Source of the DNA: Carnegiea gigantea
Lineage: Eukaryota > Streptophyta > Magnoliopsida > Caryophyllales > Cactaceae
Assembly (NCBI GenBank): GCA_029747015.1
Contig: JAKOGI010000449.1
Span: 74,501-138,500 of the forward strand
Reading direction: 5' to 3'
DNA: 64,000 bases
The notes under the pieces were generated by a model. It did no database searches, was not told the origin of the DNA, and saw only the letters and a list, made by a program, of their open reading frames with translations. The position numbers and the translations under genes were made by a program. This document shows, piece after piece, positions 1 to 64,000 of this stretch; position 1 is the stretch's first letter; each line of letters begins with the position of its first letter.

Positions 1-3000
1 TTGTGAGTTACGCTCATTGCCAATTGAATTTGAATTGGAGCCTCATTTGAACTTGTATGTATGACTTGTTTGTTTTCGATTCATTAACTCATTCAGACTT
101 CAATTTCTAATTTCATTAACAAACGTCACAAACTCTAATTGTGGGAGAGGAAGAGCCCAACACAATCAAAATTCTTAGAATGTGCTTTTGAAATTCCACC
201 AACCTTGAATTCTCAAAACTACCATTTTTTTTTTTTTTTTTTTACACGGGTAAATATGCCCCAGTGTTGATATAAAAAGCAAGTCGCAAGTGTATGATGT
301 TTAACTTGTATTATATTCCAACGAATACGGATTGTTCCCACAAAGATGATAGTATCAAATTTAATTACTCAACTAGCTTAGCTATTAATAACAATTAAAC
401 TTATTGAATAAAATTAATGACTAACCTTAAGGAAAGGAATAATTCATTGATCATCCATAGGACGCCATACGGCACTTACAATGCGTATTCGACTAATGAA
501 AATACAATCTTTAATATCAAAATCATATCCCAACATCAAAAATACTAACTTGAAACACACTGATCGCTCGTCTTCCTACTTTCGCTGTTTCTTGATACAG
601 CCTGGGGAAGAAACCCACAGATCTATGACAATTTCTTGACTGATGTTGATCTGTTGATCGATTATAGTACTCTTGAGCGAGATATTCTTTCAACACCAAA
701 GATTATAGGTGAAAGGCGAAACTCCATGAAAGCACCGCTTTAACATTATAATTGATCAATTCCTTCCAAACTCCGAAAGACACACAACAAGATGAGAACA
801 GACATATAATAAAACTCTCACAATTGGAGAGACATAAACAACTCTCACAAAAGGAGGGATTGGTTAATCTCCTAATTGGAGAGACTACAACTAAACTTAC
901 AAATAATACTAAGATGAAAGCAAAGAAAAGTTGGAAATGGCCGGAGAACCGGCCATCCCCTCCTTCACCTTCAATTCAGGAAGAAAATTACCACTATTAG
1001 TGTTGGCAATGGTGGAGAGAGGGAAGAGAAGTTGAAGAGGAAACTGCTCACGTCTCACAGAAGAAAGGGAAGAGGAGAGATCGGCCTAGGGTTGGTTTCC
1101 GCTAATCACAACTGGCCCCAATGACTAAACTTATACTGCGACTTATTCTACATCAATAAATAGGACAAGAATTAATTAATTAATTAATTAATTAAAATGA
1201 AGGTGAAAATAAAATGATGGCACTACTAGTGATTAACTAATAAAAATTAAATCAACCTAAGCTATAAAAACCTAACCTATGACAATTAGAATATTGTAGA
1301 AAAACCAAAATTATAGAACACAGAAGGAATAAGTGATGCAAAGGATCAGCACAAATAATGAAAGAAAAAAAAGAAGGGTGAAATTAAATTCAACAAAAAT
1401 TTTAAAAACTAGCACTATTAGGCCCTGTTTTAAAATACCAATCTCAACCTACTTCAACTCATTTCAACCCACTTCTACTATTTTAACTCAGTTCAATTTA
1501 TCACATAAACAAATTTAACCCACTTAAACCTACTTTAACTCACTTTAACCTACCTCAACCTATATCAACCAACTTTAACTTTTTACCCACTTTAATTTAC
1601 CTACGAACATATCCTCAGTATTTTGATTGGCAAATCCAATTAAATCTAAGTTATTTATTGGCCAATAGAAGCAAGACAAGCCAACTTGGTAACTTTTGTC
1701 ATTTTATGCATGTGACATATTAAAAGAAGCTGAAGTTCACTGCCCAGGCGCTGTTCTCAAAAAAAATGAAAGTGAAGTGACAATAAAACAAAACAACAAA
1801 AAAATAAAGACAAAGACATTAATTAAATTGAGCAAGAAAAGTTGAAGCACTGGAATTGGGAAAAACAGAGGACCCAAACCAAAAGAACAGAGCAAGCCAA
1901 ATATTGAGGGATGATGTAGAGACTCAAATTGATCTGGCGTAAATGGCAAACATTATACAGAAATTTCATTTAGCAACTCAAAAATTCAACAATATCTTCT
2001 TGGGCTATTCAACCAATAATGGAGATGAACCAGATATTACTAACACTTGAAGCAGAAAGAAGGACAACAAATGGAAAAACTAAATATAATTGAACCAAGG
2101 CTGCTTAATTGATCCCCAACACTAAGAATTTCACCCCTATTTATACATGAATTTGCCCCCTTGTAACCGATCTTTCACGCAATAAAATCTGGGCATGGCG
2201 GATTCTTCGCTACCCACTTTGCACAATTCATGGAATTGAGTCGTTAGGTCAAGCTCGGGCCTTCTCATCCCCCTTGAACAGTCAACTCAGCAAGGAACCC
2301 TTCTAAACGAATTTTACTGTAAGTGGAAAATTATGGGCGAAGATTAAGGCTGGTGGTGATAATGGGCGAATAAAGAGGGGTCATCTGATCTTGTTGATGA
2401 TGGATGATGATGGTGAGTAAAGTTGTTGGTGAAGGATCTGAGTAACCGAGAAATGGGGACAATGAAATGTATTGGGAGGAAAAATAAAAAGGAAAAAAAT
2501 GGGTCATGTGAGTGGCATGTGAGGGTAGTGGAGAGGCCTGATGTCATGGGGGCTAAGTGAATGGGCTAGAAAATATTTCTTTTTGATTTAATCTCTTCCT
2601 TCACATATATCCAAATGTCGCATTTTGGATCAATTTTTGCTAATTGTATTATTTTCTACAAAATAAAAATAAAAATAGTATAAAATACCCAAAAAAATTA
2701 TTATTTGCAAGCAAAGTAAAGTTTAAAGGGCTTTAAAAATATCAAACTTTTGAGCTTAACAAATACTCCCATACTTAAGTTTTGCTCGTCATCGAGTAAA
2801 AGATAAAATTAAAATCCTAGGAAAGAAAACAAATAACAAAAAATTCTAACTTACTTTTATAGGAATCACGAACGTATTTAGCGTACGCAACAAGTCCTTC
2901 AAACCTATAGATTCCCCCTAGTGGACGAGTAGGTCTCATGAGAGTTTGCAGAAGATGTACGCACAAAATCTTTAAAAGGAAAAAGAAAAGAAGAGAAAGA

Positions 3001-3362
3001 AAAGAGAAAAAGAGAAATAAAAAGATAGAACAAATAGTAATACTAAAATCTTTTTGGTTTTTTTTTTTGCCTTCAATTTTTATATATATATGTACAAAGG
3101 GGAAACAATATAAACATCCTGACCACATATATCACCCTTAAAACCAACATATTAGCCTGCATGTGAACAAGATGTACACTCCAAAGCTCTACGCCCTAAT
3201 AGATGACGTCAACACTCCAACTTTTCACCCCAGAAACCAACATCACAGTGCATCCATCCTAGTGCATGGTGTGTAAGTATACCATTACCCCAAGGACTAG
3301 ACTAATCAGAGTTTGACTCATTTCCACCTGATAGGACATAAACTACTTTATTGACTCACTGA
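1..3362. other. non-coding repeat-derived flank
   Basis: No gene is supported here. The stretch holds a poly-T run near 225-243, short AT-rich repeats, a region near 1430-1600 built of AACCTACTTCAACTCA-like units, and a purine-rich run near 2960-3060. Sequence near 2765-2800 resembles the non-coding region that often lies downstream of pol in Athila/Tat-type gypsy elements (inference from memory). It probably belongs to the decayed gypsy element whose pol lies at 4.6-8.6 kb on the minus strand. No LTR boundary could be fixed. The short open frames look like chance. Confidence 0.4.
1425..1600. repeat. TTYAACCYACTT-type minisatellite-like tract
   Basis: Degenerate units such as CAACCTACTTCAACTCA recur across this stretch. 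The reverse complement of the same unit (GTTGAAGTGGGTT) recurs at 33320-33530 in intron 5, so the two tracts are probably copies of one dispersed repeat in opposite orientation. Function is unknown. Confidence 0.5.
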
Positions 3363-3962
3363 TAGGGGTGGACAACGGATCGAGTACCCATTGGGTTAAA
3401 TGATCGGTCCGTTTAAAATAAGGGTAATAAAGGATCGGGTCAATAATGGACTAGGCCAATAATTGGGCCAACCCATTAAGGCATATTAATGGGCCAGACT
3501 GGGCTGGCCCATTAATAACCCATTTAGTGACCCATTATTTTTTTCAACTTAATTGACACACTGGTTTATATATTCCAATTAGTTAAGCTTATTACCAACA
3601 CTTTGTACATAACAATAATTACTATACACCGTTGTTTTGCACAAATTTATTCCATTTTTAAACGGGTTCAAAGCGGGCTGCTCATTGGCTGATCTGACCC
3701 GAACCGTTTATTAGCTTGGCTGTATTTTTTCTAACTTTGAATTTGGATTGGTTTAATTTGGTTGGAAAATTACAAAGACATTAGTTGGAAAATTAACTCA
3801 CCAAAAACACTCATTAGGTAGTAATGGGTAGGCCATAGGCGGAGCGGGTTTATTTGGCCCATAACCTAACCTGACCCATTAACAAGTGCACTAGACCCAA
3901 CCCGGCAGTTTAGTTAATGGATTGGCCCTGTCCGGCCCAGCCCATTTCGTTGCCCATCCCTA
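3363..3962. mobile_element. hAT-superfamily MITE (600 bp)
   Basis: The left end reads TAGGGGTGGACAACGGAT and the right end, reverse-complemented, reads TAGGGATGGGCAACGAAA, giving imperfect terminal inverted repeats. The flanks are ctcactga (3355-3362) and ctcactaa (3963-3970), an 8-bp target duplication with one mismatch, as expected for hAT. The interior is rich in GGGCC/GGGTT-type sequence and has no coding potential, so it is a non-autonomous copy. It sits in non-coding sequence 3' of the gypsy pol remnant. Confidence 0.8.
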
Positions 3963-4620
3963 CTCACTAACATCGAAAGCAACCTTTCCCAGTAGCAGTA
4001 CTGTCTCAAAGGGGTAGCACTCAGTAACGCAAGTCTCAAAGGGATACTTGTCATTCCCGACTTTCATTCATTCTTTTATAAATATATATTCAAATTGAAA
4101 GCAAAAACAAAGACAAGTGGGAAAATCAACCTTGGAAGCCTAAGACTCTAAGACAATGGTTGGGTAGAAAATAAGGATTGGATTAACAATTATAATGAAG
4201 TGATGAGGTGAGAATCGAGTCGTAGAATATCACGTTTAGGACTCAGTTTTTTCATGCACGTCCCACCTATATACAACCTAATACTAAGTTACAAGTGCTC
4301 AATCTAGTCAAAATAGTACACGTTCCCCAAAATAAAAGAAACAAAAAGCGAAACAAAATTTAAAAAAATCTTTTTTGTATTTTATTTTCTTTTTTTTTAA
4401 AAATAAAATCTACAAAGGCCCTCACCCCCATACTTAAACAATGCAATGTCCTTATTGCTTGCAAAAATATAAGAATGGAAAGCAGACAATAAAAAGTGAA
4501 GGTAATAAAAGAAAATATATATACAAAATAAGGTTTTATGCAAAGGAACAACAGTATCGGGTTGAATGCTAGATGCATCCAAACTAATCTCCATAACCTC
4601 AATCTCTATGTTGTGGGTCA
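3963..4620. other. non-coding sequence downstream of gypsy pol
   Basis: No gene seen. Read on the minus strand this follows the integrase end. The segment near 4425-4470 (Cs and As around CCCCCATACTTAAACAATG) resembles the 3' untranslated part of Athila/Tat-like elements (from memory). The short minus-strand open frames here have no recognisable domain. Confidence 0.4.
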
Positions 4621-4689
4621 TAGTGCATCAGACACTCTACTTCTCTCTCCTCTGCAGGTAGCTCTAGGAATGGCTTCAACCTTTATCCA

Positions 4690-5780
4690 TTGACCTTGAA
4701 ATGCATACCTCTTGTAGAGTCCTGTATCTCTATAGCACCATGTGAAAAAACATGAGAAATAATGAAAGGACCAGTCCAACAAGATCTCTATTTACCTGGA
4801 AAAAGGTGTAGTATGGAGTCATAAAGCAACACCTTTTGACCTGGAAAGAACTCTTTCCTATGAATGTGCTAGTCATGGAACAATGTCGCTCTCTCCTTAT
4901 GCATCCTAGTCTTCACATAGGCCTGAACTCTGATTTCTTCCAACTCACTCAACTGTAACTTCCTTTCCACCCCGCCGCCTCTAAGTGAAGGTTCAAAATT
5001 TTTATAACTCATATAGTCTGATGCTTAAGCTCTATAAGAAGATGACAAGGCTTACCAAAGATAACCCTAAAAGTAAACAAGCCCAATGGAGTCTTAAAAG
5101 CCGTCCTATAAGCCCAGGAGCATAAATGAGTTTATCTGCCCAGTCCTTGCAGTTTCTATTCACAGTTTTTTCCAGAATCTGTTTGATCTGTCTATTAGAA
5201 ACCTCTACTTAGCCACCAGTCTGGGTATGATAGGCAGTGGCTAAATAATAAATGATCGGCTATTTTTTCAACAACGTATCAAACAAACGATTGTCAAAAT
5301 GAGTACCCTGATCACTAATGATAGCCCTAGACATGCCATACCTGGAGAAAATATTTTTCCTAAGAAATTTGACAAGACTCTAGCCTCAGTTGTCCTCGTT
5401 GGCATAGCTTCCACCCACTTAGACACCTCGTCTACAACTAGGAGAATATACTCATTCTCAAAAGAACACATAAATGGTTCCATAAAATTAATCCCATAAG
5501 CATCGAAAATCTCAACAATAATAATCGGGTTAAGGGGCATCATGTATGTTCTACTAATTTTCCCAAACTATTGACACCTTGGGCAACTCCTACAATACAA
5601 ATGGGCATCTTTGAACAAGGTAGGCCAATACAAATCACACTGAAAGACTTTGGCAGCTGTTTTCTTTCCACTAAAATGCCCCCCACAAGCTTGGTCATGG
5701 CAAACGAAAATGACACTTCTACTCTCATTATTAAGGATACACCTCCTAAAAATCTAGTTAGAACAATATTTAACAAGTAC
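4690..5780 (-). pseudogene. gypsy integrase remnant
   Basis: The HHCC zinc-binding region is recognisable near 5780-5560 (YCRSCPRCQ-like). The catalytic core follows at 5543-5268 with GINFMEPFMCSFENEY and VSKWVEAMPTRTTEA, close to the plant gypsy consensus. The downstream part near 4890-4690 contains LLYDSILHLFPGK, typical of the integrase C-terminal region. Stops and frameshifts separate the pieces, so no functional integrase is encoded. Confidence 0.85.
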
Positions 5781-5874
5781 GGATCATCCTAATAGAAAAA
5801 TTTCACAAGATAAAAGAATTTGTCCTTATCATGCCTACTCTAACCTAGGGTTATCTCACCGATCACGAGGTAAT

Positions 5875-6250
5875 TTACAATGTCAGCATACCGTGGCTCA
5901 GATTAAAACATAAGTAGCTGCTCATCAGGGAAGCACTTAGATATAGGGGACTCGCTCTCTTTTTGCAAAATAATTTGAGATAAGTGGTCCCCAACCAGGT
6001 TCTCAGAACCCATTCTATCACAAATCTTACAATCAAATTCTGCAAGAGTAAAATCCACCTAAGCAATCTAGATTTTGCATCCTTCTTCGAGAAGAAATGC
6101 TTTAGTGCAGCATGGTCAGTATGAATTATCACATTAGATTTAATCAAGTTGGCCAAAATTTTTCAAAACCAAACATAACTGTCAAAAACTCTTTTTTAGT
6201 CACAGAATAGTTCAATTGGGCCTTATTTAGGGTATGGCTCACATAATATA
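5875..6250 (-). pseudogene. gypsy RNase H remnant
   Basis: The frame at 6156-5875 contains [20 protein letters not shown] followed by [11 protein letters not shown]. This is the plant gypsy RNase H signature, with the TDHAAL aspartate kept. It lies between the reverse transcriptase and integrase, as expected. The N-terminal part (about 6250-6157) is frameshifted and the C-terminal part diverges after about 60 residues. Confidence 0.85.
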
Positions 6251-6502
6251 TGACATGAGGTTTTCTATCTACATGTTGTCCTAAGACAACTGCTACAGCA
6301 TAGTTAAAAGCGTCACACATCAGCTCAAAGAGCTCTCATAAGATGGGAGGGTATAGATAGGGGAAAAAGTTAGGGGCTTCCTTCAGCCTATTAAATGCCT
6401 TTAAACACTCCTCAAAAAGGTGAAATGGCACATCTTCGGAATTGATCAAAGGCTTAGCAATTTTACTGAAATCTTGAATAAATCATCTACAAAATCTTGG
6501 CC

Positions 6503-7190
6503 CTAAAAAGACCTAACATCTTTTACACAGGTAGGAGGGGGAAGATTGGCAATCAAATTAATTTTTGCTTTATCAACTTTGATCCCATCATGTGAAATTA
6601 CATGCCCTAAAATGATTTCTTTCTTTACCATAAAATGATATTTTTTCCAGTTTAGAGTCAAATTCTTCTCCCTACATCTCTGTAAAACTCTGGTTAGATT
6701 AGCCAAACAGTCATCCAAAGAGGAACTAAACACTAAAAAATTATCCATAAACACCTCAATGCATTGCTCAATCATGTCAGAAAATATAGAAATCATGCAA
6801 CGCTGAAAAGTAGTAGGAGTATTACAAAGACCAAATGACATTCTCCTAAAGTCAAAAGTACCAAAGGTCCATGTGAAAATGCTCTTGTCTTAGTCCTCAG
6901 GTGCTATAGAGATTTGCGTATGACCAGAGTATCTATCCAAAAAGTAGTATTAACTATGTGCAGCTAACCTCTCAAGCATTTGGTCGATAAAAGGTAAAGG
7001 GAGGTGGTCTTTCCTAGTGGCTGTGTTTAATTTCTTATAGTCAATACAGACACGCAACCCAGACTAGACTCTAGTACAGACTAATTCGTTCTTGTCATTC
7101 CTAATCACAATAATACCGGCCTTCATGGGAACGACTTGAACTGGCTAACCCACTCGCTATCAGAAATGGAATAGATTATCCTATGATCTA
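6503..7190 (-). pseudogene. gypsy reverse transcriptase remnant
   Basis: The frame at 6841-6503 starts MSFGLCNTPTTFQRCM and carries the thumb-region pattern LGHVISHDGIKVDKAK. The catalytic box reads FMDNF, where active plant gypsy elements have FMDDF, so one catalytic aspartate is lost. Upstream, FTWTFGTFDFRR is readable but interrupted by in-frame stops near 6890-6960. Inactive. Confidence 0.9.
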
Positions 7191-7547
7191 ACCAGTTAGT
7201 GACCTCTTTTTTGACGAAATTGGACATCTTCGGTGGTCTCTATAAGGTTTAACATTATCCCCCAGATGAATTCTATGTTGTGCAATAGATGGGCTACTAC
7301 CTTTTATGTCAGTTAAAGTCCACCCCATGTCCTCTTTATTTTCTCTAAGTACTTTCAACAATTTACGCTCTTGGTCCTCGTTCAGGTCATATGCAATAAT
7401 CACAGGAAAACTCCCACTAGGACCTAAAAAGATATACTTAAGGAAATCAGGCAAAGGTTTCAACTCTAATATGGGATCAGGAGCATGTGTAACAAAAGAA
7501 GGGGAGTTAGAAGAATCAGGGGAGAGGGAGTCAATCTCATCACACAT
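7188..7547 (-). pseudogene. gypsy PR-RT linker
   Basis: This 119-codon open frame contains LRENKEDMGWTLTDIKGSSP and IAQHRIHLGDNVKPYRDHRR. These match the conserved stretch just before the reverse transcriptase palm in Athila/Tat elements (KPxRxxQRR-like box, here degraded). It is a piece of the same polyprotein. Confidence 0.8.
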
Positions 7548-8000
7548 ATATTTTTAATCAAACCATCAGCATATGAGTCATCACAAGTATACATATCTAG
7601 CCAATTAACATTGTCAACGTCATCAAAAATAGCAGGCTGCCTTTGGAGATTAAAAATATTCAGATCAATAGTCATGTTTCCAAAAGACAACTTCATCATA
7701 CCAGCCCTACAATTAATCAAAGCATTTGAAGTAGCTGGGAACGGTCGACCAAGAATGACAGGTATCTGGGCCTCAGGATTAGCAACAGACTCAGTTTCTA
7801 GAACAACGAAATCCACAGGAAATATAAACTCACCTACTTTAATCAAAGCATCCTCGACTACACCCTTAGGAGTTCCAGTGGAGCGATCGGCTAACTGGAG
7901 AATGTTCTAGTGGGTTTTAACTATCCTAATCCTAGCCTCTCAGACACCGAGTATGGAAGCAAATTGAAACTTGCTCCTAAATCCAACAATGCTCTATGGA
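7466..8000 (-). pseudogene. gypsy aspartic protease remnant
   Basis: Near 8000-7925 the frame reads LDLGASFNLLPYSVSERLGL, the retropepsin active site in the DLGAS form usual for this lineage. A stop at about 7918 interrupts it. The frame resumes at 7846-7466 with IPVILGRPFPATSNALINC, the conserved ILGRPF region. An overlapping plus-strand frame of similar length is a shadow. Confidence 0.85.
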
Positions 8001-8018
8001 TGATCAGGTCCCCTATAA

Positions 8019-8573
8019 CTATGAAAATAGTAGGCAACCGAGGTCTCTAAACTTAGCTAGGATCTGGCGTGAGACAATTAAGCTTACATTAGAGGCTAAG
8101 AAAGCCTTTTTTGGGACATTGGTCATTTTCGTAGTGATGCACAACTCTTTCAAGAACTTGGCATAGGGAGGCGTCTGCTGGTTAACATTTAGAAGGGGTA
8201 AGTTGATTTTGACTTGAGAGAATATCTCTCTAATCTTATCAACATATGCTTGGTCTTTCTTGTTCCTTAGCCTATTCAGAAAGGGTGCAAGGGGTTTATG
8301 AACCCGCTCAATAGTCAAAAGCTGAGATGTACCATCTCCCTTCTTAGACTCATCTTGCTTAGTCTCCTTAGGGTCAACTAAGTTAGTAGATCGGGAAGGG
8401 AAAGAGTCAATTGGAGTGCCATTAGTAGCATCCCTAGAAGTAGAATCATTCTTAGGGAGAGATGGTAGAGACAGAGATGGAGAAAGTTGAATAGGAACAT
8501 CCACAAGGTCTTCCAAGCTATCATCAATTAAACGACCTGACTTAAGTGAAGTTATTGCATTAACCCTTTTCAC
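8019..8573 (-). pseudogene. gypsy gag C-terminal / pre-protease segment
   Basis: This 184-codon frame has a polar N-terminal half. The C-terminal half contains VHKPLAPFLNRLRNKKD and PPYAKFLKELCITT, matching the gag-protease junction of Athila/Tat elements (YPxRL and YAKFLKD boxes). No CCHC knuckle is visible within it. It ends just before the protease. Confidence 0.75.
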
Positions 8574-8720
8574 ATTATCCTAGACTGGTGGGTGCATCAA
8601 GGATGGACCTACATTCGAGTTAGGCTCTCTCTAATGATAAAATGTTCCTTTTTCCATATTGGTAGTGACTAGTTGAGATAACTGTTCTGTTATTGTCCTC
8701 ATTACCTTCTCTAAGCTATT

Positions 8721-9660
8721 ATTTGATCTCTCTAGATTGTTAAAACTTTTATCAATCTCATTATAAGCAGGAGGTGATTGTGTGTAAGGCAACAAGGGGA
8801 GCAGGTATTAAAAATATCAAACTTTTGGGCTTGACACCCAACCATAGGCCTTATGTTAAAACTACAATATATGTCCACTTTACTATTGAAATTCTTCCCC
8901 TACTAATGAAATTCTTTCGCTTCTCCACCACCAAAATTTCAAAATCCCAAAATCTAACATCTATGCAATAGAGAAAACTCAGTGATTGACATTCATGGTG
9001 CCATCAAGGATTCCGGTGAAAATACAAGAGCAAGAAGGTTGGTCTCGATGCTTGATACTTTAGCAATGACTCCAGCTCCATCAAGAAGGTCCCTGCTTCA
9101 ATTTCCATGCTAGCAATACCTGTAGTATCCTCCACCTACTTTGGTATTTTGATAGGGAAAAATGAAGACCTTCAGCATGGCATACTAGAGATAGAGCAAG
9201 AGAAAGGGGAAGGCCAGACTGAAAATGACCAAAAAGAATAAAGAAGGAACACGAACCGCCAAGTGCAGATCATGCCTCATTTAGGGGCTTTTTGATCAAA
9301 ATCTATATTATACTCTCAAAAGTATGCATCACTAAAAGTGCACATCATAAAGTACAAATTAAAAATTAATATATGATAAATACACCTAAAAATATATACG
9401 AATACAATGCGAGATTGTATACTCTCAAATGTGCATTGCTAATTCATGCACTTATTAAATAAAAAAATAAAAGACATTGTTTATGGCCAAAGTGCATTTG
9501 AATTGGTGATTAAGATTCTGAGAACTCCTTTTTTAAGAAAGAGGACCACTTATTGACCTTCAAGGGTGGCGTTGTAAATATTCAAATTGACTACTTTTTA
9601 ATTATAGCGGATAATAGAAGGATGTGTAAAGATTGTAAAGTGATACCAAGTGAATATTTG
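8721..9660. other. no gene seen; AT-rich spacer
   Basis: No domain, RNA gene or clear repeat boundary was recognised. A short string near 8808-8832 (AAATATCAAACTTTTGGGCT) nearly repeats one at 2733-2757, which hints that both lie in parts of the same gypsy element, but the match is too short to call an LTR. Confidence 0.35.
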
Positions 9661-11900
9661 GGGGCATAACATAGATTATTGGTAATGGATGTGGCAACCA
9701 AATGTTCGATGGAAAAGAAAAGAAGCGTTGCCTAGAGTTAAATGATGGAATCTCACTAAGAGAATGCGGCGAATTTATCAGAGCAGGTTAAAGCAGAAGG
9801 GAATTAGGGACAAATAAAGGATACAGACTTGAATATGGGAAGTGATGCAGAGTGCATCAGTAAGTTGGCTAAGGATATCTTAGGTACATCTAGAGGAGGC
9901 AGCAGAGGCAAAATAAAAGGAGCTTAGTGATGGAACAAGGAGGTTAAAGTGAAAGTCAATGAGAAATAAGAAGCATATGCAGTGGTAATCAATAGTTAAA
10001 CCAAAGAAGAGAAAGTTGTTAATAAAGGCAGGTATTAGGTGACTAAGAAGGTAGCAAAGAAAGTCGTCTCTGTGGCCAAGAACATTGCCTATGAAAGGTT
10101 ATACTAGAGACTTGAGAAAGGATGGGGAAAGGGAGGTCTTTTAGTTGACAAGGGCTAGGGAGAGGAGAACAAGAAACTTAGGTAACATGAGGTACATTGA
10201 AGATGAAGATAGTAAGGTCCCAATAGAGGAAGCAGAAATAAAGGAAAGATAAAAAAAAAAGAAGCTACTTTTATAAGCTCTTTAATGGTGAACTGATTGA
10301 GAATTCATAAAGGAGGGAGCAAGGGTGTCATAAGAAGCTACCAACTTATCATTTATGTAACCTAATTAGGGAAGATGAGATTAAAGAGGCCCTAAGGAAA
10401 ATGCCTAATGGAAAGGCCATGGGCCTAGACCAAATCCCTGTGGAAGAGTTTGGGTGAAAAGAGACTAAAGTGGTTACCGGAGTTATTTAATGTCATTTTT
10501 AGGACTGCAAAGATGCCTCGTGAATGGAGATGCAACTCAATTATCTCTTTCTATAAAACTAGTGGTGACATTTACAACAACTATAGAGGCATTAAGCTGC
10601 TTAGCCACACTATGAAATTATGGGAAAGGTGATCAAGTGTAGCTTGAGGAAGGATATTTCAATATCAGAGAACCAGTTTGATTTTATGCATGGTAGATCG
10701 ACAACATAGGCAATTCACCTCCTTGGAAGGCTTATAGAATTGTATAGGGATAAGAAAACGGATCGCTATATGTTGTTTAGAGACTTAGAGAAAGCCTATG
10801 ATAGAGTATCACGTGAAGTGTTATGGAGACGCTTAGAGAAAAGAAGTGGCAGTTGCATATATCCAAGTTACTAAGGATATGTACGAGGGAGTTAAGATGA
10901 CTGTTATGACCTTTCGATGAGACATGAATTTCTAGTTGATATTGGACTACATCAAGAATTAGCTCCAAGTCCTTTTCTTTTCAGCTGTATAACATATGAA
11001 CTCACTAAAGGTATCCAAGATGAAATACCAAGGTGTATGTTATTTGCAGTTGATATTAATCTTATTAATGAGACTAGGGATGGAGTTAATATTACGTTGG
11101 AGCATTGGAGAAATACCCTAAAATCTAGAGGTCTTACAATAAGTAGATTGAATATGGTGTAGTTTTAGTGAAGGAGAAGAGGGCAATGGAGAAGTCACCA
11201 TCGATGGGGTAATAATACCAAGAGTTGAGAAATTTAGATATTTGGGCTCAATCATCGAAGAGAAAGGGGATATTGAGGAAGACATTAACCATTGTATTAA
11301 AATGGGATGATAAAAATAGAAGAATGCTTCAGGAGTGCTGTGTGATAAAAAGATCTTAGGAGGATTAAAGGCAAAATCTATCGTATGGTAATTAGACCAA
11401 CATTGTTGTATGGCCCCCAATGCTAGCTAATAAAAAGGACCCCAAGTCCAAAGGTTGTTAGTACAGATAAGAGGATGATTCAGTGGATGAACAGCCACAT
11501 AAGATTAGATAGGATTAGGAAAGAGGTGATTAGAAACAAAGTTAAAGTGACTAGAATTAGATGGTTTGGTCATGTTAAGATGAGAAGTGCGGATGCACAT
11601 GTGAGAAAATATGAGATTATTAACATTCAAGAATATAGGAGAGGCAGAAAACGGCCTAAGTAAAGCTAGAATGAGGTGATTAAGCATAATTTGAAATCTT
11701 TGCAGCTAAAGGAGGACATAGCTCATGATAGGAGTTTGTGGAGATCAAGGACTAAGGTTGTGGACCATAGGTGGCTAGCTTCTTGGCATTCATTTGGTTG
11801 CTGAATGTAGTCGATTGTGTTTTTTTTTTCCTTTTCCTAACTTGCGTTTACAGTAGTTTATATTTAATCCCCTCTACACAATAAAGTTATTGGCATCGCA
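9660..11900 (+). mobile_element. RTE-type LINE remnant
   Basis: A decayed plus-strand non-LTR reverse transcriptase. Readable blocks are ALRKMPNGKAMGLDQIPVEE (about 10390-10450), NYRGIKLLSHTMKLWER (about 10580-10632), SENQFDFMHGRSTT (about 10665-10710), LEKAYDRVSREVLW (about 10785-10830), CMLFAVDINLI (about 11034-11066) and RIRWFGHVKMRSADAHVRK (about 11545-11610). These match the plant RTE-clade 'RNA-directed DNA polymerase' family. The catalytic FADD box is changed to FAVD, and many stops and frameshifts are present. The 3' end lies around 11870-11930. Confidence 0.85.
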
Positions 11901-12039
11901 GTGCTAATTATAAGGGATGGTATCTACCTCTCCTATGATGATTTTATAGTTTTATGTTGTTTTAAGTATTTATTTTATATTATATTATGTCTATCTAAAT
12001 TCATGTTAAATTACAATTACAAATTTATGTGGATCTCTT

Positions 12040-12150
12040 AAAATGGGCCTCTTTAAAGGCAGATATACTTGAAGAGGTAGGGCTGCCTATATTTGAAGTT
12101 TCCCAGATCCCACGAAAGTAGGATCTACATTGGAAATTGTTACTGCTGTA
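12040..12150 (+). repeat. SINE-like 3' part (Au/TS type)
   Basis: The string contains AGAGGTAGGGCTGCCTATAT, then CCCAGATCCCACGAAAGTAG, then a TTGTTACTG tail. This resembles the 3' half of plant Au-type SINEs (AGGTAAGGTTGCGTACA... CCCAGACCCCAC... GTTGTTGTTG), recalled from memory. A related copy lies at 32840-32965. The 5' tRNA-like boxes are not clear. It lies about 190 bp 3' of the sulfate transporter stop codon, possibly in or near its 3' UTR. Confidence 0.5.
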
Positions 12151-12334
12151 GGGGCTTCCTTAAAATATTTATGACCCACGAAGTGAAAATTTATTGATTC
12201 AACATTAAAAGTTGATTATTGTTTAAAAGATGGAAAAAGACAAAAAATGGCACAATAGGAAATTCTCTAAAATGGACATGGAAAACTTTAGAAAAAGCTA
12301 AATTAACATAGCTGGTAGGTATAAAGCTAGTTTC

Positions 12335-12544
12335 TCAAACAACGGAGTTGGTCCATGTCTCCGATCTAGCAGTTGACATTGAGGATGAAGACACTTGTTT
12401 ACTGATGCAAGTGTGAAACATGTGCTTGCATGCTTCAACGGCCTCTCTGACTGTCAAAAACACCCATTCTTGTCCTATTAGCTCAACCAATTTGGACCTA
12501 CTCAACTTCTTCATCACATTTCCTCCAGGATTTACCAGCATTAT
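12335..12544 (-). CDS. SULTR3: SULTR3 exon 12 (terminal)
   Basis: Acceptor TTAATAG. Reads [20 protein letters not shown], then [20 protein letters not shown], and a Ser-rich tail ending ETWTNSVV before TGA at 12337-12335. The EW(V/I)FLTVxEAVEAC block is the end of the STAS domain. Residues 605-673. Confidence 0.95.
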   Translation of the reverse strand: MMLVNPGGNVMKKLSRSKLVELIGQEWVFLTVREAVEACKHMFHTCISKQVSSSSMSTARSETWTNSVV

Positions 12545-15500
12545 CTATTAATCCAGCTCAAAAACAAAAGGGTATGTCAATGATAAGTTCAACTCAAAGT
12601 TTGAGAGCTTGGGATATAATGATAGCGACATAAACATCAGTCAATGCGAATTATATACTATAAGTAGAGATGTCGATTCCTTTTTTTTATTGAGAAAAGT
12701 TGATCCCAATGGAGTAAAAAAAAAAAATTATAAAAGGTGGTTTTAAGATTAACACCTTTTATCAGAAAAATATCATGGTAACGTTTGTGAATTATGATCA
12801 TGAACATGAAGTTAAAATGATCACATTAATTGGATTACCTTGAGACCTCTTCTTTTACTGATCTTCTCTACTTCTTCCAGCATCCTAATTCCACTCGCAT
12901 CAATGCATTCTATAGCTTCCATTTCCCATAATATTCAGTGTATTACACATGTATTGTTGAAGGTGGCTATTGATTGAAAAAGTTGGAATGTAACAAGATC
13001 ATGACTGAAATCAAGAAGTATGTGAATGATTTTTTTTAATTCCCAACATTACTTTTTGGGTCCCACTTCTGAGTAAGAACATTTGATTACAAGGATATAC
13101 GTTTATGCAAACGAAGGGTTATGGACAAATTTACTCAAACACAGATCCAAACATTTGAGTGATTTCTCATTAATGTAATTCCAACTAAAACAACATGAAT
13201 TAAATATCAAATGTAAAAATCAATTATTTAATTCTAACATCAAAATCATAAATAGAATTATGCAAACAAATGGTTAGTTCTTACATTATGAAAACTTTGA
13301 ACCAATATGAATTCATCAAAGGTATGATTTAAAAATTGATTACTAACTATTTTTGGCAAAAATTTTATAAGCCAAAATTGCATAAGCAAATTTACTCATA
13401 GATTCAAAATTTTAAGAATTAAAACCATGAATCACTTACCATCCATATTTAGAATAACATATTGCAAATTGGTCTCTTCAGACAATTTCAACTTATCTTC
13501 CTCTTCATCAATCTGTCTTAATATCCTATGAAGAAAGAAATTATATTTTAGCCCCTAATATATCTTAGTATCATGAAAGACTTTTTTTATCTTTTAATCC
13601 AAATAGTACCTTTCCCTCAGGTAGCTAGCATTGGTAAAGTAGATCGGAGCAGCGATGCGAAGTATAAGAATCCCAGGTATAGTTTGAGCATCAGGATATT
13701 GATCCAGATTCCTATAACAAACTGAATTGGGAACATTTCCAAGAATATATGTTCTTGGTCTAGCTGCATATAACAATACCCTTAAAATAGATATTGCAAC
13801 CTACATTTTCTCCCGAAAAAATAAAGAATTCCCATTAATAACCTAGTCAATAATCAAAGAAAACCCGAGCTAAAGATTTGGGTTATAGCATACCGCAATC
13901 AATAAACCAATCTCAATGCTAGCGAGGACCACACCAATGAAAGCACTCATGCAAACTACGAAATCAAACTTGTCAATCTTCCACAGATGCACAGTTGCCC
14001 GGTAGTCTATAAGGTTGAGCATAGCAGACATGATTATTGCAGAGAGGATCACAAGAGGGGTGTGATAGAATAATGGCGTGAGGAATAACAACGTGATCAT
14101 TATTGCAACTGACATTATTATATTTGAGACTGCTGTCTTACACCATGAATTATAGTTCACTGTCGACCTTGAAAATTGACCTACAAGAGTTCATGAATCA
14201 ACTGGCCAACATTATCATACTCAACAAAAGAAAGAGCATTAATGCTCCTCATGCTATTTCCTTTTTTTTGGGTCTAAAGGTAGTCATAAGCTGTTGCTAC
14301 TAGTTTTTGAGAAGTTTATCATAATTGAACGAGATGACATATATTTACTAAAATTAAAATGTGATCAAATATTATACTAGACTAGTGATTATACCTGTGG
14401 TAAGGTAGCAATATGTGCAAGAGCCAATGATGTTCATCATCCCATAAGCAATCAATTCTTTGTTGCCATCAATGTGGTAACTCTTAAAAGTGGCAAATAT
14501 CCTTCCTATTGCAATTCCTTCCTACATTAATCAATAGTCATATAAGTTAATATTATTCCATTAGTTAATAATGAAACTATGGTTATTCAAAGGTTATAGA
14601 TAATGGTGTGATGGAATCTGAGATTCAAGCTCCCTTGGTATGGATTTGGGAATAAAATCTACATGAAAAGGGCATAAATCTTCATATGATGGCTTTGGCA
14701 TTGGCAACCTGCCAAATGCAGGCTCTAAGCAAGCCTTCGTAGAACCAAATTGTATGGATGGGAACGTTGTACGAAAAATTGAGGTTGATGACGTCCAAAC
14801 TAAAATTTCATACTAACAATCATCTTTAATATGCTTTATCTTATATGCTAATCCCCTTTTTATGAAAAGGAAGGTTTCTTAGAGCGTATATGGTGGAGCT
14901 TTTATATTGAGAAATATTTCCTGCTTGAAAACAATATATTCTTGGTCCAATTTGACGTAGTGGAGAATAGTAATAAGGTGTTACAATCTAACAACTAACA
15001 TTAGGATAATCACCTTTTGGTTATGAAATCATATTGCCTTGATTTTGTAACTTTTTGTGATGAAGTTCATAAGGCACCAGTTTGGATCCAACTACTTGGG
15101 CTTGATTTGAAGTATTAGAGTCTCTAGTCTTTAAGCAAGATAGACAGCGTGATAGGAGTGCTTATCACAATGGACATAATCACTGAATCTGGAACTTCAG
15201 CAAGTACTTGCGGAAGTTGAAATGAAAGAGGAACTTGAGGAGAAAGTTGTATTTGGGAAGGACCATGGCTTGTTGATTGAACAATAAGTGACATTTGATT
15301 GGAAACCTATCAAATGTTAGAACTACTCTAGGCAATGGTAACAGTACTACAAAATAGAAGACAAAGTAAGGTACATGGATTTGGCAAGTGAAAAACCTAA
15401 CTCCTCCTAACCTTATAGAGCAAGATGAGAACATTATCTTTGTCCAGATTAATGAACACCAGCAAGGAGAGAGTCTACAGTTGTTCTAACTTCTTCTTAT

Positions 15501-18500
15501 AACACTCCTAACATTACTCAAACCAAAATAGTGAGCTTAGAAGGACATAGAGTAGTTTAGAATATGGTTGCAGTAGATACACCCCTTAAAAATGGCTAGC
15601 ATCATAGCTTGGAATGTAAGGGGGCTAAATGGCTCCAATAAGCAGAGAGTTGTTACTTTTCTTTGCAAGAATAAAGGAGCTTACATTTAGGGATTATTAG
15701 AGATCGGAGTAAGAAACGTGAATGTCAGCAAAGTGAAAGTTAACTTCTGGAGGACTTGGCAACATATCATTAACAATATTAAGCATCCTAGGGGTTATGT
15801 ATGGGTGTTTTGGAGTAGAAGTTTGGTTGATATGACTATACTATATATGGAGGCACAATTTGTCCACTACAAGGTTATTATTCAAAACTCAAGATTATTT
15901 TCCTCACTTTTGTGTATGGGTTTAATGAAGATATTGATAGAGGCAATTTATGGTCTAATTTGAACTATTTAGTCCCTTGCAGTATAGCCTTGGCTAGTTT
16001 TGGGTGATTATAACAATGTTTGGTAGGAGGATGTTAGATTAGGTGGTTTGCCAATCTCTCTTAGTGACTATGTTGATTTTCATGAATGTGGGTAAGCTAT
16101 TGGGTTGATAGAGGTTAAATGGATTAGACAATATTACATATCGTACAACAATCATATGGACAGAACTAGTGTCTGCTCTATAGTTGATAGAGTTTTACAC
16201 CTTGAATTATATTTAAGCCTGTTGTCGCACAACTGAAAGCTACTTCGCATCAATGCTCCTGTTTATGTTTAGTTTGGTCACATGATGCATAAGAGAAGAT
16301 GAAGGTTCACCTACTTTAATACGTGGAGCTCATCTAAAAGTTTTGAAGATCTTGTACTTCAAACTTAGAATCAGCAAATTAAAGGTTGTAAAATGTTTTA
16401 TGTCATCAAGAAGCTGCAATTGTTGTAGAGTTAATTTAGGAATTTGAATAGAAGTATGTTTAATATCATAGGTGAGTAAGTCGCACTACTGAAAGCTACT
16501 TTGCATAAATGCCAGGAAGCTTTGAAGCAAGACCCATTTAACACTGATCTACAACTTACAGAAAGAGAAGTTCTTTCTATATTCAATGGTAAAAATGCTG
16601 TTGAATTATCCTTCCTTCATCAAAAGAGCAAGACTGATTAGGTAATGCATGGTGACCTGAATGTAAAGCTATTCTATTGTTATCTCAAGCAAAGGATTTA
16701 TAGAAATACAATGATTACTTTAAAGAATGGCAATGGAAATCGAAAGACTGAACTTATAGAAATCAAACAAGTTTTCCTTGACTTCTATAAGTTTATGTCA
16801 AGTACATTATTTCAAGATAAGTTGGACATTGACCCTGAGATATTGATATGAGTAAAAGTTTGACTACTGAGTAACAACTTAGCTTGACTTGATCATTTGC
16901 AAGTCATGACATTAGGAGAGCGATGTTTTTTATTAACTAAAATATAGGTCCTGGCTCTGATGGATGGTAGTGGCTTTATCAAGAATGCTTGTTATTGAAA
17001 TAGGTAAATGCCACTGTCTTATCTCTGATGTGGTAGTGGCTTTATCAAGATGATATAACTCAGGCTATGTTGTAGTTTTCAACAATGGCTTGTTACTTAA
17101 ATAGGTAAATGCCACTATCCTATCTTTGACTCCCAAGGTTACAATCCTCTCAATGCTACTGAATTTATATATGTATTGCAAAAATGATCTGTGATAGAAT
17201 GATCTTGGTACTACCTTTTCTTATTAATGAAAATTGGAGTTCTTTTGTGAAAGGGAGAAATATTTTGCAGAATGAGCTTATCAGTTTAGATCTTTTTTAG
17301 CTATACAAAAGGAAAAGTGCCTCCCCTAAGAGATTTATTAAAAATGGATCTTCAAAAAAACTTATGAATCAGTTTCTTAGAAAAGTTTATAGCCACTACT
17401 TGAGGCTCATAAGTTTCCACCTAACTTCTCTGGTTACTTATGAAATGTGTGACAACTGCAAGCTCATTACTTATTTGAAATTAAGAAGTTTTTGTTCTTT
17501 CAAGCACGATAGGGGTATAGACAATGTGACTCTCTCTCTCTCTCTCTGTGTGTTACTATTTGTGTTAGTAATGGAATACTTGACAATCTATCTTACCCAA
17601 CAACCTTTGTTCAAATATCATCCCTTATGTAGAAATCTACAATTAGTGAGGATGTGCTTTCCTGATGATCTCATGATCTTCTACAAAGATGGCCTGAGAT
17701 CTCTTAGTCTTATGATGGATGGGTTTGAGCATTTTTCTTAGAACACTAGTGTGGTGGTTACAAAGCCAATTCTCAAGTATACATTAATGGGGTTTCACTT
17801 GTTGTGAAGGATGGCATTTTGGAAAGGACTAGTTTTTGCTTAGGTACCTTCCCAATCAAGTAACCAGGGATGCCCCTCTTCCCCACAAAATGGTCTGTCT
17901 TTAATTGCTAAAGAATTGTGAGAAAGATAAAAGTTAGGTTACAAGGTATTTCTACTAGGCACTTTTCCTATGTAACTGAAGCTTAGACCATCAATACTCC
18001 GTTGTTATCCATCTAGAATATGGGCAGAGTATCTTTATGATCCTACAAACTATTCTCAAACAAGTGGAACAGCTTTGTAGGAGATTCCTTTGGGGAGATG
18101 GTGATAAAAAAGCTTTTGCTCTGGGAGAATAGGAGACAAATTACAATAGCAAAAAAAGAAAGAGGTCTGAACATCAAGAGCTGCACACTTTGGAATAAAA
18201 CTGCTAAGCAAGCTGATTTAGCATGTGTCTACGAAGACAGATTCCTTCTGGGTGAAACAGGCCTATGAAATGTACTTGAGGAACACTAACTTTTGAGATT
18301 ACACTCCTACACCTGGTGGTTTATATTAGTATTGGATGAGGTTGAATAAAATCAAAGAGCTATCCATAGCTGGTTGTGCAAAAGGGACTTAGAAAAACAC
18401 AACAAATGGTGTATACAATATTAAATCGGCTATGATAGGCTCTGAGGGAAGAAACCTATTTTGAGATGTTGAAGAATGACACGGTCCCTAGTACATGTCC

Positions 18501-21500
18501 CTAAACGCACCTACATTCTATCGTTGGTACTTTAGGATAGGTTTCTAGCAAGAGCAAGGCTGGGAAAGTTGGGCATACTAGCACCTAACATGACTTGCTA
18601 CTTTTACTCTAATGGAAATGGTAGCAATAGGCATCTATTTTCCAGTGCAACTTTAGTCAGTAAATGTAGACTATATGTCAGTGGATACGGATTCCAACCC
18701 TTAGAGATTATTGGGTGGCAACACTAAGAATTATGGGATCAAGGTTTAGAAAATGGGTCTTTTATGCATTTTTTACCACTATTATTTACCATCTCTGGAG
18801 ATACAATGTAATAGAGTTTTGGTAATGAATTTCAACAAATATCTGCTATTATTCAAAAGATTAAATTTAATCTTACAACTAATTTTCATATGCTTGTCAG
18901 AAAGAAGATCTCGGCAGCAGATAGAGAGTGGTTTGCACGGTTGGTTAAGATACATTAATCACATTACCTTAGCCACCCTTCCTAGGAGATAGGTCAAGCT
19001 TTGTGGCTGCTTTTTATGGTGATGCAATTATTTGTCCTATACAGTTATGTTCTCTTACACTTCAATGAAAAGATTTTCACTTTTCATCTAAAAACAAAAT
19101 TGTCCATCCACAATGAATAACATCTTACATAAAAAACTTATTCATGCATAAGGCTTCTTTAAGGGTAGTCTAGTGATAGAATAATTAGTTTTCAAAGAAA
19201 TATGTTTGCACCAAAATTATGATATTTCGCAGTATTTCTATACTTAATTTAGCTCCTAATAATTATAAGTTTTAGATTTGCATTTGAGTTTTTATTTTTT
19301 TTTTAGATCTTGCAAAAATATCAGAAAAATGTAGAAGAAAAAGTGAAAAAGGGGAAATTGGGCTAATTGCACATCAAAAACTAGTCTTGGGTCATCCCCT
19401 CCCTTGATCCAGCCAAAAGAAAGTAGAAAAATTTGAATAAACAAAAGAGAAAAATAAAACCCAAAAACCCTTTCAGACCCGTCCTCCTCCTTATTACATG
19501 CTCTTCCCCTGTCCTTCTCTTTTCTCTCTCTCCTTCTCCCCATCAAATTCCGAAACCTCTCTCCTCACCTCGTCTTTTTCAGCACCATCTTCATCGCTAT
19601 CATCAACAGTGAACACTAGTACCAGTGCCCACCACATCACCATACTCATCACCACCACCGAATCCCTACTCCAGTTCAATTAACACCATCCACATCGCTT
19701 GCAAAGTCAACGACATAGATTGAAAAGGCGTAAGCTATAAAATTGAGCAGTAGCGATTTGAAGGAATGAAGGTTTTAGGATTCAATTTGTAGCTCATTTT
19801 AGCCATTTCTGGGCTTTTAATTTAAGCTTTGGTTTTAGTTTAGATTTCCTTTGTTCTATTTTGATTTTCAGATTTGATTTTGTGCTCACAATTTCAAGTA
19901 ATTGGGTTTTGAATTCTCTAAATTTTTTGGTTGGAATTAATTAGGTTTGAGTTGAATTCGTGATTTAGGCTTTGAATTTGCTTCAATATTGATTCAATTT
20001 TGCTATTCCTTCTCTTCTGCTTCCCCTAGTTTTTAGCTCGAACTCGAGGCCATTTTAATGGCTATTTTGCCATGTGTGGTCAGCTCTGAAGCTCTGTTTT
20101 ATGTTGAATCAATTTGGAGTTTATTCTATTGTTGCTTAAACTTATTTTTGAGTCAAAATTTATTAAGGACATTGTAATTGCATAGGATTGTGCTTTCTTA
20201 AATTAGTGTCTGCATAGGATTGTAATTGGTGTATTATGATAAGGATAGAATTCTAGTCTAAAAAACAGCTTGTATAAACATGTATTTAAGTGCCATTCGT
20301 CCATGGCTAATATGGTAGAAAAAATCGAGAGCTATTTTCTCTTCATACACCTTTCTGTGATCCTATCTTTTCTCATGTATCAGAGCCGATTTCCTAAGAC
20401 CCAAAAAAAAACCTCGCATAAAAACACCATGGCCAAAGATAAGAAAGATTAAACCTTTATCATCACAAATCAATCTTCATACTTCCTTCATCCTTCTGAC
20501 TCTCCTGGTGCTATTGTAATGACAATTAAATTTGATGGAAAAACATTATGACTTATAGGAAAACGTAGTCATAACATCATTAAAATCAAAAAATAAACTC
20601 AGTTTTATTGATAGATCAATAACGAAACCAACAGAGACAGAGGGAGATGAGGCAAAAGCATGGGCGATGGTGAATTCTATAGTGATGTCTTAGATTATGA
20701 ATGTCATAGATCTAAGGATACACAGATGCATGGCATATATTGACACGGCTTAGCATTTATGGGAGAATATCAAAAAGAGGTATGACGTGCCAAACATACC
20801 TCAAGTTCACAAATTAAAAGCTGAAATTGCATCTTATAAACAAAATAAATAAGATGTAGTAGATTTCTTTTCAAGACTTATGGGGTTATGGAGTGAACTC
20901 AATAACTCCATTAAGATTCTACCGTACAAGTGTGAAACCACAACAAAGATGATCAAATACATGGAAGAAGAGAAGGTCTATTAATTCTTAATGGGCCTTG
21001 ATGATGATTCGTACTCAACTGTACGTAGTCAGATTCTAGCAACGGACCCACTCCCCTTAGTAGACAAGATTTTCAATATGGTTTAGTAGGAAGAAAACCA
21101 TAAACGAATGATGAGCGATTGAGAGAAAAAATCAGAAACCATGGCAATGTTTACTACCTCACATATTGCCCGACCTAGTGTTATGTAAGGTGAAAGAGTA
21201 ACTTGCAAACACTGCGGAAAAATAGGGCATGAGGAGGCAAACTGCTATGAACTGGTAGGTTATCCTCCAGGTTGGAACAGTCGAGGGGGCCGTGGAAACC
21301 GGGGTTGTGGACGTGGTGCAAGAGGAGGAGGAAGGAATGCCGCCGAACGAGGCCGTGGACGAGAGGTCGCCTACGCTGCACAGACAGCAGCCACGGAAAC
21401 TACAGCACATCCCCACTAATGAAGCTTTCCTAGCCGCTATAGCCATGAATTTTACTCTCAAATAGGTACAACGTATCTTGAGTCTCATTGAGACTCCAAA

Positions 21501-24500
21501 ATCTAGCCGCGAGAAGCTTTCCGATAAGGAAATTTGGTTACTTGATCTGGGCCTTCATGTCATATGTTGTGTGAAATATGTGATGTGGAACCCATACCAG
21601 TTGAATTACCTAATAGCTCTATGACTATGGCAACAACAAGTGGATCAATCACCTTAAATCCAATGATGAGATTATATCATGTTCTATATGTACGTGGATT
21701 AAATTGTAGCTTAATATCTATAGCACAACTCATCGATGAAAACTTTTGCAACGTAACATTTACGAAAAAGCTTTGTGTATATAGGACCTTACTAAGACGA
21801 GCCTGATTGGAGTGGGTGAACCAAGAAGAGGGGTATACTATCTAAAGAAGTCATTCTTGGCAAGTGTGTAAGTAAACAAAGTGGAATCATATGATACTTG
21901 GCATTGCATATTAGGGCATCCTTCAACTCAAGCATTATCTAAATTTCCTAGTATTGGTAGTGGTAAGAATAAAAGTGACTTATGTGATGTGTGCTTGTGC
22001 ACAAAGCAAACTCAAATGTCTTTCCCTATTGGTGAACATAAAGCAAGCAATTGTTTTGATTTAATTCATTATGACATATGGGGAGCATATCGAGTTAAAT
22101 CATTTTCGGGTGATCAGTATTTTTTTATTATAGTCGATGATGCTAGTTAGGGTGTTTGCATATACTTAATGAATGAAAAGAGTTAGGCCTCACAATTGCT
22201 AATAGATTTCTGTGCTATGATTGATACTCGATAGATACTCAATTTAGAGCAAAAGTGAAAATTATTAGGAGTGATAATCGGTATGAGTTCACTTCTAAGC
22301 CTATGAAGAAATTTTATAGGCAAAAAGGGATTATCCATGAAACAACATGTATAGACACTCCTCAACAAAACTGTCAGGTTGAAAGAAAACATCGTCACAT
22401 ATTAAATGTTGCAAGAGCCTTAAGGTTTCAAACATGTCTTCCTTTAGGATTTTCGGGGGAGTGTGTGTTGACGGCTGCCTATTTAATAAATAGAACCCCT
22501 ACAGCTGTTCTTAATTAGAATACTCCTTATGAAATATTATTCAAAAATAAACCCTCCTATGATCACTTATGTATTTTTGGTTTCTTGTGCTACGTTTATA
22601 ACATTCAGCAACCAAAAGATAAGTTTGGGGCTAAGAGTAGAAGATGTGTCTTCATTGGATATCCTTTTGAAAAGAAAGGATGGAGGGTTTATAACTTTGA
22701 AACTAGGGACATTTTTATAAGCCATGATGTAATATTTCATGATGGAGTATACCCATTTGAAACACGAAACCAAGCAAAACTAGAACCCTTCCAAATTGGG
22801 TAGCAGGGTTAAGTGACCTTAGATGAAGATTTTGAGGAATTTATGAGGTATGAACCAAACGGTGAGGTGGCTCAGCCTGTTTGAATAGTGCAGCGCCCAG
22901 CATTGAGGTAATGGGCTCAGGACATGGGTTAGATACAAGGGGGCTAATGGAAACTAGAGTTGACTCTGGGCCGCGAAGAGAAATAGCACGGCCTAAGACC
23001 GACACACAAGCAACCAACTCTGGGCCGAGGGTTTCTCATACACACGAGCCTAATGACTCCGGGGACAAGAGGAGTTATCCAGACATAATCCAGAATAGTG
23101 GAAGCCCGAAATCAGCAGCCCAACACGAGGGAAATTCGCAGACAGCAGCCCAAGACAGGAGCAATCCACAGACAGAAGTCCAGGAACGCGGAAAATGGGT
23201 TCGAAAAACTTCGAGACACCTTCAAGACTATGTTTGCTTCCCGGCATGTCAGAAAAACCCCTCTTCAATGGTCTCACTTACACATCCTAAGGTCTCCTCA
23301 GGTAAACCGTATCCAATTGCAAATTATATTACTTGTGATTAATTTTCTGATGCACATAGATGTTATTTAGCTACAATTGATAAGATTGCGAAGCCCAGAT
23401 TTTTCCATAAAGTGGTAAAGGATCCGAAATGGCGAGAAGCTATGGCCAAAGAAATTAAAGCCTTAGAAGAGAACAAATTAGAACATGGAGTGTTGAGCAA
23501 CTACGGCCAAGAAAGAAGCCTATTAACTACAAATGGGTGTTCAAGGTCAAGTACAAAGCAGATGGAACTATAGAGAGATATAAAGCTCGCTTAGTGATTT
23601 GGGGAGATGAGCAGATAGAAGGATTTAATTACAATGAAACGTTCGCTCATGTGGCTAAAGTGACCAATGTATGAATATTTCTATCAGTTGCTGCATCAAA
23701 GAGCTGGGAACTCCGCCAAATGGATGTCAATATTGCTTTCTTGCATGGAGGTCTCAATGAAGAAGTGTAAATGAACATGCCATCTGGATTTCAGGCCTCC
23801 AACCCCAATAAGTATGTCAGCTGCACAAGTCCCTCTATGGTTTAAAACAAGCACCCCGTCATTGGTTTGCTAAACTTTCCACGAAGCTTTTGGAGTATGG
23901 TTTCAACCGATCTTATGCCATTTACTCATTTTTCACCTACAAAAAGGGTGAAAAGTTCATGGCTTTATTTGTTTACATGGATGATATTGTACTCACAGGA
24001 AATGATTCTACGTTGTGTACAGATTTTAGGGCATATCTAGACAAGTGTTTTCATATAAAAGATTTAGGCACTTTAGAACACTTCTTGGGAATTGAGGTTA
24101 CAAAAAATTTCCAGGGATATTTCTGTGTCAAAGAAAATATGTCTTAGACATCATAAATGAATGTGGTCTTTTAGGATCTAAACAAGCTGAGTTTCCTATT
24201 GAGATGAGTCAAAAACCTACATTAGCTTTAGGAAAGTCCTAGAGTAATCTAGCACGGTATCGACGCTTGGTAGGAAGACTGATCTACCTTACTATCACAT
24301 GTCCATAATTGTCATATGTGATGCATATTTTGTCACAATTCATGAAACATCCAAAGGAGGAACACATGGATGCCGTACAACGAGTATTGCGTTATTTAAA
24401 GAGTAGTCCTAGACACGGGATTTTACTGCGGTGTGATTCAGATTTATAGGTTTATGCATTTTGTGACTCAGATTGGGAAGCTTGTCCCTTGACTAGATGA

Positions 24501-27500
24501 TCATTAACTAGGTTCCTTGTTACTCTTGGAGGATCGCCCATAGCTTAGAAAACGAAAAAGCAAGGAATAATATCACAATCCTCAGCAGAAGCAGCATATC
24601 AAGCCATGGCACTAGCAACTAGTGAGCTGATTTGGATCAAGACTTTCTTAGCTTCAATGGGCATCTTCCTAGACAAGCCCATGAAACTATTTTGTGACAA
24701 CCAGGCAACACTCCACATTGGCCGGTCGGACCAAGCATATTGAAATAGACTATCATTTTGTGCAAGAATTACTACTTTCAGGAGCTCTTGAAACAAGTTA
24801 TGTGCCTTCAAAATATCAGGTAGCCAATATATTTACTAAAGCTCTTGGGAAACAATAGTTCCAGTTCCTGAGAAGCAAGTTGGGCATGTTGAATCCACAT
24901 GCTCTACCTTGAGGGAGGAGTATTAAGGACATTGTAATTGCATAGGATTGTGCTGTCTTAAATTAATGTTTGCATAGGATTGTAATTGGTGCATTGTGAT
25001 AAGGATAGAATTCTAGTCCAAAAATAGCTTGTATTAACATGTATTTAAGGGCCATTCGGTCGTGGCTAATAGAGCAAAAAAAACCGAGAGCTATTTTCTC
25101 TCAATACACCTTTATGTGATCTTATCTTTTCTCAAAATTTCTCCCTTAATTGCCCTATTTCTCATACCGTCAGCGCCCCTATTTTGGTTCTAAGCATCTC
25201 CATTTATTGAGATGAGTTTCTTCCTGCTAACTTGGTGTGACGATGGGTGTTTGGGAACCTCCATTAACAGAGGTCAGACAATTAGTTGAGCACTTGTAGC
25301 TCGGATGCATATGCCCCCATTTTCTTTCTCAATTGCTGTTGCTCCTTTATTCCTCTACTTACTGTTCCTCTATTATAGCTTTTCTTTTATTTAACCTTTT
25401 CCTTCCATTTGTTTTACTGTACATTTTAACAAATCACAAGAATGCTCGGTTGGGTTGGAGATTCGTTTGTGCTTTACTGATATGAGATAATTAATTTTGA
25501 CTTACTTTTTACTTTTGATTAAAAAGTTAAGCAGATTGTGGTTTTCAGCATTGATCATATGATTTATTTCAAATCTTAGGGTATTTTGTCATTTGTAGCC
25601 TAATTAGCTATTAGCGACTTGTGACTTGTATGTCATTAGTATTATATAGTCAAGTTTATCGCTTTCATTGTTTAGATTAGTTTAATTCTTTCTAGGTTAA
25701 TCAGTTTAGTAAGTTTGTGACCTGAATTTCATCCTTGCCCCTGAACAAATTCCCTCAAGTATTGTAGCAACAAGTTGTATGCTTGTGGCTATTAGTTTAC
25801 ATTGAAAATTCGCGTACAAGTTTTTTTGGTGCCATTGTTGGGACAGTGACATGAGATTAGGTCACGTTTTCTTTTTATTTGATATTTTCTTTTTAGTTGT
25901 ATATATCCTGATTTTGCTTTGATTATTTATTTACTAGTAGTGACTTATTTTATTTTGCCTTTTTTTAAGAAAACAAAATCCCAAAAAAAAGGAAAATTAA
26001 AAACAATGGGAAATCTTGAAATCCCTAAAAAATTGAAAACTTTTAAATTTTTTTAACCAGAAGGAAAATTTTGTTTCCCTAAATTTGAGCATGAAGTATT
26101 TTGGTGATATTTGAGAAGATCGAATGACTTTAGTGCTCAATGTGTTGATCGATATTTTGAGAAATGAGAAATTTACCGAATAAGTTTTGAGGGTCAATTA
26201 TGAATATCAGGGTCATGTTAAAACTATATACCCTAGGGGTTTAGGATGTTTGTTTACTAAGACTTCGGATGAAATTTGGGATTTCTTTGAATATTTGGCT
26301 CATGATACTTGGGAAAATGGCAATGCAGAAGGGATCATTAGTCACCCCATTCCCAAAACTTATATGATGTAGGTTACACGTTTGGATCAGAGTTAGTTTG
26401 GGGGTATATCTTATGAGCACCCTTGTATTCCATGTACTCCTATTTCATATGATTATTGTTATTCCTTGAACCATGATCACGACTAGACCTGTTAGTTCAG
26501 GCAGGCAGGTAAAATACGGGTTGGGTGTATTCGGGTTTGGATAAAATACGGATTAGATGTATTTCGAGTTCGGGTTAAATACGGCCGGGCATATTTCGAT
26601 TTTACAGTTTCAGGTCAACCCAACGGGTTTGGAATGCCTTTTTACTAAATTATTTCTTTTTTGTCAAAATCAAAATCTGGGCATATTTATCACTTAAAAT
26701 TGTCTGTATTTGATGAACAAACTCTAATTTCTTAAAAGAATATAAAAAATATTCAAACTTTTCAATATGATATATGAACATCATGTCATGTACGGGTGGA
26801 CAATAAGCCACGTTTGGATGGATTAGCCTGTATATTACGGGTTCTACTAATATACCTTCTTTGTTTAGAGGCACTAAGCTTCTCTTTTTTGAAAAATTTG
26901 ATGCAGATTTTCATCGAAATCGAAGATTATGAGTTATGGAATATTGTGACCAAGGGTCCATATATTCCAATGACGAAAAGTTGTGGAAAAGACCGAAGAT
27001 CAATACACTTAAGCTGATTTTATGAAACGTTCAAAAATTATAAGGCCTTGAATATTTTATATTACGATTTAGATACTGATGAATACAATCATGATTGTGC
27101 ATGTGAAACAGCACAACAAATATAGGACAAGTTGATGGTGACATACAAGAGAACAAGTCAAGCAAAAGAAACGAAGATCAACATGCTCGTCCACCAATAT
27201 GAACTAGTCAAGATGCATCCAGACAAGGCTATTAAAGAAATGTTCACCAGATTCATAGATATAACCAACAACCTCAAGTCACTTGGAAAGGTCTATACCT
27301 ATGAGGAGATCGTTAGAAAATTCTTTGATGTCCTCCTAAAAACAAGTGGGGTCCTAAGGTCACCGCAATCGAATAAGCTCAAAACCTCAAAGTGCTAGCC
27401 TTAGATGACCTACTCAGGAAGCTTCTTACACACAAAATTCATCCTAAAGAAGATGAAGAATACGTTCCAACAAAGAAGGGTGTAGCCTTGAAAATGACTA

Positions 27501-30500
27501 GTGAAGATTTCTACTCTTCAGATGATGAGTCAGGTGATGAAGATGAGGAATCGATAAACATGATTGTCCATCGGTTGAAGAGGATGTTTAAGTCAAAGAG
27601 ATTCGATCCTAAAAAATTCTATAAAAAGGTTTTAAAGACGAATGAAAGATCTTTAAAGGTAGAAAATTTTGTCATAACAATGAATCTGATATAGGTCCTT
27701 GTTTTTGTTGTGGATTGGTAGGGCGAGTAGTGAAAGATTGTCTAATCTCACAAAGAAGACTAGAAAACGAAAACAAAAGGCCAAGAAAGAGTTCAAGAAC
27801 ATAATGCTAGCCACATAGAGCGATAGCGATGCAAGCAATAGTGATGCCAATGAAGATCTAGAAGTCAATGTTGGTCTCATGGACAAAGAAGAACAACTTC
27901 AAGAAGAAAACAGCTAGCGTGAGAGCTCGAATGAGGTAAATTACTCCATATTTCTTGAATACTCTAAAAATGAATTGGCCCAAGCGTTGGTTAATTGCAT
28001 TGAATGTAAGCAAAAATAGTTGTCCAAAATAAAGTCTCTAAAGAAAGTCATTCGAGACTTATCATTTGAAAAGGAAGTTTTACAAAAGTCAAATGATGAA
28101 CTTCATATTAAGATTGATCCTCTTGAAACTGAGAAGCAAGAACTACAATCTAAATATGAAGATTTTGAAAAATTGGTTTTGAAGTTTTCAAAAGGACAAG
28201 AAAATTTGGACAAATTATTAGGCTCTCAAAGAATGTCATGCAATAAAGAAGGAATTGGGTATAATCCATTTAACAAAAAGAAAGTCTATAAGAACTTCTT
28301 TGTTCAATCAACGTCTCAAAGAAAATCTCATATTACATGCAATTGTTGCCTAAAGAATGGTCATATGTTTTATTCATGTTCTATTAGAAAATCTATCCCT
28401 AGATTAGTTCAAGTTTGGTATCGAAAGATGCAAAACCATCAATTGTGAATTGAGAGAAAATCCTCTCTTAAGATTAATAGGTTTCTTGAATTTTTATAGG
28501 TCAAAGCCATGGATAAGTTGTTGACTGTTGAGTTTTTAATGCCCTGAAATATAGCATAAGGCCTTGAAACTTAGGCAGAAGCTATGATGATACTGCCTAT
28601 AAATAGGTGAAACTCTTGAATTTTTATGTCAACATCGTAAATAATGATAATATTTGGATTCTTACGAAACAAAATGCGATATTAATTTGCATGATCTACT
28701 TCCTCTTTAAGGCATTTTGATTTCAAAATTTTGAGGTTTAATTTACTTAATTATCTTTGGAATATGAGCATGATCAATATTCCATTATATTCTATGCTAT
28801 TATGACATGCTATTGTTTTTGTGTATAGATGATATCTTGTATGTGATCTTTTTTTTTTTTTTCCTGGTTTTATAACTGTTATGATCCCTAATATTTACAT
28901 ACATGATGTTGCTTATTTCTATAAGGGAAGAATTATGTTACTGGATTATTCTGCTATAGCCCTAATGTATTCTTGAAGGGGAGAATTGTTGTATTGATGC
29001 TCTATATGTTGATCCCTTGTAATGCTCATCAGAATATCAAGTCAATGCATGCATTTTAGGATATATGATTTGATCAACATGCTAGTGCTTAATCCCTTAT
29101 ATTTTTTATGAGTGTCATTGATTTTTTAAGGGGGAGCTTATGTGTTTGCCATAATTTTTTATATGCTTTGCATTTTCTTTCTCCTTCTTGTGCCACCGTT
29201 TTGACGAAATACAAAAGGGAGAGAAGTATTTGGTAAACTTTCATGGAGTGTCATTCAAAATTGTATTGATCAGTTATTTTTATTGTTTTGCCTTTCATCA
29301 AAAAGGGGGAGATTGTTAGCTTCCCTCAAGTTTACAATGTGTTTTATTAATATGTTTTGTTGAAAAACAAAAAAGAGTTGGTCCATTGATATGCTTATTA
29401 TATCATAATTAGATTTTCCTTAGAATTACCATTGTTTTATCGTGTTATGATTTTAAGTGGATATTAACATGCTAAAACTACTTTGGAGATTTGTGATGGT
29501 TTATGAATTAAATTTAAATTTGTGATACTCTTGACATGATTTGAGGTGATATTATCTTGTAATAATGCTTGTTATCTTGGGAAGATTATATGTGTATATT
29601 TTAGAGAATATGGATTGATTTGGCTAGAATTATATGTAATTGATACATGCCCATTTTTCATAGAAAATAGTTGTAAAATGTTATTCTTAGTGATTTAATT
29701 GATCAGCAAAAAATTTAGAAAGTAATCGTTGCCTTAAATGTTGGCAAAGTTCGAAAAGGTAAACTGCTGAATCTTCAAGGGCTTGAAATCTATTGAAGAT
29801 GATATTCTCCCTACTTGATAATGATGGCTACTTACCTTTAAGGACACCAATAGCTATATGCTATTGACTATAAATATTGGAGCCTTTGAAACTTGGAGAC
29901 ACACAAGCGAAGAACAAGAACTAAGAGGCACACCTGCAAATAACATTCTCTTGGTCACTTAATTTATTGAGTTGTATTGTTCAAGTTGTAATTAGGTGGA
30001 ATGGTTAGAGTTGAACAGTTAACTCTACCAAGGTCTTGTTGAAATGTCAACTTGTGGCTTGGAACTTAAAGTAGGTGTACTATAGAGTTGTGTAATTTCT
30101 CCTAGTAAAATTGAGTTATTCCTATAGTTAGGGAACTCTAGGCGGGGACTGAGGCTAGTTGAGGCTCAACCTCGATAAAAAATACTTGTATCTTGTGCAC
30201 ATTTACTTTTTTGCATTTTATTTTAATTGTTTTGTGACTTTGGTCATCACCATATTCACCCCCTCTATAGTGATTCAATTGCCTATGAGTTTTTAGTGAA
30301 TCCAAAGGGAGTTCATGGAGTGGTATCGATGGTCATCGAAATCCTTCTCACTACGGTATAATGTCTGATGACAGCATTAACCTTCGTTGCTTTAGGGTTG
30401 GATCATAGGGAAGGGAAGGGAAGGAGAAAATATTGAACGTCTGCGTCTTTATTGTTAGAATAATTATTTACATGTCTTGGATTTTAAAAAAGTAAAAAAG

Positions 30501-33500
30501 GAAAATGTTGTGATGTGACGTCGATGTCAACTTCGTGTACAAGTTGGTCGTGCACTTCAAATTTGAGTGTAAAAACCTCCTAAGTTAACTAATTTCTCTC
30601 TTCTTCGATGGCCAATTGCTCACTTTCTCTACCTCATCGATAGGCCATTAGTTATTTCTCTCTCTTCCGCGGTGCCCGTTAGCTACTTTTACTCTTTGCG
30701 AATTGTTCAATTGTCATTTTCGTTCCCCTTCCAAATCTCAATTGTTATTCGCTCTCATGCAATGGACAAATGAGCAATTTTGTCTCTACTGCCAAATGTT
30801 AATTAACTTCTTCATTTGTCTCAATGGATAGCTCAATTAGCTGCTCTGTAGTTATCACTTTCTCTGTTTCTCATATATCTATCGTCTCACCTTTTCCTTC
30901 TCTATTTTTCTCTGTCTTCTTCCCTCTCGCTCCCACCCCTTACGTCTCACTTTCATAGGCGGAGCTATATTGGGGCAAGGGGGTCAATTGAGCCCCAGCT
31001 TTTTGGAAAAAAAATTAAATATGGAATATTTTTGTGGATAAAAAAAATAGATATATATTAATTGGTTCAAATACATTTCACAAACTTGTGCTTAGCAGGA
31101 TGGTTGGTTGCCCCCTTGTTTCAGGTGGTGGCGGGTGCAACTCTTGCTAGTTGCCACTCTTCTTGTACGGTCCCTTGTATGTTTTCTTTTTTTTGAGTTT
31201 TGGACATTTTTTTCCTCCTAATTTATGCAGCTGTCTCTTGACTCTCTCTGGTCTTTTGCTCGCCTCTCGACTCTTGCCAGCCCCTAGCCACTTACTCTCT
31301 CTCTCACTCTCTGTAGTTAGCCGTCGTCCGCCAACTGACCACTTGTGCCGGCAGTCGCCTCTGCTCCTCCTCAGCTCTCCTCCTAAATCCCAATCCCAAT
31401 TTGAGGTAATTCTCAAAAATACTCAATTTTTGTTTTTAATTTTATTATTTTGTAAATAATTATGTTTATTTTACTGATTTTAGTTAGATTTATGTTAAAT
31501 AATTGATTAATTTAGTAAATTATTCCTGATTCATGCATTGAAAAATGAGGATTTTAATCTAATTGTCCTCTTGGTTGAAGATTTAAAGTTGGGCTAATTT
31601 TGTTTGTAATTGTTTCCTTATTTATGTTTAGTTTACTAATTTTTATTGAATTTGTGTTGAATAAGTTGTTAATTTAGAGATTTACTCATCAATTAAAAAA
31701 AAAAATTAGGTTTTGCCTTTCTTGATTGAGAATTTAGAAATTAGAATTGGGGTAATTTATTGGTTGTTGTTTGTTTATTTGTGTTAAATTCATTGACTTT
31801 AGGCAAATTTGTGTTTGTTTATGATAAACACAAATTATCCCAATTCTAATTCCTAAATTCTCAATCAAAAAAGGCAAAACCTAATTTTTAGAAATATTAA
31901 AGTTTATATTATGTGTATTATTAATCTTGCCCCTCATTGGTTTGAATCCCGGCTCCGCCCCTACTCACTTTGCGGGCCGATATTCACTTTTTCCTCTCTT
32001 TTTATGCCTCTAGGAGAAAGGTTCTTCCTAAAAAAATCCACAAAAACTATACATATCATGCAATAATCATTTTATATTGCATCGAATAATGAAATTTTGA
32101 TATAACATCAGTTTACCTTCAAAAAATGTTTCCCATAAACAATAATTTTTGACAAAAGATGTTTCCCCACAATTAAATACCACCAAAACAGAAAATTGCT
32201 TGTAGAGATTTAGAACTTACAGCGGTGACAACGACACCGGCAACAATGCCAGTTTTGACAGCAATGGGAAAATAAGGCGAGCTAAGTGCAAAGTCCTTAA
32301 AAGACGGTGGATTTAAACCCTCCTTCAAGTCTCCAATCTGTGAATGTATACATTCATAAATCAACTTCATCAGACGCTCTATGCATTGATTTATTCCCAA
32401 AATCTAAGTTTTCATGTATTAAGTAGTCACAGTTGAATTTAAATGCTATTCATACGACATGTTTTATTCCACATTAAATGATTTGTGTGATTTGCAGTAT
32501 AGGTAATCCTGTTGTGTTGAATAGTTGCATGCTAATACAATATAACATTTATGTCATCTGATGTAATCCAACAACGAAATTAAACATGGTATAATATATG
32601 ATATTAAATTTCATGGCTCTGTTCATAAAGTTCTATTCCATATCAATGTAGGTGCCTTAAGTGGTTTGACACTCAGTACCCTTAAATAAGATCTTATATT
32701 CAAGTCTCATAAGGTAATTAAAAAAAAAAAATTGTGTTCAGAAGTGGACCTATAATAACTCGATTCTTGTAAATACCATTCCATGTAATCAGTATTTCGT
32801 ATTATACATCACTTGACCAGAATGGCATACATTTTGGGTCTTTTGGAATCAACCTCTCTACGGACAGGGATGCCGATAGAGGTAAAGTTGCCTATATTTG
32901 GATCTCTCCATACCCCGCGAAAGCAGGAACCACACTGAAAGGAGGTGGTGGTGGTGTTATTGAATAGAATGGCATACAATACCAAATTATTTAATGGAGC
33001 AGGGAAAGGGCTATGACTTGCTTCTAGACTCTCATAAATGTTTTTTTTTTTTTTTTTTTGGGCACCCAAGAGAGGAAAAAAAAAAAAAAAGTGATTTTGA
33101 GTCTTTGACACGTCCACTTGCCGGGATGGCCTAGCCCAACGACGCCCAAGTTGGTTGACGATTATGGGCCCACCAATGATGGTTCTCTTCAGTTTAAGTA
33201 CTAGTGTCCAAAGTCAAGCAATTAATTTAAATGAAATATTAAATATGTTGTAAAGCAAAATACTGAAATACCAAAGAATAAAGTATTTAGAACTTGTTCA
33301 TTTCATTAGAAAATAAAGGTCAGAAAATGGATGAAGTTGGTTGAAGTGGATTGAAGTAGATATTTTTTTACTGGAGTAGGTTGAAGTGGGTTAAAGTTGG
33401 TATTCTTGTTATATAATAGGGAGAAGTTGGTTAAAATAGTATATTAAAGCGGGTTGAAATTAGATGAAATATGTTGAAGTTAGTATTTTTTTTATTGAAA

Positions 33501-36500
33501 CTCGGAAAGTGGGTTGAAGTTAGTAAATTGGAATTTACCAACGAAAAAAAACAGTGACTTAATTAGGAAGTATGGATTAACAATCAAGTTGGCCGATGTG
33601 ATCTGAGATTGTTAGGATTGATGGGCAATGCTCGTCTACAGGTAGAAATGTTACTGCTTACAGTTCATTTATTTCTGGGATGTATTCTTTTCAACTTATG
33701 GTAAATACTTATTGATACTTACCATTGAAATGTATTGAAGCATACTGAATTGTGCTGAATCGGTTTATATTTAATAATAATTAAGCCAAAAAAATGTATT
33801 CATAGGGCATGTTCTTTTCAACTTGTGGTAAGTACTTATTATTAGCATTTGGCACATTTTAGCACAATTTAGCATAGTTAAGTACATTTCAGCATTATTT
33901 AGCATAATTCAGTATAATTTAGTATAATTCAATACAATTTAACACTTATGAAAGTACATAATTGACTAGATTGTGATTAAATTTAAATTACATGTTCTTA
34001 TTATTTATCAATAATTGTACTTATTTGACTAACATAAATAGATTTATTATTGTTATTGTAGAATTCATTTAAAATTTAATTTTAAATGAATTTTACATTA
34101 TATAATGAAGTAAAATATTTCACACTTTCAAGTATAATATAAAAAAATTAATATTATTGTATTCATTAAATGTACATTATTTGATGATTATTATCTAATA
34201 TAAGTACATAAATTTTTCATGAGTTATTTAAAAACTGCATACTTATTCTAAGAATGTAACTAAAATTGAAAGACAAATTTTTAAGACAATTTTTTTAAAA
34301 AATATTGCTATTCATAAATTAATAATTTTATTACCAACTTTTATATTCAATATATTCTTATATCTAATTTTTTCCTATCTCTTGAGAAATAAAGAATTAC
34401 CCTATCTTCTTCTCCTCCTCCTAAATACATCCCACTAATAAATGGGAATTATTTTATTGTGGAGAGCACAAATCCTGCCACTGACTACAGCATCTAGCGA
34501 TAATATCAACTTGTAATTTACTAATAACTACCTAGAAATGTGTGTTTTAAGTATTTACAGTTATAATTATTTTTAAAATTGAATTAATTTTGCGATCCAT
34601 TGCTAAGGATACAGGAAATTATTATGTTAATAATAGCAAATGCAAACTAAGTATAAATTTGTAAATTAATTGTCGATTACACATATTATTTAAAAAACTC
34701 ATTTAAATTTTAATTTACAAAGACCATAGCATATAAAATACAACTCGTTGAAGAATGATCATATTCTACAACAACAAAAATAAAAATGTATTTATAAGTG
34801 CTCATTTAATTTTCATTGTATAAAATACTTACCCAACTACACACACACAGAGTTAATTACTATTAATCCCTAATTATGTAAACTCATTCAGCACGATTTA
34901 GATGTTTTAGCCTGTTTTAGTATGTTTTAGTAATAAGTATCAATAAGTATTTATCATAAGTCTAAAAGAACATGCCCATAAATTTGTTTAAATGTGTATA
35001 CACCAAAGATAGGTAATTGTAAATGCATAATTATTTATGAATGAATTTGTTTAATCGATATGTATGATATACAGATAGTTTGTGAATATATTTACTATTT
35101 GAAGTGATTAGTATTAACAGAAAACTAGTTGTAACAGAGTGCTTTGCATGGATAGTGTAAATTTTTTTAATGATTAATGAATATCTAATTTATCGTCATA
35201 ATAACTTCAATATTGATGTCATTTTCAGAGTGTTTATATATCTATTTGGTAGATGTAATTTAGGAATTTCTTTCTTTATACCAAAAAATAATAATAATCT
35301 ATTTGTTGGATGTAATTTTTTTATCCCTTGTGATTTGAATAATAGCAATGTCATCTAATCTTTACCTTTGTTAATGTATAATAAGTCAATCATATGATTC
35401 ACGCAAGCGATAGCTAGAGGTATTTGGACTTGTTCAATACATGCATGAGGGAAATTAGCAAAGTCTTATTCATTGCATTGATATAAGGAATGCTGAGATT
35501 CATGAATTTTCAAATAAAGATGAGTCATATTAAATTAGTTTATAGAATATAATTACTTGGTTTACATCAAGAGTTGGGTACCTAAAATTATACAAAACTT
35601 TTAAAAAATAGAAAAGGAAAACAAAGAACGAATCGTATAGGATGATAAATATGCCCTGGCCCAAACAACTAATATATTCTATTTTCATTTTTTATATTAG
35701 ATTTTATGTATTGTTAGAGGTAATAGATTCCATCATTAGTTTTATTTTGAAAATAATTATAATCAGAACTATAGAGAGTATACATGAACATAATTTGGAG
35801 TTGAAAGTTGTTAGAGGAAGAGGAGGGAGATAGGGTAAAAAATAAAGACAGCATTGTTAGCAACATCAATATAAATTGGAGTTCAAAGTTGTCAGTAAAA
35901 TAATTAATTGGTCCTGCAAATATTTTTCGAAAAATTCATGAGTTAATTTATTAGGTTCTTCAAATAATTATGTAATTTTAGAAAACTCAGGACATACTTA
36001 TGTAATCAATAAATTATTTCCTCAAAATCATTAGAATTTTACAATTACAATAATAAACCTATTTATATTATTAGCATCCCTTCTGTCCCACTAAAGCTAT
36101 CAAAACTTTCCTTTGTGAATGTTCCAAAAGAATTGTCAAAATTTTTTATTGAGTAGAGAAAATAACTTTCATTTGATACATTAGAGTAATAAATGACGTT
36201 GTTGTATTTTTCTAGTATTCCAAATTTGACAACTTCGATGGGATGAAGCGAGTCAAAGAAGTTCAATTATTGAAAACAATTAGGTGATTTAGGTTTAATC
36301 ACAATCTAATTCATAAGTACTTTTTACAAGTGATAAATTATGCTGAATTGTACTAAATTATACTGAATTGCATGGTATTAAATTGTGTTTAGTTGTGCTA
36401 AATTGTGCTGAAATGTGCTGAATGCTGAGGATAATTACTTTTCGTAAGTTAAAAAGAACATGTCATTGGATACTATTCGTCACCACATTTTATATTAGGT

Positions 36501-38190
36501 TTGAATCTAGGTTTGCTAATTTTAAAAATAGCTTGTCCAAATTAAGCGATGGATCAAGTTCAATTCGATTGTGAGTTGAGTGATTTTGTACATTCATCTC
36601 TAAATTGGTTTGCTTCATGTAAAGCATCACGTGCAATATTTGAAAGTATCAATCATAAACTAGTTGAGAAGTGAGGAGGGGGGGGGGGTTTGGAGCTCTT
36701 ACCACTGCAGTGCCATGTCTTTCAGCATGGGTGAGATACGCGACAAGGCTTCCCACAATCACTGAAGTCAATGGAGCGATTGCTGATATCCAAAACAACT
36801 TTGCCCTCCTTTTGCTCTGCATAAATTATTTCATTTTAAACAAAGTTGAATTGTTAATTCAATTGCTTCAATAAGTGAGATTGTCCGATCTTAGCTATTA
36901 TTTCATTTTAAAAATGCATATTTTTAAAGTTGGAAAAGCCCTTTATAAGTAAAGCAAGTCCCCGTGGGAAATAAAACATATCATTGAACAAAATGTCATC
37001 ATGAAATTGATTTAAAAGAATTTAAAAAAACTTTGAGCATTTTTAAAATATAAAATCCCTTTGACAATGTCCAAATTACCTTTTGCAAATGTTCTTCAGT
37101 AACAGTAAATTAATTCTCCTGCTTACTTTAATTTTAATCTTAAAAATAATTAAAAATAACAATTATTAACCAAAAAGGTTCTCTATGAACAAACTTACTA
37201 TATATCTAGTGAGGAGGAGGGAGAAGAAGAAAAAACATCCCAATGTGGCACTTTCCCATCGCCACTGCAATTTAGAAAACATGAGAAATATATCAGTACT
37301 TTCTAGTATGTTCAACATGTCCCTTCAAGACTGCAACCTTGATTTTAGGACAAAATTTATCTAAGATATACCTTGCATATTTGAATTTTGATTTGCGTTT
37401 TCTACATTCTATAACAAAAACTAAACATAACATACGAGAAGCTATATGACCATCGGCTACATTCTAGTTAAAATTTTCTACGACAAAATTTATGTGCACA
37501 CATAATATACTTGGATTTATGTTTTGCATCTCTACTGAACATAGCATACTATAAGCTATAAAACATCACGGTACATTATATTTGCAAATGTGCTCTTGCC
37601 CGCTAAAAGTAATTCTTCTTATAAATAGGAGGGCAATTACACTGATTGAATTACTATAGTTAGACATAGAACAATATTCATAAACTAGATTATAAAATTT
37701 AAATGAGAATTCGAAACAACAACCATAACTGTTATAATGGGTCACACTTACGTGGTGTCTGATTTTTATGTGGTGTCTAATTAAACAACGACAATAACAT
37801 AATATTATGTTCCTTTCATTTCTTTCAATTATTTACAAATAAAAAAAATAGCAACAGTATAATAGGAAGCCAAGTCTGATATATATTTAATATGTCTAAA
37901 GCATTAGTACTAATTATTTGGCTAAAATTTTATTATTCCTTAATAACAGGAAGCGAATTTGGGGAAGAATTACTTAGATTTGTTTTGAGAAAGACAGTGG
38001 TAATTAGCTAGCAAATTAAGCAAGGGGGGGAACAAAATAAAGTGCCTACCATGGCAAGCAATGCAACGGTTGGGGGTTTTTTTTGTTTTTTTCCCCATCA
38101 AGTCAATGTAATGGATATTGCTTGGATGCAATACTGATCCAAAAATGACATTCTGCTTTAATTATGAACATAATTTATATGACAAACGCA

Positions 38191-38272
<82 letters not shown>

Positions 38273-41200
38273 AAGAGAGAGAGAGAGGGCAGGTGCCTGG
38301 TGGTGTTGAGAGACGACGAAGCGCATGACGGATACAAGATCAGTATCTTCAGTGAAATGGTGAAGTCCAAGCATTCCTTTGAGCTGTTGCAAGCACACTA
38401 CTATAGCCGCACCCCCTACGAACCCCACAATGGTTGCATGTGATAGTAAATCCACTATCAACCCTAATCTGCAATTAATTAAACATTCTCTCCATTCATA
38501 TTCTGACCATTTATCAAATTAATTTCAAATCATTTCGATGAGACTGTTTTTCTAAATTACCTGTATGGTGTAAACAATACTCATCGTGTGCATAATAATT
38601 GGCAATCTATAACTGAGTTAAACTTATCAATTTGACAAAAATGTGAACAATGTACTTTGGATAAATATTAAACTTTCTTGTAATGTGCATATGCATAAGC
38701 TAGTATCTTATATGTTGAATGCACTTTAGTCTATAGAAGTTATAATTCTTATAGTTTGTTGGATTTTTTAGAGTATCAAACATATTACTGGACCTTCAAT
38801 TATTAGCTGAAACTTTTAGTTGAATTAATTCGTGAACATGGTATTAAAGACTTTCTAGGGAGAGGTGTGAGGGCCGAATTTCAACAACCTCCTTATTTAA
38901 CATTACACAAGGTAAAGGGAAAAAACAAACATTTATGGCAATTACGCTTCAAACTTGGGGCCATCATGCTTGAAAGGGTGTGTTGAAGAATGAAACATAT
39001 TCTTAGACAGCCGCCAATTTGAGATTTTCATTGAGTTGGTTTTTGATCAAGGTTGGAATATTATAATGGGAGAATTTCAAATTTTTATTCAGACAGTTTA
39101 AGTTATTTTAAATAATATCATTGCACAAAATACTTTGTTCTACTTGCACATATGTAAGCCATGATATATCAAAATCCATCTTTCATATATATATCTATAT
39201 ATACAATGATACTATTTTTAAATTATTATTTTTTTCATTATTAGCAACTTTGGAAATGAAATAGAAAGTGATATTCAAGTACATATCAAGACCTAAAAAA
39301 ATAAAAATAAAAATCTGTGGAACGAAACAATCATATATCATATATATAGTACAAAAACTGAATGGGTTGAATGCGTTAATGGTGTTTTGACAAGTGGCAA
39401 ATCCCTATTGGCTATCTTATATTTATGTCAATACTTTGTGATTATACTTTATTTCATTAATTTAACTATCATCGATTTTATTACCAATATTTAAGTATCA
39501 ATGTTAAATTATTGTTTTTTATTCAATGGTTCTACCAGTTACGAATTTATAAATTGATTGGTTTGATATTCTAGTTGTCATCATTCATTATCCAAATTTG
39601 AAGAGATGTGCCCCCAGGCCAAACGACATTAAACATATAAAAAAAAATAAATAAAAAATATGTATTCTGTGCTAACATGAAGTATAAAAGATAGGAGAAC
39701 AAAATTTATGTTGGAGGTTTTTTATAAAATAACAAAAAAAAGGAAAAAAAGGTGAAAAAGTTTGTATCAAACAGTATACACATATAATGATTATGTATTT
39801 AACTGTGAGATATGTAAATACATTTATCATATATGATTTGATATTTTTATATATCTTCTATTTTTCTTTTTTGAGTAAAAGCGTCTTAAATAATGATGTT
39901 TATTTTACAAATATAATAGGATCATTAGGCACTTATATTCGTGAGATTTATTTTGCAAATATGTCCACAAGGACCCCTAACTAAATTGTAGCATATAGGA
40001 GTTGAGACCCAAACTTGCCTTATCTTTAAAATAATCTTGTATCTTTTAAGAACTAACTACAAATTGATACACTATGGTACATATTAAATTACATGCAATC
40101 CTTCTATTTCAAATTTCTTATTATATGATAAATGCATTTACATGCTTCAAGGATATATATACAATTATCATATATGTATGTCGTTTGACACTAACATCTT
40201 CACCCCCTTTTTTCCTCTTTTTGTTATTTTTTTTTAAAAAATCATATAATATAAGAATTGTTCTCTTATCATGTTAAAAATAGTGTCCAACTAAGAACAT
40301 AGTTGTCAATTCAAGCAGTACTTCAAAAATAAAATAAATTTATGTAGATATTTTTTAGTATTCAATTAGTTAAACATATTAGTACTTCTAATTAAAATAA
40401 ATAATAAAATCACATACTCTTTGAAGAAAAATAATATGATCATAAAATTTTCACACATATTAGTACGAAGCACAGGATGCGCACTAGTTATCATATGATT
40501 CTTAGAAGTCAATAATCCATACTTTGAACACATTGGATGCCCGTAATCTATACTTAAGAGAAAACGTCCATCACTTTACTTTAGGATATTTATTTTTCAT
40601 ATACCGTCACCAAGTGAAACATACTTTGACTTGTGAACTTGATCTTATAAGTTAGACATCACATATGACTCATACACTAGGAGATATGAATGAAATATAT
40701 CATCTACATGAAACAACTAAGCTAACACATCATCAAATCATTGAGTCAAAATATTTATAATTCTGTATTCATGCAAAGAAAATAAATATCCCTAGCGTTC
40801 GGGATGAAACGACGAGGCAGTATATTTATAACATGCAAATGGTGATATTAAAAAAAGATAAAATATATTATTTACATATAAGAAGCTAGCTATTACATCA
40901 TCAAGTCACTAACTCAAATTAAGTCTGACTTGGTGATTGTATATGCAAACTCAATACTCTCAAAGCACAAACATTTGGTGATGTTTCTTAAGTATAGACT
41001 AATTTAATGCCAGCACAGTGTAGATTATTGACATCAAAAATCCTAAATACAACAAAATATAATGGCTCATTAACACAGTTACTAATTTTTTAAAATATTA
41101 GGTTTTAAACCCATGTATAAATTTGTAGTGAGAACAATATCTTTAATATTAATCAACATACTTTATCATATTAACTTTATGTATTAATTCTTAAATCTAT

Positions 41201-44200
41201 TAATCATTAAATTCGAAAGCATAATTTACCATTAATAAAGCATATTTAATGTACATACTTTATCACATTAGCTTCATGTATAATTCTTAAACCTATTAAA
41301 AATCCTATGTCATGGCGTGCGAATTCACTCAATGTTAAACTCGTGCGGCCAGCAAACTACACTTGGAACCTCTTGCTCTGTTTGTTAGTAAGCCTTAAGG
41401 ATGCTTCACTTAGGCTTTATGAAAAGCTAAGTAAACATACTCAAACAAAGAGAACTTAGAGAGTTTAGAAGAATGTTTTGAGTGGCTTGATTACAAATGA
41501 GCCCCCTTTGGGTTTTATATATACATCCACCTTCTCAATTGATGATGGAGATCTATTCGATCCTACCATTATTATTACACTTTCAAAATATTCTATACAA
41601 GTTAATATCCTCTATGTAAAATAGTGTGGAATATTCTAGAGAGTAGTCTACAATATTTTAGTATAGGCCAGAAGGTTCTACGACTCTCCACAAGGTTCTA
41701 GATACTCTAGAAGTTTCTAGAATAGTCTACAAGTATCTAGAATTCTCCAGAAGGTTCTAGAACAGTCTAGGAGACTCTAGAGTTCTCCAAAATATTCAAG
41801 AACAGTCTAGAAGACTTTAGAGTGTCCAGAAGATTTTAGAACACTTTAGAACACTCTAGCGTATTTCAGAAGGATCCAGACCATTTTGGAAGATTTCAGA
41901 ACATTCCAGAACTCTCCCAAAATGCGGCCCGTGACAATCTCCCCTACCTAATCGGGCAACGTCCTTGTTGCTTTGGGGCTAAGTATGCTTCGCCCTTGAG
42001 TTGTCTCGTCTCTAGGAAGTGTCCTTTCCACTTGGTTGGGTTGATGTGCCGTGGCTACCAGCTTGGTACATTAATCCTTTACGCGCTTGTGTCCCATCCT
42101 TGTTCTGGCCCGTTTCCTTCTTTGTGCCAGCTTCCTAGGTGATGTCGAGGATATGACACCCGTAGGTCTCTCATCCCTCATGACGTGGCTAAGTAACCTA
42201 CCTACCTACTCTCCATGAATCAAAGGATAGGTAACACTTTTTCCTTCTGAGCTCCCCTCTCATGGGTATTACATGAGCTTGCCCATTTTCCGTGATGAAC
42301 AAGGTGCTAGCATGAGCAACTATGACGGCTTTTGCCTTATCAAGGAAGTTCATTCTTAGATAGAACTTCTGATCAACAAGAGGAGTGATAGTTATGTCAA
42401 CCTTTCCTTTTGGTCCAACTTGGATGTCCGTACCCTAAGCAACTCCATGGATTGGAAGGCTTTTCACATTAACTCCCTTCACATAGCCCTTCTCTTTTTT
42501 GTAAGGTATGCTGATCTCAATGGCGAGTTCCTTCATCCATGTACACATTGTCTGCTCTGTATCCACCGTAGCTTGGAGCTTTTTACCACTAAATTCGGTC
42601 TCTATATACATGCGGTCATCGGCTTGCTCCTCCACCTTGGATTGGATGGCACTTAGGAGTGATGTTGAGGCAATATTTGTTTCCTCTTCATGCCTCTCCT
42701 CTTCCATCATAAGAGCAGCAAGTTTCCCACACTTCAGGCACTAAAAAACCCGATGAGGCTCATTGCATAAGAAGCATGAGCACCTCTTTAGTATCTCATC
42801 CTTCTTGTCGCTTCCCTTGTCCTTAAAGATTGTTGACATGTCCCACCGGGGAGACTTATCTCGATCTCCGTCACTGTACTATCATCTTAGGTCTTTCTAT
42901 CTCATGGCTTTGAAGATTCCCTCTTGAACTCGACTACGCATTCGGCAGTGGCGATAGCGAAGGTGAGATCTGGCACCCCATGCCTCTCAAGTTTAATATG
43001 AGCTCAATTACTTATGCCATCAAGGAAACAAAAGAGGGCCTCTTGCTCCCCCATGCTTGGGATTTCCAAGAGGAACTCTTAGAACTCTCTCACATACTCG
43101 CGGATGTGACCCTCCTTGTATTGGAGGCATCTTAAATTAGGCCGTGCTTCCTGTTCCACATCCTTGGGATAGAATTATTTATTGAGTTCCCTCTTAAACT
43201 CATCCCATATTTTGTGAGGATTGGATCCTCTACGGACGTCATCACCCTTACAATGCTACCAAACAAGAGCAATATCTTTAAGTGTGAGGGAAGCGTTACA
43301 TACCTTTTGAGCATCATCCTCGATGCCCATTGCCCTGAAGTACGCCTCAAGTCCCCATGGGAAGTTGTCAAACTCCCTTGCATTCCTAACTCCATGGAAG
43401 GCAGGAGGTCTTGGGGCGTTCCCCTTTTGAGCGGTGAGTACCTGGACGGACCCACTATTGGTCACCGTGGTCATGCAAACCTTGATTTGCACTTGAAGGA
43501 ACTCGACCCTTGCCTTGTACACCTCAACCTCAGCCTTGCAAGCCTCGACTTCGGCCTTGCAAGCTTGGAGTTCGCCATCCTTGGTGGCCTGAATGCTTGA
43601 AGGGCTTAGAGTTCCTTCTTGAAGTCGGCAACCGCGGAGATCATAGCCATATACATCTCCCCAGGAAGCTCTTCCATGTCCCCCTCGAACTCGAGCTCCT
43701 CAATGTGTCAGTCTATGTCATCCACCCTACCCGTTAGGGCTGACATGGTGGTGTTTATCTCCGCGAGTTATTCTTTGACAAGGCCCATCACGTCCTTATT
43801 CTTGTCCTTTCCCATCTTGCAACCCCTGTTGAGAGTTGGCATCGATCATATTTGAAGCCATGATCTCCCAACTGAAACCTTGCTGTGATATCAACTGTCA
43901 CGGGTTGCTAATTTACTCAAACTTAAACCCGTACGGCCTAACAAACTGCGTTTGGAATCTCTTACTTTGTTTGCTAGTGACCCTTAAGGATACTTGACTT
44001 AGACTTTATGAAAATTATAGGTAAGCACACTCATACAAAGAGTACTTAGAGAGTTTGAGAGAATGTTTTGTATTGCACTTTGGAATGCTTTGAATGGCTT
44101 GGTTACACATGAGCCCCCTTGTGGTTTTATATACACATCCACATCCTCAATAGACGATGGAGATCTATTTGATCCTACGACTATTATTATACTTCCAAAA

Positions 44201-47200
44201 TATTCTATATAAATATCCTACATGTAGAATAGTGTGGAATATTTTAGAGAGTAGTCTAGAATATTCTTGTATAATCTAGAAGGTTAGGACTATTCACAAG
44301 GGCCTAGATACTGTAGAAGATTCTAGAATAGTTTAAAAGTACCTAGAGTTCTCCAGAAGGTTCTAGAACAATTTAGAAGACTCTACAGTTCTTCTTAAGG
44401 TTCTAGAATAGTTTAGAAGACTCTAGAATTCTCCAGAAAGTTCTAGAATAGTCTAGAAGACTCTAGAGTGACCAGAAGATTCTAGAACACTCTAGAGCAT
44501 TCTAACATATTACGGAAAATTTCAGATTATTCTGGAAGATTCCAAAACTCTCCGAAAACGCGGCCTGTGACACCTAGTGCTTCTAATTTAACCTATTTAA
44601 AAATAATATGAATGGTAATCAAAGAGGCTCGGGATCAATGCACAAATCACCTCTGAATCTAACTGTTACCCATTCTAGCAAAACAAGCCTTTTTTTTTTT
44701 TTGAAAATGGTTAAGTACAAACCGATGCTAGATAGCCCTTCTCTTAAGGGTTCTACCTACGTAATCATCACGGATATTGTATGTAAGCTCGGAGTAAGGG
44801 GAGGTGAAAAAGTTTAAATCATCTTCAAGCAGCACCCCCTCCTAGCGATCCGATCCGCTGCTATATTGCCTTCCCGAAAGACATGAAAAATAGGAGCAGA
44901 GGTGAAGAAAGGTAACATGTGTCGAATATCTAGTACCAGCATCTGAATCCGCTAAGGGATACGGATAGTGCCCTGTACTGCCTGAATAACAATTTGATTG
45001 TCTCCCTCAATTTGGATATACTTGAAACTCGCATCTTTTGTAGCTTTAAGTCCATCTCGTAAAGTTATAACTTCCGACACCAGTATGGGTGCCTCATACA
45101 TAAATCTAGTCCCAGCTTGAAGAAGACGTCCATGGCTATCTCGCAACAAATACCCTGCTGCTGTACTGGCTGGAGATAAGCTCCCATCGAAGTTAAGGTT
45201 AATCACGCAATCTGGAGGAGGGATCCACCCAATGGATCGGGTGGAACCTAAAGGAGAAGGTAGGTGAAAAGATGAGGATGGAGTGGGAAGGAGTGGATTT
45301 CGATGGCGTTGTTTCCATTCCACCCAGTTGCATTTTTAGCACGAATAAGTGTACACATGGGATTGGGCAAGGCATTTTGAAATACGAGCGCATCATGACT
45401 TTTTCACATACTCCATAGTAAGATTGCGATCCTGGGGAGGGTTACCCGACAACGGCTATATCATTCATGGAGAGCATCATGAGTGGAATTATGCAGCGTC
45501 GCAAAAGGAGGTTGGCAAATCCAACCATGCTTCATTGCCAATTCCCACACACGAGCGGCAAACTAACAATTCGCAAATAGGTGTTCAGTATCCTCAATTT
45601 GAGATAGGCACACAGGACAAATAGGATCGATGGTTGATCCCCTTCGCAATAAGGTGCCTCTAAAGGGGAGCGCATTGTGACATAGTTGCCAAAGGAAAAT
45701 ATGAATTTTTGACAGTATATCCAACTTTCATATCCAGTTAAACTTCCATGGGGACAAAGCAGGTTCAAAAGTACCTTGGGCCTTTCAAGTAGCTGCCTTA
45801 ACCAAGAAATCACCACTTCCTATAAGGCCCCAACAAAAGGTATCCTCAACATCAGCTGACTTCCATATCACATCAATTGACAATTATGCTATTTTCGGTT
45901 TTTCAACTTCCGTTAACATGATTATTCAATTCCCACGTGATACGAGTTGTACGCAAGCAATATTTTAAGATCAAAACCAATTTGCTTCCTAAAACAAAAA
46001 ATGGAAAAACCAAAAGGATGAGAATAGCTGGTGAGTCTAAAAAGTAAAGAGAAGATCCAATGGGAAAGAGACAGATTGAAAATCATATGATTCATGTCCC
46101 GATCAACAACTTTCTGGCTTTCTCCCACTGTTGCTATCATAATATTAATTTCTGAATATGTGGGAAAGTATTCAAGTCAACTAAAAAAGGGTTTCTAATT
46201 TAAATGACATGACTTTCATCCCTTGAAAGTAGTGGCTATTCTCCTTTAAATAGAGAAACATTTGTGACACTATATGACCATGGTTAGGTCTAAATAGGAG
46301 GATCCACTTATTCCGCTTACCATATGAACAAAGAAATGAAATACATACTATGACAACATCAATTTTCGGCATGCAACAGTGCAACATGCATATGTATACA
46401 TCCAATTAAAGGTATGACCGATTATATCTTGATCTTCTCAGACTCTACGTAAGTGGAACCCATATTAAGAGTCGTTCTTTGTTTGTTTGTTAACATGCAT
46501 GTATATGTATGCATATGTAATGCAACATCCATGGTATACGCCTATGACTGCATAAGTTGGAGGTTAATTACCGCAATATCCCCAAAGAAGCTTGAAAAAT
46601 GCCGGCCACAAGAGTAGCAGTAAAAGCCAGGTGAAGGAAGAGCTTGGGATTCTCATTAGGATTGACAACTCTACTCAGCATTGACCCAATCAACAGGGAT
46701 CCTACTGCTGATGTCCCCACCGCCAAATCTCTTGAGCTTCCCAGCACCGCATACACCAATGGTGGTATGAAGCTCGAACCTGAGTATAGCCATATTTAAT
46801 TATTTAATTAATAAAATCCAAAGAATCATTAATTAGTAATTACCACATCGAAAGTTAAAAACTGTCGAGTATTTATATTATAGTCCGCCGACTACAAGGC
46901 AGTGGCGGATCTTGACGTTTGAAACAGGGGTGTCCACCTACTCTACTACTATTTGCATTATTTTCTTCATCTTTTTGATTTTGTTTATTTTCAAGTATCA
47001 TAAAATGTAATTGGATTGATTTATATAAAATTTGGGGAGAAAAACAAAAACACAAACTTAGCGATGAAATCAAACAAGAACACAAGGTTTCTGTGTGATT
47101 GAGTGTGAGTAACAAACCAATTTTACTAAGAACAAAATTCTAGCATGAGAGGACTAACGAGAGAGAGAGAGTCAGATTGGGAGGGAGTTGAGTTGTGGGT

Positions 47201-49293
47201 TTTTTATTTTAATTACTGTCAAGGTCTTTACAGGCTTTTTTTATAAAAAATAAAATATTGATAGCTCATTTATTTGGGCCGTGTGAATGGAAGGTTGCAA
47301 GGGTGTCCATGACCTTTTTTGGGTCTTTTCTAGGGGTGTCTATATATATAACTTTTAACCCCTCTAAAATAGCCTATCAGGATTTTTTTTGGGCTAGTGG
47401 TGTCCATGGACACCCCTAGCCCATATGTAGATCTGCCCATGCTACAAGGAAACTACAATGTATTGTACATTCCTATAATACAATTGTCAATTTTAGATTT
47501 TATGGAAGATATTTGATTTATAGCTTCACTGGAAATTTTTTTAAAAAGGAATCCTAGATTTAAAATATAAAATTTAGGGACATGTTGAATCCTAAGATGG
47601 AAAATATAAGTTTCGAGTTTGGAGAAAAATGAGTTGTTTGTTAGGGGGACTACAATGCTTTAACATTTCACGGACCACAATATAATTTTCAGAAATTGTG
47701 TCCATAGATCAACTTCCCATATTTATTTTAATGCTTCTTATGAAATGTTTGGTAAGGTCTTTTTTGATATTCTATAACAGAGGGATATGTATGTAGTATA
47801 TGGGTATCGGACCAATAATGTTATCTTTGAGGATGATAGGGATAATCCTACTTTACAAATGGATATCAGCATACCCACCTTTGGCTCTATTAATTTATTT
47901 TTTTAAAATCATCTTCAAATGAACCGAACTTAGATTCGACGAAAGACGACTTGGATGGTCGCTTACTAACATGGATACCGGAGACAATTACTAGCGGAGC
48001 CAGGATTCTAAGCAAGGGGGCAAGATTGGGAAAATTAAAGGGCCCTTCCAAAAAAAAAATAGAAAAGGTCAAACGAAGAGTCGAATCAGGGACCTCCCAC
48101 CCAAAGCAAGGGGCAACCACCACCCTGTTATGCACTCCTATGATATGCACTTATGAACTAATTAATATATATCTATATTTCTTATCCATAAAAATATCCC
48201 ACATTTAATTTTTTTTTTTCCAAAAAACTGGGGTTTCAATTGACCCCCTTGCCCCAACATGACTCCGCCTATAGAGACAATATGAAGATTTTGAAGGAAG
48301 AATTGATTTAATTGAACTGAAAGCTTAAGGAATTCAATAGTATACAAATTGTGGTCACATTCAATGCTTGTGGTGTTGGTTATAGTTGTTGAGAACAATT
48401 TGACACGGTAAGAAGAGCGGGTGTATAAAAGGACCCAGTATGTTGCTCCACCGTCCAGTCTTGTAAAGTAGTTGTTCATGCTCTTGCTTTGGTCAATTCA
48501 AGGTCTTTTCACTCGGTGGCAGCCCCCCCCCCCCCCCTCTCCAAAAAAAAAAAGTAGGGTCAAATTTGAAAAATAAAAGTACTCTCACCCATATCACTAA
48601 AGAATGGAATTATTAACGTTCAATATTCCATTATTGTAACTACTAATGTATGTTACATACAACATGCATGTATATTTACATGCATGCATGGTGCAGCAAC
48701 AAACTAATCATCTACATAGAACATACGGTAGGATTATAAATATTATAATATCATTATATTGCTATCAAAATAAGAACCAAACATCTGTATCAATTTCTAA
48801 CCCAACATCTAAGATAGATCTATTCAAAAGTTGACCCGAAATCTAAATTATCCTAACCAAATTGAATTCAACTTGAAATTTCCCTATAGAGCTGCTTCGT
48901 TTTGCAATACAAATTTTATTGACCAAACACTAGTTGATTCAAACCAAACCGAAAATCCATTAATATGAAAAAAATTTCATTGATCCAAACATAAACTGAT
49001 TTGAACTAATTAACCCGATATGTATCTAATCAAATGATTTGCTTGTTAAGTTTACTTAGAGGCTTTTAATTAAATGGGTCCAACATGGAAGTTTCATTTG
49101 ACGATGTGAAAAAACACTCCACTTTAGAAATGATTTGGTCTACTTTTATGGTTTCCTACTTTCCTCGTAGGAGTACGGCTGCCACCAGGATTAGTGTCAC
49201 GACCACACATGACCAAGACCAAGACCAAATAAACGATATGAAGTACACTGTACCATATAGTCTACCTTTATCTTTGTGATTAATTGTATAGTA

Positions 49294-49333
<40 letters not shown>

Positions 49334-49715
49334 GTGATGATACGGGTCTTGCTATAAGACACTCTTAAATGTCTTATCGTAACTTAAATTAATATGTTTT
49401 ATGATTTAAAAACACCAAATTTTTATTAATTACAACTCATTGTGAGTTATAAAGCTTTAATATTCGTTAGCTATGCCAACAACTACAAACTGACACCTTA
49501 AACGGATCAATTCTATCCGCGAGGCATATCACATGTATAATTTTGTAAATATGAAATATTATGTATAAAAGGATGATTTAACGCAATTTATAAGTTTTGA
49601 CAACCTTTTACTATTCAATCATATCATTTTTTTCCATTTAATATGTGATAAGATATATTTTAAGTGAAAAAAAGACACTTAAAAAGTATCTTGCTGCAAG
49701 ACACTTATCATTTTG

Positions 49716-49753
<38 letters not shown>

Positions 49754-50142
49754 TTTTTTTATACTGTAAACTTACATAGGCCAAGGATGGGAGGCAACTT
49801 AGCGAGCTGGGAATAGCTGATGCCCTGAGGGATGGCAAGGCTAGCAATGGTAATACCCGAAATGAGATCCGACTTGAAGAACCCGAAACTATACCGGGGC
49901 CCCCATTCGAGGATGGGGAAGAAGTATTGCAACCCGAGCAGGAGCTTCCTGCTGAATTTGGGTTGGTTCTTCAACTTCCTAAACGGGTCATCCGGAAACA
50001 GTGCCTCCTTTAAGGATGCCCGCAGGGACTTGAAGAGTGGCTGAGGTGGCGGTGCTACAACCCGGTTCCTCTTTCCGGGATCCATGGCCACCTCCTGGGT
50101 CGGGTACATCCTACACTCATGCTCCTCCACTGTACCCATCAT
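12335..50142 (-). CDS. SULTR3: sulfate transporter, SULTR3 group (12 exons, 673 aa)
   Basis: Encodes a plant SLC26/SulP-family anion transporter: about 12 membrane segments, then a cytosolic STAS domain (about residues 530-650). Exons on the minus strand: 50142-49776, 46779-46572, 38468-38297, 37264-37199, 36816-36703, 32337-32221, 14521-14395, 14180-13894, 13800-13610, 13525-13440, 12915-12839, 12544-12335. All junctions keep one frame; all have GT-AG except intron 3 (GC donor). Family marks seen: [71 protein letters not shown], and DASGI in STAS. Length fits the family (about 650-670 aa). Group-3 members move sulfate in plastid envelope or plasma membrane; localisation is not readable here. 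The SULTR3;1/3;2 resemblance is by memory. Odd features: huge TE-filled introns, DASG for DTSG, and Cys at about residue 123 where LYSSF is usual. Confidence 0.93.
12839..12915 (-). CDS. SULTR3: SULTR3 exon 11
   Basis: The acceptor is taken as GGAAG|CTATAG because it restores the frame and the family length. Reads [20 protein letters not shown] then KRRGLK, donor GTAATCC. The motif is DASG instead of DTSG. Residues 579-604. The acceptor lacks a strong pyrimidine tract, so the precise junction is slightly less sure. Confidence 0.85.
13440..13525 (-). CDS. SULTR3: SULTR3 exon 10
   Basis: Acceptor CATAG, donor GTAAGTGA. Reads [20 protein letters not shown] then QYVILNMD. This is the STAS loop with the DEEED acidic stretch and the beta strand before the DTSG turn. 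Residues 550-578. Confidence 0.93.
13610..13800 (-). CDS. SULTR3: SULTR3 exon 9
   Basis: Acceptor ATGTAG, donor GTACTA. Completes the last helix ([17 protein letters not shown]) and opens the STAS domain with [20 protein letters not shown]. Relatives have ILEIDAPIYFAN, so the acidic E/D positions are replaced (R, A). Residues 487-549. Confidence 0.95.
13894..14180 (-). CDS. SULTR3: SULTR3 exon 8
   Basis: Acceptor TTGTAG, donor GTATGC. Begins (G)[19 protein letters not shown], where the common form is GPFSRSAVNFNAGCKT, so three or four residues of the signature differ (Q for P, T for A, SW for AG). The hydrophobic helices follow, ending EIGLLIA. Residues 391-486. Confidence 0.95.
14395..14521 (-). 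CDS. SULTR3: SULTR3 exon 7
   Basis: Acceptor ATGTAG, donor GTATAATC. Reads [20 protein letters not shown] then [20 protein letters not shown]. This is the central conserved block of plant sulfate transporters. It is separated from exon 6 by 17.7 kb of nested transposons. Residues 349-390. Confidence 0.95.
14522..15100. other. intron 6, 5'-of-LINE segment
   Basis: Intronic sequence next to exon 7. No coding domain, RNA gene or repeat boundary recognised. Confidence 0.4.
15100..19100 (+). mobile_element. L1-type LINE remnant in intron 6
   Basis: Plus strand, antisense to the host gene. An endonuclease start is seen at about 15592 ([19 protein letters not shown]), then a broken APE domain (LGDYNNVW near 16000). 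A linker follows at 16645-16851 ([20 protein letters not shown]). The reverse transcriptase remnant at 17364-17741 has [12 protein letters not shown], where FADD is usual. The 3' zinc-binding/ORF2 tail is decayed up to about 19070, where an A-rich 3' end is suggested. Many stops; inactive. The ORF1-like part near 15180-15480 is uncertain. Confidence 0.8.
19100..20155 (+). repeat. probable gypsy LTR, left part (split by Copia)
   Basis: Pyrimidine-rich (about 19495-19560) then T-rich sequence. If the Copia element at 20161-25134 and one TSD copy are removed, this stretch joins 25140-25824, which ends just before a gypsy-type primer-binding motif. The combined sequence would be an LTR plus leader. 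The LTR start was not fixed. The open frames at 19292-19683 on both strands are low-complexity shadows. Confidence 0.4.
20161..20375 (+). repeat. 5' LTR of Copia element
   Basis: 215 bp, starting TATTAAGGACATTG and ending TCTTTTCTCA. The same ends are found in the 3' LTR. Both begin TA rather than TG, so the mutation probably predates this insertion or belongs to the subfamily. Confidence 0.93.
20376..20386 (+). other. primer-binding site of Copia element
   Basis: TGTATCAGAGC, directly after the 5' LTR, matches TGGTATCAGAGC (initiator Met-tRNA complement) with one G missing. Confidence 0.8.
20455..21500 (+). pseudogene. Copia gag remnant with CCHC knuckle
   Basis: [15 protein letters not shown] near 20470-20515 is the usual N-terminus of this Copia gag family. 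A perfect zinc knuckle, [14 protein letters not shown], lies at 21204-21245 and is followed by a Gly/Arg-rich tail. Several stops interrupt the frame. The minus-strand frames at 21159-21488 are shadows. Confidence 0.85.
21534..22800 (+). pseudogene. Copia protease and integrase remnant
   Basis: The protease active-site region near 21534-21575 reads [13 protein letters not shown], so the DSGA motif is lost. The integrase zinc region at 21881-22150 has [19 protein letters not shown] and [11 protein letters not shown]. The core continues with [17 protein letters not shown], and the catalytic-region pattern [20 protein letters not shown] lies at 22255-22518. An integrase C-terminal part is at 22585-22803 ([15 protein letters not shown]). 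Stops and small gaps divide the frame. Confidence 0.88.
22881..23342 (+). pseudogene. Copia integrase-RT linker segment
   Basis: 153 open codons rich in Ser, Gln, Asn, Arg and Pro, with short repeated units such as [20 protein letters not shown]. It then runs into SRHLQDYVC, the usual block just before the RT domain. Disordered linkers are normal at this place in Copia polyproteins; this one is long and repetitive. Confidence 0.75.
23400..24150 (+). pseudogene. Copia reverse transcriptase remnant
   Basis: Readable blocks are [20 protein letters not shown] (about 23430-23480), [20 protein letters not shown] (about 23528-23587), [18 protein letters not shown] (about 23714-23767), [12 protein letters not shown] (about 23833-23868) and [13 protein letters not shown] at 23890-24147. 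The catalytic MDD is kept. Frameshifts separate the blocks. Confidence 0.9.
24200..24920 (+). pseudogene. Copia RNase H remnant and 3' end
   Basis: The RNase H pattern [12 protein letters not shown] near 24460-24495 and [20 protein letters not shown] near 24579-24640 are clear. The polyprotein end ALPxGR-like stretch lies near 24900, followed by GAGGGAGGAG (24911-24920), a polypurine tract touching the 3' LTR. A minus-strand frame at 24599-24811 is a shadow. Confidence 0.87.
24921..25134 (+). repeat. 3' LTR of Copia element
   Basis: 214 bp, same ends as the 5' LTR, with a one-base gap and roughly twenty differences by eye. The flanking target duplication aaatt follows at 25135-25139. Confidence 0.93.
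25140..25824 (+). repeat. probable gypsy LTR, right part
   Basis: Continuation of the sequence cut by the Copia insertion. It ends just before TTTGGTGCCATTGTTGGG (25825-25842), which resembles the TTTGGCGCCGTTGCCGGG primer-binding region of plant gypsy elements with a few transitions. Confidence 0.45.
25825..26480 (+). pseudogene. gypsy leader and gag fragment
   Basis: After the primer-binding-like site, a T-rich leader leads to scraps of gag. The best is the frame 26187-26372 (61 codons: [20 protein letters not shown], then AHDTWENG), reminiscent of the Athila-type gag region before the zinc knuckle (from memory). No pol follows, so the element is truncated. Confidence 0.45.
26481..26880. 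other. CGGGTT-rich repeat-like spacer
   Basis: Several ACGGGTTGGGT / TTCGGGTTCGGGTT-type units between 26515 and 26635, and again near 26790-26840. This resembles the interior of hAT-like MITEs, but no terminal repeats were found. Confidence 0.35.
26880..28450 (+). pseudogene. Copia (SIRE/UBN2-type) gag remnant
   Basis: [20 protein letters not shown] (about 26910-26975), then ACETAQQI and [20 protein letters not shown] (27132-27398), then an acidic segment with [11 protein letters not shown] (27392-27694). A Lys-rich coiled-coil-like stretch (28020-28300) precedes a zinc knuckle, [14 protein letters not shown] (about 28339-28380). This is the plant UBN2 gag of SIRE-like Copia elements. Stops break it into five pieces, and the pol genes that should follow are absent. 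Confidence 0.85.
28451..29299. other. 3' non-coding part of deleted Copia element
   Basis: No pol. The sequence contains GGGGAGAATTG- and AAGGGGGAGC-type stretches and CTCCTTCTTGTGCCACCG (about 29180-29200), like the 3' leader of SIRE-type elements (memory). The deletion joins the gag end to this region somewhere near 28450-28900. Confidence 0.45.
29300..30314 (+). repeat. polypurine tract and LTR of deleted Copia element
   Basis: AAAAAGGGGGAGAT (29300-29313) is directly followed by TGTTAGC, a textbook PPT-LTR start. The LTR-like sequence runs to about 30300 (TTCACCCCCTCTATAG is typical of the end). It is followed by GTGGTATCGATGG, which looks like a degraded primer-binding site. An LTR followed by a PBS would make this a 5'-type LTR joined to an upstream element, or a coincidence. 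Confidence 0.5.
30315..30953. other. no gene seen
   Basis: CT-rich, non-coding intron sequence. A repeated GGGAAGGGAAGG tract lies near 30411-30426. Confidence 0.35.
30954..31963. mobile_element. non-autonomous hAT-like element (1010 bp)
   Basis: An exact 8-bp target duplication, ctcacttt, flanks it (30946-30953 and 31964-31971). Ends: CATAGGCGGAGCT on the left and, reverse-complemented, TAGGGGCGGAGCC on the right. Subterminal GGGGCAAGGGGGTCAATTGA also occurs in the related element at 47989-48273. There is no transposase. The CT-rich open frames at 31147-31459 are low-complexity. An internal inverted repeat is listed separately. Confidence 0.8.
31703..31890. repeat. internal inverted repeat (hairpin)
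   Basis: The arm near 31703-31757 (AATTAGGTTTTGCCTTTCTT...) is mirrored by the arm near 31825-31890 (...AAAAAAGGCAAAACCTAATT), about 55 bp each with few mismatches and a loop of about 65-70 nt. It lies inside the hAT-like element and would fold in either transcript orientation. Confidence 0.8.
32221..32337 (-). CDS. SULTR3: SULTR3 exon 6
   Basis: Acceptor ATTCACAG, donor GTAAGTTC. Reads [20 protein letters not shown] then [10 protein letters not shown], ending VVVTA. This matches the loop and helix before the EGIAVGR motif. Relatives have ALTEG or ALAEG at the junction; this copy gives VTAEG. Residues 310-348. Confidence 0.93.
32338..32839. other. intron 5, 3' segment
   Basis: AT-rich intron sequence. 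No repeat boundary or gene recognised. Confidence 0.35.
32840..32965 (+). repeat. SINE-like 3' part (Au/TS type)
   Basis: AACCTCTCTACGGACAGGG, then AGAGGTAAAGTTGCCTATAT, CCATACCCCGCGAAAGCAGG and a GGTGGTGGTGGTGTT tail resemble the Au-type SINE 3' half. It is related to the copy at 12040-12150. A poly-T/poly-A pair follows at 33040-33090. Confidence 0.55.
33320..33530. repeat. GTTGAAGTGGGTT-type minisatellite-like tract
   Basis: Repeated units such as GGTTGAAGTGGATTGAAGTA; the reverse complement of the tract at 1425-1600. Confidence 0.5.
33806..36465. mobile_element. long-terminal-inverted-repeat DNA element (about 2.66 kb)
   Basis: The left 33806-33990 and right 36283-36465 are inverted copies over about 180 bp, starting GGGCATGTTCTTTTCAACTT on the left and, reverse-complemented, GACATGTTCTTTTTAACTTA on the right. 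Both arms are filled with AGCACAATTTAGCATA-like subterminal repeats. A third, partial copy of the end lies inside at about 34885-34977 (facing inwards from the right), and a fourth near 33677-33770. No transposase domain is recognisable in the AT-rich middle. The superfamily is undetermined; the target duplication is unclear. Confidence 0.65.
36703..36816 (-). CDS. SULTR3: SULTR3 exon 5
   Basis: Acceptor TGCAG, donor GTAAGAGC. Reads [20 protein letters not shown] followed by a segment ending [16 protein letters not shown] and LTHAERHG are family-diagnostic. A poly-G run lies just beyond the donor (about 36678-36688). Residues 272-309. Confidence 0.95.
36817..37198. other. intron 4
   Basis: Short AT-rich intron with canonical GTAAGT...GCAG ends. 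Nothing else seen. Confidence 0.6.
37199..37264 (-). CDS. SULTR3: SULTR3 exon 4 (66 nt)
   Basis: A small exon lying between TTGCAG and GTAAGTTTG, coding [20 protein letters not shown] then YI. It supplies exactly the WRWES...TRY segment missing between exons 3 and 5. The CTTCTTCTCCCTCCTCCTC tract makes it look like simple sequence. Residues 250-271. Confidence 0.9.
38193..38288. repeat. (TA)n-(GA)n compound microsatellite
   Basis: About 75 bp of TA followed by a short GAGAGA tract, on the plus strand. It begins a few bases inside intron 3 next to the GC donor of exon 3. Open frames reading through it encode only Ile-Tyr repeats and are spurious. Confidence 0.95.
38297..38468 (-). CDS. SULTR3: SULTR3 exon 3
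   Basis: Acceptor TTGCAG at 38474-38469. Contains [20 protein letters not shown] and KGMLGLHHF, and ends VVSQHHQ at CAG|GCACCT. The donor dinucleotide is GC, not GT, and a (GA/TA)n microsatellite follows at once. Conceptual reading past CAG gives residues not seen in the family, so the exon end at 38297 is well supported. Residues 192-249. Confidence 0.88.
38480..39190. other. intron 2, AT-rich segment
   Basis: No gene or clear repeat boundary seen. Confidence 0.35.
39194..40487 (+). mobile_element. Helitron-like non-autonomous element
   Basis: The 3' end GAAGCACAGGATGCGCACTAG resembles plant Helitron ends: a GC-rich stretch followed by CTAG, with T following. A candidate 5' end, TCTATATATAC, is preceded by A, as expected for insertion between A and T. 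No Rep/helicase is encoded. A clean terminal stem was not verified, so the 5' end is the weaker part. Confidence 0.45.
40490..41319. other. intron 2, AT-rich segment
   Basis: No gene or clear repeat boundary seen. Confidence 0.35.
41320..41936 (-). repeat. 3' LTR of gag-only element
   Basis: 617 bp. Contains a TATATATAAAACC box read on the minus strand (about 41524-41511) and three perfect three-unit heat-shock elements at 41710-41722, 41750-41762 and 41899-41911, plus degenerate units between 41630 and 41910. Confidence 0.9.
41710..41911. promoter_or_regulatory. heat-shock-element cluster, 3' LTR
   Basis: GAAgtTTCtaGAA (41710-41722), GAAggTTCtaGAA (41750-41762) and GAAcaTTCcaGAA (41899-41911) each match the nGAAnnTTCnnGAAn heat-shock-factor consensus exactly. 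HSF binding is inferred, not shown. Confidence 0.65.
42320..42760 (-). pseudogene. gypsy-type protease remnant of gag-only element
   Basis: The minus frame 42710-42435 reads [20 protein letters not shown], then [16 protein letters not shown]. It matches the retropepsin-like piece after the knuckle (relatives have VDTGAT; this copy has VDTEQT, so the active site is lost). Downstream, [20 protein letters not shown] and [18 protein letters not shown] follow. Plus-strand frames over the same bases are shadows. Confidence 0.8.
42740..43600 (-). pseudogene. gypsy-type gag of gag-only element
   Basis: The minus frame 43522-43256 contains [20 protein letters not shown] then [17 protein letters not shown], the classic plant gypsy gag start (REIDNFLWGLEQYF). 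Further downstream, frames carry gag-like pieces to about 42960 and a knuckle [12 protein letters not shown] near 42785-42750 (* = stop). Frameshifts and a stop are present. Confidence 0.85.
44124..44133 (-). promoter_or_regulatory. TATA box of gag-only element LTR
   Basis: TATATAAAAC on the minus strand, downstream of the HSE array. The matching position in the other LTR reads TATATATAAAACC. Confidence 0.6.
44316..44542 (-). promoter_or_regulatory. heat-shock-element array in 5' LTR
   Basis: Five perfect inverted GAA/TTC triplets: 44316-44328, 44356-44368, 44436-44448, 44475-44487 and 44530-44542. Partial units lie between them (TTCTAGAA palindromes). The array lies about 180-410 bp upstream of the TATA box on the minus strand. 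The layout recalls the heat-responsive LTR of Arabidopsis ONSEN, but this element is gypsy-like rather than Copia. Confidence 0.7.
44830..45870 (-). mobile_element. L1-type LINE 3' end (zinc-binding RT tail and RNase H)
   Basis: Minus strand. The zf-RVT-like part near 45760-45600 reads [20 protein letters not shown] and [16 protein letters not shown]. The RNase H frame at 45323-44952 reads [35 protein letters not shown] and [16 protein letters not shown], with the DGS and E/D positions of plant LINE RNase H. It continues beyond a stop with [20 protein letters not shown]. It is 5'-truncated and broken by stops. Confidence 0.85.
45871..46571. other. intron 2 segment next to exon 2
   Basis: No gene or recognisable repeat seen. 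Confidence 0.35.
46572..46779 (-). CDS. SULTR3: SULTR3 exon 2
   Basis: The acceptor ACTCAG precedes GTTCGAGC. The exon reads [20 protein letters not shown] and continues through GILR, closing with CG|GTAATT. The split first codon becomes TGT (Cys123), where relatives have Tyr. Residues 123-191. Asn-rich [17 protein letters not shown] is the usual loop before the next helix. Confidence 0.95.
46900..47441. mobile_element. non-autonomous hAT element (542 bp)
   Basis: An exact 8-bp target duplication, ctacaagg (46892-46899 and 47442-47449). Ends CAGTGGCGGATC and, reverse-complemented, CATGGGCAGATC. Subterminal GGGGTGTCCA recurs at both ends in opposite orientation. No transposase. In intron 1. 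Confidence 0.88.
47989..48273. mobile_element. hAT-like MITE (285 bp)
   Basis: An exact 8-bp target duplication, gagacaat (47981-47988 and 48274-48281). Ends TACTAGCGGAG and, reverse-complemented, TATAGGCGGAG. Its right half shares GTCAATTGA-type and GGGGCAAGGGGG sequence with the 1-kb element at 30954-31963, so both belong to one family. Confidence 0.85.
49282..49749. mobile_element. MITE between two (TA)n arrays
   Basis: TA arrays at about 49296-49331 and 49717-49749 flank a unit at about 49332-49713. Its ends are inverted copies over about 44 bp: GATGATACGGGTCTTGCTAT on the left and, reverse-complemented, AATGATAAGTGTCTTGCAGC on the right. An insertion into TA microsatellites would hide its own target duplication; rice Micron elements behave this way (memory). 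In intron 1, just before the exon 1 donor. Confidence 0.65.
49776..50142 (-). CDS. SULTR3: SULTR3 exon 1
   Basis: Starts at tandem ATGs (50142 and 50139); I took the first, but the second gives the MGTVEEH start closer to relatives. Contains [20 protein letters not shown], the typical SULTR3 N-terminus, and [19 protein letters not shown] of the first membrane block. Ends CTAT|GTAAGT, phase 1. Residues 1-122. Confidence 0.95.
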
Positions 50143-50562
50143 AATTTTTTTTTTTTCTATGTTCAGAATTGAAGTAGGGTTTTAGGTGGTGAGGTTCTAT
50201 AATCCGCCCTAGTTTGATTTTAATTTGTAGTAAAGTATTTATTTTTTCAAGGGAGGTTCAGAGAAGACTAATGATGAGAAGCTAGGAAAAAATAGGAATG
50301 CAAACCACGACATGTGAATTAATATGGAGGGAAGGATTTCTCGCTTGTTTTTTTTTTTTTTTTGGTTTCCCCCTTTCGGGAGGAGAGGGGAATTGGGATG
50401 ATGGTTGGAAGGATGGAGCACAGCGAATTTATAGAATGGAAATCAGACATTTTGGGAGTGATCAACTTGTTAAAGGGAAGTGCAGAACGGGACCCATTTT
50501 GGCTACTTCAAGTGATGATAAACGTCTTGGCTTAAGATATAAAGAAACTATCTTTAACTTAT
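50143..50562 (-). promoter_or_regulatory. SULTR3 5' UTR/proximal promoter segment
   Basis: 420 bp between the ATG and the gag-only LTR element. Includes poly-T (plus strand) at about 50348-50362. No confident TATA box was chosen. The right edge is the target-duplication base of the LTR element, so everything beyond was displaced by 6.4 kb. Confidence 0.5.
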
Positions 50563-51244
50563 TGTAAACACAAATTTCGAATCTAAAATAAATCAAGACA
50601 AGGAATATGGATAAATTTGATTTGTATTGATTTCGGAAAATATGGATACAATCTCTGTATATTTGTTACAAATAAACAAATAAAAGTCCACTGATTCGAT
50701 CTCTAATTTGTACTTGAAAGAGGGTTGATTGACTTGAATCCCGATCAGGTTGATTAATTTGACTCACTTTGAATGAACTTCAATTTGATCTTGAGAGATG
50801 GCCTGAGAGGCTCGATCTCAATCAAGATGAGTGTTCTTTGATTTTGATGATAGACGATACGTGCTTTAATTGTACTTGTTGTCTTCCTTTAGAGAAATTA
50901 GTCCTTTGAGTTTTCAGAATATCTTGAGAGTGAATGAATCTTCCATCCCCGAGTAGGAGGAAGTAGTTTTCTATTTATAGGGAAAGAATCCCCCTCCTCT
51001 TACTAGAGTTTGCGACCTATTAGCCTTCTTGGGCCGTTAATTGGGCCTTTAACTTGTTAGTCCATTTAACTAGCAATTTAATAGTCAATTTGACTGTTGA
51101 TTTGATAGTCGTTTGACTCATGACTTGGCAGTCGATTCAACCCAATTTATTAAAATAAATTTAATTAATTAAATGGGTTTACCCAAATAATCAGTTTATA
51201 TTTATTTTTATAACATGATATTTATTAAAATTTTTGTGCTTACA
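50563..51244 (-). repeat. 3' LTR, nearest to SULTR3
   Basis: 682 bp. Minus-strand CTATAAATAG at 50980-50971 is a good TATA box pointing at the SULTR3 ATG. Several TTGAC W-box cores lie on the plus strand (for example near 50727, 50758, 51095 and 51114). Confidence 0.92.
50971..50980 (-). promoter_or_regulatory. LTR TATA box facing SULTR3
   Basis: CTATAAATAG on the minus strand. A start about 30 bp downstream (near 50945) would leave about 800 nt before the SULTR3 ATG. The other LTR has CTATAAATAA at the same place (about 56726-56717). Confidence 0.55.
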
Positions 51245-51256
51245 AATTACCCCCTC
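51245..51256 (-). other. polypurine tract of gag-only element
   Basis: GAGGGGGTAATT on the minus strand, touching the 3' LTR. Confidence 0.75.
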
Positions 51257-52100
51257 GAGAGCTGACTACAGTAAGCGACTTTGAAGCGCTTGATGCAGTC
51301 TGGTCTCGAAGCTTGAAAGTTGATATTAATATGCCCAATCATTTTTTGAAGGTGACATAATTTAATTAATTAAACATCCTCGTACGTTTGATAGGATAAC
51401 TTAGCTTAATATGGACCTTTGAACTTATGAAGGGCCTATTTGATAGAGGTGAGAGACACCTAGGTGCAGGTAAATGGGCAAGGTTCCCATCATTTTAGAC
51501 CCCAACTATATCTGCAATGAGTGGGCTAGGGGTTTTTTTATCCCAATTGATTTCTCCACAGCGCACGTAACCTTATACATGAATTATTTGACCACCCATT
51601 GGCGCTGCTTGTCCACCCAAAGAAATAAAGTCATCGACAATCATCAATCATCAGTGACGGACCTGAAGTCCGCGCTGCCATCGGGCGTAACGGGGAAAAT
51701 AGAGGGCATCTCATAACAACACCATGGAGCAAACCATCGGGACCTCATCTGGGCGGAAACGCCCTATGGCAGAGATTATCAATTTTGTTCTCAATTAAAC
51801 ACTCAAAGCGCGGCGGCGTTGTTTCTCATTTAGCACGGTGCTTTTCTAATTACAACCCTTGTATTTCTTTTTTCTTTTTTGTTTCTCATTCAGCACCATG
51901 CTTTTCTAATGACAACCCTTGCATTTCTTTTTTCATTTTTGTTTTTTTTCGTTCTGTGGCGCTGCCTTTTCTTTTCACTTTGCCTTTTTTTGGGATGCAG
52001 GCTTGTCCGTCGATTATGCGAGACCCCAATCTTTGGATTGATATTTTAAAAAGATGCACATTACTAATTAATCATCCTTCTAAAACGAACATTCCTAAGA
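51257..52100. other. non-coding interior of gag-only element
   Basis: Contains a direct duplication of about 50-60 bp near 51822-51880 and 51883-51940 (GTTTCTCATTTAGCAC versus GTTTCTCATTCAGCAC). No gene recognised; the open frames across it have no known domain. Confidence 0.45.
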
Positions 52101-52108
52101 TGAGAATT

Positions 52109-52790
52109 CTCCAAAGGCGATTTAATTATCAGTTAACCTTTAAATGTTTAACCCTTTTGGGTACATCAATGGGTTAATCTTGAATCCTCCTAAGGCGAAC
52201 GTTTGTAAAGGCAAAAATCCTCCAAAGGCGAATTTGACTTGATTATTGGTTAACCTTTGAATGTCTAACCCTTTTGGGTGCATCAACGGGTTAACCTTGA
52301 ATCCTCCTAAGTTGAACTTCCTCAAAGGTAAAAATCCTCCAAAGGCGAATTTGACTTGATTATCGGTTAGCCTTTAAATGTCTAACCCTTTTGGACACAT
52401 CAACGGGTTAGCCTTGAATCCTCTTAAAGTGAAAATCATCCAAATGTGAATTTGACTTGATTATCGGTTAACCTTTGAATGTCTAACCCTTTTGGGTACA
52501 TCAACGGGTTAACTTTGAATTCTCCAACGGCGAAAATCCTCTAAAAACGAAAATCCTCCAAAGGCGAATTTGACTTGATTATGAGTTAATCTTTGAATGT
52601 CTAACACTTTTGGGTACATCAATAAGTTAACCTTGAATCCTCCTAAGGCGAAAATCCTCCAAATATGAAAATCTTCCAAAGTGAATTTGACTTGATTATC
52701 GGTTAACCTTTGAATGTCTGACCCTTTTGGATACATCAATAGGTCAACCTTGAATCCTCCAAAGGTAAAAATTCTCCTATTTGCTGAAGA
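52109..52790 (-). repeat. tandem array of about 114-bp units encoding a 38-aa peptide
   Basis: About six units, each with TTTGACTTGATTATCGGTTA and CTTTGAATGTCTAACCCTTT. On the minus strand several stay open and give KVNPLMYPKGLDIQRLTNNQ then VKFAFGGF per unit (frames 52325-52140 and 52835-52509). The period is divisible by three, so the peptide repeat is kept. Function unknown. Confidence 0.85.
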
Positions 52791-53380
52791 GTCTCTGCTT
52801 GCATTTGCTCCTGTCTTCTTTTTTTTCTCCCCCATGCTTTTGCAGGTTTGTCATTTGAAATGTAGGATGCTTAAAGCTTTGGACTGAATGGATCATTTTC
52901 TCATACGAAAGTTTTTTTTTTTTTTTTGGGGAATAGGCGCACCTTGAGTGACTTTTCATATTTTTCTCACCCTCGGATGGCTTGCCCATGCGAGTCCGCC
53001 TCGGGTGACTTTTCCTATTATAAAAATGGAGGTCACATTGTTGTCGCCACCAACTCGAAGGAAGGAAGCGTATGTCGACAACATGAAGAAGGAGGTTATG
53101 GCGATGTTTCTACCAACTTGAGGGAGGAGCCATGCGTTGCCAACATGAAGGAGGAGATTATGGCATTGTCGCTACCAACTTGTAGGGGGAGGTTATGACC
53201 CGTCACTACCAACTTCAAGGAAGAGGGCTATGTTGCCATTGATGCTAATTCGAAGAGAAGGTGGACATCTTGAACAAGGAGGCTCTAGCACTATTATCAC
53301 CAAGTCAAAGGAAGAGACATATGTCACCATTGCCCCCAATTTGAATGAGTTCTAAGAATCTGCAACACTTTTGCGACAAT
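52791..53380. other. interior of gag-only element with short direct repeats
   Basis: Repeated GCGAGTCCGCCTCG- and ACTTGA(A/G)GGA(G/A)G-type motifs between 53040 and 53340 (for example ACCAACTTGAGGGAGGAG). No gene recognised. Confidence 0.4.
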
Positions 53381-53399
53381 TTAGTGTTTGCTTAGATGA

Positions 53400-54470
53400 C
53401 ATAAATGTTTGGTCAACGACTTGAGAGTCAGCAACTTCAATGATTTGTTGATCTTGAACTTGAATACTTAGGCTCTTCTTAAACTTCAAGGACTTAGGAG
53501 TCTCAAGCTTTTGATAACTTGATCATTCTAAACTTTGATGACTTCAGAGTCTTTACCTTTGAGGATTTAGGAGTCTGGCTTTGGATGAATTTCGATGACT
53601 TTGGCATCCTGAACTTTGAAAACTTAGGCTCTTCTTAAACTTCAATGACTTGGAGTCTTTAATTTTGATGACTTGAGAGTCTTGAACTTAGGAGACTTAG
53701 TTGTCTGTAATTGTGATGACTTGAGAGTCTTTAATTTTGATAACTTGAGAGTCTTGAGCTTGGGAGACTTAGTTATTTTTAACTTTGATAACTTGACAGT
53801 CTTTGTCATGGATGACTTGTGAGGCTTGAACTTGGAAAACTTAAGAGTCTTCAATTTTAATGACTTGAGAGTCTTTGTCTTCGATGACTTGTGAGTCTTG
53901 AACTTGGGAAACTTAAGAGTTTTTATTGTTGATGACTTAAGAGTCTTTGTCTTCGATGACTTATGAGTCTTGAACTTGGGAGACTTAATTGCCTTTAATT
54001 TTGATGACTTAAGAGTCTTTATCTTTGATAACTTGTGAGTCTTGAATTTGGGAGACTTAATTATCTTTAATTTTGATAACTTGAGAGTCTTTATCTTTGA
54101 TGACTTATGAGTCTTGAACTTGAAAGACTAAAGAGTCTTTAATGTTGATGACTTGAGAGTCTTTGCCTTCAATGACTTGTGAGTCATGAACTTAGAAGAC
54201 TTAAGAGTCTTGATTTTGATGGCTTTTGATTTTGATGACTTAAGGGTCTTTATCTTTGATGACTTGTGAGTCATTGAATTCACTTCAAAGTTTATAATTT
54301 TGTTCAATTGATAGTCTTTAGGTGACTTGGAAGTCTTTAATTTTGATGTCTTGAGCGTCTTGCGGATGACTTGATAGTCTGTGCTGACTTGAGAGTCTAG
54401 AAGCTTGGACTTGAAACTCTTAAGGGTGACTTGAGAGTCAAAATTGTTTATCGACTTGGGAGTTTTTAAG
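53400..54470 (-). repeat. GACTTGAGAGTCTT array encoding Lys/Ser/Leu-rich repeats
   Basis: Dense repeats of GATGACTTGAGAGTCTT and variants over about 1.1 kb. On the minus strand one 70-codon stretch (53854-53642) reads LKTLKLSKLKTLKSSQLQTT and similar units, a basic low-complexity peptide. It directly follows gag in the element's orientation. Confidence 0.85.
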
Positions 54471-54567
54471 AGTCAAAGTTGTTTTGCAATTTCAAAATCT
54501 TCATCCTAAATGCTGATTTTGGGTTGCTCTCTTGCAAAGCATTTTCCAATATGGTCTTAATAGATGA

Positions 54568-55643
54568 TCAATTAGATTCTTCAGTGTCTTTTTCATCTAA
54601 TGTGATCTTTCCTTCTTTTGCAAGTTGCAGGACTTGTCCCTCGAATGCCTTGCACTTCTCTATAGGATGATTGATAATCCTGTAATACTTGCAATATTTG
54701 GGGTCATTAGTTCTTCCAATTTTTTTAGGACGCCTTGGCTCTGGGAGTTCTATAAGCCCTTTCACAAGAAGTTTGTGAAGAATTTCTAATGCATCAGACT
54801 CAGAATAAGGAAATTCATTCTCTTTAGAGCCTCTAGACATGGAGCCTTTGCTTCTTGACGATGTCACTGATTCACCATTATCAAGTTGTCTCCCATAATA
54901 GGCGATTGTAAGCTCCATATCACTCGTATTGCTAATTCTTGGAAAGTCTTGGGCTTGTTTACTTGCAAAGCGTATAGGATATCCCAATCCATTCCTCGAG
55001 CATACATCTCAACAGCAGAAGATTCAGGCAAGTGATCCTTGCACTTCAATGAGAAAGCACGCCAATGATTGATGTAATCTATGATTGGCTCTTCACCCCC
55101 CTGCTTAGTGTTAGTCAACTCACTTGTGTTGACCACATGGCATGTGCTATAGAAGCGATTCAAGAATTCATTTTTCATTTGCCCCCAGCTATCAATGGAT
55201 GCAGAAGTAAGGTTTGTGTACCAGTCAAATGCAAGATCTTTAAGAGATCACACGAATTGCTTTACTAAGAGGTCGCCACTTGTGCCTGCATTATTACAAG
55301 TCTCGATGAAATGTGCTATATGCAGCTTCGGGTTCCCTTTGCTATCAAATTGATGAAATTTTGGAGGTTGGAAACCCTTAGGTATCTGTAGTGCATTAAT
55401 CCTTTTCGTATACGGCTTGTTGTAACGACGAGTTTTGTGAGAACCTCCCTCTAGATGGGCCTTTACCGCATCCGCTACCATGTTTTGAATTTGCTCAATT
55501 GACATTGAATTCAAGGTTGAATCGTTCTTTGGATTGGGTTCATCGTCAGACTCCTTGCTGTGATCGGACTCTTTGCTAGAATCTTCACCGTCTGAGCCTT
55601 TGTTTGAGGCTTCAAATGACCGCTTTTTCAGCTTCTTTTTCAA
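54568..55643 (-). pseudogene. gag protein of gag-only element, main part
   Basis: Frames 55643-55248, 55178-54864 and 54987-54568 line up as one gag. The domain starts INALQIPKGFQPPKFHQFDS and KLHIAHFIETCNNAG, a TGA stop sits at 55248 (relatives have Arg), then SLKDLAFDWYTNL and FLNRFYSTCHVVNTSELTNT follow. After a frameshift near 54920 come MELTIAYYGRQ and CKYYRIINHPIEKCKAFEGQ, the knuckle-like end typical of this plant gag family. Confidence 0.88.
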
Positions 55644-55655
55644 ATCAGCAATCTG

Positions 55656-56304
55656 CTAATTTTGACGCTTAATTTGAGTATCCTTTTCTTCACTCTCCTT
55701 AGAGGGTCTTTCCAGAGTTACCTTCATGTTTGTCAATTCTTCCTCCAAGTTGATAGCCTCTGTTACTATGACTGGCATGACAACAGTGTCAGTGAATTCG
55801 ACTTCAATGTTTGAGAAAAGTGAATCCCTTGAAGTTGCTGGGGAAGAATCACTATCACCATGGTCATGCTCCTCCTCACCGAAGGGTTGGAAGACAGAAT
55901 TGGTGGCATTCATCCAGCCCACAAGGTGTAATCTTCCTCACATTGAAGATAGTAAAAGATTCCAGCTTTAAATTAGGGAGAAAAGCAGTTTGATTGACTC
56001 CATCAACAGGCAAGTTGAAGCAAAATTTTTGAATTTTGCATGACTGCAAAGTTGGAGCCATAGCTTGTTGTTTTAGAGAGATGGAGGCAGCAACTTTGGT
56101 CAAGCTCCTAGTCACCACTCCAGTGCTTTGATTACCAGATGCAATACTAGCCTTCGCGGATCTTTCATATATAGATCCGATAGCTTCCTTCTTCGAAGAT
56201 TGAAGGATGGCGTTTTCGAGAGCCATGTCTTCTTCAAAGGGATGTAGAACTTGTTTGCTTGGAGAAAGAGATGAGAGGCAGAGATGTCCCACCGAGCGTG
56301 CCAA
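55656..56304 (-). pseudogene. gag N-terminal region of gag-only element
   Basis: Minus frames 56304-55876 and 55922-55656 lie between the primer-binding site and the gag domain. The first (142 codons) is Ser/Ala/Lys-rich without known domain; the second contains EEELTNMKVTLERPSKESEE, a coiled-coil-like acidic stretch usual before this gag domain. A frameshift separates them. The start is uncertain. Confidence 0.65.
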
Positions 56305-56308
56305 AATT
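56287..56308 (-). other. primer-binding-type site of gag-only element
   Basis: TTTTGGCACGCTCGGTGGGA on the minus strand directly after the 5' LTR. The tRNA partner was not identified. Confidence 0.6.
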
Positions 56309-56990
56309 TGTAAACACCAATTTCGACTCTAAAATAAATTAAGATAAGAAATATGGACAAATTTGATTTGTATTGATTTCAGAAAATATGGGTACAATAT
56401 CTGCGTATTTGTTACAAATAAACAAATAAAAGTCCTCTGATTCGATCTCCAATTTGTACTCGAAAGATGGTTGGTTGACTTGAATTCCGATCAAGTTGAT
56501 TAATTTGACTTCCTTTGAATGAACTTCAATTTGATCTTAAGAGATGGCTTAAGAGGCTTGATCTCAATTAAGATGAGTTTTCTTTGATTTTGATGGTAGA
56601 CGGCACATGCTTTGATTGTACTTGTTGTCTTCCTTTAGAGAAATTAGCCCTTTGAGTCTTCAGAATGCCTTGAGAGTGAATGAATCTTCCATCCCCGAGT
56701 AGGAGGGAGTAGTGTTTTATTTATAGGGAAAGAATCCCCCTCCCCTTACTAGAGTTTGTGACTTATTAGCCTTCTTGGGTAGTTTATTGGGTCTTTGACT
56801 TGTTAGTCTATTTGACTAGCGAGTTAATAGTTAATTTGACTATTGACTTGATAGTTGTTTGAATCATGACATGATAGTCGACTCAACCCAATTTATTAAA
56901 ACAAATTAAATTAATTAAATGGGCTTACCAAAATAATCAATTTATATTTATTTTTATAACATGATATTTATTAAAATTTTTGTGCCTACA
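56309..56990 (-). repeat. 5' LTR of gag-only element
   Basis: 682 bp, same ends as the 3' LTR (TGTAGGCAC...GTGTTTACA on the minus strand). TATA-like CTATAAATAA lies at about 56726-56717. Confidence 0.92.
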
Positions 56991-57337
56991 CTTGTGGACC
57001 AAAGTAACGGTCACATTGATCATCCCATTAGATTGGTAGTTATAGAGTGATTAATTCGTATTAATCAGGCCAATTTAATTCCTTGTTATTAGTTTCAACT
57101 TATTGCTACGATTTAAGGAGATCAGATTAGGGATTGACACAGTAACTCAAGCAAGCAATTCCCAGGATCAAAAATCTATTCTCTACTCTCTCCTCATGCT
57201 AATCTAGCCAGGCTTTGAGATTTTGGTTTTTAGGTGTGAACTTTCAGGTAAGTCCAGTGGTCACCTATTTGTGGCTAGTAGGCGACAAACAGATCCTGGG
57301 AAATTCCGCATCAAGGTAAGTCCTCAATATCCAATAG

Positions 57338-57349
57338 TGGTATTAGAGC
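57338..57349 (+). other. primer-binding site of Copia element
   Basis: TGGTATTAGAGC, one base from TGGTATCAGAGC (initiator Met-tRNA complement). Confidence 0.75.
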
Positions 57350-57469
57350 AGTTTATGTTTGTTGCTAACCCCGAAAGACTCATGCTTGGTTATAAGTAAG
57401 CCTTATGAACTTATACTGGATTGAAAAGATTATTGGGTGTGCGTATATGGTTAGGCCATTATTTGACAA

Positions 57470-58249
57470 AATATTTCATGGCCTTAAACTGAGACCACCC
57501 CATCTCCCTCGACCCTAATGCATCAGAACCCCTTAACCCTTAGTGTTTGTGGCACAGATCTAGACTCCCCCTCGACCCTAATGTTAGTGACTCAGATATG
57601 GACTGCCTATACACATAGACTCTCAAAACTCTAATGAACTTGAAAGTTTGGCCTATGATTTCTGTTGTCGCAGTCCACACCCCCCTAAATCGCCCTTTTA
57701 AGGTTGTCGACCCCATGACCCCATGAATAATAAAATCAAAGAAGGGGTTGAAGAAGAATAGTATGCTTACCCATCAAAATTGCTACGAGGGGTAGCCAGT
57801 GTGCATCACGCTTTACCAACAAAGACAACCACGGTTCTTTTCTTCCTCCAAAAGCCTTCAACATAGTTGATCTACCCCTCCCTGCTGCAAAACCATGCAA
57901 AACCCAAGTTAGGCTGCAAGTGAAGTATGCTACCACCACGTGTGGCACATTGAACAAGTCGATGGTGTCAGTCGACTCATCTGCACTTGATCTACTCATT
58001 TGCGTGGTTGTTTGGTTGGATTGGCAGATAATTGAAACTATGGGCTTTGTTTAGACGGTGGTGATGGTGGCTGGGTCATCAGCTAGGTGGTATTAGCGAC
58101 AGTTTTTGAGGGAACCAGCCGTGGTGCATGATGTTAAAGAGAAAACTGAAGCAAAGTGGGGCCGAGAGGGTTGGCAGTGTCAAGGGAGTAAGGCAAAGCC
58201 AAGCTTGGTGAAGTCTCTGAAAGAGATAGAGACCGAGTGCTTCATTTAA

Positions 58250-58319
<70 letters not shown>

Positions 58320-58400
58320 AGGGTTCTGAGAGGTGTAACGGTTGAGAAGACCGACAGAGATTAAAAAAAGAGGAGGGGTCGATATTGTGAGAATTGTCTC
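57470..58400. other. unexplained block in Copia leader
   Basis: About 0.9 kb that is more GC-rich than its surroundings, ending in a long (GA)n tract. It includes an 87-codon minus-strand frame (57999-57736, beginning MSRSSADESTDTIDLFNVPH) with no domain I recognise. A leader of 1.7 kb before gag is long for Copia, so this may be an insertion or captured fragment; no ends were found. Confidence 0.35.
58257..58314. repeat. (GA)n microsatellite
   Basis: About 55 bp of near-perfect GA repeat. Confidence 0.95.
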
Positions 58401-59040
58401 ACAATTTTTTTTAATTTATTCAGTTTTAGTCATTTTTTAAATCTATATATTGGTTAATGATTGAATCAAATTTTTGTTTATTTAGTTCAATATTCAAGTT
58501 CATATAATATGATTAATGAAATCAGTTCTTTAGTAGAATTAAAATTTTGAACTTATTTTGTTTAAGAAAGGAAGAATTTGTTATAATAACATTAATTATG
58601 TTTACCGTGAAAAAGTCAAATATTACATGCAAATTTGTTTTTGTTATCTAAATTCATTTTATTTGATATTTAAAATTGTAATAAGTTTGTAATTTCATGT
58701 TAGATGGTTAAAGAATGGGCTATAATTATATGATTTTGTCTCATTTATATAAATTAGTTTTATGTATAATCCATATGTAAATTTTTTTTTAAATACATTT
58801 GTAAATATCTATGTGCTATTTAGATGTAAGTTAATTGGTTTAACATGCCATTGGACCATGTGAATGTGTTTTTATGAAAATACTTTTGCTTAAATTATTT
58901 AAATTCATAGTTCATAATTATATGAGATGATTATGAGCTAAGCAAAATTTTTGATCATATGATATGAATAATGGAATTTTTTTAACAATTTAATTGTTTT
59001 AAACAAATGTGCATAACATCCATCTTTCATAATTGTAGAT

Positions 59041-59930
59041 ATGACATCAAATAGTGCAATGATTGGTAAATTGTCCACCAACCCAAAGTTAGATGGCACT
59101 AACTATGACATCTAGCATCGAAAGATTCAGCATCTTCTGAATGAGAAGGCTTTACTTGAACACTTGACCATTACTAAGTCTCCACCATTGAACAAAGGCA
59201 AAGATGACAAGCCTATTAATGTTACTTCTTTGCAATATCAAGAAATCCTTTTGAATTACCAAGATTGGTCCAATAGGGATCATACAGCATGCTTTACAAT
59301 GTTGTATTCCCTACACAATAATTTGATCGATGAGTTTAAGGTATGTCCCACTGCTAAGAACATAAGGGACAAACTTAAGATCCCATTTGGTCAGACATTC
59401 ATGACAAGACTTCATACCTTGCTCCTGAAGTGGATGCAGTGCGAGATGGACACCACTTGTACTATGGTTGAACACTTATGAACCACCAGTGTTATGGTTC
59501 GACATCTTAAGGCAGCACAGTGTGAGATCTTTGAGGAAGAATAAGTCCTAAATGTGATTTGGGTTCCAAATGAACTTGAGCAGTGGAAAAATGTAAGCAC
59601 ATCATGACTCATTCTGAGCACCTGAGGACATTTACTAAGATCCAAAGTCACCTTGAAATGGAAGAAGAACGCCTAAAAACATCAGTTCTTCCAATGTTTC
59701 TTTTGTTGCTAAGGGAAATAGGCCCAAAGGTAACAACAACAACTGAGGTAGATAATTTAAGAGAGCTTCTTGACCCCCTCAGAAGGGCAAGCCTAACGGC
59801 AATGTTGCCAAGAGGCTAAAGGCTAGAGGCAATGGAGAGAAGAGCATAGCACGGCTGAAGTAGTATAATTTTGGTAAGAAAGGCCATTATGCTCAGGATT
59901 GTACCTTCCACCTATCCTCGTGAATTGTTT
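59041..59930 (+). pseudogene. Copia gag remnant
   Basis: Begins MTSNSAMIGKLSTNPKLDGT, then a stop where Trp is usual. The frame 59164-59481 has NYQDWSNRDHTACFTMLYSL and AKNIRDKLKIPFGQT, the UBN2-type gag. The zinc knuckle near 59860-59905 has lost both of its first cysteines (a stop and Phe) but keeps GKKGHYAQDC. Confidence 0.85.
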
Positions 59931-59959
59931 ATTTGTTCCCACGCATTAGTTGCTAATTT

Positions 59960-61300
59960 TTTTCTTAATTGGATTGTAGATACGGGAGAAAGCAAACATA
60001 TAGTTTAGGATCGAGATGGCTTCATGAACTTTCACCGCTACCCGATTGGTTCACATACTGTCGTGCTAGGAAACGGCAGTGAAGAAGATATTCTTAGTGT
60101 TAGGACATACAAGCTCAAATTACATAGAGGAACTATGTTGCTTCTCCATGATGCTCTATATGCACCTGGGATGCGAGTTTGTCTTTTGTCATTATAGTTT
60201 CTTTGATGAACTTGGGATTCTTTTTTAATTCTCGTACTAATAGTTTGGACCTTCTGTACAATAGCAATGTGTTTGGCCACATTACTCTGAAAAATAATTT
60301 CCTTGTACTTGATTTGGATGATTGCTATAATAATTCATCTTTTGTCTCTGTGTCACATTTTAATTCTGATTTTGAATCAATTAAAGGGCAGGCTAGACTT
60401 GGCCATATTGGCCAAGATAGAATGAATAGACCAGTTATAGAAGGTCTGTTAGCCGGACTCATTAAGGTTAAATTACCTAGCTATGAGTGCAACCACAAAG
60501 CCTTCTGGTAAGGCTTCGAGGGTTTCCGGTCCTTTAGAAATTATCCACTTTAACATTTGCAGACCTATGAATGTTAAAGCACATAATAGGACTATCTATT
60601 TCTCACTTTTATAGATGACTATTCAAGATATCGGGATGTGTACCTATTATCTCATCTCTATGAGGCACTATCTGCAGTCAAAGGTTTTATAGCCGAGGTA
60701 GAGACCCAGTTAGAATAGAGAGTTAAGACTCTTCGAAATGTTCATGGTCATGAATATCTCTCACATATGTTTAAAGGTTTTTGTGAGAAAAAGGATATGG
60801 AAAGACAACTTACGATTCCTAGCACTCCACAATAAAATGGTGTGGCAAAGTGTAGCAATCGAACATTGCTTGACATGGTCAGGTCAATGATGGCACACAC
60901 TGACCTTTTAATCCATTTTTGGGGCGGATGCATTACTCTCGGCAACTTATATTCTGAACCGTGTACCAAGTAAGAGTGTATACGCCAGTCTATATAGTTA
61001 TGACATGGTAGAATGCCCCCTTTAGATTATTTAGACTCATGGGGTTTGGCTAGTTATGTATACAACTCAACCCATAAACACGGAAAACTTAGTTCAAGGG
61101 ACACCAAAATAGTATTCATAAGGTATCCTGAGCATTCTAAAGGATATATTGTATTTGGTGAACACTCTAATGATAGTATCACATAAGTGTATTCCCGTAA
61201 TGGTGAATTCTTTGAGAATGAGTTACAAAGTATTGGTGAAATCAAAAAGGACCAAAAGTCATAGGAGTTACCACAAGATGATCCACTATTTCTCGGTGAG
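59960..61300 (+). pseudogene. Copia protease and integrase remnant
   Basis: Protease-like WIVDTGESKHIV near 59972-60008, then YPIGSHTVVLGNGSE and LLHDALYAPGMRVCLLSL. Frame 60179-60511 has ARLGHIGQDRMNR, the integrase HHCC start. The core (about 60540-61000) is frameshifted repeatedly. Inactive. Confidence 0.8.
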
Positions 61301-61643
61301 GGGGAGAATTTACACAATCACCATGTCACTAAGGATAGTAATCATCCAGTGACAGTAAGTGATAATGAGAATTTGTTTGCACAGGAGAATCAGCCTAAAA
61401 ATGATGTTCGTCCTTAGTCTCTAATTCCTCAAAATAAGGTTAGTCCGCTTAGTCAAGATCTCATATCTCCAAGGGATAGTGGAAGTGGTTCTCTACCAGT
61501 GAGGGTTCTACACCTCCTAGAGATAGGGGAGGAATTCCGCAGTGAGTCAAACAAATAAAGGTCTAGGACTCTAAAGAAGTGCGCGGGGAAGAATTTCTCG
61601 ATGATATTTTCAAATCGAAGAGGAAATATGCCTATACATTCCT

Positions 61644-62495
61644 TTGGAAATAGACAAACCTACCTCTTTTGAAGAGGTTATTAATTTACTAAACCATAAG
61701 GAGCGGATGGATGCCATGAGGGATGAAATGGACTCTATGAAAAGAAATAAGGTTTCAAAACTAGTTGATCTTCCTCCCCAACATAAATCAATTAGAAACA
61801 AGTGGGTTTTCAAGATAAAACATTGGGCTGATGGATCATTCAACAAGTTTAAGGCCTGTTTGGTAGCAAAGGGGTTTACCCAAATTGAGGGGATAGAATA
61901 TGAAGAGACTTTTTCTTCTGTGATGAAAATTGCCTTTATTCCCCTCATTCTATTCTTGGTTGCCCATTTGGACTTAAAATTGTTTCAAATGAACATAAAG
62001 ACTGCTTTCCTTATTGGAAGTCTTTAAGAAGAGATCTACATGGATTAACATATTGGTTTTGTATCAAAAGGTCAAGAGGACAAGTGTGTCGTCTTAAAAG
62101 ATCTATTTATCATCACAACAAGACTTTCACAGCGTGGTATTTCAAATTTCATGAAACTATGGCTTAAACATGGTTTCAGAAGAATGTTGTGCATATGTCA
62201 AGAAAGCTGTAGAGGGATTTATGTTCCTTACTTTGTTGACGACATATTATTGGCTGGAAACAACATGGAAATGATCAAAACCACTAATCAATGGTTATCT
62301 TCCATCTTCAAAATGAAGGACATAGGTGAGGTTAGGTATGTGCTAAGCATGAAAATAACCCAAAACCATTCCGAGAAACTTTTTGGTTCAAGTCAAGAAG
62401 TATACATTAATAAAGTCTTGGAATATTTTTGGACGCATCATTCTAAATCCATGGACACTCTAGTTGAAGAGAGTCTAACCTTAAGTCTTGGCTAA
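61644..62495 (+). pseudogene. Copia reverse transcriptase remnant
   Basis: Frame 61644-62027 (127 codons) holds RNKWVFKIKHWADGSFNKFK, ACLVAKGFTQIEGIEYEETF and LFQMNIKTAFLIGSL. A gap and frameshift follow near 62040-62150, then frame 62151-62495 has YFVDDILLAGNNMEMI, with the catalytic DD kept, and FKMKDIGEVRYVLSMKI. Confidence 0.9.
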
Positions 62496-62559
62496 TGCCC
62501 TAAAATAGATAAAGAAAAAGAGAGAATGAGCAATGTACCCCATGCAAGTGCAGTATGAA

Positions 62560-63235
62560 GCTTGATGTATATCATTTTGTGTATATGGCCAGATATTTGC
62601 TTTGCGGTTGGTTTGGTAAGTTGTTACCAGAGTAACCCAGAACCTGCTCATTGGCAAGCTATCAAGAGAATTTTTTGCTATTTATGTGGTACAAGTGACT
62701 TAGTCCAGCTTATTGGCAAGCTATCTAGAGAAATTTTTGCTAACTACATGGTACAAGTGACCTAGTCCTTTGCTATCATAATAGGGTTCTTAAGTTGAGG
62801 GGATACTCAGATGCTGATTTAGGTGGTGATCTGGATGAGTGCAGGTCAACCTCAGGGTATGCATTCATCCTAGGTGCAGGAGCCATATCTTGGTGCAGTA
62901 AGAAATAAGACTGTATAGCACTTTTAACTATGGAAGCATAATATGTTGCTTGCTGTCTTTCTGCTCAAGAGGCTATATGGCTAATGTAATTTTCGTAAGA
63001 TCTCAATCTCACACCTGGAGTTGATGACCTTGTAGAAATGATGTACAACAATATTAAGGTCATTCAGTTTGCTAAAGATCCAAAGTTCCACAGGAAAACT
63101 AAGCATATAAAGAGGTGTTATCATTTTGTTCCAAATGCCATAAAAAGGAAAGACATTTCCATTAAGTATATCTACAAGTAAGATGATAGCAGATCCTTTA
63201 ACGAAGTCTATTCCTAGGGACACTTTCAACATGTG
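62560..63235 (+). pseudogene. Copia RNase H remnant
   Basis: CIWPDICFAVGLVSCYQSNP (62562-62765), [20 protein letters not shown] near 62800-62860, AISWCSKK near 62885 and the terminal KHIKRCYHFV-like stretch near 63100-63130. The end LTKSIPRDTFNM lies at about 63197-63232. A short tandem duplication near 62650-62760 (GGCAAGCTATC repeated) breaks the domain. Confidence 0.85.
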
Positions 63236-64000
63236 ATGAGTTTAGGACTGCATAGGACTTAGTTTTTAGATATATCTAAGTGTATGATGGATATGTTTTT
63301 CCTTGTTTTAAGTATTTATAAAACAAACATTGATGTTTATTTTCAAATGTTCATAAATATACAGTTGTGTTATAAGGCACATTGAAATGTCATCATGCCT
63401 CTAATTGACCTAGCCACACAGGCAATCATCCTGCCACTTAAGTAGTGGGCAGGACAAGACTTTACAATATTAACACTATGTGTGTTTAATATTGAATTAT
63501 CCTGTGTTGCATAGATGATGAGTTAGAATATCTTGTAATCACCTTATTAAGTCTAATAATGAGACTTCTAAAAGTCGAATATGAAATACCATGATTTTAT
63601 ATTGAAGCCTCATACCCAAATCTTGGATGTTAAAATTAACATTAGGTATGTTGATCTAATGGCTCAAGTTGGTTTTTAGGTAAAAACTAGATGTGTGATT
63701 TGCATGGCATAGAAGAGTAACATGTTCAGCTTAGTAGGAGCTATACCATGACACACTCTCATACTATGTGTGCTAAATGTCGACCTGTTTGATTAGTGAC
63801 AAGTGAATTCCTTTTTGTTGTCACTGTGTCACCTCTATTGACAATACTCTTTGACTTAGAGTTAAGGTATGAATTCGAAGCTTGATGTTGCTACATTAAT
63901 GTATTTCCAAAGGGTTAAGATGTATATGGTCTAGCGAAACACATTACGAAGGCAAGTAGGCTAAGATAGATTATTTTTAATTGTCTAAGGAAGAATTATT
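63236..64000 (+). repeat. probable 3' LTR of Copia element (cut by window end)
   Basis: Non-coding sequence immediately after the polyprotein end. No second copy could be aligned because the 5' LTR is mostly missing, so the call rests on position. Confidence 0.45.

Follow-up and report, generated by a model that had tools for sequence, protein, structure and literature searches.

Heat-shock element arrays in the LTRs of a short gag-protease retrotransposon family of Carnegiea gigantea

Is a long terminal repeat (LTR) that carries a row of heat-shock elements (HSEs), and that sits in the intron of a cactus sulfate transporter gene, the relic of one insertion or the mark of a heat-driven family? 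We favor, with a probability of about 0.7 for both parts jointly, the reading that heat-shock factors (HSFs) drive a promoter in the U3 of these LTRs and that the family's gag-protease RNA is copied with the enzymes of another element.

The insertion in the sulfate transporter gene

In the window (the whole stretch of 64,000 nucleotides analyzed), a small LTR retrotransposon on the minus strand, with many copies across the genome, lies between two exons of a gene whose homologs carry the name sulfate transporter 3.1. The parts of this gene are as follows:

49771..50142, minus strand: first coding exon of the SULTR3;1-like host gene, approximate (PF00916)
46600..46760, minus strand: second coding exon, bounds approximate (motif translation)
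38310..38461, minus strand: next downstream exon found, bounds approximate (PF00916, motif translation)

The element occupies the intron between the exons at 46600..46760 and 38310..38461 and comprises the following features:

44573..44576, no strand: target-site duplication CCTA, high side (sequence)
43896..44572, minus strand: 5' LTR, 677 bp, with TGTCAC...GTGACA ends (LTR comparison)
44530..44542, minus strand: HSE 1, exact three-unit GAATCTTCCAGAA, LTR position +31
44475..44487, minus strand: HSE 2, exact three-unit TTCTAGAATCTTC
44436..44448, minus strand: HSE 3, exact three-unit match
44356..44368, minus strand: HSE 4, exact three-unit match
44316..44328, minus strand: HSE 5, exact three-unit match
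44315..44487, minus strand: tandem repeat in U3 of TTCTAGAA-like units, period 40 (also 20 and 10)
44193..44205, minus strand: proximal HSE outside the array, GAATATTTTGGAA, damaged by the loss of one base
44124..44133, minus strand: TATA box TATATAAAAC of the 5' LTR (sequence)
43882..43893, minus strand: primer binding site remnant TGATATCACAGC (sequence)
41950..43861, minus strand: remains of the gag-protease region, its frame broken by stops and frameshifts
41937..41949, minus strand: polypurine tract AGGTAGGGGAGAT (sequence)
41308..41936, minus strand: 3' LTR, 629 bp, 84.0% identical to the 5' LTR
41899-41911, 41750-41762 and 41710-41722, minus strand: three exact HSEs of the 3' LTR
41304..41307, no strand: target-site duplication CCTA, low side (sequence)

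The flanking exons, their shared strand and the PF00916 matches agree with the preliminary description, which had placed the insertion in sense within a sulfate transporter intron. Exact matching likewise recovered the five HSEs that it had reported upstream of the TATA box in the 5' LTR (44316-44542) and the three in the 3' LTR, where TATATAAAAC is also retained. With two more at 35499 and 60021, the window holds 10 exact HSEs, compared to a mean of 1.23 and a maximum of 6 in whole-window shuffles. Four of the five 5' LTR sites read TTCTAGAAnnTTCT in the element's direction, and transcription of this LTR would start roughly 30 bp downstream of the TATA box.

Heat responsiveness has a weak case in this particular copy, an old one (LTR divergence 16%) with a broken gag, HSE runs no longer than three units and a base missing from the HSE closest to the TATA box. 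Its predicted heat induction is doubtful; with moderate, three-unit sites still present, this old, broken insertion probably has little or no promoter activity now.

A short gag-protease family

Three pieces of the window copy's gag-protease remains were scanned and gave zero Pfam matches above the cut-off, while their DNA is 74% identical to the interior of a fetched copy, L009, whose open frame matches PF03732, PF19259 and PF13975. A genome search with the element interior yielded 523 candidates, 40 of which were scored. The short structure is fixed across the family and is not one copy's deletion: the 1.96-kb interior aligns as one continuous match to 18 fetched copies, the 14 interiors measured span 1.93-2.05 kb (one of them retains an open 642-aa frame), and all 35 pairs of same-strand neighboring LTR starts at most 20 kb apart, among the 100 listed of 202 starts, are spaced 1.84-2.59 kb. 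No autonomous partner was seen by LTR spacing among these same 100 listed starts. Several other copies carry the primer binding site as TGGTATCAGAGC, which we take to be complementary to the initiator Met-tRNA.

Reverse transcriptase (RT), RNase H and integrase are absent from the interiors examined, and the open frame gave gag and protease matches alone above the cut-off. Placed by its gag (PF19259, PF03732) and protease domains alone, the element is classed as a predicted non-autonomous member of the Ty3 type, in keeping with the earlier proposal of a gypsy-like, gag-only (here gag plus protease) LTR element; among named sequences, those of Ricinus, Manihot and Hevea are the best relatives of its gag. 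Membership of ONSEN (ATCOPIA78), in the Copia superfamily, was considered and is ruled out by the Ty3-type gag and protease of the fetched copy. A primer binding site, a polypurine tract and LTRs flank the gag frame as in TR-GAG, the gag-only LTR elements of Chaparro et al. 2015, as cited in PMC10552921, PMC9784723 and PMC8704663. The shared features, in the form in which those papers cite them, are two LTRs around one gag frame, the lack of RT or integrase, and multiple copies. Because the protease domain PF13975 follows gag in the same frame, a difference from TR-GAG as so cited, the element is TR-GAG-like rather than a filed TR-GAG member.

Heat-shock elements across the family

We extracted 51 LTRs, leaving out BLAST clusters below 350 bp and matches below 100 bp. 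In U3, ahead of the TATA box, inverted nGAAn units stand side by side in groups of three or more, and 234 exact HSEs lie upstream of the last 200 bp, where shuffles predict 0.32, compared to none within the last 200 bp. At least one exact HSE is present in 48 of the 51 LTRs, making the HSE a family trait; among the three without one, L013 lacks it because its array starts ahead of the extracted stretch. LTR sequence totaling 34 kb contains 237 exact HSEs, whereas 36 kb of interiors and 178 kb of flanks contain one each. Each LTR carries from 0 to 10, with runs of up to 6 units; TTCTAGAAnnTTCT alone occurs 132 times, spread over 43 of the 51. The set contains at least one duplicate, as the L037 and L038 LTRs are identical, and L014 and L015, which share flanking sequence, may be another. 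The L037/L038 LTR, with nine HSEs, stands without a family interior beside pieces of another gypsy element.

Genome-wide, an exact HSE follows within a few bases of the LTR start at 133 of 202 starts (control, 0), and partner LTRs not themselves matched in the search carry 2-9 HSEs each (10 of 10). Both counts are less biased towards array-bearing copies than an LTR query and retain some bias, since the start motif was derived from fetched copies and every partner LTR belongs to a matched element. HSEs are enriched across the family, as the preliminary description required of other copies. The listing of contiguous five-unit runs has 65 loci: 13 fall inside family LTRs, another 3 are 2.2-2.4 kb away from a family LTR start, and 49 are unassigned.

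Could the array simply be tandem copies of a TCTAGA palindrome, grown by slippage in U3, in which HSE matches are incidental and HSFs have no role? The repeat is real, with periods of 10, 20 and 40, and dinucleotide shuffles by themselves therefore overstate the HSE excess. Although GAA/TTC units at gaps 2/2 occur 234 times in the 51 LTRs and no other gap pair up to 9 exceeds 26, the 10-bp register also generates GAA/TTC/GAA at gaps 2 and 12 (214 and 245) and at 12 and 12 (164). Across all trimers at gaps 0-7, AGA 4/0 (242) just exceeds GAA 2/2 (234), the two arrangements reading identical TCTAGA palindromes. In the unit profile TC/GA is most constant and TA second, while the last A of GAA (0.50 bits) does not stand out in constancy from the linker (0.53 and 0.40).

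Column permutation, which preserves the repeat, argues against this explanation: for 44315-44494 an equal HSE count arose in 0.185% of permutations at period 10, 0 of 20,000 at period 20 and 0.005% at period 40, and over three arrays 0.05-0.5% of equally variable random tandem repeats match the count. Contiguous runs of 4-6 units are present in 26 of the 51 LTRs, and 27 of the 51 carry an exact proximal HSE, GAANNTTCNNGAA, at the same place, close to the TATA box and separate from the array. The unit itself matches the HSFA2/A3 motif TTCtaGAAnnTTCt and corresponds to the HSF optimum as reported in the available portions of two papers: TTCTAGAAnnTTCT is the motif of strong HSFA2/A3 binding (PMC10230730), and TTCTAGAA ranked first among the DAP-seq motifs of a rice class A HSF and is also an EMSA site of that factor (PMC13079658). 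We therefore consider a repeat with merely incidental HSEs unlikely.

Retention of the HSE core bears on the same question. Three comparisons of core and spacer gave no clear separation. In leave-two-out divergence, the GAA/TTC letters were not set apart from shifted frames (8.89% in the true frame, against 8.25% and 9.05% after shifts of one and four). For the first HSE of the 202 LTR starts, the nine core letters are kept in 133 (gap variable) and about 3.5 spacer letters in 174 (gap fixed), giving about equal retention per letter. At the proximal site, conservation is 0.94 for the core, 0.96 for the spacer and 0.91 for the flank. Post-insertion decay therefore looks neutral, a point in favor of the plain repeat; selection for HSF binding is a possibility that the unit profile, with TC/GA most constant, favors in part. 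An initial conservation count on 16 LTRs (core 5.6%, spacer 11.4%, other U3 14.3%, last 215 bp 14.2%) was discarded because sites picked as exact in one sequence look conserved.

The family could also be a fossil, its promoter driven by HSFs in the past and now silenced, with no copy heat-responsive today; this overlaps with our preferred explanation as regards the past, and we regard it as possible, if rather improbable. LTR-pair dating covered 19 pairs and omitted single-LTR loci (13 LTRs). Fourteen of the 19 pairs are 8-17% diverged, and G-to-A and C-to-T changes are the most frequent losses seen in the proximal HSE, resembling the decay of methylated DNA. The remaining five are 97-98% identical, with intact arrays and runs of 4-6 units, which speaks against a wholly silenced family, as do the surviving 642-aa frame and the report, in the text of PMC5059998 available, that heat activation of ONSEN is greatly independent of transcriptional gene silencing. 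HSE number decreases with LTR age (rho -0.72, 19 pairs), a trend that any decaying ancestral repeat would equally produce; the longest run shows a weaker trend (rho -0.45, p 0.056).

A proposed heat-driven promoter and its relatives

In the mechanism that we infer, which comprises HSF binding, heat induction and a helper element, the inverted GAA/TTC units, arrayed at a 5-bp register, would recruit trimers of class A HSFs after heat, together with the single HSE that lies some 60 bp ahead of the TATA box. Transcription would begin shortly after the TATA box and yield an RNA that codes for gag and protease alone, so copies would multiply via the reverse transcriptase and integrase of another element. 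With such a dense row of HSF sites in the promoter, heat induction of intact copies is predicted as likely.

Plant LTRs with repeated U3 boxes bound by other factors, such as Tnt1 and Tto1, offer a precedent for a different activator: a factor that prefers TCTAGA palindromes could bind the array and give basal, tissue or stress-induced expression. The LTRs of bamboo PHRE1 and PHRE2, reported to interact with TCP, DOF and GATA factors (PMC8656106, in the text available), point the same way. We judge this very improbable, as the array spacing is HSE spacing and the unit equals the optimal class A HSF site reported for two plants in the two binding studies cited above.

The HSF-driven reading has several partial parallels, and the statement that no equivalent had been described was too strong. 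As far as the available text of PMC5059998 goes, the heat-responsive, HSE-bearing elements of Brassicaceae are Copia (ONSEN/ATCOPIA78, COPIA37, TERESTRA, ROMANIAT5). They resemble the present family in LTR HSEs of the 3P and 4P classes of that paper's scheme and in presumed capture of the host heat response, and differ in being Copia with a measured heat response, whereas ours is Ty3-type gag-protease and known from sequence. A. thaliana ONSEN is described there with one 4P and one gap element, compared to as many as 10 exact triplets in one LTR here, with runs reaching 6 units. The moso bamboo elements PHRE1 and PHRE2 also have Ty3 LTRs, studied under heat stress, but are full gag-pol elements; the accessible text of PMC8656106 on them does not contain the terms HSE or HSF. 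Transcripts of Ty3/Gypsy elements, the type considered here, rise in heat in the plants of PMC9780303, whose accessible text lacks HSE, HSF and heat shock element as terms.

Among more distant hosts, Cryptococcus TCN3 and TCN12 are LTR elements with putative HSEs that move temperature-dependently, but they are fungal and carry two (TCN3) and one (TCN12), according to excerpts of PMC12810828. HSE-carrying Helitrons of Caenorhabditis similarly spread HSEs through a genome, though as DNA transposons of an animal host (PMC6927752, in part). For TR-GAG, excerpts report that one element transposed in Arabidopsis ddm1 (PMC8704663) and that six transcripts occurred in sunflower samples (toxin plus heat, and controls; PMC9784723). 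Our literature search found no description of an HSE-array LTR combined with a Ty3-type gag-only element, and no paper in which "TR-GAG" and "heat shock element" occur together.

A broader proposal, which we offer tentatively and think improbable in full, is that a non-autonomous Ty3 gag-protease family is an HSF target with more units than ONSEN, that its heat-loaded particles ride the RT of an element not necessarily heat-responsive, and that the family is a leading supplier of long HSEs that could put neighbors, such as the sulfate transporter, under heat control. The HSE-bearing, heat-activated plant LTRs in the literature found are Copia, and a Ty3-type family would extend this. If true, parasites of parasites also evolve heat control, and heat-induced transcription is separable from the provision of replication enzymes. 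The family has about 200 recognizable LTR starts, 0 to 10 HSEs per LTR and many copies datable by LTR divergence; it forms a natural series that could address how HSE number relates to heat response and whether the LTRs confer that response on nearby genes.

The element and its host gene

A preliminary description placed five heat-shock element (HSE) triplets, exact three-unit arrays of inverted GAA/TTC units, upstream of a TATA box in the 5' LTR of an element lying in sense orientation inside a sulfate transporter intron. We confirmed the five triplets and the TATA box at the described positions. The intronic location was also borne out, since sulfate permease exons on the same strand lie on both sides of the element, which falls between the second and third exons found; several among the named homologs of this gene are called "sulfate transporter 3.1".

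Features of the element and its host gene (window coordinates)
about 50142-49771, minus strand (as the element): sulfate permease exon (PF00916)
about 46.7 kb, between the PF00916 exons: stretch matching sulfate permease, same gene
44572-43896, minus strand: 5' LTR, 677 bp
between the 5' LTR and the gag-protease region, minus strand: primer-binding-site remnant
between the primer-binding-site remnant and the polypurine tract, minus strand: gag-protease region, broken
between the gag-protease region and the 3' LTR, minus strand: polypurine tract
41936-41308, minus strand: 3' LTR
about 38461-38310, minus strand (as the element): sulfate permease exon (PF00916)

CCTA on either flank constitutes a 4-bp target-site duplication, and a 4-bp duplication was present in all eight other two-LTR copies printed (five exact, three with one mismatch). 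At six fetched loci with exact duplications (L009, L024, L031, L018, L028, and L011), C precedes and G follows the duplication, which suggests a palindromic C-NNNN-G insertion preference; at the window element's own target site, C likewise precedes but A follows. The two LTRs share 84.0% identity over 613 aligned positions, which at substitution rates of 1.3e-8 and 7e-9 dates the insertion to ∼7 to 13 million years ago. Three reading-frame pieces of its interior gave no Pfam match above cut-off, and minus-strand frames listed there reach at most 107 aa.

The surroundings hold further features. The intron also contains, immediately upstream of the element, an RNase H-like (RVT_3) frame (44952-45323, minus strand). 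Tandem repeats occupy 52125-52776 (∼118 bp) and 53645-54225 (∼72 bp), the latter near a piece (54864-55178) that resembles Ty3-type gag weakly, below cut-off. Inverted repeat arms of ∼80 nt, 78% complementary, lie 2.3–2.5 kb apart (33808-33991 and 36284-36462), and Copia-type reverse transcriptase pieces are found at 23890-24147 and 61644-62027.

Layout and relatives of the family

We searched the 1.13 Gb genome with the LTR (best 40 of 1030 candidates scored) and extracted 51 LTRs from the window and 31 stretches fetched around matches (L009-L039). The interior was present at 20 of the 31 fetched loci and not found at 11; at 18 it forms one stretch of 1.8–2.0 kb with 72–81% identity, while in L012 it is split in two pieces and in L010 it is partial (69% identity), the contig ending there. 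An LTR-start motif, upstream of the HSE-bearing tandem array in U3, occurred at 202 places in the genome compared with 1 for a reversed control. Among the 100 places listed, all 35 same-strand neighbouring LTR starts within 20 kb were 1.84–2.59 kb apart, a uniform spacing indicating that the short layout characterizes the family; among these places, the family LTR was never seen on a longer version bearing a polymerase.

An open 642-aa frame, kept in one of 14 interiors examined, contains Retrotrans_gag, Ty3_capsid, and aspartyl protease domains above cut-off. In L009 (3585-5510), the gag-protease frame is open across the polypurine tract up to the 3' LTR start. Scoring 7997 candidates gave 41 relatives, the best named being Ricinus and Manihot gag proteins (43–56% identity). 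In one Hevea protein (P0031; 53% over 37% of the query), protease and integrase are joined, and relatives carrying a reverse transcriptase domain (PF00078) are found at 31–40%; polymerase-bearing kin therefore exist elsewhere.

HSE-bearing, heat-responsive LTRs are known for Copia elements, which, like this family, carry the HSEs in the LTR (PMC5059998, available text), and the text available of PMC12810828 reports putative HSEs in the LTRs of two fungal elements, TCN3 and TCN12. PMC9780303 tabulates heat-induced Ty3 elements and PMC8656106 examines two Ty3 LTRs of bamboo under heat, the terms HSE and HSF being absent from the available text of either. Gag-only elements are described as TR-GAG in the accessible portions of PMC10552921, PMC9784723, and PMC8704663. 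Our literature search, in which subscription literature was little represented, found no paper naming "TR-GAG" together with "heat shock element" and, in the texts accessible, no Ty3 gag-only element with HSEs. Within that literature, the family resembles known kinds, HSE-bearing LTRs and gag-only elements, in a combination for which we found no published match.

Heat-shock elements across the family

Counting HSEs as GAAnnTTCnnGAA and TTCnnGAAnnTTC, we found 234 upstream of the last 200 bp of the 51 LTRs and none within it; 100 dinucleotide shuffles of each LTR predict a total of 0.32. At least three were present in 40 LTRs. At the fetched loci, the LTRs (34 kb) held 237 HSEs, whereas the interiors (36 kb) and the remaining sequence (178 kb) held 1 each. 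The 51 LTRs were drawn by the window's own LTR and hence are biased toward array-bearing copies; two checks are less so. Partner LTRs of the query matches held 2–9 triplets in 10 of 10 cases, and an exact triplet lay 2–14 bp beyond 133 of the 202 LTR starts (control, 0), the distance being identical in all 100 listed places. The enrichment in other copies, proposed beforehand as a check, is thus evident both at these starts and in the sample, where 48 of 51 LTRs have at least one HSE.

Five-unit HSEs occurred 230 times genome-wide versus 13 for the reversed control. Among 65 five-unit loci (100 listed places), 13 were within 450 bp of a family LTR start, 3 were 2.2–2.4 kb from one, and 49 carry no assignment to the family; conversely, a five-unit HSE accompanies 13 of the 87 family LTR starts located on these contigs. 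Nine listed, mostly overlapping matches occupy ∼118 bp at G000:C115:521753-521870; no family LTR start is listed within 6 kb of them, and they may mark a separate HSE array or the promoter of a heat-shock gene.

The array could instead be a plain tandem repeat, and it is indeed tandemly repeated, though in an unusual form. Among GAA/TTC units, a gap of exactly two bases on either side of the middle unit was found 234 times, whereas no other gap pair up to nine exceeded 26. Owing to the 10-bp register, gap pairs of 2 and 12 bases are similarly common (214 and 245), and the same palindromes are read by AGA at gaps of 4 and 0 (242 occurrences). In addition, 1004 of 1518 GAA or TTC units had an inverted neighbour at 5 bp. 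When columns within the 10-bp repeat were reordered at random (20,000 trials, three arrays), HSE number was equalled in only 0.05% (L009), 0.49% (L020), and 0.28% (L037) of trials. Further, a profile of 112 units from eight LTRs picked as young or array-rich (the L018 pair is 89.9% identical; L010 and L037 are undated) gave information per position of 0.90, 1.52, and 1.78 for TTC, 1.12 and 1.07 for TA, 1.62, 1.82, and 0.50 for GAA, and 0.53 and 0.40 for the linker. Constancy is thus highest at TC and GA, followed by TA, and the last A of GAA does no better than the linker. Because units were gathered leniently, on a match to three of six TCTAGA letters, the middle six positions have an advantage, but TC/GA has none over TA. 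By its sequence, the array unit matches the site preferred by HSFA2 and HSFA3, whose Arabidopsis peaks contain TTCtaGAAnnTTCt (PMC10230730, available text); for a rice class A HSF, the available part of PMC13079658 gives TTCTAGAA as the top DAP-seq motif, also bound in EMSA. Of the 51 LTRs, 43 contain TTCTAGAAnnTTCT, with 132 occurrences in all. A separate proximal HSE, ∼60 bp above the TATA box and outside the array, is exact in 27 of 51 LTRs (22 GAATATTCTGGAA, 4 GAATATTCTAGAA, 1 GAATATTCAGGAA); it is lost most often through G-to-A and C-to-T changes, and it is damaged in the window's 5' LTR.

Decay, site strength and a proposed mechanism

Letter-by-letter selection for HSF binding would leave GAA/TTC less variable than the spacers, and we found no clearly lower variation between copies. 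Leave-two-out divergence was 8.89% in the true frame and 8.25, 12.43, 11.39, and 9.05% in the other four. Non-CpG divergence, core versus spacer, was 7.6/7.4% for A, 11.9/14.1% for C, 15.1/25.1% for G, and 4.6/5.6% for T; the rest of U3 was more divergent (A 11.3, C 19.4, G 19.6, T 9.0%), except that spacer G was higher still. At the first HSE, the nine core letters are kept at 133 of 202 starts and ∼3.5 spacer letters at 174, a per-letter retention of 95–96% for both; at the proximal HSE, retention was 0.94 (core), 0.96 (spacer), and 0.91 (flank). Most copies look like dead insertions decaying neutrally, which leaves core-versus-spacer tests little power, and selection for HSF binding is unproven. 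Across 19 pairs, HSE number falls as LTR divergence rises (Spearman −0.72, p = 4e-4), as does the longest run (−0.45, p = 0.056). The trend in HSE number fits decay from array-rich sources, but any ancestral repeat would show it too.

In a scheme quoted in the available text of PMC5059998, 4P sites, with four or more adjacent units, respond strongly to heat and 3P sites moderately. The longest run was 2 units in 3 of the 51 LTRs, 3 in 22, 4 in 15, 5 in 2, and 6 in 9. Both window LTRs reach three units, whereas runs of 4–6 occur in the five youngest dated pairs, making these pairs the better candidate heat responders. The proposal of a heat-responsive LTR therefore suits the family and is weak for the window copy, given its three-unit runs and damaged proximal HSE. 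For the family, we infer HSF binding, heat induction, and a helper element from sequence features. Most likely, heat would free class A HSFs to bind the array and proximal HSE, and RNA polymerase would then begin below the TATA box. The resulting RNA would provide gag, protease, and the element's own genome, with polymerase functions probably borrowed from the helper.
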